Positions 1-64,000 of a stretch of DNA of 64,000 bases are shown here, piece by piece (position 1 is the first letter of the stretch; each line of letters starts with the position of its first letter). A model generated the notes under the pieces. The model ran no database searches. It was not told the origin of the DNA and was given only the letters and a program-made list of their open reading frames with translations. A program made the translations under genes and the position numbers. Origin of the DNA: Ceratorhiza oryzae-sativae (lineage: Eukaryota > Basidiomycota > Agaricomycetes > Cantharellales > Ceratobasidiaceae); NCBI GenBank assembly GCA_030998015.1, contig JARWMV010000007.1:1-64000 (forward strand). Direction: 5' to 3'.

Positions 1-221
1 CCATAGGAAGTCTTCTCCTAGACTGTAGAGGTAGTAAAGAGTGGCAATTACCATGAGGGCAATTGGGAGAGTAACAGCAATGATGATAATGAGGTTGGCC
101 ATGGTTGTTGTGGTGTTTCCAGTGGTAAATGCTAGCCGATTTATGTCTACAAAATGACTTTGTCAGTAAACAAACAACAGAGAAATCATGTGTTGTTCTT
201 GGAATGATTTTCAGGAAAGGG
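1..221 (-). other. Stretch beyond the pol stop of family-A copy 1, no gene
   Basis: Lies downstream of the chromodomain stop. No LTR terminus or convincing reading frame is seen. It is probably the untranslated 3' part of the element before an off-window 3' LTR. Confidence 0.4.
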
Positions 222-1064
222 TTAAGACTTCTTGGACATCTTGAGGCATTGCTTAAGTTCCCATTCCTTGAGTATCCAGGGAGCATTTATCAACTGCTGC
301 CTGGATAACCATTCATCCCATTCAGGTGGATAACCCATGAACCTTGTAAGATATTGATGCTGTTTTCTCTGTCCTTTCTTGATCATCTTTTCATCCACTT
401 CCCATTCAGGTTCCTTGTCAAAGTCAGATCTATTCAGATGTTTCTTGGGATGGTCTGTACCATCTTTATCTCTATGATAAGGTTCCAGATGAGCTATATT
501 AATCACAGGGTAAATCTTGTAGCTGACCAGAATCTTGATGTGTTAAGTTACATCTGAAAACTTCTCTAGAACTTCAAAGGGACCATCATACTTCATCTGG
601 AGTTTCCTTCCTTTTCCCTTCTGATTTCTCAGGAGGTTCAGGGAATGTGGATTCAGCATGACCAAATCTTCTTCCTGTAGATCAAGATAACTATGGTTCT
701 TGTTGTATTGATCCTCCATGTGAACCTGAGCTTGAGAGCAAATTGCTTTCATCATCTCATTGAAGTTCACAGCCTTAGGATCTTCTACAGAGGATCTGGC
801 TAAAGCTTTACCAGTAGAAGTAAGTAAATCTGAGGGTTGAAGAGGTTCAAATCCTAAAAGAAGATAAGAAGGTGTAAATCCTGTAGATGTATGCTCCATG
901 GTGTTGTCAGCAAAGCTAAAATCATTTAGGAGGTCACTCCAATTGTCCATTGAAGGAAAGACAAAAGCTCTTAAGGCAATCTCTAAGGTTTGGTTCATAA
1001 TCTCACTCTGTCCATCAGCTTGTAGGTGGTAAGCTGTAGTAAGTGATCTCTGAATTCCAACCAA
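222..1064 (-). pseudogene. Integrase C-terminal half with chromodomain (family-A pol fragment)
   Basis: The frame opens with a variant of the integrase hallmark TAYHPQTDGQSE (here TAYHLQADGQSE), which holds the catalytic Glu. It continues through the integrase C-terminal region and ends in a chromodomain-like segment (WEVDEKMIKKG, then FMGYPPEWDEWL). Chromodomains of this class direct integration into heterochromatin. One in-frame TAA at 543-545 separates the two parts, which are otherwise in the same frame. The upstream part of pol (1065-2590) is offset by a frameshift near 1205-1215. Family assignment is firm; the gene is dead. Confidence 0.8.
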
Positions 1065-2590
1065 AGAGGTTAAGTGTTCCCAAAAGGCTCCTGTCCATCT
1101 AGAGTCTCTGTCAGTAATAACCTGTCTTGGAAGACCATACTTGGTCCATATATGTGTATGGAATAGTTTGGCAGTCTCTTCCTCATTGACAGAAGTATTG
1201 CAAGGAAAAAGTGCACATACTTAGTTGATTTCTCAACTATAGTTAGTATGACATTGAATCCATTGCTTGGGGGAATATCCATCATAAAATCCATGGTTAC
1301 TACTTCAAAAGGCTGACTAGGAATTGGAATAGATTGAAGAAAACCTCTTTGTCCATGTCTTTTAGGCTGAGCCTTTTGACAAATATCACAAGTGCACACA
1401 TATTCCTTAATGACTTGTACCATCTTAGGCCAGTAGTAGGTAGAAGCTACTTTATTGTAGGTCCTATGGCAGCCAGCATGAGCTCCTTCTTGAAGAGAGT
1501 CATGTATTTTTGCTACTACTTCCTTCTGTAAGTCTTTAGGGACACACAGCTTGTAATTGTCAGCTCTGCAAAAGTAAATAAGACCATTTTCTCCAATCCT
1601 GTATTGTTTGTAGGGTGGATTCAGATGATCATACTCACCTTGCAGCTTCTTGAGTACATCAGCAAAATGGGGATCATTAGTGTATGCTTCATAAAAGTGA
1701 TTAACTTCAGATTCATTAATACTGATGTGTAGCTCACTCAAACCTGATGTAGCCAGAGAGACATTAGCTTTATATACTTTGTTTTTTACCTCAAACTTTG
1801 TCCTAAAACCTTTGGAAGGCTTCTCTTCATTGGCTAAAGCATGCATAGTTGACTGGACTAGCAAGTCCTTCTCAAAGTCTACACCTATTTCTTGGTACAG
1901 ATTCTTCAGGGAATCTTCAGTGTCATTGTTAAAGGTAAGAGGGGTTGATAAGTCTGCTAAAGGTCCATCTTGTCTAGGGATCCTTCTTCTTAATCTAGAG
2001 ATAGGGTCAACATTAGTATGGACTTTGCTGGCTCTATGAACTATTACTTGGTCTGGAAAGGCAGCTATTACTATGCCATAACCAGATAGTCTTCTGTTCA
2101 CAGTCTGGTAAGTCTTACTCCATTTAAGGGCAGCATGATCTGACACTACTACAACTTTAGCACCTTCAAGATACATGTGGAATTTCACTTGACCATCTCT
2201 TACACCTAGAGCTTTTCTCTCAGTGGCTGAGTACCATGTCTCAGCTGATTTGAGGAGTCTTGACCAGTAGGCAATGACTTGCTCTATGTGTACTTCAGTT
2301 TCTTCAAAGTCTTCATTCCAAGTATCTTCATAGTCAAAAGTTTCAGTACCATCAGCCCCCCCAGTCAGGATGACCTTTCCTTTGGAGTCAGGTGTAATAA
2401 ACCTGGGGACAGGTAACCCTTCTTGGTGAGCTTTCTTACATTGATCATAAACTCTAGTTCCTTTCAGGTCCTTAAGTTTCATGGTTTGAATTTGCTGTAA
2501 AATAGCAGCTATTCCAAAGTCACATGCATCAGTATAAAGCCTATAGGGCATCCCTGGTATTGGGTAAGAGAGAACTGGTGCATTGGCTAG
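1065..2590 (-). pseudogene. RNase H and integrase N-terminal half (family-A pol fragment)
   Basis: It begins inside the RT/RNase H connection (LANAPVLSYP then YRLYTDACDFGIAAIL, with the RNase H aspartate). RNase H residues continue with TERKALGV and VVSDHAALKW. The integrase zinc finger follows (HAGCHRT, then CTCDICQKAQ), and the core opens at VVTMDFMMDIPPS with the first catalytic Asp. After YVHFF the frame is lost by a one-base change in a T run near 1205-1215; the alternative frame carries the second catalytic motif (VITDRDSRW). The fusion to gag at about 2587-2600 marks the internal deletion. Confidence 0.8.
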
Positions 2591-3615
2591 GACCTTGTGA
2601 TATCTTCCACTTCCTGCTCTTCTTGTTGAACTTGCTCCTCTCCACCACTCACTTGCTCATCTGGAACCTCCTGAACTTCTAGAGGTTTGAATTCTAGATG
2701 ACCAGTAGGCGATATAATTGAGTCAATAGTATGCTTAGGATGAGGGGCTGGAGCATATTCTGGAGTCTTGGATCTACTCTCAGAATTTTCCCACATTATT
2801 TTATTGAGTTCCCTTTGCTTTCCCTTACCAAGGTCTTGCATAGCTTGGTGTTCAATAAAGAGGTGAGCCAAGAAGCACTCAACTTCATCCCTAAATAATA
2901 CACAAGCAACTTCATGCTGTTTCTTATTGAAAGCAAAATGCTTCCTAGTTTCAGGGAATGCAGGAACATCTGGGTGAGGTATAGGATGTCTGCTCCTAAC
3001 AGGGAGCAGTTGGGACTTAAAAGCAGAGAGCTTAGTCCTGAAACTCCTATGCCCGTTCAAGTCAATGAACTTGACAGGATCTCCAGATGCACTCCAAGTC
3101 CATTCCAGCCTAAATGTACATAAATAATCCAGTTCTTGCAAGAGATCTTTAAAGAATTCTCTACACCCAATAGATGGATATTTTATCTGCATTACATGGG
3201 GATGAGGACATTCATATATCTTCCTACCCACTGCTCTAACTAACCTTCTCCTCTCTGCTATCCCTGGATGCCTCCTTTCAAGGTTTGTCATTCTAGTAGC
3301 AGCAGGTTGGTAAGTCAGATGCCTTTGCTCTCTAGGAGTAAGAGCTATATATGAACTAGATCCATTAGGAGGGATGGGCAAACATTGTTCATAATCTACA
3401 GTATCTTGGTAATGATAGCTATAGTCTGATTGTACATGCCTGCCTCCTGCATCACTTCCTACCATGGAATCTGATGCATCAGGATCTTCAGGTGGTAATG
3501 GGTGGTGAGTACTGTCCCAAAAACTTCCAGGGACATGTACAGACAGATTTGAAGTACTGGCCATAACAGTTCTTCTCCAATCCAAGATGAATTTGTACTT
3601 GGGAATAATTTTCAA
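2587..3615 (-). pseudogene. N-terminal Gag fragment of family-A element, copy 1
   Basis: A 342-residue frame starting MKIIPKYKFILDW. It is nearly the same as the first ~345 residues of the 549-residue gag frame at 54571-56220, which identifies it as the start of the same family's Gag. The protein is acidic at its C-terminus (a run rich in E and Q) and carries no known domain in this part. It ends where the deletion joins it to RNase H, so the capsid and zinc-knuckle parts are absent. The start is tentative, because an internal ATG (MASTSNLSVHV) could equally serve. Confidence 0.7.
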
Positions 3616-4086
3616 GACATGTTTCAGTTACAAATTGATAAATGGCTTGATAGACTGTATCCCAGTAGCTGGTATGGGGAGACCAGAAAGACCTAATAAA
3701 TGTATGTTGAACTTTTATTGGTTGTGGTTGATCAAGGAGATGTTGAATATAGACTTCAAATTCAAGTCCAGCACTTAGAGCACTTGATACTGAATTTATT
3801 GGAATATATGGCCTATAATTCCTAAAGGTAAATGTCAGAGTAATATGTGGGGGTGGACCACTAGTACTACTATCACTTAAAACAGTAATTGTGGGGTTTG
3901 GGGCTTGAATCCTGACAGGATCTATCTCAAGAGCCCAAGATATGTTGTTGTATTCTGTGGTAAGAAAGGTATTTCAATGCACAGAGTGGTCAAAATTGAG
4001 AAATTCTGTTTTGGGCAATGGATTGACCAAATATGGCAATGTTGGTTGATCTTTACTTGATGTAAGCACCTGGGTCGCTTCACCAA
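3616..4086 (-). other. 5' leader of family-A copy 1 with tRNA-type primer-binding site
   Basis: Non-coding leader between LTR and gag. One base after the LTR end the minus strand reads TGGTGAAGCGACC (4085-4073). It starts with the TGG that pairs with a tRNA CCA end, so family A probably uses a tRNA primer, unlike families C, D and F here. The second copy has the same site with CG changed to CA (56690 downwards). I cannot name the tRNA. Confidence 0.6.
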
Positions 4087-5394
4087 TGTTACAGGTCAGG
4101 GTACACTTGAAAATCTAGAGCTAAATCAAATGTAGATATGTTAGTATACACTAATCATACTCAATACTTCTTAGACTAGAGTAAGAAGGCTCAAAGTAGT
4201 TGCAATGCAATCAAGTAACACTCAAGGTAGTCTTAATCTTTCACAGTGTAAACTGACTAATTTATAGGTATTAAGAGCAAGACTACTATGGTCAGGTTCC
4301 CTTAGATATCTTAAATGTAGTTCAGCCCTAGTTGCTTGGACTAACTGATACTAATCTTAATACTAGACTCAAGCAATAGCTTATAGGATAGATGGTGGGC
4401 TGCCTAATGTGTGTACTTCCTCAGCTGCGGGTACTTAGATTTCCTCTAATAGCTGGTACTTAATGTCACACTCAATCAGGCAATATTGTATCCTTATATA
4501 ACTCTGTATATAAGATACAATGAATCAGACAGTATATAACTAATATGGTACTTTATTCCTCAGTACTAGTTATATAAGAAATCACACACATACAAGAGAA
4601 ATACAAAGAGAAAAGAAACCAATAACTGGTCTGGGTTGAGTAAGAGTAGGAGGAGGGTCTGGAAGGGCCTCAGAGGAGGACCTTTTATACACTGAGGAGA
4701 GCATTCCAGAGCCAAATAGATACATGCATGCTAGTGCAATCATCAAAAGAGGGTACTTCTATACTTGGGGTACACCCTAGCCCAGTATAGGATAAGAGAG
4801 TAAAGACAGGGTGTGGATCAAAGGCATTGATGCATCTGAGACCTGCTATTGGCTTGTAGATCATATTATCATAGTATATACATGTAATGAATGGAGGCTA
4901 CATCTCAGTGAGTCATAAAGTGAGCCAGAGAAGCTTCTGGATCAATTTGGAAGGCTCTCCTGACTCACTGGAGTGATTAGATCTTGATTGATGGTCCAGT
5001 AAGATTCTAATGATCTTCGGGCCATTCCGGCACGAGGATCTGGTGGATCGCGACGATCTTCTGGCAGCAGATACCGCCGAGGATTAGCTATCGATAGAGC
5101 ATAAGATCGCTTTGACGGCGTAAGCGGTTGCCGAGATATGAGCGGTGCAATGTTGTAATCAATATCTCCTGATAAGAGGAAATATCGCAACCTCTGTATC
5201 TCTCTGAGTTCTTATCGTAAAAACTTAATAAAATATGCGTTGGAAAGCGGGAAATTTGAACTATTCAATGGAATACAAATAGTACAAATTCAGACACATA
5301 CAAATTCAAGTATTTCACAAATTAATTACAGAGGCATCGCTTGAGGTTGGCAGAGCATACTAAAATAATAGAAAAATGTTAGTGATCCATAACA
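4087..5394 (-). repeat. LTR of family A (copy A1, 5' LTR, 1308 bp)
   Basis: Ends TGTTATGGATC...CTGTAACA on the minus strand (terminal TGTTA/TAACA). It matches copies at 11761-13066, 36238-44491 (split) and 56692-58651 (split), and a fragment at 24887-25867. A TATAAAAG box and an AATAAA signal, best seen in the plus-oriented copy, fix the orientation. It sits directly upstream of the leader and gag of copy 1. Confidence 0.9.
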
Positions 5395-8368
5395 GTATGA
5401 GATAAGGGCTGGCATTCATATGCCCATTTCACACAAGGTAGTTATATCACTTTTCACACTGCTGACTTGCTCACAAGTGTTTTTTTATCATCTATTTCCA
5501 TCCAGTGTTTGCCACCTAGTCATGGTGTGGGTGTCTGGTTTGTGTGCAGTTTTGATCACTGCATCAGTGTGTGGAGCCAAACTGCACAGGCACACACAGG
5601 GCACAAAATTCTGCAAAACCCTATGCCAATGGACACTTGGTGGAGATAAGATGCATGGAATCTGCTGGACTGAGCAATGGGTCAGGGTGGATTGTGAAAT
5701 GCAGGGTCTGATTGGCTAGACCCCCACCTGCTTAATGGTCATCCATGACCAGTTGTGGTGACTGTTGGGATATGTTCACCTTGTTTGGCATTCTGAGTGA
5801 TTGCAGGTTGCCTAGTTGCAACACTTCCTCAACTCTGGTCAGATATTCAGTACACCATTGGAAGGTCAGTGTTCTCATTGAGATATTCATGTCATGGTCT
5901 ACACTGCCATGCCTGTCCAGTTTCTAACTTTGCTGTTGTTGAATGCCATAGGTGTAGCATTCTGGCAGTGGTGGTGGTGCAATCAACCTTTCTAACCAAA
6001 AGATTTGATGTCCATGGCAGATGCATTCATTAAACCAACATACAACAGAGAACATATTTGCATGAGTGGAAGTGATTGATAATACAAGGATCAAGAGCAA
6101 GCAAGAGGTAAACTGGGCTGCATCACCCACCTCAATTCAGCAGTCTGGCTTTGTGCCCCTTCTTTGACTGTTGCACCTTCTGAGGAAGTGGCTGTCTGAT
6201 ATCCCAACAGGCATCATCCAGGCAGCAATTCTGGATTGTTGCACAAGGTTCCAATGCAAAGCTACTGCTCAGCACCTTGTTTAGTCAGCTACTGTCTGCA
6301 AGACAGAACCACTTTGTCAATGTGACATTCTCATTGCTGACATTCAGTACTGAATCATTGCAAGTAGCTTCCTCAATTGTCTGGTTGATCATCCTCTTCA
6401 ACTTGCTGGGTGGTCAGGGCAGCTGTGTGTTGGCAAGTTCAGGGGCTAGATTGGTTCTTGAAGGTTGGAAATGAGGATAGTGCCATGCATGGTGTTGCAT
6501 GAAAGCCTCATGATGAACCACCAGCACTTGGGAAAGCTGGAAGGATGATTGGACTTTCACCCAAGTATGGTGTTCTTCCTTGGGCCACCAGGGCAGCAGG
6601 ACATCAAAGGAGGAGACACAATGGAAGGAGGGAGCCCTGTACACCACTTTAGTTGCTGTCCATAATGATTCATAGAATGAGAAGCAAGACATGAGAGTGT
6701 ATTTCCACTTGCCAGTGGTGAGCCAGAAACATTGCTCCCTGCTAATCTCATTAAAAAGAATTGGACGCTATCATGCACACTCACCCATTACAAAAATCCA
6801 TATCTGAATGCATGCTGAAAGACTTGACCCCAGAGATTATAACAAGATGTTACTGAACAAGGCCTTCAAACCAGCAGCCAGTTTGTCCATATAACCCCTT
6901 GCACCCTTTGATTGTTGCAGCATAGCCCGGTATTGTAATGCTCTTCATATATTCAGGGGTGGACAACCATGGAGCAAAATAATCAGGCTTGTCATCTTTA
7001 AGAACAACAAACCCATCCAGGGTGTGCTTCAGGACTTGTTCATGGATTTAGGCACCACAGGTAGAGCAGCAGGGCATTGTAGCTAGTAGCTGACCAACTT
7101 TGTCACAGCGCTTTCCATGTGCAGCAGCTTCTGCCTCTTGTTCTCATTCTTGGCCTTTGAAGACATTGTGCAAAAGTAATCTCTCCTCCTTCAAGGATTC
7201 TAACAGTGATGAGAGATGAGGCATGATTGTTGAACAGAGGACCTGCACACCTCACATGACAACAGTACCACAGTGTCACCCTCTCATGTGACCAAGTTCT
7301 CACACAAGGTCAAACCACTCAGGACACAAATCCAGATAGATTGCAGCCCATGTTGGAGATGAAGGTATGGCAACTTGACATGAGGTATGGGAAAGCAAGG
7401 TTGGGCATGGACAAATACCCCTAGTGTTTGTTGCCTTCATGAATTTAGACTGGTAGGGCTAAATTTCCTGATGTCAGATTTGTGGAAGACTCATGCAGCA
7501 GGACAAACCCCTTTTGCTAGAGCCCAGCTTTATGCTGGTTTAGGTGTTATCAGATATGCTTACTGCAATGGGAATCTTCTGATCATTAACCTAAGTCAAG
7601 ATGTCCCAGTTGCTGGCCAGTGTAATTTAATGATATTTGAATGCCTGTCCAATCAGGATGGCACACAGGGTTACTCTAGATGATCTTCTGTCAGGCCATG
7701 AAAACCAAGGTGTGAACAGCAATAACTGGGCCAACCTCAAGGCCAAAAATATTTCCAATTTGGAGCATGCATCTGCTAGTAACAACAAGCTTCCAGAACA
7801 GAGTATGGAAAGTAAAGATGGTTTACAAGAGAGTGCAAGTGCCATTATTTATACCCTATGAATACCTTTGAGTCAGGTGTTCTCTTTGCTGTGCATATAC
7901 TGTGCATATAAACTTTGCTTGGTGTAGTGAGTTGATATATTACTGCAAATTTGAGTAGGTACATGATTCATCTACAGACTGTAGGTCTAACTCTGGCAAA
8001 CTCACAGACAAGGGTCTCACCTTCTCAGCATCTAGCCCATGGACATGTAGAAAAGGTGGTTACCTTTGCTTTGCACTAATATATCTGGCTCTTGTTTCTA
8101 TCACTCTGCAGATTGATGTCCCACTGGCCAGGAAAACTTCAGCAGCCAGAGAGTTGTAAAAGTCTTATCTGCACTATATTTGGTATTTCAACTTCATTTG
8201 CTGAAGTGGGAGGTGAGCACAAGAATGCATAAATGCATGGTGTGGTACTGTTGTTGGGATTTCTATGCCTTCAGCAATGTAAGATTTATCTACTGAAACA
8301 GGAAACAGGGGATTTTTCATGTTACAGGAGTTACAGACAATGTGAGAAGAAGTTTGCAATTAAAGCCT
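5395..8368. other. Decayed, gene-poor stretch, no confident gene
   Basis: Only short, overlapping frames on both strands, none with a motif I recognise. A possible small minus-strand start at 7168 (MSSKAKNENKRQKLL, basic) runs into stops after about 27 residues. A plus-strand frame at 7387-7683 is open for 98 residues but is unsupported. The base composition (TG/CA-rich, CG-poor) is like the flanking decayed genes, so this may be the remains of a neighbouring gene or transposon. Confidence 0.35.
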
Positions 8369-11165
8369 TCAGAAATGAAATCTTGGGTTGCACACTATCC
8401 AAGGACCAGTTTCAACATCACCCCAATGCTCACTGCCTTGACTCTTGCCAATATTCCATAACTTGCCACCTTCAATGACTGGAAGCCAATGCCAAGCAGT
8501 GTTGACATGCTGGTGGACAGCCACAACAATGGTGCATTCTAGATTGCAGTTGGTAGAAACTTGCTGTAGGATTACTTGCCACTTGCTCCAGAAAGTCATT
8601 TGACTCAAACCTTGAAGCTTCTGTCCCTTCCCATCCTGGTTATGAGTCAGCACTTCATACTCTTCCCTAGTTGGAAATAGCCTCTCAACACTGTTGTTCC
8701 ATTTTGTTGACAGGTTGAAGACCCTACACAAGCAAAAAATCTTCTTGAGCCCAGCCTTGCTCTTGAATATATCTGTGCTCAATGCTGCTTTCTTGTTTGG
8801 GCTGAGGAGAACATAGGAGCACTTGTCAAGAGAACAAACAGGAGACTTTTTGAATATCTGGATTGGAACCCTGTGAACAAGCTTGCTGAGTTCCTTGTAA
8901 CTAACTGGGCCATTTGATGATTCTTCCTCATCTTCTTCTTCCAATGAGAGTCCCAACTTGGCCTGCTCCTCAAACCCAGGTATTGCTATTTGACTGGCAT
9001 GGGGACCAAAGATCACTGGTGCATCCAAGTCAGGTATTATGTTGACTCTCCTCTGCTTATTATAGCCACCAGCCCTGAGCTTGCTTGGCCTAGATACTTC
9101 TCCATCATCCTCAATAAGCAACACACATTTGCCTTTGGCTTGAACCAGGGAAATTTCCAAAAAGAGTTGGGATTGAGAGGCATTTGTGTTGCTCAGATAG
9201 ATGAGCTGCAGGATTGTGTCAAAAAGACCAGCCTTTGGCTGGACAAACAATATGTGGGGTCCAAAAACAGATTGTAAAGCATATAGCAACCTAGTGATTG
9301 GTCAGGGACCACAGATCCAACCTGATTCCTTTTGTGAACACTACCTGCATCATGGACCTTGTTATAATATGAACTGTCTTGTGGGCAGTTTGATAGAGTG
9401 TTAGCCATCCAGACCAAGGTCAGAACTAGTGAGGTGATGTGCTGTAGGACATGCCATGTGATGTTGCTCCTGTGGGACATGATGTATGAGAGAACACATG
9501 TGATAGCCCAGAGTTATTGTGCCTTGGACCCCCTTATTGTTCTTAATGAGTGCCATGTCATGATCAACTAATTTGATGTCTCACCAGAATGAATTGGTCT
9601 TGAGGTAAAGTAGCCATTGCCTTAGATTGGCATTGGGTATGAGATGATGCACCTAAGCATATTTACTGAAAGGTACATGGCACTCAAACCAGACTGCAAC
9701 ATGTGCAGTTGTATCAGATGTTGCCCAATCTCTGTAAATGTCATTGACTGGGTTGAAGAATTGTTTTTGTTCCTTTTCCCAGTCCTGAATCACTAGCTTA
9801 CAGCTGCTGTTCAGAGCAAATGAATGGCCCTGGCAGTGGAAGATGAAGACCTTTTCACTAGTGTATCCCTGGAAATATGTGGGCAAGCCAACGTCCTCCA
9901 GGAAATTCACTTGTAGTCTGCCCACTGACAGAAGGTGCACTGTTGAGTCAAAGAAATAAACAGGACCCTGTTTTGGCTGGTCCATCCAGTGCATCAATCA
10001 ATTTGTTGTCTGCTGAAATGACAAATTGTCTCTGCATGGGCTTCTTTGTTGATCAGCAGGCTCACAGGGGTGCCATTTGGGTGAGAAGCTGAGATTGTGG
10101 TTGCAACATCCAGATACCACATCTTTCAGTTGAATTCAACCCATTTCCAACTTCTCAGTAGTTCATTTAATTTGACTGTTCTTGGATCATGGATTGGATC
10201 AGCTACATTGCCAGCTAGAAGTGTGATACTTAAGCTCAGCCTAGTATAGTATGGAAGAGATGCTTCATACCAGCATTCAGAATCAGCTGATCCAGCAGGG
10301 CATGCTTGGTATATGACTTGGTCCCTTTCATCTCCACCATGAAGAAGAGGTTTATAGCAAACACCAGCTCATCTTGTTCCTTGACATACTCCTGCAAAGT
10401 TTCAACCAGCTCCTTCAAATTCTTGCCCTGCATGGGCAGGCCAGAGAACTGCAGTTTCCAGTTCACCTTCTTAGCTTGTGTAAGTTCCATGGCATAATTT
10501 GCAGGACACCTTCTCAGCCAGTGGTCAGGAAGGAAGCAGTCCATAGCAGGCTTAACAGCCATATCATATAAAGGTTCAAGGTGCATTTAATCCAGAAAGA
10601 TGGGTTTCCATTCTTCAATGGCACTGGGGAAAAATATTCTCACAATACAACACCCATTGTCCAGTGTACCAAAGTTTGTATGGGGGATTTTGTGATATGG
10701 AACCAGCTGCTGATTGCAATGAGACAGGCTGACATTGCAGTTAGGCAGATCTTTACATACCTCATTGCACTCCCCAAGTGTGCTCAGGTCAGCCCATCCT
10801 GGTATTCTTAGATCAAAAGACAAGCTATAACTGTGGTTGTTGATGAGATGGTATTCAAATATTGCATTGTCCTGCACTGGCATCTCATTGCTCAGGATCC
10901 CAACCACTGAATTGAAATTGCAGTCCCGCTGGATCAAGAAAATTTCTCCAAGGGTTCAACTGCTGAAATCAATCTGAGCATGTTGCTCTGTCCCCTCATT
11001 GTCTATGTAATGACCAGTGAGTGCCAGCTTTGTTGCCTGGATCTGCCCCTCTTCTGTTTGTGTATCAGAGTTGCAAATGCTATTGTAGAGCCTAACCCAG
11101 CTGTTCAAGTCATAGTTCACAGTTTCCAGGAGGTTCTCATCTAGCAAAGGTTTAAGAAGAGCCAT
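8369..11165 (-). pseudogene. Decayed unknown gene, divergent partner of the SNF2-like gene
   Basis: Reading from MALLKPLLDENLL (start at 11165), a series of long same-strand frames follow one another: 10956-11165, 10587-10937, 10236-10586, 9653-9997 and 8369-9289. They are broken by TGA/TAA stops and frameshifts or unseen introns. The last segment has an acidic stretch (EEEDEEESS). I recognise no domain. The start lies only about 100 bp from the start of the plus-strand helicase gene, so the two probably shared a bidirectional promoter. Boundaries and exon structure are uncertain. Confidence 0.4.
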
Positions 11166-11271
11166 GGAGTCAGAGTTGGATAGCTAAGAAAGAGGAGGAT
11201 GTGAACCTAGTTGTTTGTTAGTTTTGTTTGAATGACTTGGGGCCTATGCACAGAACTTAAGTGCTGCAGCA

Positions 11272-11760
11272 GTGCTTAAATTGCTCAATGGCCTGTTTGC
11301 AGGCCTGGCTTGCAGGTGCAACATGGACTTCAATTTCAACTCAGGCCCAATTCAGTTAGAGAGTGAACAAAGGGGACAATTTACTTCTGCTCCACCTCAC
11401 AGCCTGTTTGATTCAAACTGTCCTCCTACATGCTCAGTTGTTGTGCCTTCAATTTTGACAGTAGCCTGCAATCTTTTCATGGTCATGTTTCCTCCACCAA
11501 AGGAGGCTGACACTCCATACCTATGCCTGCCCTGGACCAACAAATTGTTCTGCCAGAAGATGGGATTTTCAGTCCCAGGTCAAGGTTTTGAGAGGGGTTT
11601 TACAGAAGAAGCTTTGAAATGGATGAACTCAAAGCAGTGCTGGTGACAAATAGGAGCATGGTAGCTGCTGGCACTGAGTTTTTGAAACAAGTACAGCAAT
11701 GGTGCTGCAAACTAACTAATTATCCAGACATGATGATGCACAAAATCATTGGCCACAAGG
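11272..11760 (+). pseudogene. 5' part of the plus-strand gene interrupted by LTR-A2
   Basis: Open frame from MLKLLNGLFAG (124 residues). An overlapping frame from MDELKAVLVTN runs up to the LTR insertion point at 11760 and resumes after the LTR (AFGQLMNVLINMP) once the duplicated CAAGG is removed. No domain is recognisable here. I take it as the upstream part of the SNF2-like gene continuing at 13067, because strand and spacing fit, but introns make the exact structure unclear. Confidence 0.4.
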
Positions 11761-13066
11761 TGTTACAGGTCAGGGTACACTTAAATATCTAGAGCTTACA
11801 CAAATGTAGATATGTTAGTATACACTAATTGTACTCAATACTTCTTAGACTAGAGTAAGAAGGCTCAAAGTAGTTGCAATGCAATCAAGTAACACTCAAG
11901 GTAGTCTTAATCTTTCACAGTGTAAACTGGCTAATTTATAGGTATAAAGAGCAAGACCACTATGGTCAGGTTACCTTAGATATCTTAAATGTAGTTCAGC
12001 ACTAGTTGCTTGGACTAACAGATACTAATCTTAATACTAGACTTAAGTAATAGCTTATAGGATAGATGGTGGGCTGGCTAATGCATGTACTTCCTCAGCT
12101 ACAGGTACTTAGATTTCCTCTAATAGCTGGTACTTAATGTCACACTCAATCAGACAATATTGTATCCTTATATATCTATGTATATAAGATACAATGAATC
12201 AGACAGTATATAACTAATGTGGTACTTTATTCCTCAGTACTAGTTATGTAGGAAATCACACACAGACAAGAGAAATAGAAAAAGAAAAGAAACCAATAAC
12301 TGGTCTGGGTTGAGTAAGAGGAGGTGGTGGTTTGGAAGGGCCTCAGAGGAGGTCCTTTTATACCCTGAGGAGGGCATTCCAGAGCCAAATAGATACATGC
12401 ATGCTAGTGCAATCATCAAAAGAGGATACTTCTATACTTGGGGTACACCCTAGCCCAGTATAGGATGAGAGAGTAAAGACAGGGTGTGGATTGAAGGCAT
12501 TGATGCATCTGTGACCTGCTATTGGCTTGTAGATCATATTATCATAGTATATACATGTAATGAATGGAGGCTACATCTCAGTGAGTCATAAAGTGAGCCA
12601 GAGAAGCTTCTGGATCAATTTGGAAGGCTCTCCTGACTCACTGGAGTGATTAGATCTTGATTGATGGTCCAGTAAGATTCTAATGATCTTTGGGCCATTG
12701 CGGCGCAAGGATCCGGTGGATCGCGACGATCTTCGGGCAGCAGATATCGCCGAAGATTAGCTATCGATAGAGCATAAGATCGTTTTGATAGCATAAGCGG
12801 TTGCCGAGATATGAGTGGTGGGATGTTGTAATCAAAATCTCCTGATAAAAGGAAATATTGCCACCTCTATATCTCTCTGAGTTCTTAAGATAAAATCACG
12901 ATAAAATATGCGTTGGAAAGAGGAGATTTTGTACTATTCAATGGAACACAAATAGTACAAATTCAGATGCATACAAATTCATTTAATTTCAAGAAAATTA
13001 CATAGGCATTGCTTGAGGTTGGCAGAGCTGACTAAAATAATAGAAAAATGTTAGTGATCCATAACA
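11761..13066 (-). repeat. Solo LTR of family A (copy A2, 1306 bp)
   Basis: Full-length LTR-A in minus orientation, flanked by perfect 5-bp target duplications CAAGG (11756-11760 and 13067-13071). No internal element sequence is attached, so it is a solo LTR left by LTR-LTR recombination. It split the plus-strand helicase-like gene. Confidence 0.92.
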
Positions 13067-16000
13067 CAAGGCATTTGGGCAACTCATGAATGTGTTGATC
13101 AATATGCCTATGGGATAGGTGACAAAATGGGAAATCATGGTCTCATGCAAAGTCACTCCTGCCCATGCTTTAAAACAGTTGAAATCCAGCTTGGTGTGTT
13201 GAGAGGATATGGATATTTTGCAGCCTGTGGCACTGATGCTTATACTAGATCAAACAGGGGGAAACCTTCAAGGAGGAGGATCTCATAGCAAAGATCCATT
13301 CTGGCAGCAATCAATTCTATGCTGCAGCACCTTGTCTTGCTTGTGCTTTATTTGGTGATGATGCCATTTTTGAGGACTCCCAGGTCATAAATGAGGTATA
13401 CATTGAGCCTCTGAGAATATACTTTAATTGTTATTGGGATGAAGACAAGTGAACTCTTGGTACTGCACTGAAAAAGCAACCTGAGCTACCTGGTAAATAT
13501 GTTGAGGCACTGCAGAGTCAGCAAAATGCATAAAACTATTGCTTCACATTGACTTGTTTCCATCAGAGGCAACAGAGTGCCCTATGTCAGCCAACCTGAT
13601 GAGAGCATCCAAGGCACTGAAGGAATGGCTTGAAGTTGCCAATGCAACTGGGGAGGTGAAGACATCACAGTTTCAGCATGAAGAAAATAAACTGAAGGAG
13701 CTGTTTGAAAGCTTGGGACATTCAACTCAAAAGAAAGGATCAGGTTAGCTATATGTAGTATTTGAGAGACATCATTGAAATTGTTGAGCATTTTCCCAGG
13801 TTGCAGAACTTGAGCAATGTGGCCAAAGTTGTGCACAGAAGAAGAGCTGGATGCTGCCTATCAATATTATCTTGACTCATGAGTCCCTCAACAGGGAATG
13901 CTGGACAGCTTAATGGCCAAACAAGAATTTGGAGATCCAGAATCTGGCCAGTACTTGCTTGATGGACTCAATGTGTGTGAGAGTATTTGAGACCTTGTCC
14001 AGATGGAGGTCCCAGAACTTCTACAGTTGGCTGGACTGCCTGTGGAGTCAAGATCTTTCCCTTTTGGTGAAACCAGAACTTTGCAGACAGAGGAAAGTGC
14101 AGCAAAGCTCCAGATAGAACCTGACTGGCATCAGTATGTTGGTGCTTGGGGTTTGATTCAAGCATGGTTTACAAGCACAATTGAGACATCTCCAAAACTG
14201 GTCCTGCCCTGTGACAAAGTTGGATTGGGCAAAACCTTGCAGATGTTCATGTTGGTAGCAATGTTGGCTCATCTGATTGAGAATCATGCTTGTGGGTTGC
14301 CACTTCTGCTGCTATTAGGAAGTTAGTAACTGCATAAGGGTGTAACACAACCATCTAATTGATTTTTGTTCAGAATTGTCAAGGTTAGTTTTCACTGGTT
14401 TGGAGAGCATTCCAGTTTGCCTATCCTGATTCTTGTGCCAATGGCATTATCAGCACAATGGTGCTGAGATTGTTCATTCACCAAGCACACTTCCTTCCAA
14501 GTGCTCCTCTATTCTTGCAACTGACACACCAGGCAAGTGTTCTTTGGTAAAGGGGGTCCTTGGGAACAGGCCAAGTCAAACCTGTGTGGTGTGCTACATA
14601 GGATCATCCTTGTGGCAGATTTCAATGTGAGAATGTCTCTTAATATACATTCAGCAGGGTGGTTGAAACACCATGGCACAGACCATGACCAAGGAAGCCA
14701 AGGAGTGCTTTTGGTGCCTGCCATGCAATAAGTCTAGCATTTGGTGTGCTGATCCAAACAAGACAATTAAAGACATTGGTGCAACACTATTCAACATAAA
14801 ATTTGCATTGGGGATGATCAATGAGATCCATGCTCTGTGGAATGTCAATCTTCTCTGGGAGGCTGTACTTGTGTTAACCAGTAACTGGCTGGTGTGTCAA
14901 GGCACTACTGCCACTCCCATATGGACTGGTTACAAGGTGCATCTGGAGGATGGCTTGGCTGGCTATGCTCCAGAATCAGCTTAGATGTTCTGGAGAGAGA
15001 CTAATCTTGCTGCAGGATGTTATCTCAGCCCTGCAACTGCTCCACCATCCATCTTTGATTGGGGACCAAGGTGAGACCACAGGTGAAATCATGGAAGGGC
15101 AAGAGTAGGAGGCTGCCAAAAAGTGGAAGGAGCCAGGGACTCTGGAAGAGTTTGCCAAAATAATGGCTGCCAAATGGCTAGCTACTGAAGGCCAAGCAGT
15201 AACAGCAGAGGCAGTAGCTAAAACAGCAGAAATCATCCAAAACATGCAGAAGAAGGATCTCCAGCCATTTTTCATTTCATATGCTTGCATCACTCTGTTG
15301 AAAGAGATCATGGGAGAAGCTATCATTCAGCAAGGGCTTTGGGATGTGGATCCACAAGGACAACCAGTTCTGAAACTTGCCCCATATGTTCAATCAATTG
15401 TGCATATTGTCCTCACAGAGATCAAGCACAAGGTTGTAAACAAAATAGCAGACAAAAAGCCATGTGCTGTGTAAGTTTAGATGTCTGCACCACCTACACA
15501 TCAGATGTTGATGCACACTTTGTTTGCAGTTCAGGGAAACAAGGCAAGATTGCTTGTGATGTGAGTTTACAGTAACTGCTTGCAGGTATATTTATCCACA
15601 TAATCACTGCTGTAGAACTTCTTCATCAACTATAAATTTGCACTGTTCCAAATCCTATTCCAGAACTGCCCAGCCCTCAACCTTGACTTGAGCCAATGGA
15701 CCATGCAGACATACCTTCAAGAGGCCTCTTCCAAGCTTTGAGCACTGATGCAAATTGTCATCTATTACATCACTGATCCTAATGGTGCTCCTCTGTTTTG
15801 CAGCCACAAGACCGGTGAGCTTCTGCCTGTCTTGGACTCAGATGATACAGCTGGGGCAGTATCACCCCAACCATCCACAGAGCCCAACATGAATTGGAAA
15901 TTCATAGTATTTGCATTGTATGATCTACCACAGCAAATGATAAAAAAGGTGAGGCATCTTTATTGCAATGGCTTACTCATATTTACCCAGTAAGGTGTTG

Positions 16001-17653
16001 GAGTTGCACAAAATCAAATACAGGGAAATCAATGGTTCAATGTCTGTAGCAGCACAGAACAAGGCACTCTCTGAGTTCAAATCCATGGATGACATGCTGG
16101 TATTGTTGATGAGCAATGTTAGGATGGTGGGCCTTAACATCACTGTGGCATCAGTTGTCATCATTGTTGTTTGTTGGTGTATTTGTATGTCAGCTCTGTT
16201 GATCTGAGTAGTGTTGCATATGCAGGATCAACCTTGGTCTTGGTTGGAGCTACTGCAAATCATAGGCTGTGCTTGGAGGAAAGGGCAGCTGAGAACTGTG
16301 CATGTATACAGGTTGATTGCAAGTGATACAGCAGATGAGATCATGTCTGGTTATGCCAACAACAAGTTGCTGATGCAGGATCATCTCATTTCTGATGAGA
16401 AGCTACTGGATGCAATCCATGGGCAGCAGTCAAACCCAGAAGCTGATGAGCTGCAGGACAAGGCTGGATCTGAGGGATCCTGTCAGACAGTTTTGAAGAA
16501 GGGCAAACAAAAGGCTTCATTTGTCTGGTCCCAAGCCAAAAAACCAGCCCCATTGCCACAGAGGGAGGGATCAAGCTCTGAACCAGGTGATTCATGTCAA
16601 ATTATTCAGTACAAGGATCATCTGCCTGCAGAGGTAAATGCATGGGGCAACAATTCCCTGTTGAAAGGCAAAACAGCTAATCCAGTTGCAACAATGGCTC
16701 CTGGAGAATCCAGAACCTCATCAAAACACCAGAGTGTGCAACCATAGGTAAAGTGACCTAGTCCTCCATGACACCTTTGGACACTACATCTCATGGCCAG
16801 TTCAATGGCTCTAGGAGTCTCTCATTTGGGAATCAATAATGGCCAGCCACTGACTCAACAGGGTCAATCTCCAGGTTCATTTAGGGCACCTTTGAGGCCA
16901 CCTGTTTCCACAGAGCCAAGCTTGGCCAGGCACATTGCAGAAACTGAACCTGACATCAACACTATCATTGAGATGGCCAGGGCTGGGATGACTGTAGATG
17001 ACCTTTGGAGCTCACCGGAAACTCAACACCAGTACAGTCATCAAGCTGGTTCTCCACTCAAGCTGTCACTGGAAGATGTTGTTGTTCCTGAGATGCTAGC
17101 CACATCTGAGGCTGAATCTGACTCTGGGACAAAGCTAGACTTTGATGAAGAAGGCTGGGAAATGCCAGATCACACCAGTTTGCAGCTCCACAGACAGGCC
17201 TCAACTGGTGGTGTTCTGCATCCAATGTAATCAAGATCTTCCAGCCTGGACAACTTGCAGGCTTTGCAATTGTCTGCACAGACTACACTGGTTGATGGCT
17301 CAAATGTGTTGGGTGGCCTGGGAATGAGGACCTCAAGCCAAACAGGGAGGGGATCAAGAGTTTTGAAGCCTAGTGCTAAGACACAGGGCCAAGGACAGGT
17401 TATTAAGGCATGTACAGGACCTAGTTGGATCATGAAGAGGAAGCAGAATCTCCACTGGCAGAGACACATCAACAGAGGACAATTGTTGAGAGTGAAGACA
17501 ATGTGCTGTCTGGACATGTTGATCAGTTGGAACTCCTGGCAAGGAAAAGATTTTCTGACAGCTAGGCTTTTGGTAGCTGTGGTGCACAAGATGGAATGTC
17601 AGTTGGTTACAGGATTGGTTTTGTTTGGAAATTGGCTGTGTATTGCATATTGA
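13067..17653 (+). pseudogene. Decayed SNF2-type helicase gene
   Basis: SNF2 helicase motifs occur in the right order. Walker A is DKVGLGKTLQ (about 14210). A DEAH-like box reads NEIHALWN (about 14820) and motif III reads TTATPIWT (about 14905). The C-terminal helicase lobe holds YREINGSMS (about 16020), LLMSNVRMVGLNI (about 16100-16140), and IIGCAWRKGQ followed by VYRLIASDTADE (about 16255-16340). A GT...CAG interval near 16166-16222 joins two motif-bearing frames and looks like an intron. A Ser/Pro/Gln-rich tail runs to 17653 in the same frame, with a TAA at 17228-17230. The Asp-to-Asn change in the DEAH box and several stops indicate a pseudogene. Such ATPases remodel DNA-bound proteins; the partner here is unknown. 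Confidence 0.65.
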
Positions 17654-18454
17654 TCACTTGTGTAATGCAATGGTGTATGATCTTCAATGACTGTTATAGA
17701 GAGGAAATGAGATGAAAATCTAGGGAAATTTTTGAATATCTCAAGGGCCTATATACCACCCCAATGGATTGGGGGGTCACCTCATTTTTCAGTCAAGGTA
17801 CCAAAAACATGAGCAAGAGTGGGAAAAATGTCAAAAACAGAGGCCAATCCATAGATGAGTCATGAAAAGTGAGGGTCAATCCAAAATTAAAAGCCATATA
17901 GCCAGTCATGTTCCTCATTGATGGCCAAACCACCCTTATTGGAGTTGAATATATCCTCCAAGGGGGTGCCTGTCCCAGGTGAGGTCTGGAACTTCTTGTG
18001 CACTATAGGTATATGCATTGTTTTTTAACCATATGAGTGATCTCCACAGCTGTAGTGCTTACCTTTTTGAGTGCTGAGTCAACAGTTAAGCTGGCCTCAC
18101 ACAAGCACATCAGAACAAGTGCATGGGGTACCCTTGTGTGCTTGTACCATCAAGCTGTGTTGTCAGCTTGAGAGCCCACATTGGCTCCTACTGTCCAGAA
18201 TGGCAGGTACTCCCCAATCACTGCCTCCCACTATGGGACATCAAGTCAACAAAGTGCACTGCATGTGGACAGATTGTACTCACCTTGGTCACTGTCTTGT
18301 TAGTGAATCCACTCTTGTGCAAAGGTCAATAGTCTTTGGATGCATAAATCCAATTGTGACACATTAGGCTTGCAGTCAGGTAGAAATACCTGCAACAGGG
18401 ATTAATGGTTGGGAGTTTGTCCTGTGGAGCTATCTCTGTGGCTGCCTTCTCCTG
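17654..18454. other. No gene seen
   Basis: Short frames only on both strands and no LTR termini. It separates the tail of the helicase-like gene from the minus-strand remnant that follows. Confidence 0.4.
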
Positions 18455-19487
18455 TCACTTCCAGTGTGAGAAATTGTGATCCTCATGGGCCTTGTTCTGC
18501 ATGACCCAGGCCAGTTGCACCTCCTCACATGCTTCATCCCCTTGTTCTCCATCTGAATTCAATGGTTCATCCTCAGATACCACAGGTGCAGTTGACAAAA
18601 CATCCTGTGTACCCCCTGCTTGGCAAGCTTCACCTGTTAGCAGCTGGGGGATGACTTCCAGCCTTGTGTAAATGCCAAAAGCTACAGCTGCTGGCCTGAG
18701 CACACTTGTAATGTTGGGTGGAAAGACAGTTTGGACAAACTGGTCAAATATTTGCTGTTTGATGTTGATGACTGACTTTGATTCAAAATTGAGTCCATTT
18801 GTTGTCATCTGCAGGGAGTTCAACTGATGCACATATACATTGAATTTTGCAGCTTTTGTCTTGTCATACCAGCCAAGGTGAGGAGGGGTCTGGTTGGCCT
18901 TGTCATCAAGCACCTGTTGGCTGGATGCATTGTCAAGGTGCTGATGCAAGGCCACCCACTGGGTGGACACCTTGGGATATCCCTCAGTCTTGAGAGGGGT
19001 GTTGCACACCCAGGTGTTGATATTGGTGTAGCAGGGCACTCTGCAACATCAAACAGCTGGGTAGGGAGTTGCTGTTAGTACTGAAAAAAATTATATACTA
19101 TAATGTAATGATTCCACTCACTGAGGTCACATTCCTGGTAGCAGGCCAAACCTGTGCCACAGTTGCAGCACCCCATGCTGTGGTCATATGCATGCTTATT
19201 TACCAAGGCATGATCCTTGTAAAAACATTGCCTGCCCACCAACAGTCCATTGTCAACTCCCAGGTAAGCAGGGTGTCAACAATTTGATGAACAACAAAAT
19301 GGTCTATTTGCTTGTGCACAGTGGGGACTTTCTTCTTGACTGTTTCAAGCACCTTGGACTTGCTCTCAAGTTTCAGCTCCTTCTTTCCCCCACCCCTTTT
19401 CTCTTGCTGCTTGTTGTCCACTTCCTCAATGCCTAGCTGTTGGTCCCTGTCCTCCTTGGACAAGGTTGTGACATATTGAATTACCAT
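18455..19487 (-). pseudogene. Unknown minus-strand gene remnant, probably with an intron
   Basis: Two frames, 19200-19487 (basic, Lys-rich) and 18455-19039 (194 residues), lie on the same strand. Between them the minus strand shows GTGAGT followed about 40 bases later by a T-rich tract and CAG, a plausible short fungal intron (about 19080-19125). A cysteine-containing stretch (CCNCGTGLACYQEC) sits just before it, suggesting metal binding. I do not recognise the family. The 3' end is unclear, and element B begins immediately to the right. Confidence 0.3.
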
Positions 19488-19516
19488 ATTGGTCTATCCC
19501 ATTCCCTTTTTTAGTT

Positions 19517-20828
19517 ATGTCCACACCAAACCCCACTCCCACCTGGATTCAGTTCAATGACACCCAGATTCAAGTACCCACTGATCCAGCCAATCTAATA
19601 GCATTTACCCAAACAATTAAAGACATGCTGATTGCCATAAACAACAATCTTGCAGTATTCATCAATCAACAATCAGCTGAACTATCCACAATAAATACCA
19701 CCCTTCAGAACCATGACACTGGCATATCAAATCTTGAAACCAATGTAGTTGCGCTTCAGGCTGCTATTAAAGCACCTGGAACAAGTACCTCTGTTGCATG
19801 TACTTGAGTGCCCAAGTTATCTGCACCTGCCAAGTTTGATGGGTCAGACAAAAACAAGGTGGTATCCTTCAGGGTAGCAGTGGCCCATTATTTACAGACT
19901 TCTTACCCTTCTGCAACTGCTGATGAGCAGATTGCTTACAACATTTCCTGCCTGGATGGCAAAGCCCACAAGTGGCTTGAACCTTATATGGAAGACAACA
20001 TTATTAATGGCAACCTGGTCACTTGGCTCCATGATGTCAATAATTTCTGGACCCAATTCAATGCTTGCTGGAATGTCGCCAACAAGACTGAAAACTTTAG
20101 GACAAAAATCAAATTGCTCAAACAAAAGAATTTGGTCCAAGAATATTTCAAGGACTTCCAGACATATTCCCAGGGTCTCAGCTACAACAACGCTTCTCTT
20201 TGCAATCATTTCTACAATGGTCTTTCAGTCAAAATCAAGGAATTCCTTGTGGCCCGAGATTACAACCACATGGCTGCCGATGTCACCTTGCAATCTCTTG
20301 CAGACAAGGCACTTAGAATCAATCAGCATATTGAGTTGTTCCAGGCCCAAAACCCATCCTCCAAATCTTCTTCCAATGTGGCTAGCACCTCCACCAAAGC
20401 TTCCACCCCTATGTCAACAGCTCCTCCGAAAGGCCCAGCCAGGGAAAAGATGTCTGTTGGGGAAAAGGTGTATACACTTGGTCTGGATGGTAAGGCTTGC
20501 AAAGGAACAATTTTAGCTATAAACTGCAACACTAAAGGGCAGTCAATTCCCATGATCAAATGGAATGATGGATCTTCTGAAGAAACTATGTTTAAACATA
20601 TCCAAAAAGATTTGCATCTGATTGTTGTTGCTCCCTTGGCTCCTGCTTTAGCCAAAGGTTCTGGTCCTGGACCCATGGATCTAGATTCAGCTGGAAAAGG
20701 AAAAAAAACTGGTTATATGCAGCACTTGTGGTGGTTGTGGCCATTATTCCAGCACTTGTCCCTCCAAACCCTATTCTGGGCAAGCCACTTCCCTTTCTGG
20801 TGATGAGTTGGAAAACAAGGACACTTGA
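19517..20828 (+). pseudogene. Gag of family-B element
   Basis: Starts MSTPNPTPTWIQFND. A helical N-terminal segment is followed by a capsid-type Gag domain (FDGSDKNKVVSFRVAVAHYL to about position 20340), a spacer with GEKVYTLGLDGKACKG, and a CCHC zinc knuckle, C-X2-C-X4-H-X4-C, reading CSTCGGCGHYSSTC near 20715-20760. Two defects are seen. A TGA at 19805-19807 interrupts the frame, and the run of eight A at about 20701-20708 is one base too long, shifting the zinc knuckle out of frame. Gag would coat the element RNA in virus-like particles. Confidence 0.82.
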
Positions 20829-23800
20829 ACATTGATGGAGCAAATGTATCAAGCGAAACCAGTATGGACTTTGAGATATATGCTGTAGAAAATGTTTCTC
20901 CTTTAAATATATACTTTGTTGCATCTCAAGCCCTGTCTGCTCCAGAAAACAAAAGTATCAACCAAATGCAAACCATGCACAGTTGGGCAATGATAGACTC
21001 AGGTGCATCCTCATGTTTTATACACCCACACCTAGTCAAACAATATCAAAAACCCACTCAAAAAAAGAAAAATCCAAAAAGATTAAAAGTTATCGATGGT
21101 TGTGAAATCTCTTCTGGTATTGTTGATATAGAATGTATATTTAATGTAGAAATAGGTAGTCATAAGGAACAATTGGTTTGGGATGTAGCAGACATAGGTA
21201 GACATACTTTAGTACTAGGAATGTTGTGGCTCAAGTTACATAACCCAAACATTGACTGGCCTAATAAATGTGTTACTTTTGATTCAAACTTCTGTATAAA
21301 AAACTGTGTTCCTGCTTCTAATGTAGTTCTTGGCAATGTTGGTGGTGTTTTTGATCCATTTGATGAAAACCTAGGAGGTGTCAAGGCTTACCAACCTCTT
21401 GAAGGCATCCCTAGGGACCCTGGAGGTGTTGTGGTGTCAAAACCACTTGAAGGCATCCCAGAGGAACTCCGAGACTATGCAGATGTATTTTCTGAGGACA
21501 AAGTGACAGAGTTACCTCCTCACTGTCCATATGACCTTGAGATAGTCCTCAAGGATCAAAATGCACCAGTCAAAGGACCAGTATACCCCCTTTGCCCTTT
21601 GGATGACAAAGAACTACAAAAAATACTCAAGAAGCAACTGGATAAAGGACTAATCAGACCATCCAGATCACAATACAGCTCCCCTGTAATCTTTGTTCCT
21701 AAAAAGAATGGCAAAAGAAGGATGTGTGTTGATTACTGTTCACTTAATTCCAATACAGTACAAAATGCATACCCCATACCTCTCATTTCCACTTTGTTAG
21801 AGAAATTGAGAGGTGCATGCGTATTCACAACTCTGGATCTTAAATCTGGCTGTAATCTGGTCAGAATTAAAGAAGGAGATGAATGGAAAACAGCGTTCAA
21901 AACAAAATACAGTCTCTTTGAATACTTGGTCATGCCTTTTGGTCTTCGTAATGCTCCAGCTGCATTCCAAAACTTCATGAACAAAATCTTCAGGGATTTA
22001 TTAGATGTGTCAGTTATAGTATACCTTGATGACATACTTATATTTTCCAAAAACCCTGAGGATCACATGAAGCATGTTCAAGAGGTGTTATCCAGACTTA
22101 GGAAACACCAGCTTTATTGCAACCTGGAAAAATGTGTCTTCAATGCTTCTGAAGTGGAATATCTAGGCGTAATTGCCAATGTCAAAGGAGTCAAAACAGA
22201 CCCAAAAAAGGTGATGGAAGCAGTTAATTGGGAAACACTGTGTACTGTAAAAGAAGTACAGGAAGCACTTGGGTTTTTTAACTACTATTGCCACTTCATA
22301 AAGGACTTTGCAGGATGAGCTTGGCCTATGTACCAGCTTTTGTGTAAAGATGTCCCTTGGCAATGGGGTAAGAATGAGGAAGCATCTTTCCAAATTCTGA
22401 AAAAAGCACTAGTTGAATCTCCTGTCCTAATCCAACCAGACGTTACAAAGGAATTTATACTGGAATGTGATGCATCTGATTTTGCCACTGGAGCTATACT
22501 TAACTAGTATGGCAAAGATGGTAAATTACACCCAGTAGCCTTCTACTCCAAGACTCTGTCACTGGCTGAATGTAAATATGACATACATGACAAAGAGTTA
22601 CTGGCTATGATACAAGCATTCAAGGAATGGTGTCACTTGCTTGAAGGATCAGAAATCCCAGTCTTGGTACTCTCAGACCATAAAAATCTAGAGTTTTTCC
22701 AGACAAAAAGGGACTTAAACTGGAGACAAGCAAGGTGGATGGGTTTCCAGGCTGATTATAATTACAGAATCAAATACAGAAAAGGGGCACAAAATGGAAA
22801 AGCTGATATCCTATCTTGACAAGAGTCACTCAGAAGAGAGGCAGCTAAAGAGGGGGGTGAAACCCCACTGCTTATCAGCCCCAAGCTTTTCATTTCAGCA
22901 ATTCTCACCAACCATTCCCTCAATGATCTAATTAGGGATGTGTTACCAGATGATAAAGCTGTATCAAAGATTCTAAAGTCCCTTGAGGAAAACATTCTGG
23001 TTAAAGGCTGGTGTCTAGAAGATGACTTGTTGTACTACCACAACCACATATACATACCAAACAAGTCAGAAATCAGATGAGCTGTCATAGAAAGCCAACA
23101 TGACAATCCTGCAGCAGGGCACCCAGGGCATTTCAGGACATTAGATCTCTTGTCTCAAGATTACTATTGGTCTGGAATGAAAAAATCTGTTGTCAATTAT
23201 ATTCAGGCATGCGACTTGTGTATCCAGAACAAACATTCAAATCAAGCCCCTCCTGGTCTCCTCCAACCTGTAGATCTACCAAATAAACCTTGGGAGGAGA
23301 TCACCTACAACTTGATCACTGGATTACCAATGTCAGAAGGATACAATGCAATACTCACAGTGGTGGACCAATTATCAAAAATGGTACACTTTATCCCCAC
23401 ACACTCAGGAGCCACTGCAGTAGATGTTGCAAACCTATTTGTAAACTTTGTCTGGAAATTACATGGATTACACCAGAAAACCATATCCAACTGAGGCCCC
23501 AACTTCAATGCCAAATTCCTTCACCAACTGTACAAATGCCTGAACATTGAACCACACTACTCTACAGCATACTGACCACAGGTTGACAGGCAAAGCAAAA
23601 GACTAAACCAATTTGTTGAAATATACCTTTGTCATTATATAAATCATAGACAGACAGATTGGGTAGCAGCATTGCCTATGGTGGAATTTGCATATAATAA
23701 TGGAAAGCACTCAGGATCAAATCACTCACTGTTCTTTGCCTGCTACAGTTACAACCCAGATTTCACTGTGGGTAACACCAAAGAAAGCCAGGTACCTGCT

Positions 23801-24355
23801 GCCAATCAATATGCCAAACACCTCAAAGAAATCCATGAAGAGGCCAAGGCTGCTCTAATGATTGCAAACTGAACATACTCTGAATATTACAATTGGAAAC
23901 ATTGTGAAGCTCCCAAAATTGAAGTTGGATCAAAGGTTTTCCTAGATGGCTCAAATATCAAAACCATATGCCCTTCTAAGAAATTGGATAATAGGTGTTT
24001 TGGACCATACAAGGTGCTGGAACAAATCAGGAAACATACTATCAAGCTGGAACTACCAAAATCCATGAAAGTTCACCCTGTATTCCACACTTCACTATTA
24101 TTCCCCAAACCAATGGATGACTATAACCAGCAACCAATACCTGTACCACTGGTGGTCACTCCTGATGCAGAAGGGGAATTTGAAGTTGAAGAAATCCTGG
24201 ACTCTTGAAAGGTTGGAAGGAGATTGGAGTACTATGTCAAATGGAAAGGCTATGGACCAGAAGAAAACCTGTGGTTACCCAAAGCTGAACTCAAGAATGC
24301 CCCTGAAAGGGTAAGGGAATTCCACCAACTCCACCCCAATGCACTTGGACCTTGA
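20825..24355 (+). pseudogene. Pol polyprotein of family-B element (PR-RT-RNase H-IN-chromodomain)
   Basis: One uninterrupted register of 1177 codons. Protease is WAMIDSGASS. RT has FVPKKNGKRRMCVDY and the catalytic YLDD (near 22020). RNase H is FILECDASDFATGAI, KELLAMIQAFKEW and VLSDHKNLEF. Integrase has a zinc finger (HDNPAAGHPGH, then CDLCIQNKH) and core (WEEITYNLITGLP, GPNFNAKF). The chromodomain is at the end (EFEVEEILDS, then YYVKWKGYGPEENLW). Eight premature stops are in frame: TGA at 22316, 22817, 23078, 23492, 23573, 23870 and 24206, and TAG at 22505. There are no indels. The length matches C1 pol exactly. The first ATG in frame is at 20864. Confidence 0.88.
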
Positions 24356-24366
24356 TGGGGGGGAAG

Positions 24367-24886
24367 TGTCATGGCCCAGACCATGACACAGATTTTATTA
24401 TACTTTTTCTATATTTTATATATCTCTCTTTTTCATATTTTTGGACAAGTCCTGTTTAATCAGATATATGCATAGAATTACTTACATGATCACATGACCT
24501 TGTTGTTGTTTACATCTTGTTTGTACCTTCTGGAATATTCTGTTACATGGCACCATTCTTACATTGTACAATAGCTGTCTTGCACCATCTGTATTTGATA
24601 TAGCTACTTGTATGAATATATAAAGGGAGAGTCTGAGAGCCTTAAGCCTCAGAACTTGACCTCCTGTTGTTCATCCTACTACCTGTGTGACTTATAGTCC
24701 ATAGTCTCTGCCCAGGTCTCTTGAGACCAAGTGCACATACTTCTATATCTGTGTCTTATTGCACCCTTGCTCCTTGTTGCACATCTACCCCTTGACATTG
24801 TGACTTAGACCTCCAGCACTGTTGCCCATAGGTCTCCCATCATCCCTTAGATGTTTGGGTCATCCCTCCTGGTTGTAGCTCTGACA
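24367..24886 (+). repeat. 3' LTR of family B (520 bp)
   Basis: Begins TGTCATGGCCCAGACC right after the polypurine tract and ends CTGACA. It contains a TATATAAAG box (about 24619), followed about 35 bases later by AGAACTTGACCTCC, the same transcript-start signature as family C. The solo copy at 53823-54348 confirms the limits. It abuts a broken LTR-A immediately to the right. Confidence 0.85.
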
Positions 24887-25867
24887 GCTTGTTGGATAGA
24901 TGGAGGGCTGCCTAATTTGTGTACTTCCTCAGCTACAGGTACTTAGACTTCCTCTAATAGCTTGTACTTAATGATGTCACACTCAATCAGGCAGTATTTT
25001 ATCCTTATATATCTCTGTATGTAAGATAGTATCCTTATATATCTCTGTATGTAAGATAGTATCCTTATATATCTCTGTATATAAGATACAATGAATCAGA
25101 CAGTATATAACTAACATGGTACTTTATTCCTCAGAACTAGTTATATAAGAAATCACACACAGACAAGAGAAATAGAAAGAGAAAGGAAACCAATAACCAG
25201 TCTGGCTTGAGTAAGAGTGGGTGGTCTGGAAGGGCCTCAGAGGAGTTGGGGTACACCCTAGCCCAGTATAGGATAAAAGAGTAAAGACAGGGTGTGGATC
25301 AAAGGCATTGATGTGTCTGCTATTGGCTTGTAGATCATATTATCATAGTATATACATGTAATGAGTGGAGGCTTCATCTCAGTGATTCATAAAGTGAGTC
25401 AGAGAAGCTTCTTGATCAATTTGGAAGGCTCTCCTGACTCACTGAAGTCATCAGATCTTGATTGACAGTCCAGTAAAATCCTAATGATCTTTGGGCCATT
25501 CTGGCACTAGGATCTGGTGGATCATGACAATCTTTGGGCAGCATACACTGCCAAAGATCAGCTATCAATAGAGCATAAGATCACATTGATAGTGTAAGTG
25601 GTTGCCTAGATATGAGCAGTGCAATGTTGTAATTGGTATTTCCTGATAAGAGGAAATATTGCAACCTCTGTATCTCTCTGAGATCTTAACATACAAACTT
25701 AATAAAATATGTGTTTGAAAGCAGTGAATTTGTATTATTTCATGGAACACAAAACAGTACAATTGACATACATGCAAATTCAAGCAATTCACAATTTAAT
25801 TACAGGGGCATTGATTGAGGTTGGTAGAGCAGACTAAGACAATAGAAAATGTTAGTAATCCATAACC
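24887..25867 (-). repeat. Truncated LTR of family A (copy A3)
   Basis: Matches LTR-A from its GGATAGATGG region to the ATCCATAAC end, lacking the TGTAACA side, which is cut by LTR-B. Relative to other copies it lacks about 100 bp around the TATA box (near 25245). It is one of the most CpG-depleted copies: sites that are CG in A1 and A4 are TG or CA here. Confidence 0.85.
25000..25090. repeat. 30-bp tandem repeat, about 3 copies
   Basis: Within LTR-A3 a unit ATCCTTATATATCTCTGTAT plus about 10 more bases is present three times in a row. The other LTR-A copies have one. This is a local tandem expansion. Confidence 0.85.
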
Positions 25868-26463
25868 ATGTCAGTTGTGCTGTCTATTTCTATCTATTTT
25901 GTGTCTCTATTCTACAGTGTATGGTCAAGGTCCCTGTGGTGGACAAGATAAAGCAAGCTGAGGTCCTCCAGCTTGCTTCCTATTTTGTATATACTCCACA
26001 AGGAGTGAGTCAGACTTTTCTGCAGTCTGCAGTGTTTACAGGTCATGTGAGTGGCTTGACCATGAGTAAATAGGGTTGATGCCTCATGTGATAGTCTATA
26101 ACCTTCATGTAAGTTGCTCTTAGGGTTGTTGCAGCTCCAAATCTTATAGAGCCACACAAGGTCCCAGGGTCATGTGATTTAAGTGCTGAGGTCACATGAT
26201 AACTTGCTCCTCACTTCTCATTACAAAGGAGAGATTTAAGTGGAGCAACTTGGTAAGTGCCAAGATAAGTGCCAAGGTCACATGATAACTTGATGCTTGC
26301 TCCTCATTACAAGGGAGAGATTTAAGAGGAGCAACTTGGTAAGCACCAGGTTAAGTGCCAAGGTCATGTGATCTTGCTTACCACCTGTTTGCCTTGGGAG
26401 GTAATGCTACTGATAGTAGATTGACTCCCTAGTTTTGTTATGATTGCTAAGTAGGTCATGACA
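25868..26463 (-). repeat. Truncated LTR of family E (copy E2)
   Basis: Reads as the reverse of the LTR-E at 30284-31032. It has the GGACAAGATAAAGCAAGCTG signature, AGGTCACATGATAACTTGCT repeats and an end ...GGTCATGACA at 26463. Its left part is lost at the junction with LTR-A3. It terminates the pol remnant of element C2. Confidence 0.75.
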
Positions 26464-28621
26464 AGTTTATGGAGTTTCTTGCCCTGTGGCACATAGATGC
26501 AGCCTTTGAATTGTAGCAGCCCTTTGTCCCACTCCCAGTCTTTGTCCTTTTGTTTTTCTCCAATGCTTCAATGACCTTAGTCAGTCACTTGTCACCTGCA
26601 ATTGCATTGTGGACAAGTTGTTGCAGGTCATGGTCTGGAGTAATTTCCTCCACCCAGAGCTCAGAAAGCTGCCAAAAATTTTCCAGTTTGAGTAGAGCTT
26701 GGCTCTCACCTGCCCTTCTGGCAGATGTCATGAGAGTCTTGACAAAATATCTGCTCTTCTGTTTTTTGCTCCTTGGATGTACAGGATTTTTAAGTTGAGT
26801 CTAGACAAAAATTCATGCCATGGTGCAACCCATCTGCTTAGTGGTCTGTTTGTTTTTGAATATTCCAGATTCTTCTGGTATGAAATAATCTGGATTGGGT
26901 GTTCCAATCCCTCTAGTAAGTGGCACCAATGTTTCAACACCTTAACAATTGCCAACATCTCCTTGTTGTATTTGTCATAGTTGTGTTGTGCTGGGCGCAT
27001 TGCCTTTGACAGGTAGCTGACTGGGTGTAGTAGGCTGTCTTCTCCATATTGCATAAGTACTGCTCCTGTGGTGTATCCTGAATCATCCAACTCAATGTAG
27101 AATGGTTTTGCCTGGTGTGGTGGGACCAGGAGTGGTGCTTTAGTGAGCTTCTGCTTAAGTGTTTGGAAAGCTTCTTCTTGCTCTTCCATCCATTCCCATT
27201 TTGTGTCCTTTTTGCATAACTCATACAAGCATTTGGCTGTTCTTGAGAAGTTGTGAATGAACTGCCTTAGCCAGTTGCAGAATCCTAGGAATTCAAGCAT
27301 TTCTGTGACATTTGTTGGTTTGTTCCATTTGACTGCCTTTTCCACCTTTGCTGGGTCTACTTTGATTTCTTCAGGGGGTACCACAATGCCTAGGTAGTTG
27401 ATTTCTGGTACATTGAAGAAACACTTCTCTAGTGCACAGCACAGCCTATGCTTTTTGAACCTCCTTAGGACCCCCTTTACCTGTTTGTCATGGCCCTTGG
27501 GTCCTTTGAGTAAACAAGCACATTGTCCATGTAGACAACTACATAAACCCCTTCCAAGTCTTGAAGTATATTGTGCATCATGTTCATGAATGCACCTGGG
27601 GAGTTCATTGTGCCAAATTGCATGACAAGGGGCTCATACAGGCTGTATTTTGTTTTAAATGCCAGTCTCCATTTGTCTCCTTTTTGTACCCTTACAAGGT
27701 TGAATCCCTGTTTGAGGTCCAGCTTGGTAAATAATTTACCTTCCTGCAGGGTTTCAATTAGATCTTGGATTTTTGGCAGTGGGTATGCATTTGGGATAGT
27801 CATACTGTTCAACATCCAGTAGTCAATGCACATGCACAGTCTCCTGCTCTTCTTCTTGACAAATATCACAGGGGATGCCATTGGTGATTTAGATGGCCTG
27901 ATGTGGCCATTCCTTAATTGTCTGTCCAGGGTCTTGTGAAGTTCAGCACCTTCTTTCACTTCCACACTATAAACTGGTCTGTGGCCAATTTTGGCATCTG
28001 GTTTTAGGTCCACTCCAAAGTCCCATTCCCTGTGAGGTTGCAAAGGTTGCTTATTGTCTTCTCCTGCAAAGATGCTTTGGAATTCCTCATATTTTTGCAG
28101 AAGGGTGGTATTCCCTTCTATTGCAGATAGTAGCAGGGTTTTTGGTTTGTTTGCCCATGCATGGATTGGCTGGGAGAGGCAGTGTCTAGAGCATATTGGT
28201 GAGTTGAAGCCAAGGACCTTTGTTTCCCAATTGATGTGTGGGTTGTGATACTTAAGCCACAACATTCCCAGTACAAGGTCATTTTTCCCTACATTGACCA
28301 CATAGGTGCTCAATATTTCATGGTGCCATTGTATGACTAGTTCAAAGGTACAATATGTATCAACTGTTCCAGTGTCAATTTCTCTGCCATTGATGACCCT
28401 TAGCTTTTGGGTGGGTATTTGGTACTGTTTAACCAGAGTTTCACATATGAATATTGAAGTGGCAACTCAGTCAATCATAGCCCAGCCAGTGAATTTTCCA
28501 TTGTATAAGGTGACCTTTGTTTGGAAGTAGTACTCAAGGGGAAAGCATGAAAGGAGAATTGGAGTTGGGATTCATTTCCAAGAGACATACATTCAAAATA
28601 TTTACATGCATTTTCCTTTTG
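26464..28621 (-). pseudogene. Pol of element C2 (PR-RT-RNase H), truncated
   Basis: Protease motif WAMID is followed by a stop where the catalytic DSG should continue (about 28470). RT is well preserved from DLVLGMLWLKYHNP to YVVVYMDNVLVYSKD, with the catalytic YMDD changed to YMDN (about 27525). A frameshift near 27480 separates RT from the connection and RNase H (YIELDDSGYTTGAVL, YNKEMLAIVKVLKHW, ADILSRLS). Integrase is absent because LTR-E2 ends the element. Closely related to C1 pol. Confidence 0.82.
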
Positions 28622-28623
28622 TA

Positions 28624-29895
28624 CTTGTGGTGACACTAAGTGTGGAAATTCTTCATGTGATTGTGTGAAAATTGTACCTCTTGCCTTGTATCATGCCTAA
28701 CCATGGCATCACTGAGTATTCTGAGTTTGACCATGGCTGTATACTTGCATACTATGATGCTGGTCTTAATTATCCTCAAATTGCAGAGAAAACTAGCCTT
28801 TCTATACCAGGTGTATGGAAAACTGTACAGAGGTTCAAAAAATTCAAAACCCATAAATCTCTCCCTTGTGCTGGGTGCCCTGGAGTCATTACATCCTGTA
28901 CTGAGTGCAGGGTAATCAACACTCTTAAAAAGCATTGGTTTGACTCATATAAGACTGTGGCTGATATACTTGGAGGGATTAAATGGACCCAAGTCCAAAA
29001 CATAGCCCACTGACATGGGTACCATTGGTGCTCTGCTTGCCACAAGCCCTTTATGCCTAAACAAACTTCAGTTAGGCAACTCACATGGGCTAAGGAGAAC
29101 ACCAAGCAAGACTGGAGAGGTGTTGCACAGTCGGATGAGGCCATGTTCAAGACTGGCAACTGCCTGGGGCATAAACAGGTTACCTGCCTCCCAGGTGAGG
29201 AGTACCTCCCTTCAACAATTGTCCCAACCTTCCATAGTGGGTGTAAAACACTCATGGTATCCACAGTTATTGCAGATGGGTGCAAAGGTCCAATTGTTCA
29301 AATCATACCTGGTGAAAAAAAGGGGGAGGGATTGAAGTGGAAACATGCTGGTGGGATGACTGGGGAGGATTATGTTGAACAGGTCCTAGAAGGGCCCCTA
29401 CTCAAGTTCTATCAAGATCTAGAAAAGGAATGTGGGCAAGATATTTATTTAGTAGAGGATAGATTGGGTCCACACCAACAAAAGTCAACTCAAGCAGCAC
29501 AGGATAGGCTTGGCATTAAATCACTTCCCCATCCCCCATCCTCCCCTGACCTTAATCCCATTGAACCACTCTGCCTAGAGCTCAAGAACTGTGTGGCAGA
29601 TATCCCCGGCTCTGGAAATAGCCTTGATGCACTCTGGGAGGCAATACAAAAAGCTTGGGCCTCAATTACCAACAAGGATGTAGCAAAACATACTTCAAAG
29701 ATGGATGAGCAAGTGCAAGAAGTCAAGAGAAAGAAAGGTTATCAAACTAGGTTTTAATTACACTATGGCATGTCAAATACATATTGAATATACTTTACTT
29801 GAACAAGTCTTACACAATGGGCCTGTCAAAGAGCATTAGGAGAGGAAGGGCAGATGGGTCACATGGAGGATTTCCACACTTAGTGTCACCACAAG
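28624..29895 (+). mobile_element. Tc1-type DNA transposon (1272 bp) inside C2
   Basis: Terminal inverted repeats of 26 identical bases: CTTGTGGTGACACTAAGTGT onward at 28624, and its reverse complement ending at 29895. TA duplications lie at 28622-28623 and 29896-29897. It encodes a DD34E transposase. It split C2 between the end of gag and the start of pol. Confidence 0.93.
28693..29757 (+). pseudogene. Tc1-family DD34E transposase, one premature stop
   Basis: A 354-residue frame from MPNHGITEYSEF. The N-terminal part is a paired-type helix-turn-helix DNA-binding region (GCILAYYDAGLNYPQIAEKT, then SIPGVWKTVQRF). The catalytic core has QSDEAMFK (first Asp), YLVEDRLGPHQ (second Asp) and SSPDLNPIEPLCLELK (Glu); the second Asp and the Glu are separated by 34 residues, the Tc1 spacing. 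A single TGA at 29011-29013 (IAH*HGYHW) interrupts it, probably a former CGA. It would cut at the inverted repeats and paste at TA. Otherwise it looks full length. Confidence 0.88.
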
Positions 29896-29897
29896 TA

Positions 29898-30283
29898 CAT
29901 TATTCAAAATTGAGCCCAAGACAGCCTTCCAAGAACTGCTTGAGCTTCATCTTTTAAAGACTCATCTTCACTGGTTTTGGGCTCCTCTATGACTGCCTTG
30001 TAACCTGACATTTTCTGTGATGTGCACTTTGCAGCAATGTGCCCCTTTCCTCCACATTTGTGGCATATGATCAGTACTTTGCCTTCTCCTGCAGAGTATA
30101 GGTCCATGGTGTCTGGGTCCCTTGTCTTCTGGGATACTGGGGGATGGTTGTTCTTCTGAATCTCCTTGAACAATGTTTGGACATTTGACATAGAGTTGTC
30201 CCATTTGACTGTGGGGACAGTTTGTCCTTTGGTGTTTTGTCCAATTGAGACAACCTGTGCCTTCACTGCCTTGCTATTGTTGA
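29898..30283 (-). pseudogene. C-terminal Gag of C2 with zinc knuckle
   Basis: Continues gag after LTR-E1: NSKAVKAQVVSIGQNTKGQT, then a CCHC knuckle CHKCGGKGHIAAKC (about 30025-30070) and an acidic tail. It aligns closely with the end of the intact C1 Gag. The stop and the normal start of pol are displaced by the Tc1 insertion. Confidence 0.85.
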
Positions 30284-31032
30284 TGTTATGACCCACACTA
30301 ACAGTCATAACATAACAAGGAGTCTAGCCTGTAGTGTATAGCATTTTCCCCATGGTCAAAACAAGCTAGAAACAGGTCATGTGACTCTGGCACTTACCAT
30401 GGTTACCCAACTCACTCCTGCAATTCTCTCCTTTGTAACTTGGAGTGAGGAGCAAGTTGTCACATGACTTCAGTGCTTGCATGGGCACTTACTGTGGTTA
30501 CCCAACTTGCTCCTGCAATTCTCTCCATTGTAACTTGGAGTGAGGAGTGAGTTGTCATGTAACTTTGGCACTTACATGGGCACTTACTGTGGTTACCCAA
30601 CTCACTCCTGCAATTCTCTCCATTGTAACTTGGAGCAAGGAGCAAGTTATCACATGACTTTGGTGCTTAAACCATGTGACCCACAGACCCTGCAGGGCTC
30701 TATAAGATTTGGAGCTGCAACAACCCTAAGAGCAACTTACCTAACTCCTCATGCTATCATGTGACCCCCAATCAACAATCACCCAGTGGCCCCTCATGTC
30801 ACATGACCAGTAAACATTGTTGACTGCAGAACTGTCTGACTTGCCTCACACAAGGATATATAAGAAAACCAAAGCAAGGCTGATGGCCCCAGCTTGCTTT
30901 ATCTTGTCAACCACAGGGGCCACTTGTACATAACACTAGATACATCAATATATACTATAGAAAAACACATAAGAACATAGCCACTACTTAAGGGATCAAC
31001 AAGATGACAGAAGAGACAGAGGGGTCTTGACA
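30284..31032 (+). repeat. Solo LTR of family E (copy E1, 749 bp)
   Basis: Starts TGTTATGACCCACAC and ends GGGGTCTTGACA. Flanks GTTGA (30279-30283) and CTTGA (31033-31037) are a target duplication with one change, and gag of C2 reads across once it is removed. U3 holds three ~95-bp tandem units with CACATGAC-type motifs. A TATATAAG box (about 30856) is followed by CCCAGCTTGCTTTATC, the same start signature as family D. Confidence 0.85.
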
Positions 31033-31075
31033 CTTGATAGTATAGATCCAGTCCCCTTTAGTGAACTGCTCACAT
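31033..31075 (-). pseudogene. Small central Gag piece of C2 between two insertions
   Basis: Minus strand reads ATGTGAGCAGTTCACTAAAG and onward, matching C3 gag near 62040-62085. It includes the left CACAT target duplication (31071-31075) of element D. It proves that gag of C2 continued through this point. Confidence 0.8.
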
Positions 31076-31745
31076 TGTTGTGACCCTCTGGATGCTTCCT
31101 TGCGAAGCACTTAAGTAGTGGCTGCGTTGACAGTTTGGTGCTATGCAGTATGTATTGAGTGTTCTAGTTACAGTGTTTGCTATGGTCTATGGTGGTTGAT
31201 GAGATAAAGCAAGCTGAGGTGTCCAGTCTTGCTTTATCCTTCTTATATATGCCTGTGGCTGTGGTGGCTGTGGATGTATTATCTAAGCACACTCTGCAGT
31301 AGGTGTAGGTTATGTACAGTACTATGGGTTAGGTAATTGTTTGTCTTAAGTTTGTGCGGCTCTGAATCTTATAGAGCTGCGTGAGGTCCAAGGGGTAGGC
31401 GTTGAGGTCACGTGATCCTGCTGTAAGCGCCCAAGATCATGTGACAACTTGCTCCTTGCTCCAAGTAACAATGGAGAGAAATGCTGGAGTGAGTTCAGGG
31501 TAACCACTGTAGGCGCTGAGGTCATGTGATCCTTCTGTAAGCACCATGATCATGTGACAACTTGCTCCTTGCTCCAAGTAACAATGGCGAGAAATGCTGG
31601 AGTGAGTTCAGGGTAACCACCATAAGCGCTGGCTAAGTGCCAAGGTCACGTGACCTTGTTTATGGCTTGTTCTGCTTAGGAAAAATGCCATAAATCTGTA
31701 AAAATATTTGGTTATTTTGTTATGTCCGTTTGACAGGTCATAACA
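31076..31745 (-). repeat. 3' LTR of element D (670 bp)
   Basis: Same ends as the 5' LTR (TGTTATGACCTGTCAAAC...CACAACA on minus). It differs by an extra ~125-bp tandem unit (about 31500-31640) containing a second GAGTTCAGGGTAACC block, and by scattered CG to TG/CA changes. Confidence 0.9.
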
Positions 31746-32054
31746 TTATCCCCCCCTTTGGACATGTCTTGGGGGACCTTGAGACATGGTTTAGATCCTT
31801 ATGCAAAAGGAATCTCATGCACCAAGGAGATTAAGGGTGCTGGACTCGAACCAACAACCTTTCAGCTGATTCAGTATCATTCAATGAGGTCAGGCTGAGT
31901 CAGGCTAGACCCCTTAACCTCTCTGTTACATGAGATTGTTTTTCTTTTCTTTGTTGTGGAGGTTATTTAGGGGTGAGGATTTGTCTGCTTCTTCTCAGAA
32001 TGCCCCAACTGTTTGGATGGGCATGGCAGAAGTTGTACAGTACAGTAGATTATT
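31746..32054 (-). other. Polypurine tract and hairpin/tRNA-like sequence before the 3' LTR of D
   Basis: Directly before the 3' LTR the minus strand reads AAAGGGGGGGATAA, the plus-strand primer. Further upstream (about 31811-31937) a ~125-nt sequence is closed by AATCTCATG/CATGAGATT and a GGTTAAGGG-type stem. It contains GTTGGTTCGAGTCCAGC, a perfect tRNA T-arm and polymerase-III B-box (GGTTCGAGTCC). A convincing D-arm and anticodon arm are lacking, so I do not call a tRNA. Confidence 0.5.
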
Positions 32055-33410
32055 CTAAGGGAATACAAAGAATGGTTTTCCTCCTGCATACACCCATTCC
32101 ACATTTCTTGATACCCATAAGTCCCCTTCTTCACCCTCTATGTCCAACCAACACTTCATGATTGCTGACCAGCTATTTCCCAGAATAACTGTTGGCTATA
32201 CCTTCATTGATTTCACATGTGCGTACCTGCCTGTGAAGTCCGCCTCATACTGGCTCAGGGCCTTGAGCAAGTACTTCCTGTTTGACTGGACCATGTCGTC
32301 CAGGATCCAAATGTCAGCATCTTCCAACAAGTTGCCCACGTTCCACACATTGCACATCCAGCTGTGGCAGCCCTTGGATCATGCATATGCTGTTTTCCCT
32401 GTTCCAGTTTCTCCTTCTATCACCAGGATGTGATGGCGCACCCCTCTTCCCCTCTTCTCGACTTCCTCAGCAAACCATCTGTCTGCTCGGTCGATGTGCT
32501 CCCAGTCTTCTGGGACCTCTAACTCCACAGGGATTGCAGGCATGCAACCCCGGTCTTCCTTGTATGTGTACTTGGCATATGCTCATACTGAGTTCCATGT
32601 TGTCACCATCTGGAGGGGGCGGAGGCGCTTGAATGCCTGGTAGTACTCCTGTTTTGTTGCCAAGGCGACAATCTCCATCCCATCCTCCAAGTCTGCCTCC
32701 ATCCTTGACTGTTTTCCGCCCTTTCCCTTCACCAAGATCTCCTCCAACCTTTCCAAGGTCAGGTCCCCTGCCATCAAATCCTCTATCTCCTTGCCATTAG
32801 CTCCAATGTCCTTCCAGAGATAGTTGAAGGCATCCCTTGCTGGGTTGCCTCCTGGTCCGTCCTTGAGGTCTTTGGGCTGTATGTTGGGGTGTTGCCCCTC
32901 AAAGTCCCAGAACCCTGCGTTCTGGGTGTTCCACCCACCCTTCCGTTCCTGACTGATGGAGAGGGCATGGACGTGCAGGGGCCAGGTTGGGTCGTAGTTC
33001 AGCTCCTCTGGGTTGTGTCATTCGACCACAGCTAAGGTTGCCCAGTGGTTGGGCTGGTGGCAGCAGAACACCTTGTATTGGGCAGCAAGCCCACTTGAGG
33101 GCTGATTGTGTAGCTTCGACCAGGTCAGCAGCACTGCCCTGGTCTGGACATGGAATCGGAGGGCCCATGCAGTTTTGGTCAGCTCTTTGGACCCACGATC
33201 CATCAGTGTAAGCTGTGTAGAAGCGGGTGAGGGGGCTCGGCTTGATTCTGAGGGTGCCAGTGATGGCAATGCTGACCGCCGCCCTGTGCTTGATTCGTTT
33301 GGCTGGGGTGTTCCCATGTTCGAGCCATCTTCGCTTAGCATTGTTGGTGTTTTTTGAGGTAAATGCGTCTTGTGGGGAGGGCATGAAATGATAGCCCCTT
33401 TTACCCCCAA
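32055..33410 (-). pseudogene. rep: CRESS-DNA-type replication initiator (Rep) gene, decayed
   Basis: One register of about 451 codons. The HUH endonuclease motifs are in order: motif I LLTWS (about 33120), motif II HVHAL (about 32965), a geminivirus-like HPNIQ segment (about 32880), and motif III YLWKDIG (about 32810). The superfamily-3 helicase follows: Walker A GETGTGKT (about 32395), Walker B ILDDM (about 32300) and motif C VILGN (about 32180). Known Reps nick and join DNA at an origin hairpin and start rolling-circle replication. Four stops are in frame: TGA at 33018, 32583 and 32379, and TAG at 32196. The ~125 residues before motif I are an unusual extension. It lies inside an LTR element, in sense, without introns. 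Degradation makes function now unlikely. Confidence 0.82.
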
Positions 33411-33866
33411 AGGTGTCCCCTAGATATACCCTTTTCTGGTTGTTGTGATCATGTGGTTTCCTGATGTAGGCTTGTGCTGGTTATGATGCATCTCTGAGGG
33501 GTGCCCTTCCTGTGTTCCCCCGTGTTGGCCTTTCTCCTCACTATGCTCAGGGCCTCCGCTCCTCCACTTCAGTTGGTGCCCCCTCTCCGACCCCTCCAGT
33601 AGTTAGGGGATAGTGTATATTCATGTGACTAGGCTAGGTCATGTGATTCCCATGCTTTGTTGTTTGTTTTCTGGCAGGTGGTCACATGACTAGGCTAGGT
33701 CATGTGATTCCTGTGCTTTTGTTGTTTGTCTTCTGGCAGATGGTCACGTGTCCATTGGTGTCACCTGACCAGACCTTGTTTTGATGTTTGTGCAAGTTAT
33801 TGGGTTGCACCATGATTTTTTAATGTTTGCATTTTTGTTGTTTTCCTTCCTCATCCTGTCTTTACT
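33411..33866. promoter_or_regulatory. Divergent spacer with 62-bp repeats and inverted repeat
   Basis: Separates Rep (minus) from the spliced gene (plus). A ~62-bp unit with a GTTGTTTG...CTGGCAG segment and TGACTAGGCTAGGTCATGTG recurs about 2.3 times between 33620 and 33770. The second unit holds a perfect 9-bp inverted repeat (TCACATGAC 33682-33690, GTCATGTGA 33699-33707, 8-nt spacer), and a TCACGTG-type site follows at 33744. It could be a shared promoter or the remains of a Rep origin. No canonical TAATATTAC nonamer is seen. Confidence 0.5.
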
Positions 33867-34399
33867 ATGCGCGTTATTTCCCTTAACTACAATCCCCTTG
33901 ACTGCACCTGCTGGTCTCTCCCTGAGGGGGAGTACTGTGCCTACTGCAATGCTGTGTGTGATGCCTCCCTTGAAGACTTCTATGAAGGTGTTGGGGATTG
34001 GTTCTTCTGTGGGGTGCCAGGTATGTGTGCTCATTCTTTGTCGTTCTCACATTGCTGACTTGCTCTGTAGAAGAGTGCATCCTCCTTGATGGTCGGGCCC
34101 CTGAGGCCACCCTTGAGTGTGTCTGGGCACTTGTTGATCAGGACTACAAGTCCTTTGAGGAGTGGTCTCACCAGGCTGCTCTTGCCAAATTCTTTGAGGA
34201 GGGCTCTGCTCCCTCATTTGATGAGGCTTCGCCTTTTGTGGCGTCTGGTTCTGGGTGTTTCCAGAACTACATGGCTGACTTCCCAGGGGGGGAGGCCCCT
34301 TGGCTGCGGCCCACTACCCAGTCAGTTGTTCAGACAACTAAGAAGGATAAGAAGGGCAAGAAACCCTATACCTGGCCCCTCAAGGGCAAATGTAAATAG
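33867..34399 (+). CDS. Spliced small Cys-rich/Lys-tailed protein, antisense within element D
   Basis: Exon 1 is 33867-34020 and exon 2 is 34071-34399, giving 160 residues. The 50-bp intron has GTATGT, a branch-like TGCTGAC and TGTAG, all typical of fungi. Splicing joins CGVP to EECILLDG in frame. The N-terminus is cysteine-rich (CTCWSLPEGEYCAYCNAVC, possible metal binding), the middle acidic, and the C-terminus basic (KKDKKGKK, nuclear-signal-like). AATAAA lies at 34433-34438. There is no premature stop. I do not recognise a family. It is transcribed opposite to the retrotransposon and divergently from Rep. Because it is antisense, its intron would survive passage through the element's RNA. 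Confidence 0.65.
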
Positions 34400-34486
34400 T
34401 GAGCAAAAATGTATTAGGTTTGATATGTAAAAAATAAAATAGAACTCTTATACATTTGAGAAAAGAATCCATGAGAGGCACCTTGG

Positions 34487-35416
34487 TCATATGGGGGCTG
34501 GTTCCAACAGTGGCACCTCCTCCAGAGCTTCGACAAGCTCGTTTTCCCACTGGTCCCAGTCCTGTTTGGCTTCCTCTGCAGCTGGGTCCAGGGTGGGTTC
34601 CTTTATTTCTGGCTTGGCTTCTTCCTCAGCCATGACCAGTGATTCTAGGCTTGACATAAGGCTTGTCATATCAGTGTCATAATTGGTGTTTTTGTTTGGG
34701 TGCACCTTCACCCAATTTCAGAAGTTGTTCATCTTTGCCTGCTTTGTCCTGATAGCAGTAAACATCTCATCAGTGGTAGTTGCTTTGAGCAGTCCCACAT
34801 ATGGTGCAGCTGGTGTCAACTTCCATTCTTCCAACAATGCCTTGGCCCAGTTCTCCACCTCCCAGTCCCCCCTGTCTGCCTTTTGGCCTGCGGCCCTCCT
34901 CTGTTGTCTTGCTGCCTTTGCCACCATGTCGACCATTGGTCCCACGATATTGTCAATGACATACATCAGTGTTCTTAGCAAGGCATTTCTTGTTGTTGGC
35001 TTCTGGCTTCCATGCCATGTCAGGACCCCTAACCTGGGATCCAGGTACTTGTCATCGTCGATCCAGTTCCTTTCATCCCTTAACTTCTTTGGGATGTACA
35101 CTAGGTTACCCCCTGGCAACAGTCGCTCGGTGTACCTCTGGGCATCTTCCACGCTGGAGCAGTACATCCCTAGTTTAGGATGATTTTCCCTGCCAGGGTA
35201 GGGTGCTGGCCGCCTAGTGGTGGGTGGCTGCCGAAGTGGGGCCACCTGATTTTCAGCAAGTGGTGTGTAACGGTTGGGATGTGCGACTGGGTGAGTGATG
35301 AAAGGCATGTTTTGGGGTTTCGCAGGTGTATTGTGGTGCAAGTGAGGTGGTAGAGCGGGCTCTGGCCTTTCTTGGGTATCCTGGATGGCTCTTTTTAAAG
35401 CTTTCCAGATCCTCAT
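34487..35416 (-). pseudogene. Unknown 309-residue ORF coupled to the end of pol in element D
   Basis: Starts MRIWKALKRAIQD on the ATG of an ATGA whose TGA ends pol, so it is placed for stop-restart translation. The N-terminal third is Pro-rich. A middle domain follows (GMYCSSVEDAQRYTERLLPG, YIPKKLRDERNWIDDDKYL, LLRTLMYVIDNIVGPMVDMV), then a helical acidic tail (AEEEAKPEIKEP, WENELVEALEEV). One TGA at 34718-34720 (NNF*NWVK) interrupts it, probably a former CGA. No envelope features such as a signal peptide or membrane anchor, and no known domain, are seen. Confidence 0.6.
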
Positions 35417-36237
35417 TTGGTTCTCTTTGGCCTGCCTTTCGAGTCACCTGAGTGCTGACTTGTCTTGACTGGCATTGGTGCATCTGGTAAGCGCCTTTGC
35501 AAGTCATTTAGAACCTCTTTCATGTCAGCAAACTTGCTGGCACATTCCATTGTGTCTTCTATTGGGTCATAGCCCTTCCATCTGATTTGGTAAAACAGCT
35601 TGCCATTCCGCCATTCATAATTTGCAATGTGGTCCACCTCATACTCCTCCTCTCCTTCTTCTGTTATGATTGGTGGTGGTTTGGCCTGCCTTCTTTGGAA
35701 GTCTTTATCTTCTGTGAATGGTGAGAGGAGATTTACATGGAATACATTGTGTACATGTATGGTTTTAGGTAGGTCCAGGTGATATGCATGGGATGAGATC
35801 TTTTCTGTGATTTCAAAAGGGCCCCCTTTTCAGTTGTCCAATTTCTTGGAGGGTCTCTTGGATGAGAGGTTTGTTAGGAGCAGCCAAACCTTGTCTCCTA
35901 CCTTGAATTCCCTCCCTTTCTTTTCCATTTGTTGGTGTAACTCCATTGAGGCTCTTGCCTCATCCCATACCTTTTCCATTTGATTACACATGTTGTCTGC
36001 AGCAGGTGCCTCAGATGGTTCTTCCCCCTCTCAGACAACCCATCTTGGGTTTTTTCCATATACTGTTTCAAATGGGGTTTGTCCTGTTGTAGCATTTATG
36101 TGGTTGTTATGGCAGAATTTGGCAATGGGTAACCATTTTACCCAATCATCTTGTCTATAATTGCAGAAGGTTCTTAAGAACCCTTCTACCCATTGATTTG
36201 TCCTTTCCGACAGTCCATCTGTTTCTGGATGGAAAGT
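35413..36237 (-). pseudogene. 3' part of element D pol: integrase C-terminus and chromodomain
   Basis: Continues exactly in frame from 44497 once the LTR-A4 insertion is removed, giving STTFHPETDGLSERTNQW with the catalytic integrase Glu. The integrase tail (KVGDKVWLLLTNLSSKRPSK) and a chromodomain (YEVDHIANYEWRNG, then YQIRWKGYDPIEDTME) follow. TGA stops at 36031 and 35830 occur where arginine fits. It ends RPKRTK at 35413, overlapping the next ORF. Confidence 0.88.
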
Positions 36238-37289
36238 TGTTATGGATCACTAACATTTTCTATTATTTTAGTCTGCTCTGCCAACCTCAAGTGATGCCTC
36301 TGTAATTAAATTGTGAAATACTTGAATTTGTATGCGCTCTGAATTGTACTATTTTCTGTTCCATTAAATAGTACAAAATTCCCGCTCTCCAACGCATATT
36401 TTATTAAGTTTTTACGATAAGATCTCAGAGAGATACAGAGGTTGCGATATTTCCTCTTATCAGAAGATATTGATTACAACATCGCAACGCCCATATCTCG
36501 GCAACTGCTTACGCTATCAAATCGATCTTGTGCTCTATCGATAGCTAATCTTCGGCGGTATCTGCTGCCCGAAGATCGTCGCGATCCACCGGATCCTCGT
36601 GCCGGAATGGCCTGAAGATCATTAGAATCTTACTGGACCATCAATCAAGATCTAATGACTCCAGTGAGTCAGGAGAGCTTCCCAAATTGATCCAGAAGCT
36701 TCTCTGACTCACTTTATGACTCACTGAGATGTAGCCTCCGTTCATTACATGTATATACTATGATAATATGATCTACAAGCCAATAGCAGGTCTCAGATGC
36801 ATCAATGCCTTTGATCCACACCCTGTCTTTACTCTTTTATCCTATACTGGGCTAGGGTGTACCCCAAGTATAGCAGTACCCTCTTTTGATGATTGCACTG
36901 GCATGCATGCACCTATTTGGCTCTGGAATGCCCTCCTCAGGGTATAAAAGGACCTCCTCTGAGGCCCTTCCAGAGCACCTCCCTCCTCTACTCAACCCTG
37001 ACTGGTTATTGGTTTCTTTTCTCTTTCTATTTCTCTTGTCTGTGTGTGATTTCTTATATAACTAGTACTGAGGAATAAAGTACCATATTAGTTATATACT
37101 GTCTGATTCATTGTATCTTATATACAGAGTTATATAAGGATACAATATTGCCTGATTGAGTGTGACATTAAGTACCAGCTATTAGAGGAAATCTAAGTAC
37201 CTGTAGCTGAGGAAGTACATGCATTAGGCAGCCCTCCATCTGTCCTATAAGCTATCGCTTAAAGTCTAGTATTAAGATTAGTATCAGTT

Positions 37290-37664
37290 TGTCACAAACT
37301 GACATGCATATACCCACTCTATAATATTTTCTCGATTTACTACATTTTATGAGACCATCTTCAAACATACTTGCCTTTTATGGTATATCTGTGTCATGTG
37401 ACTCAGGGAATGTTCCAGACCAGTAACTGAGATGTATTTCAACTCCAGTGTGAAATTCCGCAGTTTCGCAGTCGCTTCTACTGCTTCTATCTCTTATCTG
37501 TCATGACTCACTGTACAGACTTGTTTGTTATGATGTGGCTCATACCATGTATATAAACCAGGTCAAGTTTGCAGAGGACTCCTCAAGAACTTGACCTCTC
37601 GTCAAATACAAGTTCTTTCATTTTCTTACTATTTTCCTTGTTGCCTGACTTGTCGTCGTCGACA
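37290..37664 (+). repeat. 5' LTR of C1 (375 bp)
   Basis: TGTCACAAACTGACATGC...GTCGTCGTCGACA. Contains TATATAAA (37550-37557) and a predicted transcript start near 37583. Confidence 0.95.
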
Positions 37665-37681
37665 TCAGGTCAAGTTCTTGA
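37550..37681 (+). promoter_or_regulatory. TATA box, transcript start and self-primer/PBS pair of C1
   Basis: TATATAAA at 37550. TCAAGAACTTGACCT at 37583-37597, 33 bases downstream, is the exact reverse complement of AGGTCAAGTTCTTGA at 37667-37681, three bases after the LTR. No tRNA-type TGG site is present. In Tf1/sushi elements the mRNA 5' end folds onto the primer site and is cleaved to prime reverse transcription, and this arrangement matches that. Confidence 0.75.
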
Positions 37682-38029
37682 CAATCGTAAGTCTCAGTGT
37701 CGTCTGGGATACTTCTGGAACGCTGTTGGTGTCGTCTCGAGATAACTCCCTGTTGCCTTCCCCAATCCTACTCCACCTATCCACAGCCACAAGATATCGT
37801 TGCCCTATACGCACCTCTGTGAAACCTTGCATAGCCAGGTCCCTCACACATCGTAACAAGCTTTGGTTCTCTAATCTCTTTTGTCGACAAGAGGTGGGGT
37901 TGCTCATTGCCCTTAAGTAGCTGAGCAACGGAGGTCACCTTCCTATTCCAATAGACTCGGGAAAGGGTCTATTTTTCCTTTATCTTGATCTTGCTCAAGT
38001 ACGTCTCTGACGGAACGCACGGCCCTCAA

Positions 38030-38925
38030 GTGGCACAACCTTTTACAGAAGACCAGCGCTGCTGTTTGTGTGGGTGGTTTGGACACCTGTCGATCCACTG
38101 CTTCACCCTTAACTCAGTTGAAAGTATCCTTGAAGAAGCTGGGCACATCGATTTCAACTGAGTAGTAATTATCAAAGTCCGCCCCCAAAGAGTCGGACGC
38201 GCCCAACAAGCCTTTGTCACCGAGCCAGGCACCCCTGAGTGCAAAATTTGCCATCGGGCAAACGGAGCCACCTTCCCAGCGCACTGCCCTTATTGTCCTA
38301 AGAAGGACAAATTCCTTTATTACTACACCATCCCCCGCAACCAGCTATAAGCTGGAGAACCTCGGCCAACAGCTTCTTCGTCACCTGCTAAACACTATCG
38401 AAAACTTCCAAGACAGGTACCATTATTACCAGAATAAGTATGAAGAAACCCGTGAAAAACTTCATGAAGCTGAGGCCCGTTGCACATACTTAACTGAGCG
38501 TTTGTGTGAACACCAGGAGGACTACCTATCCCTCCTCCAAGACCATCTCAGACTAGAAGCTATAGTCCGAGAAACAATTGAACCCCACGAGTATGCCTTC
38601 CCCGTCTTCTCAATGCCGTCAGACCTCCCTCACCCCACCTTTCTAAGTGGCACAGGCTTGCCAATTCAGGAAGAAACACCCCTTCCAGCAGCCCAAATCA
38701 ATCCTCCCCAAGGAAGCACTCCTTTGGGATCCAACTAAACTAAAGAGGGTGGAGTGCCCATATCGTTGCCAAGACACCAAAAGTTGGGACTTGGACAATA
38801 CTTGGTTGAGATTCGCGGGAATAGGGGACTTCGAAATTTATAGACTTGTGAGGGGAACAGAAATCTTTTATTATCAAAACAATTCTCAATTCCCTGTACT
38901 TCCTTACCGTCTCCGTCACCTTTAA
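38030..38925 (+). pseudogene. ORF0 of C1: zinc-knuckle, helical and C-terminal domains upstream of gag
   Basis: Three conserved segments lie in successive +1 frames. The first (from 38030) has CCHC CLCGWFGHLSIHC and a second Cys/His cluster (CKICHRANGATF, then CPYCPKK). The second (from about 38340 to the stop at 38738) is helical, coiled-coil-like (ENFQDRYHYYQNKYEETREK, YLSLLQDHLRLEAIV). The third ends 38925 (WDPTKLKRV, then FYYQNNSQFPVLPYRLRHL). The same segments and offsets occur in C2 and C3. In C1 the ATG reads GTG and a TGA interrupts the first segment. A nucleic-acid-binding accessory protein is plausible; function unknown. Confidence 0.6.
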
Positions 38926-38949
38926 AAATCTACTCAAGTCCTTTCTGAA

Positions 38950-40341
38950 ATGGCATCACCAACCCCTGCCCCTGCTTGGGCAAATATGTCTGATGGAGAT
39001 AAGGTCATCTATATGCTTCAATCAATGGACGAACTGCAAGAGCAAACCAATAATCTCCAAAACAATATTGGGGACGTCGAACACAATAATAAGACCTACA
39101 CAGACTCACTCGAGGCCAAACTTACCATGAATCAGACAAAAATAGATGCGGATGTGGCTGGATTAGCCACCAATGTCAACAATCTAGTGGGAATGTTAGC
39201 CATTCTCCAAACCACTATCACACGCATTGAAGCGCAAATCAACACCTCCACAAGTGGCTCAGGTACTGCTCAAGTACTAGCTCCCTCCAGTACAGCCCAA
39301 CCACAACCAACAGCACCTACTCCCTCTGGAGGGTCGACTGCAAAGGTTAAGATGGCTGCCCCTCAAAAGTTTGATGGCACAAAACGGGAAGACGCCATCT
39401 CATTCAGAATTGCATGTGCCCGATACATCAATACAAACATGAGTGGGCATTCGGCCAATCAAGTGGTTGCCTTCATCACCTCTTATCTTGAAGGGTCAGC
39501 AGCTGAATGGGTTAATTCGTATGAAGAATTCAAAATTTTAAACCCTGGGACTGCGATCCCCTGGCTTCACAATGCCAACCTGTTCTGGCAAGAATTTACT
39601 ACCCGTTATGGGGACCTGAACCGCACCGAAAATAACCGCAACAAGTGGCGGAAACTGAAACAATCCAAGACGGTTCAGGATTACCTTACCCTATTCAACC
39701 TATACTCAACTGGGCTCAACTACAATGATGCAGCTATGCGTGATCAATTCTACGATGGTTTGTCATCTGATGTAACAGACAGCATGGTAGCCCAAAATTA
39801 CAATCCCCACACAAAGACATTTGCCCAGCTCACACAGCGGGCCCTGGAAATTGACTGCCACCTCATTTCTTTCGGTAGCAAGAGGACATCTCATGGGGGT
39901 AACAAGTCCAGCAGCAACAATACTTCAACCAGCAGGCCCACGAATAACCCCCAAGGCGCTCCCCAAAAGGAGAAATTCAAGAATGGGGAACGAGTATACA
40001 AGATTAAAGATGGAAGGGCTGTAAAAGGTCAAATTGTAGCCATTGGGCCCAATGCAAAGGGCTTCACGGTTCCAACCATCTGCTATGATGGCAGTAATGC
40101 CAACATACAAGAATCCTTCAAAGACATAAAGAAGGATAACCATCCGCCAGTGGCCCCCAAGGCAAAGGATCCAGATGCAATGGATCTGGATAGCACAGGA
40201 AAAGGGAAGGGTACAAACACCTGCTACAACTGTGGAGGCCGCGGCCACATTGCCGCCAAATGCCCTTCAGCCAAGATGTCAGGATACAAGGCAGCGGTTG
40301 AGGATGTAGAAACAACCGACGACGAGTCGGTAAAAGAATGA
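38950..40341 (+). CDS. gag: Gag of element C1, intact (463 aa)
   Basis: Opens MASPTPAPAWANMSDGDKVI. Residues ~25-105 form a helical coiled-coil region, ~110-130 a Pro/Ser/Thr linker, and ~135-310 a capsid-type retrotransposon Gag domain (FDGTKREDAISFRIACARYI, then LFWQEFTTRYGDLNRTENNR). A module with GERVYKIKDGRAVKGQIVAI follows. The CCHC zinc knuckle CYNCGGRGHIAAKC is at 425-438, with an acidic tail. No stops. Its TGA overlaps the pol ATG (ATGA at 40338-40341), so pol is probably translated by stop-restart. Gag assembles the particle and binds element RNA. Confidence 0.93.
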   Translation: MASPTPAPAWANMSDGDKVIYMLQSMDELQEQTNNLQNNIGDVEHNNKTYTDSLEAKLTMNQTKIDADVAGLATNVNNLVGMLAILQTTITRIEAQINTSTSGSGTAQVLAPSSTAQPQPTAPTPSGGSTAKVKMAAPQKFDGTKREDAISFRIACARYINTNMSGHSANQVVAFITSYLEGSAAEWVNSYEEFKILNPGTAIPWLHNANLFWQEFTTRYGDLNRTENNRNKWRKLKQSKTVQDYLTLFNLYSTGLNYNDAAMRDQFYDGLSSDVTDSMVAQNYNPHTKTFAQLTQRALEIDCHLISFGSKRTSHGGNKSSSNNTSTSRPTNNPQGAPQKEKFKNGERVYKIKDGRAVKGQIVAIGPNAKGFTVPTICYDGSNANIQESFKDIKKDNHPPVAPKAKDPDAMDLDSTGKGKGTNTCYNCGGRGHIAAKCPSAKMSGYKAAVEDVETTDDESVKE

Positions 40342-43300
40342 GCTCAAACCATGCCAGGGGGGCGGTCTTGGGCGCTATGTTACAAAATGCGCATAATGAA
40401 AATAAAAATATGGAAATGGAATGTATGTCGTTAGGAAACCAATCACAACTACAGTTTTTCTTTCATGCATTCCCTCTGCACATAACCCCTGAACACAAGT
40501 CTGCATATAACATGAAAAAATTCAACGGATGGGCCATGATTGACTCAGGGGCCACATCAGTATTTATACATGAAGATTTGGTTAAACAATACTGTATTCC
40601 TACCGTCACCCTAAAAACACCCAAGAAACTGAGGGTAATCAATGGAAGGGAGATAGACTCTGGGTCTGTGACCCATTACTGCACCTTTGAAGTGTGCATT
40701 CAAGAGCACCGAGAGATCCTCAGTGCCTATGTTGTGAACATCAGCAAAAATGATTTAGTCCTGGGCATGTCATGGCTCAAATTCCATAACCCTGACATTG
40801 ATTGGGATGAAAAAGACATGAAGTTCAACTTGCCAATATGCCTGAAGCATTGCATCACAAAACCCTTGCACATGCGTGCAAATGAACCTAAGGAGCTTCA
40901 GCTGGACTCCCTAGGCTCCCTCCCAACAAAATATAAAGAATTCCAGAAAATATTTGCTGAAGAAGACGACGTCCAACCATTACCACCCCATAGAAAGTGG
41001 GATATGGAAATAGATTTAAAACCAGATGCCAAGCCAAGGCATGGTCCCATATATAGCATGGGTGTCAAGGAAGATGCAGAATTGCACAAAACCTTGGATC
41101 GCCAACTGAAAGCAGGGCATATCAGACCCTCAAGGTCACCAATGGCATCCCCAGTCATATTTGTCAAAAAGAAGAATGGGAAGTTGCACATGTGCATCGA
41201 CTACCAACAACTAAACGAAATGACAGTCTCTAATGTGTATCCACTCCCACGCATCAATGATATAGTGGAGACTCTGTGTGGGGCAAAGATATTCACCAAG
41301 TTTGATCTAAAGTGGGGCTTCAACCTCATACGAATTCGGGAAGGGGACGAATGGAAAGCAGCTTTTAAGACCAAATATGGGCTGTACGAGCCCTTAGTCA
41401 TGCAATTTGGTCAAAAGAACACACCAGGAACCTTCATGGCCATGATCCAGGAAGAGTTCCAAGACATTGAGGGCATCTATGTTGTAATCTATATGGACGA
41501 CATACTAGTATTTTCCAAAAACCAAGAAGAACATGATGAACATGTCAAGGAAGTCTTACATCGCCTCCAAAAGGCTGGCCTATATCGTGCCCTGGAGAAG
41601 TGTGTTTTCGATGTCACCGAAGTTGATTACCTGGGAATAGTGGTGACTCCCCAGGGAATTAAAGTAGACCCAGCCAAGGTCGAAAAAGCTGTTGAATGGC
41701 CAACCCCTACCAACCCAACCGAAGTCCTGGAAGGGTTAGGGTTTGCAAATTGGTTGAGGCACTTCATAAAAGATTTTTCGAAAATTACAAGATGTCTTTA
41801 TGAGCTGGTCAAGAAGGATGTAAAATGGGAATGGACAGAAGAAAGGGATCAGGCATGGAACCTGCTGAAGCAGAAATTAAAAGAAGCCCCCCTCCTAATT
41901 CAGCCAGAACCCAACAAACCATTCATTTTGGAAACGGACACCTCAGGCTATGCCACAGGCGCTGTATTATTGCAATATGGAGAGGACGGAATGCTCCACC
42001 TGATCTCCTATTACTCCAAGGCAATGGTCCCAGCAGAAAGGAATTATGATATCTACAACAAAGAAATGCTGGCAATTATAAAGGCTCTCAAACACTGGTG
42101 TCACTTGCTAGAAGGGGCTGAACACCCGGTAAACATTGTTTGTGACCACAAGAATCTGGAGTATTGGAAGACGAATCGGCCACTGAACGGCGGAGTCACA
42201 CAGTGGCATGAGTTCTTATCCAGGTTCAAATTCAAGATTCTATATATTGAAGGGGTGAAGAATGGCCAGGCAGACATACTCTCTAGGCTGTCAAGGCACA
42301 TCCCTAAAGAGGGGGGTGAGAGCCAAGCTCTGCTTGCGCAAAACCAATTTTTGGAGCTAAAATCACTATGCCTGCAAGCAATCACGCCAGACAATGACCT
42401 GGAACAACTCATTAGGGATGCTATCCCAGGGGACGAGCACCTGTCAAAAGTGCTAAAAGTCCTAGACGACAATGAAAAGGTCAAAAACTGGGAATGGGAT
42501 GAAGGACTTTTACGATACAAGGGCTGAATCTATGTCCCAAATAACAAAGAACTTCGCAAACTGATCATTGAAAGCCGTCACGACAACCCAGCTGCAGGAC
42601 ACCCAGGACAATTCAGAACATACGAATTGTTAAACCGCAAATATACATGGTCATCAATGAAAAAATCAGTCAACGAATATGTCACACATTGCGAATCATG
42701 TATTAGGAATAAGCACAGCAACCAGGTCCCCCCAGGGCTCCTAAACCCAATACCAGCACCAGAAAAACCTTGGGAGGAAATTACTTATGATCTGATCACC
42801 GGGCTACCCCTGTCAGAGGGGTTTGACGCCATATTTACAGTTGTCGACTGCCTGACAAAAATGGTCCACTTTATTCCATGTCAATCGGAAGCCAGTGCTA
42901 TGGATTGCGCCAACTTGTTCCTAACATATGTATGGAAACTTCATGGGCTACCATGGAAAACAATCTCAGACCATGGCCCCAACTTTGCATCCAAATTCTT
43001 AAGGCACTTATACAAACGACTGGATATAAAACCCTCCTACTCCACAGCATACCACCCTCAGACAGATGGCCAGTCCGAACAGGCCAACCAAGTAGTGGAA
43101 GGGTACATCAGACACTATGTATCAGACAGACAAGACGACTGGGTCTTGCTCCTACCATTGGCTGAATTTGCCTACAATAATGGTGTCAACGCCTCAACTG
43201 GCAAATCACCATTCTTCGCAAACTACGGCTTCCACCCAAGGCTAGCAGTTGGGGACAGGGAGGAACCAGAACTCCCTTTAGCGGACAACCATGCAGAATG

Positions 43301-43868
43301 GCTCCAAAAAGGCCATGATGAACTTAAGGCAGCTCTGGAAATAGCAAACCAGAGGATCAAGGAATACTACGACCAGAAGCATCGGACTCCTGAAGCTATT
43401 AAGGTTGGAGACAAAGTCTGGCTTGATACCAAAAACATACGGACACAGCAGGCCTCCAGGAAACTGGCCCACAAAAGAGTTGGACCATTCAGGGTGGTAG
43501 CACAACATGGCACACATGCCTACAAACTGGACCTACTGATAACCATGAAAATACACCCAGTGTTTCATGTCTCACTCCTCACCAGATATAAAGACGACCC
43601 CTATGGCTGTCAGGTTCCCCCACCACCACCTGTGGTAACTCCTGAAGGGGAGGAAGAATTTGAAGTGGAACAGATCATAAAGTCACAATACAACAAAAGA
43701 TCTAACGTCTTCAAATACTATGTCAAGTGGCTCGGCTATGATGAGCGACAATGGTTAACCTATGATGACCTGGTGAACGCACCAGAACTCACTGCCGACT
43801 ACATCAAGTCGCACCCAAAGGCACCCCAGGACCCCCGTGCCTTGAAGGGGGGAAGTGTCACAAACTGA
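40338..43868 (+). pseudogene. pol: Pol of element C1 (PR-RT-RNase H-IN-chromodomain), one stop codon
   Basis: 1176 residues with a single TGA at 42525-42527 (RYKG*IYVPNN, likely a former CGA). Protease has DSGATS at residue 69. RT has FVKKKNGKLHMCIDYQQLN and YMDD near 385. RNase H (FILETDTSGYATGAV near 530, NIVCDHKNLEYW) follows. The integrase zinc finger is HDNPAAGHPGQ, then HCESCIRNKH. The core has ITYDLITGLP, ISDHGPNFASKF and GQSEQANQ, the three acidic residues. The chromodomain (EEFEVEQIIKSQYNK, then YYVKWLGYDERQWLT) is at ~1108-1160. The frame runs 13 bases into the 3' LTR across the polypurine tract GAAGGGGGGAAG. Confidence 0.93.
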
Positions 43869-44230
43869 CACACATATACCCACTCTATAATATTTTCTCG
43901 ATTTACTACATTTTATGAGACCATCTTCAAACATACTTGCCTTTTATGGTATATCTGTGTCATGTGACTCAGGGAACGTTCCAGACTGGTAACCGAGATG
44001 TATTTCAACTCCAGTGTGAAATTCCACAGTTCCGCAGTCGCTTCTACTGCTTCTATCTCTTATCTGTCATGACTCACTGTACGGACTTGTTTGTTATGAT
44101 GTGGCTCATACCATGTATATAAACCAGGTCAAGTTTGCAGAGGACTCCTCAAGACCTTGACCTCTTGTTGAATACAAGTTCTTTCATTTTCTTACTATTT
44201 TCCTTGTTGCCTGACTTGTCGTCGTCGACA
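43856..44230 (+). repeat. 3' LTR of C1 (375 bp)
   Basis: Same ends and length as the 5' LTR. Notable differences are AACGTTCC versus AATGTTCC and TACGGAC versus TACAGAC (CG sites), and one change in the self-primer copy (CAAGACCTTG). Confidence 0.95.
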
Positions 44231-44496
44231 CAGTTAGTCCAAGCGACTAGGGCTGAACTACATTTAAGATATCTAAGGGAACCTGACCATAGTAGTCTTG
44301 CTCTTTATACCTATAAATTAGTCAGTTTACACTGTGAAAGATTAAGACTACCTTGAGTGTTACTTGATCGCATTGCAACTACTTTGAGCCTTCTTACTCT
44401 AGTCTAAGAAGTATTGAGTACAATTAGTGTATACTAACATATCTACATTTGCTTAAGCTCTAGATATTCAAGTATACCCTGACCCGTAACAAAAGT

Positions 44497-47067
44497 GGTG
44501 GAGAATCTGGGCTTTATCCCAATTCCCTTGTATAGGGCTTTTAGGAATTGGCTGTTAAAGGTTGGCCCTCAGTCTGAGACAGTGGTTTCTGGGGTCCCGT
44601 GATGTCTCCATACCTCCCTTATGAATATTTCTGCCAGTTCTTCTGCATTGGTGCTCTCCAGACATGGTACAAAATGGGCCTGCTGGGAGAAGCGATCTAC
44701 AACTGTCAAGATGCTGTTGTACCCCTTTGAGACAGGTAATTTGATGATGAAATCATATGCGACATCTGCCCATGGTTTCCATGGGATTGGTAAGGACTTC
44801 AGGGGAGTGCCTTGTTTGTGTCCTTTGCTTCTTTGACATGTTTCACAAGATTCCACATATTGGTTTACTTGGGCCTTCATTCCTGGCCAATAGTAATCCC
44901 TTGATAGTAATTCTAGTGTTTGGGCTTGTCCCCAGTGACCTGCCACAGGGGCATCATGGCACTCCTCAAGGAGACTCAACCTCAAGTCCTTATCATCTGG
45001 GATGTAGAGCCTATTGTCATACCTTAATAGGCCCTCCTTCATTTTGTACTGTCTAAATTCCTTCTGTACTGAGGGTGGTAGTTGTTCTTTATTTGCCATG
45101 CTCAGCCTTAAGGATCTGATAGATTCATCTTCTTCCTGAGCTTCTTTAAGCTCTTCCCAGAAATTCCCCTGTACTTCTGCCTTGAAACCTATGAACCTTT
45201 CTTCTGGAATCATGATCTGTGGTTCCATAGGGGTATCTCCATGGTTGCTCCTTCTGGAAAGGGCATCTGGCTTCTGTGAGAGTTTCCCTGGTCTATACAC
45301 AATCTGAAAATTGAAGGGTGCCAGAGTGAGATACCATCTGGTGTGCCTTCTATTCCACATCTGGGCATTTTGCCAGTACTGGAGGTTCCTATGGTTGGTG
45401 TATATCACAATAGGTTCCTCTGTCCCTTCTAGGTATAACCTCCAGTGCTCTAAGGACCTAACAATTGCAAGCAACTCCTTGTTGTAGGTGTCATAATTTT
45501 TCTCTGGTGGGGTGAAGCTCTTCAATAGGAAGGCAATTGGATGCAATCAGTTGTCATCACCCTTTTGGCTTAGTACCACCCCCATGGCCACTCCTGAGGC
45601 GTCTGTTTCCAGTATGTATGGCTTGTTTGGGTTTGGGTGGATTAGGACTGGTTCTCTTGCTACTGCTTCTTTGATAGCTTCAAATGCTTCCTGTTGTTTT
45701 CTTTCCCACAGGAATTTGACATCTTTTTGAGTGAGATCTGTGAGGGGTTTGGCTAAGGTACTAAACTTCTCTATCCACCTTCTATAGAACCCCATGAAGC
45801 CTAGGAATGCTTGGACTTCTTTTACTGTGTTAGGTTCTGGCCATTCTAGAACTGCCTTTACCTTTTCCTTTTCCATTGATATCCCTTCTGGGGATATGAC
45901 AATTCTGATGAAGCTTACCTCCTTCACAAAGAACTGACACTTGTGTGGTTTGAGGAAGAGGTGGTTTTCCCTCATTCTTCTTAACACTTCCCTGACATGT
46001 TGTACATGTTCTTTCCTGTTTCTGGAAAACACTAGTACATCGTCCATGTAGATTACCACATAATCATCTATTATGTCACAGAACTTTTCCATCATGAACC
46101 TTGTAAAGGTTCTTGGTCCTTCCTTTACTCTGAATGGCATGACCAAGCATTCAAACTGGCCTTCTCCTGTCCTGAAAGCTGTTTTCCATTTGTCTCCCTC
46201 TTTTACCCTGATGTTGTTGAACCCCCATCAAACATCCATTTTTGAATAGATGGTTGCGTCCTTCAGTCTCTCAATCAATTCTATTTGGATTGGAAGTGGA
46301 AACCTGTCTGGCTTGGTGATGTCATTCATCTTACAGTAGTCGACTACCAACCTAAGCCCTCCATCTGCTTTGTTCACATAGAAACAGGGTGCAGCTACAA
46401 CTGACTGGCTGGGCCTTATTTTCCTGTTTCTTAGTTCCTCCTCTAGGTACTCCCTGAGCGCCTTTGTTTCTGCTGGCAACATACTGTACCTCTTTGCAGG
46501 CTTTGGCAGCTCCACTCCCTTGATCAGGTCCATTTTGAAGTCCAGGTTACCTCGGTGGGGTGGAAGTTCTCGGAAACCTTCTTCCCCAAATAGGTCTTCA
46601 AAATCCCTAAATTCTTCTGGGATTTGTAGGCTTTCACTTGCTGCCCTTGCCTTGATTTCGTCTTGGTATGAGATGGTAAGGTCTTTCCAATCTATGATAG
46701 GTTCTGCTTCTTCAAGCCATTCTTTCCCTAGGACTATGTCTGTGTCGCCTAGGGTCATCACATAAAGGGAGCATTTCAGTGTCTTCCCTTCCACTTCAAT
46801 ATTTAGTTCTGCCCTTTCTTCTATGGCATCCTTGATTTCATTTCCATCAATGGCCACAATTGATTTCTTGTGTTTCAGGGGAGTGGTTGGAATCCCCTTT
46901 TCCCTTGAATAGGCCTTATCAATGAAGTTGGTTGAAGATCCTGAGTCAATCAGTGTCTTTGCTGGTTCCATGATTCCCTCTACTGTAGTGTATATTATTG
47001 ATTGATTACTAGACTTCTTGAGGTAACATACATCTGTGGTAGGGGTTATATCAGGGTCCTCCAACAT
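44497..47067 (-). pseudogene. 5' part of element D pol: PR, RT, RNase H, integrase core
   Basis: Starts MLEDPDITPTTDV, 17 bases after the gag stop. Protease is TLIDSGSSTNFID; RT has CFYVNKADGGLRLVVDYCK and YVVIYMDDVLVF. RNase H is YILETDASGVAMGVVLSQ, NKELLAIVRSLEHW and IYTNHRNLQYW. Integrase has a zinc finger (CHDAPVAGHWGQ, then CETCQRSKGH) and core (DVAYDFIIKLPVSKGYNSIL). In-frame TGA stops at 46228, 45547 and 44569 fall where the family has Arg (e.g. SD*GPTF for SDRGP). No indels across 1132 codons including the part at 35413-36237. This is a different chromovirus lineage from B and C. Confidence 0.9.
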
Positions 47068-47084
47068 GGAAGTGGTAGGACCAA

Positions 47085-48920
47085 TTAGTTTTCCAACTCA
47101 GAGCTGCTTTCTTCCTCAACTTGTCTGCTGGCCTTCCCTTGTATCTTAGCTTTGTCGTAGGTCCACTGGCCTCAGCACTCCTTCAGGACATGACCTGATT
47201 TACTGCATTTGATACAGAGTCCTTCTTTCCTTCGCCTGTCCTTTTCACTGTTTGGTATCCTTACCATGTTGTTGGTTTGGGTATTCCCCTGTTTGCCACT
47301 GGTCCCTGAAGGCTTGTTCCCCCCTTGTTTGTATTTCGCTGGTGCCCAGGTTGAATTTGATGAGTTGCTGGTCCTTGCATTCATTTTCTGGTTTGCAAAC
47401 TGCATGTTGTCCATTTTGCAGGCAAAGTCGATTAATTGATCTAAGGTATATGATGGACCTTCAGCCTCATTTGACAGTACTTCAATCCTTAAGATCTCTT
47501 GTCGTACTTCAGGTTTTAACCCTTCCCTGAATTGGTCCTTGAGGGCTTCCTGGTTCCAGTCTACCTCTTGGATCAGGATCTGGAATTGGGTAGCATAATC
47601 CAATGCACTCTTGGTTTGTGTTAATTTCCTTAGTTTCCAGATGGTCTTTTCCTTTATGACTGGGTTGTTAAAAGCATCCAGGAATCCCTTCCTGAAATCC
47701 TTCCAGGATGCAAGAATACCTGTGTGTTTGCCTGCTAGTAGTTTCCGGCAGTAAGGTTGTGCCCAGTTTGCTGCTTCCCTGTCCTCCATGTTCATTAACA
47801 CAGCAGATATCTTTTTTTGGTCATCAAAGGCTGATTTGTCATAGTCAGCAAAGAAAAGTTCCATGCTGATTATGAAGTTCTCTGCTTCCTTCCCTTTTTT
47901 CCCATTAAATTTGCTGGGTCTCCCTAGTCGCGCCTCCTTAGGAGTGTGGTTTGTGGCAAGGGTAGGTTGGTTTGCTTGGGATGGAGGTTCTGTTCAGGGT
48001 CTTATTGTGGACTCAGCCTGGAAGGTTCTTCCCAGAAAGGGTGTTCATACTGGGGAGGCTGAGGCGGATTGTGAGGGGCTTCCTATGACCACCCTAGTTC
48101 TTCCCCTGGTCTCTTCTGTCCTTTCCCTTGGCCTTCCTGCTTCAGTTGTTTTCTGGAGCTCATTTCCTAGATCAGTTACCTGTTGTTCTAGTGCGATTAG
48201 GATCTCCCCTGTGTTTTCAGTTTTCTTCTCTAAGCTTTTGAGCTTTTGCTCTTGCATTCCCAGTACCCGGTTTATTTCCATGGAGATGTCCTTTAATTCT
48301 TTTATCAGGTTCCCCATTTCTGCTTTTAGGTTGTCCTGGTTCTTTGCCACATAGAGGACATTTTTGTTGGATGTTTCCATTGACCTTACCATCCAGTCCA
48401 CATTTCCTTCTTGTTGGGTTAGTGATATTTGACACTGATTTATACCCATGATTGCCGTTTCTAGTTCCCTATGGTTATTGTCTCTAAGTTCCTTGAGCCC
48501 CGCCCTGATGGTGGTGGCAATGGTGTGAATAGGGTTGGCAGTGGCTATGGTTCTGGGACCTGGCTGGGGTTGTGTCCTTGCCTCTTCTGCCAAGGCTGTG
48601 CCTTGTTCATATATGGTTCAGGTCATATCTTCTACCTCATCCCTCTCTGGATTTGAGATATCTTCTGGGTCTGGATTTATCAGGTGAATTGGCAGTTGAG
48701 GGCTGCATAGTGGTATTCCCCCTATTTGCCCTCCCAGGATGGGGGCCCGAGTGGGGTTAGGTTGAGCCACTGGTCATGGGTTTTGTGGCAACCCCCCTGG
48801 CATTCCTTGGAGGGTCTCATCTGGGTTACCTTCAGCCTCTGGGGAAGCAATGGGTTTGGGTGATTGTGGCCTACTATTTGCCACTCTGCTTTGAGATTGA
48901 GTTTGTGGTCTCTGTGACAT
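47085..48920 (-). pseudogene. Gag of element D
   Basis: A single register of 611 codons from MSQRPQTQSQSRVAN to the TAA at 47085-47087. The N-terminal part is Pro/Gln-rich. A long helical segment follows (48593-48150, e.g. LKELRDNNHRELETAIMGIN). The capsid domain is FNGKKGKEAENFIISMELFF and AANWAQPYCRKLLAG to about 47450. The zinc knuckle is CIKCSKSGHVLKEC (about 47175-47215). TGA stops at 48774, 48618, 48045, 47994 and 47172 are the only lesions. The gag frame of element F (62829 onward) has a similar N-terminus and helical segment. Confidence 0.85.
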
Positions 48921-49021
48921 AGTTTCTTTGTGTTCTCTTATGTATCACAGGAGTTAGCTGGTTTCTTGTGTACTCAGCCCTTAGTATCTGTGTAGTATAC
49001 TTATGTTTGCCACTAGTTAAG

Positions 49022-49214
49022 TTAAGAGCTTGCTTTATAATGTTGTGACCCTCTGGATGCTTCCTTGTGAAGCACTTAAGTAGTGGCTGCATTGATGGTT
49101 TGGTGCTATGCAGTATGTATTGAGTGTTCTAGTTACAGTGTTTGCTATGGTCTATGGTGGTTGATGAGATAAAGCAAGCTGAGGTGTCCAGTCTTGCTTT
49201 ATCCTTCTTATATA
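49022..49214 (-). promoter_or_regulatory. TATA box, transcript start and self-primer/PBS pair of element D
   Basis: Minus strand: TATATAAG at 49214-49207; AGCTTGCTTTAT at 49180-49169, about 34 bases on; and its exact 12-base complement ATAAAGCAAGCT at 49038-49027, two bases after the LTR end at 49041. No tRNA-type TGG site. This has the same logic as C1 with unrelated sequence. Confidence 0.68.
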
Positions 49215-49585
49215 TGCCTGTGGCTGTGGTGGCTGTGGATGTATTATCTAAGCACACTCTGCAGTAGGTGTAGGTTATGTACAGTACTATGGGTTAGGTA
49301 ATTGTTTGTCTTAAGTTTGTGCAGCTCTGAATCTTATAGAGCTGCGTGAGGTCTGAGGGGTAGGCACTGAGGTCACGTGATCCTGCCATAAGCGCCAAGA
49401 TCACGTGACAACTCGCTCCTCGCTCCAAGTAACAATGGAGAGAAATGCTGGAGCGAGTTCAGGGTAACCACCGTAAGCGCCGAGGTCACGTGACCTTGTT
49501 TATGGCTTGTTCTGCTTAGGAAAAATGCCATAAATCTGTAAAAATATTCGGTTATTTTGTTATGTCTGTTTGACAGGTCATAACA
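49041..49585 (-). repeat. 5' LTR of element D (545 bp)
   Basis: Right flank CACAT (49586-49590) pairs with 31071-31075. U3 has three palindromes TCACGTGA (49373, 49401, 49486). The 3' LTR has several of these as CATGTG. Confidence 0.92.
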
Positions 49586-49590
49586 CACAT

Positions 49591-50553
49591 GTGTTGCTTG
49601 TTGATGCAGGGGTAACAGTTCTGGTGGTGGTGGTGGTAGCTTTGGTGGCAGTGTGTTTTTCTACCCCCAAAGGAGATGAGCCCTCTGGGTGACTTCTGCA
49701 ACAGTATGTGTGGTTGGGTCATTGTTCTGAACAACCATAGAATTGCAAATGTTGTAAGACAGTCCTGTGTAAAACTGGTTGCAGAGAGCAGTGTCATTAT
49801 ACCCAAGACCTGTTGAGTACAGGTTAAATAACATGGGGTAGTCTTGTATGGTTTTGGTTTGTTTCAATTTCTGCCACTTCTTGCAAGAGTTTTCATTGCA
49901 ATTGACATTGCTATATTGTACCCCAAATTCTTGCCAGAAGAGATCTGTGTCATGCAACCAGGGGACATTGGTGTAGTTGATGATTTCTTGTTCAAAGCAT
50001 GCATTTGCCCATTTGGTTGCTGATCAATCTAGGTATGATGTGATATAAGCAATTTGTTGGTCAGCAGTAGAGTTGAGCATGTTAGTTGTGATGTATTGCA
50101 TGCATGAGATTTGGAATGAGGTAGCATCCTCTTGCTTGCTGCCATTGAACTTGGTAGGGGAGGCCATTTTTACCTTGATAGTATTTCCCCCAGTGGTTGG
50201 TTGGGGTTGTGGCATTTGCACAGGAGGGGGTACTTGTGGGGCAGGTGCAGACTGGTGTCCAGTCAGGGCATTCAAGGTTTGTTGAATTTGTGTCAGGATG
50301 CCACTCATGGTATTCAAGTTCACTGCAAGGCTGTTGACCTTGGCATCAGTAGCATGGATTTTGTTGGTGATCTGCTGCTGCATATCATTGTGCCTTGTTG
50401 TAGCATTTGTGTCTATGTCACCAATGTCAACCTGAAGTACCCCAATGGCATACTGATGGTGTTGATATTTGAGCACAAATATTGGATCTGCCCTTCTGTT
50501 GTGTATGTGGTCCACATTGGCTGTGTTGGTGTGGCTCCTTGAGAGGTAAACAT
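49591..50553 (-). pseudogene. N-terminal and capsid part of Gag, element C2
   Basis: Start MFTSQGATPTQPMWTTYT at 50553, matching C3 gag. A frameshift occurs near 50470, then helical region, Pro/Gln linker (PQVPPPVQMPQPQPT) and capsid segment (FNGSKQEDATSFQISCMQYI). A TGA sits at 50024-50026. The frame continues (DTDLFWQEFGVQYSNVNCNE) up to the insertion of element D. The remainder is at 31033-31075 and 29898-30283. Confidence 0.82.
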
Positions 50554-50575
50554 GGTTGGAGGGAAACAGAGTAAT

Positions 50576-51485
50576 CTACTTCAATTGACAGAAGCAATGG
50601 GCAAGTACAGGAAAATCTTGAGGCCCATGGTTTCTGTAGAACTTCCACTTGCCATTTACAGTAATTTCAAAGATTGGTTAGTAATCCTTGCCAGAAAAAA
50701 ATAGACTAATATCTTTAAAGTCCAACCACCCTTTCTCAAATTCATCCTGGTGTAGTGTTGGGATCTCCTTCAACTTAGTTTGGTCCTGGCAAAGCAGTTC
50801 TGGGTAGTATCACCTCAAGGTGTTGTTGTGCAACAGCCTTGATTTCTGGTTCAGGTGCAGGAGACAGAGCACCACTAAGTTGGTGGTTAAAGGGGGAAGG
50901 TGAGGGTGCTAAGGAGCAGGTGTAATGTTGGCCAATAGACTGCAGGTATAGGTAGCTTAGTCTATTGAATTGATGTAGTAGTTTGGTGTATTCTTCCTCT
51001 TTCTTTTGGATGACACCAGCAAGGCAGTCACCAACATCTTTGGTGATTAGTTTTACTGCTTTAAATTTTTCTGCCTTTTCTTGGTAGTGGGCATTGCCCT
51101 TGACAAATTGGGGTTGATAGAGCAAGTATGAGATAAGGTTGTGATTGAGGGGGTTGGCCAGCTTAGAGATTGAAGCAATGATGGAGGTGATATCTGTATA
51201 TAAAGGCATACTCCTTTGGGCAGTAGGGGCAGCAGGCAGGGAAGGTGGCTTGGTTGGGGTAGTGACAGATGCAGCACTCAGGAGCACCAGGGGGAGCCAA
51301 AAATTGTTGCTGGGCTCAGCCAGTTTTTTGGGGTTTGACCTTGGTAATGATGACATGGTTAAAGTCATTATGCCTGTTGTTTTCAAGGATGTTGTTGATA
51401 GAGTTGAGGGTGAAGCAGTGGATGGATAGATGCCAAACCAACTGCAGAGAGGGCAGCAATCTTCTTTGCTAAAGGTAGTAGCCAC
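50576..51485 (-). pseudogene. ORF0 of element C2 (upstream of gag)
   Basis: Starts MATTFSKEDCCPLCSWFG. A one-base deletion right after this removes the rest of the knuckle and, as a result, puts the second segment in the start frame, where it is open for 236 residues (HYQEKAEKFKAVKLITKDVG, KKEEEYTKLLHQFNRLSYLY) to the conserved stop after LPGPN (50775). The third segment (QTKLKEIPTL, FKDISLFFSGK, FYRNHGPQDFPVLAHC) lies in the +1 frame to the stop at 50576. Confidence 0.6.
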
Positions 51486-51887
51486 AACTGGCAGCTAGAA
51501 AAAAATGTGTTCCACTGCAGCATACTCATCCAAGGCAAGAAGGTAATGTATCCCACATTACAGGAATAGGAAGGTGACCTCTGTTACCCAACTACTTTGG
51601 TGCAAAGGGTAACCCCACCTCTTGTTGACAAAAGAGATTAGAGAACCAAAGCTTGTTCTGACACACAAGAGGCTCAATTTGTTGATAAGCTGCTGTTACA
51701 GCACATCAATCAGGATAGAGCATTGTGGAAGCATGGATAGGGCAACAATTACTTGTGGCTGTAGATGGGTGGAGTGGGATTGTGGAAGGCAATGAGGAGT
51801 GAGCTTGAGATGATGCCAACAGCATTTGGGACAGCAGAGGCAAGGGTTCAGGCAACACTGAACCTACAGGGCACCAACTTGACCTAA
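51486..51887 (-). other. Leader of element C2 with self-priming site
   Basis: Non-coding leader between LTR and ORF0. AGGTCAAGTTGGTG (minus, 51885-51872) directly follows the LTR and is the exact complement of CACCAACTTGACCT inside the LTR (52056-52043). Confidence 0.6.
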
Positions 51888-52342
51888 TGTCAGCAGTGAC
51901 AAGTCAAGTGACAGTGTGGACACCTTAGATCAGAAGGGCAGAGCCTGAAGACAACTTGGTGGCAACAATGAGGGGGGTAAAGGTGACAATGACATGTTGC
52001 AAGACAGTAAGCAAGAGAGAATAAGACTTGTAATTGACAAGGAGGTCAAGTTGGTGAGGAGACCTTGTTGAACATGACCCAGTTTATATATAGTCTTCCA
52101 GCCACATCAAAACAAACACACCTATACTATGAGTCATATCACTAAGCAATAGAAGCTGCTGTGGAGCTGCAGAATTTCCCATCAAAGTTGAAATACATCT
52201 CAGTAAGCAGTCTGGAACATTCCATGAGTCACATGATACAGTTGTCCCATAAAAGGAAAGTGTGTTTTGAAAATGTTTCTTAAAAATTGTAATAATTCAA
52301 GAAAATATTATATGGTGAATATATGCATGTCAGGTCATGACA
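51888..52342 (-). repeat. 5' LTR of element C2 (455 bp)
   Basis: TGTCATGACCTGACATGC...CACTGCTGACA on minus. Same layout as the C1 LTR but about 80 bp longer at the R/U5 side, like C3. It has TATATAAAC about 27 bases before the self-primer sequence. It abuts family-A gag at 52343. Confidence 0.88.
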
Positions 52343-53822
52343 CTTATTATGCTTGCATTCCTTGTCATAGTGCATAAGACTTCCACAATGAATACAGCCT
52401 CTCATTCCCCTAGTCTTAGGAGTCCCTTTCTTATGTTTGGAAACATTAGAATTGTCTGGAGGGAAGGGCCTCTTATAGCCTTTGAATTTATCAGGCTGCT
52501 TTGACTTGAACTTAGAGTTAGAAGAATTTACTGCATGAGCACTAGCTTTGTGACCATGCTTTTTCTGATGCTTTTCAGCCTTCAAAGCTTTGATCACCTC
52601 CTTGACTGTGTCATAGGTAGCTTGATTGTTCATATGGAGAGGCCAATCTTGCAATAAATCTTCTTGTTCCTTAATTCTAGTCACATAGGTGGACCAGTCT
52701 GCAATATCCTCATGGTTGACTATAGTTCTCTATTGTGTAGGAGCTGACCTAGCTACTTCAGCAATGATAGTGAGGTCATCCCAGTCTTCAACCATGTCAA
52801 GCAGTTTCTTTTTGCAAAGTGCATACTGAACTGGTGTTTCTTTATTGTTGCCTGAATCCTTAAACCTGACTGCCAAAGCTTTGTTCCTAGCCTGGGTAAT
52901 CCAAGTAAGAGTCCAAAGGAAACTAACTAAGCAAGCTCTCATCTGGTTCCAATCTGTAGACATTCTAAGCCTTTGTTCCTCATTGAACTGATACCACCAT
53001 TGTTTAGCATCTCCAGTAAACCTGAATGGAATAGCCAAGGTGAGCCTGTTGTTCTCATTTAAACCCATGGCTATGTATTGACTAATTTGGTCTATCCATT
53101 CAAGTAATTCATCTGGATCACCATCATACTCTGGTATCACTTCCAGCTTCAGTTTTATGTTGAGAAGAGGTTGATTATTTTGGTTATTATTGTTACCATT
53201 TCCTCCAGCTCCTCTAGGGCCTTCTGGGCCTGGGGGACCTGGTGGACCATCTCTTCCATCCCTACCATCCCTTCCAGGGGGACCTTAGTCTCCTGGACAT
53301 CCTGGAGGGCCTTGAATCCAAGGATAAGGACCATTAGGAGGATTTCCAGGAGGCCCTGGTGGACCTTGTGGCCTAGGAGTGTTGGGTGGAATAGGTGGAA
53401 TAGGAGGAACATGAGAAATATGCCTCCTCCTTGTTGAGGGTAACTTTGACCTACTGGAGGGTTAGAGGTTGACTTGAACTTGCTCCTGAGAAATTCCTGC
53501 CATTGGAGGCAGGAGGTCCAGTGGGAGGAGGTCCTGGAGGCCTCCTAGGTGGAGTAGAAGCAAGATCAGAGAATCCTGGTCCTAGATTTATCACAAAGGG
53601 TTGATAAGGATCAAACCTGTGAGTTCTATATGTTTCAGCTTCAGTAGGTCTAGAGACTTGTGGCATATGTATGCTAGCATCAGCAGGTAGATGTGACTGA
53701 GGTACTAAAGGCTGGAAACCCAGTAAGGTATTCCCTTCAGGGCTATACACTGGCATCTTTGAAGGAACTCCAGTCATAGTTACAGAAGGTCCAGTAGGCT
53801 CTCTAAAACCTTCAGCCCTATG
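52343..53822 (-). pseudogene. C-terminal Gag of family-A copy 2: collagen-like, capsid and zinc-knuckle parts
   Basis: After the solo LTR-B the frame resumes with HRAEGFREPTGPSV and a Pro-rich section (PPRRPPGPPPTGPP). A collagen-like Gly-X-Y run follows (PQGPPGPPGNPP, then GPPGRDGRDGRDGPPGPPG, about 53400-53200) with one TAA at about 53286. The capsid-type domain (MIPEYDGDPDELLEWIDQIS, QWWYQFNEEQR) is at 53140-52730. A basic Lys/Ser region and a CCHC knuckle (CIHCGSLMHYDKEC) end it near 52355. Frameshifts separate the parts. Confidence 0.75.
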
Positions 53823-54348
53823 TATCAGAGCTGACAACCTGAACAACAAGGCCTAACACTTGTGAGGCAAAGGTGGACCTATGGGCTATGACAGCCAAAG
53901 GTCAAACCACAATGCCTAGAGGGGTACATGCAGTGAGGGAAGGGGATGTGACAACACACAGGAATGTAAGAAGTGCACTTGTGCTAAAGAGCACTGGGCA
54001 GAGACTGATTGGTTTGGTGACTGCTCAGATAGAAGGTGGGATGTTTGACAGGAGGTAAAGTTCTGAGGCTTAATGCTCTCAGACTCTCCCTTATATATTC
54101 AAGGAGGAGGCAGTACATATGTGATAGGAAACTTAATGGAATCATATGATAACTGAAGTGGTGCCATGTCAACAGAATATTCTGGAATACATCAACAATG
54201 GTCAACAACAACAAGGTCACATGACTCAGTCAATAATTCTATGTATATATCTGAACAAATGGAACTTGTCCATAAAAGTGGAAAAATAGAGATAAAATAA
54301 ATCATAATAAATTCAAATAAATCTGTGCTCATGGTCTAGGCCATGACA
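53823..54348 (-). repeat. Solo LTR of family B (526 bp)
   Basis: Aligns with the 3' LTR at 24367-24886 (TGTCATGGCCTAGACCATGA start at 54348). Perfect CTATG target duplications at 53818-53822 and 54349-54353. TATATAAG-type box and AGAACTTTACCTCC start signature are present. It interrupts gag of family-A copy 2. Confidence 0.92.
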
Positions 54349-54353
54349 CTATG

Positions 54354-56220
54354 ATCTTCTGTAGGCCTGCCTGCTTCAGCCTCCAAAGTTCTATTAGAAT
54401 TACTATGCCTAGGTCTCCTAGCTTCTTACTCATAAGAGCCTTCTTCACTAGGAGTCACACTAAGGGGAACAACTCCTTGAGGGATAGTCCCAGAGTCATC
54501 CCATACTGGCCTAGAGGGAGTTATTGGCTCCCTAGGTGGATAAGGAGATGCTTGACTTCTAGTAAACTGTTCAGGGGATATTGGACCCATTCCTGGAACA
54601 GGAGGTGAAGGTGGTGCATACAGTTTGTGAGGTGGAACTCTTCCTCAATAGTAACTGCATGACCTTTGCTAAGTCAACCCCTAAAGGTTCTTTCCTAATA
54701 GCATTGTCAAAGGATTGACAAGGTCTAGCAGGTTTATTTACCAAGGCAGAGTCCTGGTCCTGATCAGTATTGTCCTCATTTACCTTTCCAATAGTGGGTA
54801 AAGCTGAAGGACCAGCTTCAGTCACTTGAGCAGGAGGTATTAGAGGTTCTAGAACTCTTCCTGATTGCCTAGGACCTACTCCTATGTGTCTAGGATAATC
54901 TTTATCTAAAGGAGTAAATGAAGTTCCTAAGTTACTCTCCAGGTAGGTAGAAGGGCCTCTAACTCCCAGAATGCAAGTAGCTTCTATTTGAGAAACAGAT
55001 TCTGGGGTAAATAGAGCTTGTAATTGCTTCTCACTAGGAGTTCTTGTAGGAGTAATTGCTCCTAAAGCTTCTGGTCTAGTTGGAGAGCTAGTCACAGGTC
55101 CAATGAAGCTTCTTCCTTGAGCCATAGCTGAAGTAGATGCAAGTCCAGAACATTGAATTGCAGTCATGGTAATATCCTCAGCAGAATCATCTGCTATCCT
55201 TGTGACATCTTCCACTTCCTGCTCTTCTTGTTGAACTTGCTCCTCTCTACCACTCACTGGCTCTTCTGGATCCCCCTGAACTCCTAGAGGTTTGAATTCT
55301 AGACAACCAGTAGGAGATCTAATTGAGTCAATGGTAGGCTTAGGATGAGGGGCTGGAACATATTCTGTAGTCTTGGATCTACTCTCAGAATTTTCCCACA
55401 TTATTTCATTGAGCTCCCTTTGCTTTCCTTTACCAAGGTCTTGCATAGCTTGGTGTTCAATAAAGAGGTAAGCCAAGAAGCACTCAACTTCATCCCTAAA
55501 TAATACACAGGCAACTTCATGCTGTTTCTTATTGAAAGCAAAATGCTTCCTAGTTTCAGGGAATGCAGGAACATCTGGGTGAGGTATAGGATGTCTGCTC
55601 CTAACAGGGAGCAGTTGGGACTTAAAAGCAGAGAGCTTAGTCCTAAAACTCCTATGCCTATTCAAGTCAATGAATATGACAGGTTCTCCAGATGCACTCT
55701 GAGTCCATTCTGGGCTAAATATACATAAATAATCCAGTTCTTGTAAGAGATCCTTAAAGAATTCTCTACACCCAATAGATGGATATTTAATGTGCATTAC
55801 ATGGGGATGAGGATGTACATATATCCTCCTAACTACAGCCCTAACTAACCTTCTCCTCTCTGCTATCTCTGGATGCATCCTTGTTAGGCTTGTCATCCTA
55901 GAGGTAACAGGTTGGTAAGTCAGATGCCTTTGCTCTCTAGTAGTAAGAGCAATATATGAACTAGATCCACTAGGAGGGATGGGCAGATATTGTTCATAAT
56001 CTACAGTATCTTGGTAATGATAACTATTGTCTGATTGTACATGCCTGCCTCCTGCATCACTTCCTACCATGGAATCTGGTGCATGATGATCTTCAGGTGG
56101 TAATGGGTGGTGAGTACTGTCCCAAAAACTTCCAGGGACATGTACAGACATATTTGAAGTACTGGCCATAACAGTTCTGCTCCAATCCAAGATGGATTTG
56201 TATTTAAGAATGATTTTCAA
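54354..56220 (-). pseudogene. N-terminal Gag of family-A copy 2
   Basis: A 549-residue frame from MKIILKYKSILDW to 54571; the first ~345 residues match copy 1 at 2587-3615, and the rest supplies the part deleted there. It is acidic in the middle (REEQVQQEEQEVEDVTRIAD). Near 54640 a one-base shift moves the continuation to another frame (PPSPPVPGMGPISPEQFTRS, then PREPITPSRPVWDDSG) running to the LTR-B insertion, with a TAA near 54430. No known domain in this part. Confidence 0.72.
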
Positions 56221-56691
56221 AATATGTTTCAGTTACAAATTGATAAATGGCTTGATAAACTATAACCCAGTAGCTGGTATGGGGTGACCAGAAAGACCTA
56301 GTAAATGTGTGTTGAACTTTTATCAGTTGTGGTTGATCAGCAGTACATTGAATGTAGACTTCAAATTCAAGTCCAGCACTTAGAGCACTTGATACTGAAT
56401 TTATTGGAATATACAGCCTATAATTCCTGAAGGTAAATGTCAGAGTAATATGTGGGGGTGGACCACTAGTACTACTATAACCTAAAACAGTAATTGTAGG
56501 GTTTGGGGCTTGAATCCAGACAGGACCTTTCTCAACAGCCCAAGATATGTTGTTGTATTCTGTGGTAAGTCAGGTATTTCTATACATAGAATGGTCAAAA
56601 TTGAGAAATTCTGTTTTGGGCAATAGATTGACCAAAAATGGAAATGTTAGTTGATAGTTGCTTGATGTAAGGACCTAGGTTGCTTCACCAA
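56221..56691 (-). other. 5' leader of family-A copy 2 with primer-binding site
   Basis: Non-coding, closely matching 3616-4086. The primer site after the LTR reads TGGTGAAGCAACC, that is, copy 1's site with its CG changed to CA. Confidence 0.6.
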
Positions 56692-58651
56692 TGTTACAGG
56701 TCAGGGTGCACTTGGATATCTAGAGCTTAAGCAATTGTAGATATGTTAGTATACACTAATCATACTCAATACTTCTTAGACTAGAGTAAGAATGCTCAAA
56801 GTAGTTGCATGCAATCAAGTAACACTCAAGGTAGTCTTAATCTTTCACAGTGTAAACTGACTAATTTATAGGTATAAAGAGCAAGACTACAATGTTCAGG
56901 TTCCCTTGGATATCTTAAATGTAGTTCAGCCTGAGTTGCTTGGACTAACTGATACTAATCTTAATACTAGACTTAAGTGATTGCTTATTGGATAGATGGA
57001 GGGCTGCCTAATGGGTGTACTTCCTCAGCTACAGGTACTTAGATTTCCTCTAATAGCTGGTACTTAATGTCATGCTCAATCAGCCAATATTGTATCTTTA
57101 TATATCTCTGTATATAAGATACAATGACTCAGACAGTATATAAGTAATATGGTACTTCATTCCTCAGTACTAATTGTATAAGAAATCACACACAGACAAG
57201 AGAGAAAGAGAAACAGAAAAAGAAACCAATAACCAGTCTGGGTTGAGTAGGAGTGTGTCAAGACCCCTCCATCTCCTTGTCTCTGTTGATTCCTTAAGTA
57301 GTGGCTATGTTGTCAGTGGTAATTTGCAGTATATATTGATAGTATTTAGGCATTATGTACAGATGGTCCCTGTGGTTGACAAGATAAAGCAAGCTGGGGC
57401 CTACAGGCTTGCTTTCAATGAGTTATATACCCTTCAAGGTATGAGTCAGACTGTTCCACAGTCTGCAGTATGTTATGGGTCAGGTGTGGTGTAAACAAGG
57501 ATTAAGTAAGTTGCTCTTAGGGTTGTTGCAGCTCCAAATCTTTTAGAGCTGTGTGAGGCCTGAGGGTCACATGATTTAAGTGCTGAGGTCATGTGATAAC
57601 TTGCTCCTTGCTCCAAATTACAATGGAGAGAATTGCATGAGTAAGTTAGGTAACCACAGTAAGTGCCAAGGTCATGTGACAGTTATAAGTGCCAGGATCA
57701 CATGACAACTTGCTCCTCTCTCCAAGTTACAATGGAGAGAATTGCAGGAGCAAGTTAGATAACCACCATAAGCACCAGGATAAGCACCAAGGTCATGTGA
57801 CTATGTTTATAACTTGTTTGACTTAGGAGAAAATGCTATAAATTATAGGCTAATTCTCTTGTCATGTTATGGCTGTCTGTCCAAGTCATAGCAGAGTGGT
57901 GGTCTGGAAGGGCCTCAGAGGAGGTGCTTTTATACCCTGAGGAGGGCATTCCAGAGCCAAATAGATGCATGCATGCCAGTGCAATCATCAAAAGAGGGTA
58001 CTGCTATACTTGGGGTACACCCTAGCCCAGTATAGGATATGAGAGTAAAGACAGGGTGTGGATCAAAGGCATTGATGCATCTGAGACCTGCTATTGGCTT
58101 GTAGATCATATTATCATAGTATATACATGTAATGAACAGAGGCTACATCTCAGTGAGTCATAAAGTGAGTCATAAAGTGAGTCAGAGAAGCTTCTGGATC
58201 AATTTGGAAGGCTCTCCTGACTCACTGGAGTCATTAGATCTTGATTGATGGTCCAGTAAGGTTCTAATGACCTTTGGGCCATTCCAGTGCAAGGATCTGG
58301 AAGATCACAACTATCTTCGGGCAGCAGATACTGCTGAAGATTAGCTATCAATAGAGCATAAGATTACATTGACAGCATAAGCAGTTGCCAAGATATGAGC
58401 AGCACAAAGTTGTAATCAATATCTCCTGATAAGAGGAAATATCACAACCTCTATATCTCTCTGAGATCTTGTTGTAAAATCTTAATAAAATATGCGTTGG
58501 AAAGCAGGGAATTTGTACTAATTAAAGGAACACAAAGTAGTAAAATTTGCAGTGCATACAAATTCAAGCATTTCACAATTTCATTACAGAGGCATTGCTG
58601 GAGGTTGGCAGGGCAGACTAAAATAATAGAAAATGTTAGTAATCCATAACA
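56692..58651 (-). repeat. LTR of family A (copy A5, 5' LTR), split by LTR-E3
   Basis: Pieces 56692-57255 and 57899-58651 (about 1317 bp in total). Standard TGTTA/TAACA ends. Strongly CG-depleted compared with A1 and A4. A short AAAGTGAGTCAT duplication lies near 58160. Confidence 0.9.
57256..57893 (-). repeat. Solo LTR of family E (copy E3, 638 bp)
   Basis: Minus-oriented: TGCTATGACTTGGACAG...GGTCTTGACA. Perfect GAGTG duplications at 57251-57255 and 57894-57898, within LTR-A5. Contains two ~100-bp tandem units with TCACATGA/TCATGTGA motifs. Confidence 0.9.
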
Positions 58652-59267
58652 CACTCCAGCGTTGACATCAACACAACTTACTTGTCACAATGGTGCCCAG
58701 CTGAATTTTCCCTATGCTCACTTGATTGGCTGCCTCATATATGCAGCCATCTGTACATGGCCTGACATTGCATTCACAGTAAACCACCTTACTCAATTTA
58801 CTAGCTGCTTTGTGCAAGCTCATGTGACAGTGCTTAAGCAAATTATCTGTTACCTCACTGGTAGTATTGGCCACAGACTGATCTATCACATCTGTGGAGG
58901 CACCACAATTAGCTGGCCATCTGAGAAACAACTGACCATCACTCTATCAACTATGGCAGAAGAATATATGGCACTTACCCATGCAACAACTCAAGCCCTG
59001 GATTTGACAATTCTTCAACAAACTCAGACTCACTACCACTGCCCTGACTCTCATTATGTCAGACAACCTCACCACTCTTACACTGTCCATCAAATTGGAA
59101 TATTGTGGACAATCAAAATGTATTGACATACAACACCATTTCACTCGCAATTGTATTGAAAAGTGATTCATTTCACTGCTGTACATCAAAACAAAGGACA
59201 ATATTGCCAATATGCTTAGGAAACTGCTCCTGGTGTTACAATTCTATAAGCTAGTTGACAAGATAAT
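58652..59267 (+). pseudogene. Ty1/Copia pol remnant (RT end and RNase H)
   Basis: Frame 58662-59126 shows the Copia signature between RT and RNase H: YAHLIGCLIYAAICTWPDIA, VLKQIICYLTGSIGHRLIYH, STMAEEYMALTHATTQALD. After a stop the tail resembles the conserved Copia end (HFTRNCIEK, KDNIANML in a shifted frame, 59140-59220). No LTR of its own is seen. It is bounded by LTR-A5 and the C3 LTR, so it is older than both. The only Copia trace in the window. Confidence 0.8.
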
Positions 59268-59721
59268 TGTCACAACCTGACATGCATATATTCATCATAT
59301 AATACGTTCTTGAATTTTTACATTTTTTAAGAACATTTTCAAAACACACTTTCCTTTTATGGGACAACTGTATCATGGGACTCATGGAACGTTCCAGACT
59401 GCTTACTGAAATGTATTTCAACTTTGATGTGAAATTCCACAGCTCTGCATTGGCTTCTATTGCTTAGTGATGTGACTTGTAGTATAGTTGTGTTTGTTTT
59501 GATGTGGCTTGAAGAATGTATATAAACCAGGTCAAGTTTGACAAAGCCTCCTAATGAACTTGACCTCCTTGTCAATTACAAGTCTTGTTCCTTCTTGCTC
59601 ACTGCCTTGCAATGTGTTGTCATCACCCTTACCTCCCTTGTTGTCACTGCCAAGTCATTCCAGGGCTCTGCCCTTGCAATCTAAGGTGTCCACACTGTCA
59701 CTTGACTTATCACTGCTGACA
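59268..59721 (+). repeat. 5' LTR of element C3 (454 bp)
   Basis: TGTCACAACCTGACATGC...CACTGCTGACA. TATATAAACC at about 59518 is followed by GAACTTGACCTCC (59556-59568). The leader begins with AGGTCAAGTT (59724-59733), complementary to AACTTGACCT over 10 bases; beyond that pairing is lost. Confidence 0.88.
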
Positions 59722-60119
59722 TTAGGTCAAGTTAGTGCCTTGTAGGTTCAGTATTGCCTGAACTCCTACCCCTGCCATCCCAAACACCACCAGTGTTGTC
59801 TAAAGTTCACACCTTGTTGCCTTCCACAATCCCACTCCACCCATCCACAGTTACAAGTAATTGTTGCCCTATCTGTGCCTCCACAAAGCCTATCCTGATT
59901 GAAGTGCTGTAACAGCAGCTGGTTGACAAATTGAGCCTCTTGTGTGTTGGAACTAGCTTTGGTTCTCTAATCTCTTTTGTTGACAAGAGGTGGGGTCACC
60001 CTTTGCCCTTAAGTAGTTGGGTAATGGTGGTCACCTTCCTATTTTCTGTACCATGGGATACATTACCTTTTGCCTTGGACAAGTACACTGCAGCAGAACA
60101 CATTCTCTAGCTGCCAATC

Positions 60120-61024
60120 ATGGCTACAACCTTTAGCAAAGAAGATTGCTGCCCCCTCTGCAGTTGGTTTGGCCATGTGTCCATCCACTGCTTCACCCTC
60201 AACTCAGTCAACAACATCCTTGATAACAACAGGCATATCAACTTTAACTGCATTGTCAGCACCAAAGTCAAACCCCAAAAAGTTGGCCATGCCCAACAAC
60301 AGTTTGTAACTCCCCCTGGTGCTCCTGAGTGCTGCATCTGTCACCACCCCAACCAAGCCACCTTCCCTGCCTGCTACCCCTACTGCCCAAAGGAGCACAC
60401 CTTTCTATATGGACATCACCTCTGTCATTGCTCCAATCTGTTAGCTGGCTGACCCCCTTGATCACAATCTCATCTCATACTTGCTCTATTAAGCCCAATG
60501 TGCTGAGGACAACACCTGCTACTACCAAGACAAGGCAGAAAATTTTAAGGCAGAAAAATTAATTGTTGAAGACATTGGTGATTACCTCACTGGTGTAATC
60601 TGAAAGAAAGAGGAAGAATACACTGAACTCCTACATCAATTCAATAGACTAAGCTGCCTATACTTGCAGTCTATTGGCCAACAGTATGCCTGATCCCTAG
60701 CTCCTTCACTGTCCCCTTTTAACCACCAACTTAGTGGTGCACTGTCTCCTGTGCCTGAACCAGAAATCAAGGTTGTTGCATGACAACACCTTGAGCTGAT
60801 ATTACCTGGAACCACTTTGCTGGGACCAAACTAAGTTAAAGGAAATCCCAATACTATACTGGGACAAGTTTGAGAAGGGGTGCTTGGATTTTAAGGACAT
60901 TAGCCTAATTTTCTCAGGCAAATATTTCTACCCAATTTTTGAAATAACTATAAATGGCAAGCAGAAATTCTACAGAAACCATGCACCCCAAGATTTTCCT
61001 GTATTAGCCCATTGTCTCTGTTGA
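60120..61024 (+). pseudogene. ORF0 of element C3 (best-preserved zinc-knuckle segment)
   Basis: From MATTFSKEDCC the first segment is open for 110 residues with CPLCSWFGHVSIHC (C-X2-C-X4-H-X4-C) and a second cluster (CCICHHPNQATFPACYPYC). The second segment, +1, has YYQDKAENFKAEKLIVEDIG and KKEEEYTELLHQFNRLS with several stops, ending at the conserved stop after LLGPN (about 60835). The third segment, again +1, reads WDQTKLKEIPILYWDKFEKG and FYRNHAPQDFPVLAHCLC to 61024. gag starts 30 bp later. Confidence 0.6.
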
Positions 61025-61053
61025 TTGAATTACATTCCTAGTTTCTCTCCAAC

Positions 61054-62150
61054 ATGTCTACCTCTCAAGGGGCCACACCAACACAGCCAATATGGACAAC
61101 CTACACAACACAGGGACAAATCCAATATTTGTGCTCAAATATTGACACCATCAGTGACACCATTGGGGCACTCCAATCTGATGTCAGTGACATAGACATA
61201 AATGCCACAACAAGGCATAATGATGTGCAGCAGCAGATCACCAATGAAATTCATGCTACTAACACAAAGGTTGATGGTCTGGCAGCAAACCTTAATACTG
61301 TGAGTGGTATCTTAGCACAAATCCAACAAACCCTGAACACCTTGAATGCACACCAGGCTGCACCTGCTCCACAAGTACCCCCTCCTGTACAAATACCTCA
61401 ACCCCAACCAACTGTTGGAGGAAGCACCATCAAGGTAAAAATGGCATTGCCTACCAAGTTTGATGGCAGCAAGCAAGAGGATGCAACTTCATTCTGAATC
61501 TCATGTATGAGATAGATCACCACCAACATGCCCAACACTACAGCCAATCAACAAATCACCTATATCACATCATACTTAGATGGGGCTGCAACTGAGTAGG
61601 CAAATGCATACTTTGAACAAGAGATTATCAACCACACTGACATCCATTGGCTGCACAATACTGATCTATTATGGCAACAATTTGGGGTACAATATAGCAA
61701 TGTCAATCACAATGAAAACTATTGTGAAAAATGGCAGAAGCTAAAGCAAACCAAGACTGTGCAAGACTAGCTCAAGCTATTCAACCTATATTCAAAAGGC
61801 CTTGGATACAACAATGCTGCCCTCTGCAACCAGTTCTGTGCAGGACTGTCAGATGACATCTGAAATTCCATGGTGGTCCAAAATTATGACCTGACCACAC
61901 ACACCCTTGCAGAAGTCACCTAGAGGGCACTGGACATTGACCAACACCTCATCTCCTTTGGGGGCAGAAGAACACACACTACCACCAAGGCTATGACAAC
62001 CAACATCAAAACTGTCACCCCTGCATCAACAAGCAACACTTGTGAACAGTTCACCAAAGGGGACCAGATCTATACAGTTAAGGATGGCAAGGCAGTAAAG
62101 GGACAAATCTTGTCAATTGGACAAAATACCAAGGGATAGTCTGTCCCTAC
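61054..62150 (+). pseudogene. Gag of element C3, decayed and truncated
   Basis: MSTSQGATPTQPIWTTYTTQ start, helical region, Pro-rich linker (PQVPPPVQIPQPQPT) and capsid segment (FDGSKQEDATSF). Stops include TGA at 61495 and TAG in ATE*ANAYFEQ, VQD*LKLF and EVT*RALD. Near the end KGDQIYTVKDGKAVKGQ matches the C1 module before the zinc knuckle. It is cut at 62150 by LTR-F. Confidence 0.8.
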
Positions 62151-62828
62151 TGTCATGAGCCATGATCAATGGTCTTGTGGCAAACCATCATTTTTCCTTT
62201 GTTTACCTTCTTTGTCTCATGGCTTGACCACTCTCCTTTCATGAGTAAGCACCTCCACTGGCTGACTGAGCCTTGGCCTATTATTAGTCACTTGCTTACT
62301 GATCACAGCCATTCACCTTACTCATGCTACTATTATTAGTTATGGGCTGACTGATCACTGCCATTCACCCTTACTCATCCTCATGTACACTTAGTCACCC
62401 CCTTGGTTAGAATAGTATAAAAGCAAGGAGAGCAAGCTGGTCTACCCCAGCTTGCTCTGCCTTGTCAATTCTCCTCTAAAGCACCCTGTGTGAAGAACAG
62501 TCCCTAGCTGACTTATTAGCTTAAGTAACAGCTAGAAGGGTCTTGAGTCAAGACCATGTTGCAAGCCCCAGCACTAAGCATCTGACTTAGCTGCTGTCTA
62601 CAGTTGTTTATACATTGACAGGTGTCCATCAGCCACAAGCACATAAGTGCATATAGTGTCAAGCCACAAGATGGTAAACACACACAAGGCATCAAGCCAG
62701 GACAAGCCATGCATCAGCAGTAGTCCAGACATAGTCCAGACCCATCTGAGGCATTAGCCACTTGTAAAGCAAGTCCAACAACTGCTTTCAGAGGTTGTGA
62801 CATTGTAGAGCAAGCTTCCCACTGATCC
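62151..62828 (+). repeat. 5' LTR (62151-62802) and self-priming leader of element F
   Basis: LTR TGTCATGAGCC...GGTTGTGACA, 652 bp. TATAAAAG at 62416 is followed 33 bases on by AGCTTGCTCT (62449-62458). Immediately after the LTR is its exact complement AGAGCAAGCT (62807-62816). The pair differs from element D (TTT/AAA there, TCT/AGA here) in a compensatory way. The right LTR is outside the window. Confidence 0.78.
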
Positions 62829-64000
62829 ATGGCAACAACAATCCTTTCACCAAAGGAACAATCCATCAATATGTCCCAACCACCATCAAGACCAACTTCT
62901 CAGCCAGAACAGGAATCTGAAATACCTAGAAGGGTAACTAGGAGTATATCTGTGCAGGGGGACACCCTTAGTACAACCTAGGGATCACCCAGAACTGACT
63001 ACCCCCATACAGCAACCCTCAAGACCCCCAACCATGGAACCACAAGAAGAGACACCAGGGGTGAGTACTGCTGTAACTAGGCAAGTAAATGAAATTCATC
63101 ACATCATCAATGAAATCACAGAACAACCACAAGACTCCAATCAAACCATCACCAACCCAGATGAAACAATCTGCCCCAGTAACCCACCAAATGAGACAGG
63201 GGTAACAGAGGCTGATATTATTGATGGACGCATAAGACCTAGATTCCCTAGACCCACAGTAGAGACAGAATCAGAATCAGAAGCCAAATCACAGAGCTCT
63301 CTGTCCAGCATTAGGAGTAGTATCATCTGACAACATGGGCCCATCATCTGTGTCCCTAGAGTACAAGAAGTACAGGCACAAGAGGCCTTTGCAAATGCAG
63401 TACAAAGGGCCAGGGAACATAATTGTCAAAATCAGATAGAAACACCTAGTGATGTGGATCTATAAGCAGCAGTCAACCCAGTACCACCCTACAGCACACA
63501 AGAAGACCCTGACCTCACTAGGGACAGACACCCCTTAGCAGGCATGCCAGTATGAAGACCAAGACAACAACCCCAGATTGAAAATCCAAGGCAAAGGACA
63601 CCAGCACCAATCAGGAAGCAGAACCCTCAAATTCTGGCACCCCAACCATGACAACCAGAATTAGGGAATATTGAAGGAATTCTTTGCAGAGAAGAAGTCA
63701 ATCAAATCATTGAGCACATGCAAAATTATAATGATCTCCAACCCATCCTGGCCATCCTGGAACATGTGGCAAACTGTGTCAATCAAGCTGCAATGACAAG
63801 GAAAGCAGCAGCCCAAAGGTGCCATGATCATGAAAACAATCAGATCATGGCAGCCATTGAGCACCCAACCCATAAATTTGAATCTTGGACAAGTGTCTTC
63901 CAGAATGTCCAGGAGATTGTACACAATAGTGCTACAAACATACACTCCCTTGGACAGGAAATGGCCAGAACACACAATGAACAGGAAAAGATCTTCCAGC
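62829..64000 (+). pseudogene. Gag of element F, N-terminal part, runs off the window
   Basis: Starts MATTILSPKEQSINMSQPPS, with basic/Ser-rich RRVTRSISVQGD like the start of element D gag. A TAG and a frameshift occur near 62980-63030. Then one register (63034 onward) carries TRQVNEIHHIINEITEQPQD and, after TGA and TAA stops, a helical region to the window end (VNQIIEHMQNYNDLQPIL, NNQIMAAIEHPTHKFESW). Similar in layout to D gag. Whether it also carries a Rep gene cannot be seen here. Confidence 0.65.

What the first reader, a model, noticed from the sequence alone, without database searches (positions are those of the whole stretch)
31071..49590. An LTR retrotransposon that carries a CRESS-DNA-type Rep gene between pol and its 3' LTR
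Element D is bounded by two near-identical LTRs and perfect CACAT target duplications, with a polypurine tract at the 3' LTR and a primer site at the 5' LTR. The rep-like gene and two other ORFs are therefore inside the transposed unit and not a neighbouring insertion. Rep-like integrations in fungal genomes are known; one riding inside a Ty3/Gypsy element as part of its gene set is, as far as I know, not described. It could reflect one-off capture of a ssDNA replicon or a lineage with two replication modes.
Basis: partly seen in the sequence, partly recalled or inferred. Interest (0 to 1): 0.95.

Follow-up and report, generated by a model that had tools for sequence, protein, structure and literature searches.

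The report
Fungal LTR retrotransposon carrying Rep gene
A family of fungal retrotransposons carries, as a regular and selected part of its gene set, a gene that looks like the DNA-replication starter of small single-stranded DNA viruses, which joins two kinds of selfish DNA thought to copy themselves in different ways.

Summary
Confirmed and extended. The window holds a Ty3/Gypsy chromodomain element with a CRESS-like Rep gene between pol and the 3' LTR. It is not a one-off: both LTRs were resolved in 7 of 15 elements examined in the host genome; all 7 have different perfect 5-bp duplications and carry Rep. At least 109 Rep loci are listed (lower bound); 32 of 98 scored Rep matches have no stop. 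Rep shows purifying selection between two clades of open copies (dN/dS 0.07-0.19); ORF3 and a spliced antisense gene give about 0.2 between diverged copies. Rep and the antisense gene diverge from a region with a hairpin and CGGAG repeats, like a ssDNA-replicon origin. Corrections: the 'ATGA coupling' is seen in 2 of 9 copies read; an 8.3-kb insertion interrupts integrase; this copy's Rep is broken. Named Rep relatives are all Ceratobasidium. Rep's class rests on motifs and a sub-threshold geminivirus-domain match; structure prediction failed. Ten full-text searches showed no Rep in an LTR element; rotifer Terminons and a truffle DNA transposon are nearest. Rolling-circle use is inferred, not shown.

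The parts
31071..31075 (.). Target-site duplication, 3' side (ATGTG on the element's sense strand)
31076..31745 (-). 3' LTR (670 bp) with internal tandem repeats, TATA box and self-priming complement AGCTTGCTTTAT
31746..31760 (-). Polypurine tract CAAAGGGGGGGATAA
31820..31925 (-). tRNA-like stem with a conserved T-arm in the 3' untranslated tail; no Rfam or ARAGORN hit
32055..33341 (-). CRESS-like Rep gene (HUH motifs plus SF3-type helicase motifs), 429 codons with the stop; broken in this copy by 3 TGA and 1 TAG
33342..33866 (.). Intergenic region between divergent Rep and antisense gene; candidate origin/bidirectional promoter; hairpin CCCCTAACTACYGGAGGGG at 33591-33609
33867..34020 (+). Antisense gene, exon 1 (154 nt)
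34021..34070 (+). Antisense gene, 50-nt intron (GTATGTG...GCT[AG]AC...TGTAG), conserved
34071..34399 (+). Antisense gene, exon 2; spliced product 160 aa, Cys-rich start, basic end; no Pfam match for the L036 version
34487..35443 (-). ORF3 (about 318 aa in open copies; interrupted by TGA at 34718-34720 here); no homologue found in one protein search
35413..36234 (-). Integrase C-terminal part with chromodomain
36235..44497 (+). Later nested insertion block inside integrase, including another Ty3 element (LTR matches 37290-37664 / 43856-44230); not part of the element
44498..47067 (-). pol: protease, RT (YMDD read by eye), RNase H, integrase N-terminal part; frames broken
47172..48593 (-). gag (Ty3 capsid-like), frames broken
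49027..49040 (-). Self-priming PBS TTATAAAGCAAGCT
49041..49585 (-). 5' LTR (545 bp; shorter by tandem-repeat number)
49586..49590 (.). Target-site duplication, 5' side (ATGTG)

Best explanation
This is a self-primed Ty3/Gypsy chromovirus of a probably Ceratobasidium-like fungus. An ancestor captured a CRESS-type replicon module: Rep, an intergenic origin-like region and an opposite-strand spliced gene. The family has kept the module as working genes. Shown by sequence: the whole unit, cargo included, lies between LTRs and target duplications in independent insertions; many copies across subfamilies carry it; Rep, and less strongly ORF3 and the antisense gene, evolved under purifying selection. 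Inferred: Rep is made from its own promoter in the intergenic region, binds the CGGAG repeats, nicks at or near the hairpin, and so acts on extrachromosomal (probably circular) DNA of the element, raising the amount of element DNA or template. The antisense product is probably a partner or regulator.
For: Both LTRs resolved in 7 of 15 elements, all 7 with distinct TSDs and Rep. At least 109 Rep loci; 32 of 98 scored Rep matches without a stop. Of 40 antisense-gene loci, 29 have a Rep match within 1.5 kb on the other strand by coordinates, 5 more a full-length Rep when fetched, 1 a Rep beyond an insertion, 2 a partial one, 3 none in range (one at a contig end). Rep dN/dS 0.07-0.19 at dS 0.40-0.51 between two clades of open copies; fixed differences in Rep 12/5/55 by codon position between those clades. 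HUH His, His, Tyr and Lys codons kept in 21-22 of 22 copies. Six ordered motifs in 11 of 61 relatives, 0 of 300,000 shuffles. Gemini_AL1_M match over 96 of 107 positions just before Walker A, E 0.001. Intron in the antisense gene only. Hairpin plus CGGAG six times in 190 bp of L036; no 5-mer so extreme in 500 shuffles.
Against: No Pfam, PDB or PHROG hit above threshold. Unrelated Pfam families score about as well in single members (Jiv90 E 0.0048, P53_TAD 0.0052), and nSTAND3 matches more members (21 of 41 against 10 of 41 at E up to 1). Genome scans with PF08283 and PF00799 did not ring at the listed Rep loci. Both structure predictions were useless (pLDDT 35 and 38). The hairpin loop is not a canonical nonanucleotide (recalled) and the wider region folds no better than shuffles (z +1.48). 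CGGAG is weak in decayed copies (W 2, L030 1). ORF3's codon-position signal is weak (20/11/28 fixed against 47/39/61 polymorphic), the antisense gene's too (3/3/7 against 33/30/55). Walker B second Asp reads Asn in 8 of 22 copies. L033, L047 and L054 have no Rep in range and L040 has Rep without matches to ORF3 or the antisense gene. No expression, protein or circle data.
Confidence: 0.55

Rival explanations
1. Rep is selected but does not replicate the element: as a nickase/helicase or DNA-binding protein it helps cDNA processing or integration, regulates transcription from the intergenic region, or interferes with competing ssDNA replicons or changes the host cell cycle.
For: Purifying selection shows a protein function but not which. 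The intergenic region has a promoter-like TATATAG in 7 of 10 aligned copies. Antisense ORFs of plant LTR elements are thought to be regulatory (PMC7264820, passages).
Against: Conservation of HUH and Walker A residues and an iteron-like array next to a hairpin fit a nicking origin better than mere DNA binding.
Confidence: 0.3
2. Passenger cargo: an old captured Rep module that simply rides along, without function for the element.
For: Many copies have broken frames (66 of 98 matches with stops); no open Rep was found among the window's own clade in the 22 copies aligned.
Against: dN/dS 0.07-0.19 between two clades and third-position excess of fixed differences; 32 of 98 matches without a stop; stops nearly all TGA as expected from CpG decay after insertion.
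Confidence: 0.05
3. Rep sits in its own DNA transposon or integrated ssDNA virus that inserted once into an LTR element.
For: A geminivirus-like DNA transposon with TIRs exists in truffle (PMC3198968, passages).
Against: No repeats flanking Rep were found in the window or L036; same junctions in independent elements; cargo inside all 7 TSD-bounded elements resolved.
Confidence: 0.03
4. The Rep-like protein is not a CRESS Rep but an unrelated NTPase with look-alike motifs.
For: No above-threshold profile or structural match; unrelated families score similarly in single members. The ordered motif pattern fits 11 of 61 relatives, 10 of the 28 with 380 aa or more.
Against: Shuffles 0 of 300,000 (pattern loosened once after a first version matched 0 of 61); Gemini_AL1_M aligns nearly end to end in the 6 members whose positions were shown, best E 0.001.
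Confidence: 0.07

Closest known systems
Tf1/sushi-type Ty3/Gypsy chromoviruses (class recalled)
   Same: gag, protease, RNase H, integrase, chromodomain, 5-bp TSD, PPT, self-priming PBS complementary to the LTR
   Different: Three extra genes (ORF3, spliced antisense gene, Rep) and an origin-like region before the 3' LTR
Terminons (giant retroelements of bdelloid rotifers; PMC6431247, passages read)
   Same: Retroelements in which rolling-circle Rep proteins occur as accessory genes; the review says this may point at circular intermediates
   Different: Endonuclease-deficient, telomeric, up to 40 kb, Penelope-like without LTRs (the last recalled)
Geminivirus-like DNA transposon of Tuber melanosporum (PMC3198968, passages read)
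   Same: Multicopy fungal transposon with a geminivirus-like Rep
   Different: 37-bp TIRs and transposase genes, no obvious TSD; not an LTR element
Plant LTR elements with antisense or extra ORFs between pol and 3' LTR (Grande, RIRE2, Retand; PMC7264820 and PMC11963269, passages read)
   Same: Conserved extra ORFs in the same place and partly antisense
   Different: The passages read mention no Rep, and the word intron was not found in either text; plants
Genomoviruses/geminiviruses (recalled)
   Same: Rep motif order, central domain like Gemini_AL1_M, divergent gene across an intergenic region with hairpin and repeats
   Different: No recognised capsid gene, no canonical nonanucleotide, chromosomal and LTR-bounded

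Membership tests
Ty3/Gypsy chromovirus | LTRs, 5-bp TSD, PPT and PBS | tested here: met
   TSDs in 7 of 7 elements with both LTRs resolved
Ty3/Gypsy chromovirus | gag (Ty3 capsid), protease, RNase H, integrase zinc-binding domain, chromodomain after integrase | tested here: met
Tf1-type self-priming | PBS complementary to start of LTR transcript | tested here: met
   12-nt complement in the window's LTR, TATA about 34 nt upstream by my count; PBS in 8 of 8 copies whose 5' LTR end was seen; priming and transcript start not tested
CRESS-DNA Rep | HUH endonuclease motifs I-III with catalytic His-His and Tyr | tested here: met
   (motif definitions recalled)
CRESS-DNA Rep | SF3 helicase Walker A, B and motif C | tested here: met
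   Walker B second Asp reads Asn in 8 of 22 copies
CRESS-DNA Rep | Above-threshold match to a Rep profile or Rep structure | tested here: inconclusive
   Gemini_AL1_M 19.5 bits against cut-off 24; PF00799 nothing; structures unusable
CRESS-DNA virus | Hairpin with canonical nonanucleotide at the origin | tested here: not met
   conserved hairpin has a different loop (canonical motif recalled)
CRESS-DNA virus | Capsid gene | tested here: inconclusive
   antisense gene product has no Pfam match; no structure made
Rep-bearing DNA transposon (truffle type) | Terminal inverted repeats round Rep | tested here: not met
Terminon | Penelope-like retroelement without LTRs (recalled) | tested here: not met
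   LTRs and Ty3-type integrase present
Helitron | RepHel protein over 1,500 aa | tested here: not met
   Rep about 429 aa; 5-bp TSDs

The most novel reading that the evidence does not exclude
A hybrid replicon: the element moves as an LTR retrotransposon, and its circular DNA is also amplified by its own Rep from an internal iteron-plus-hairpin origin, so one genome uses both reverse transcription and rolling-circle replication.
Probability: 0.25. Interest if true: 0.95.

Novelty: new variant of a known kind. Interest (0 to 1): 0.82.

Why it matters
LTR retroelements and Rep-based ssDNA replicons are usually treated as separate realms. A family in which both gene sets travel and evolve together, in many copies of one fungal genome, gives a direct test of whether one selfish element can use two replication systems. 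It also gives a route by which Rep genes persist in fungal chromosomes, and a natural intron-marked antisense gene that fits passage of the unit through sense RNA.

Tried and rejected
Two AlphaFold runs on the Rep family (alignments A1 and A2) gave pLDDT 35 and 38, so no fold search was made. Viral contigs gave no relative of Rep in 3 scans; a fourth, with A2, could not be run. ORF3 had no homologue at E 0.001. Whole-genome scans with PF08283 found two short sub-threshold matches not at listed Rep loci, and PF00799 found none there or in the controls. Rfam and ARAGORN did not name the tRNA-like tail. The 'ATGA coupling' was considered and rejected as a family feature. P0029's tail as a homologue of the antisense gene is only suggestive (E 0.002 in a single comparison). 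The first version of the Rep motif pattern matched 0 of 61 proteins because of a Trp in Walker B; it was loosened once and then matched 11 of 61. CGGAG was picked after looking at the alignment; the 500-shuffle control for the best of all 5-mers was run on L036 only. A second LTR seen in the C19 copy turned out to be a solo LTR of the other subfamily with its own duplication AAGCC; C19's own 5' LTR runs out of the fetched stretch.
Full report
What was claimed.

The element itself. The 3' LTR is 31076-31745, the 5' LTR 49041-49585, with ATGTG duplicated on both sides. They differ in number of internal tandem repeats and align at 95% over 459 nt and 89% over 237 nt. A purine tract ends at the 3' LTR. 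The PBS directly after the 5' LTR, TTATAAAGCAAGCT, contains the exact complement of AGCTTGCTTTAT in the LTR, which lies about 34 nt after a TATA box by my count. The PBS is present in all 8 copies whose 5' LTR end was seen. This is the layout of self-primed Tf1/sushi-type elements (recalled). Pfam finds Ty3 capsid gag, aspartic protease, RNase H, integrase H2C2 and chromodomain. The integrase gene is split by an 8.3-kb insertion, 36235-44497, which holds another Ty3 element.

Other copies. The host genome (48.8 Mb, 253 contigs, unnamed) was searched. The cargo segment gave 69 matching pieces from 40 scored of 208 candidates, at 88-94% identity apart from the window itself. I read ten copies in two chunks each and later ones from other subfamilies. 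Both LTRs could be resolved in 7 of 15 elements examined (the window, 4 of 10, 2 of 4). All 7 have different perfect 5-bp duplications and all 7 carry Rep. As a sample chosen by pol and not by Rep, 6 loci absent from the list were fetched: 5 have ORF3, antisense gene, intergenic region, Rep, tail and LTR in the same order; the sixth, L033, stops in the antisense gene. Six more were fetched by Rep: 5 have the whole set, and L040 shows Rep, tail and LTR but no match to ORF3 or the antisense gene. Of 39 integrase-ORF3 junction loci, 24 are shown to have Rep downstream (21 by coordinates, 3 by fetching), L033 lacks it in range, and 14 were not examined. Of 40 antisense-gene loci, 29 have a Rep match within 1.5 kb on the other strand by coordinates; the other 11 were fetched: 5 have a full-length Rep, 1 has its Rep beyond an insertion, 2 a partial Rep, and 3 none in range, one of these at a contig end. 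The union of lists gives at least 109 Rep loci. All such counts are lower bounds because the tool scores only part of its candidates.

Rep. An ordered pattern of six CRESS motifs fits 11 of 61 relatives (10 of 28 with 380 aa or more; others include fragments and altered gene models), against 0 of 300,000 shuffles of one member. In 22 copies the two His, the Tyr and the Lys of the HUH site and the Walker A Gly-Lys are kept in 21-22; Walker B is less well kept (20 and 13 of 22). The Pfam profile Gemini_AL1_M aligns over positions 11-106 of 107 just before Walker A, but under its cut-off (19.5 against 24 bits, E 0.001); unrelated families reach E 0.005 in single members. Other profiles, PDB and structure prediction did not help. 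In a protein database of 5.8 billion sequences 61 relatives were found; all those with a species name are Ceratobasidium (AG-Ba, 395, 428, 394, 414, UAMH 11750), the rest carry no species name (JGI and lgn sources) (in one search only the 7999 best candidates were scored). The host is therefore probably a relative of Ceratobasidium (inference).

Selection. Between three Rep clades, fixed differences fall on codon positions 12/5/55, 11/10/54 and 3/8/16; single-copy changes within clades fall 25/13/36 and 27/32/48 (pooled first and third comparison against 25/13/36, p 0.005). Six of the 22 aligned copies have an open Rep, from two clades; between these clades dN/dS is 0.07-0.19 at dS 0.40-0.51, against 0.32-0.51 within clades, where decay after insertion weighs more. 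ORF3 gives 0.22-0.23 between types and 0.17-0.49 within (4 open copies); the antisense gene gives 0.17-0.33 for L036 against seven others, with some closer pairs up to 1.05 (8 of 15 open copies used). Codon-position counts for ORF3 and the antisense gene are weak. Using open copies only favours low values somewhat. Thirty-two of 98 Rep matches have no stop; stops in the rest are nearly all TGA, as CpG decay would give. So Rep was a working gene while the family diversified; for the other two the case is fair but weaker.

The antisense gene. Exon 1 is 154 nt and the intron 50 nt in 19 of 21 copies; in L035 and L037, which have one base fewer before the donor, my splice pattern did not match. 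Splicing gives an open frame of at least 160 aa in 16 of the 19, with GTATGT-like, branch-like and TGTAG signals. An intron can survive in an antisense gene while the whole unit passes through sense RNA, and Rep, a sense gene, has none; both fit RNA-mediated copying.

Intergenic region. The hairpin CCCCTAACTACYGGAGGGG is present unchanged in 25 of 55 loci held, which are 23 distinct elements; many of the 55 do not cover it and some copies have changes in it. In the three little-decayed copies tested, CGGAG or its TGGAG form occurs six times with spacing 9, 31, 36, 27, 51-52 (0 of 1000 shuffles reach the CGGAG count in each); in L036 six CGGAG lie in 190 bp against four in the other 5,081 bp, and no 5-mer in 500 shuffles is as extreme. 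In the two decayed copies tested it is weak (W 2, 21 of 1000; L030 1, 137 of 1000). The loop is not a canonical nonanucleotide (recalled) and the wider region does not fold better than shuffles.

Modules. Integrase ends are about 96% identical between the subfamilies read, while ORF3 (71-86%), the antisense gene (85-89%), Rep (83-89%) and LTR (about 78-91%) differ and are combined in different ways, as template switching would give (inference).

Mechanism. Shown: independent LTR- and TSD-bounded insertions of the whole unit and selection on Rep. Inferred: Rep works on the intergenic region of the element's DNA. Rivals are listed. Literature: ten full-text searches (listings of an open-access library) did not show a Rep gene in an LTR retrotransposon. 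Nearest are Terminons with Rep (PMC6431247, passages) and a truffle Rep transposon with TIRs (PMC3198968, passages); extra antisense ORFs are known in plant LTR elements (PMC7264820, PMC11963269, passages).

Noticed in passing
31820-31925 (-), and tails of L030, L032, L035-L038, L040: A tRNA-like structure (T-arm GTTGGTTCGAGTCCAGC and an 11-bp closing stem in the window) between Rep and the 3' LTR, kept in both subfamilies while the middle was replaced; 4 of 21 predicted pairs have double changes in 8 sequences.
   Followed up: partly
33384-32899 (-); P0005, P0008-P0010, P0013 and others: A second reading frame overlapping the N-terminal part of Rep is kept in Ceratobasidium gene models (core like SPRAKFFAAYADGSRVRRADR), which suggests an overprinted ORF.
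   Followed up: no
36235-44497: Nested insertion block: a Ty3 element with at least 375-bp LTRs, flanked by about 1.05 kb and 0.27 kb of other sequence within the same interruption of integrase.
   Followed up: partly
30337-30992 (+): Diverged LTR-like sequence (71-72% to the 3' LTR) in opposite orientation, with a 95-bp tandem repeat, right beside the element.
   Followed up: no
L035-L039: Integrase ends are nearly uniform between subfamilies while cargo genes and LTR differ: a mosaic of modules.
   Followed up: partly
C19 copy (L017): A solo LTR of the other subfamily with duplication AAGCC sits downstream of the PBS in one element.
   Followed up: partly
50024-50515 (-): Gag-like ORF of yet another Ty3 element just outside the 5' LTR (by eye).
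   Followed up: no
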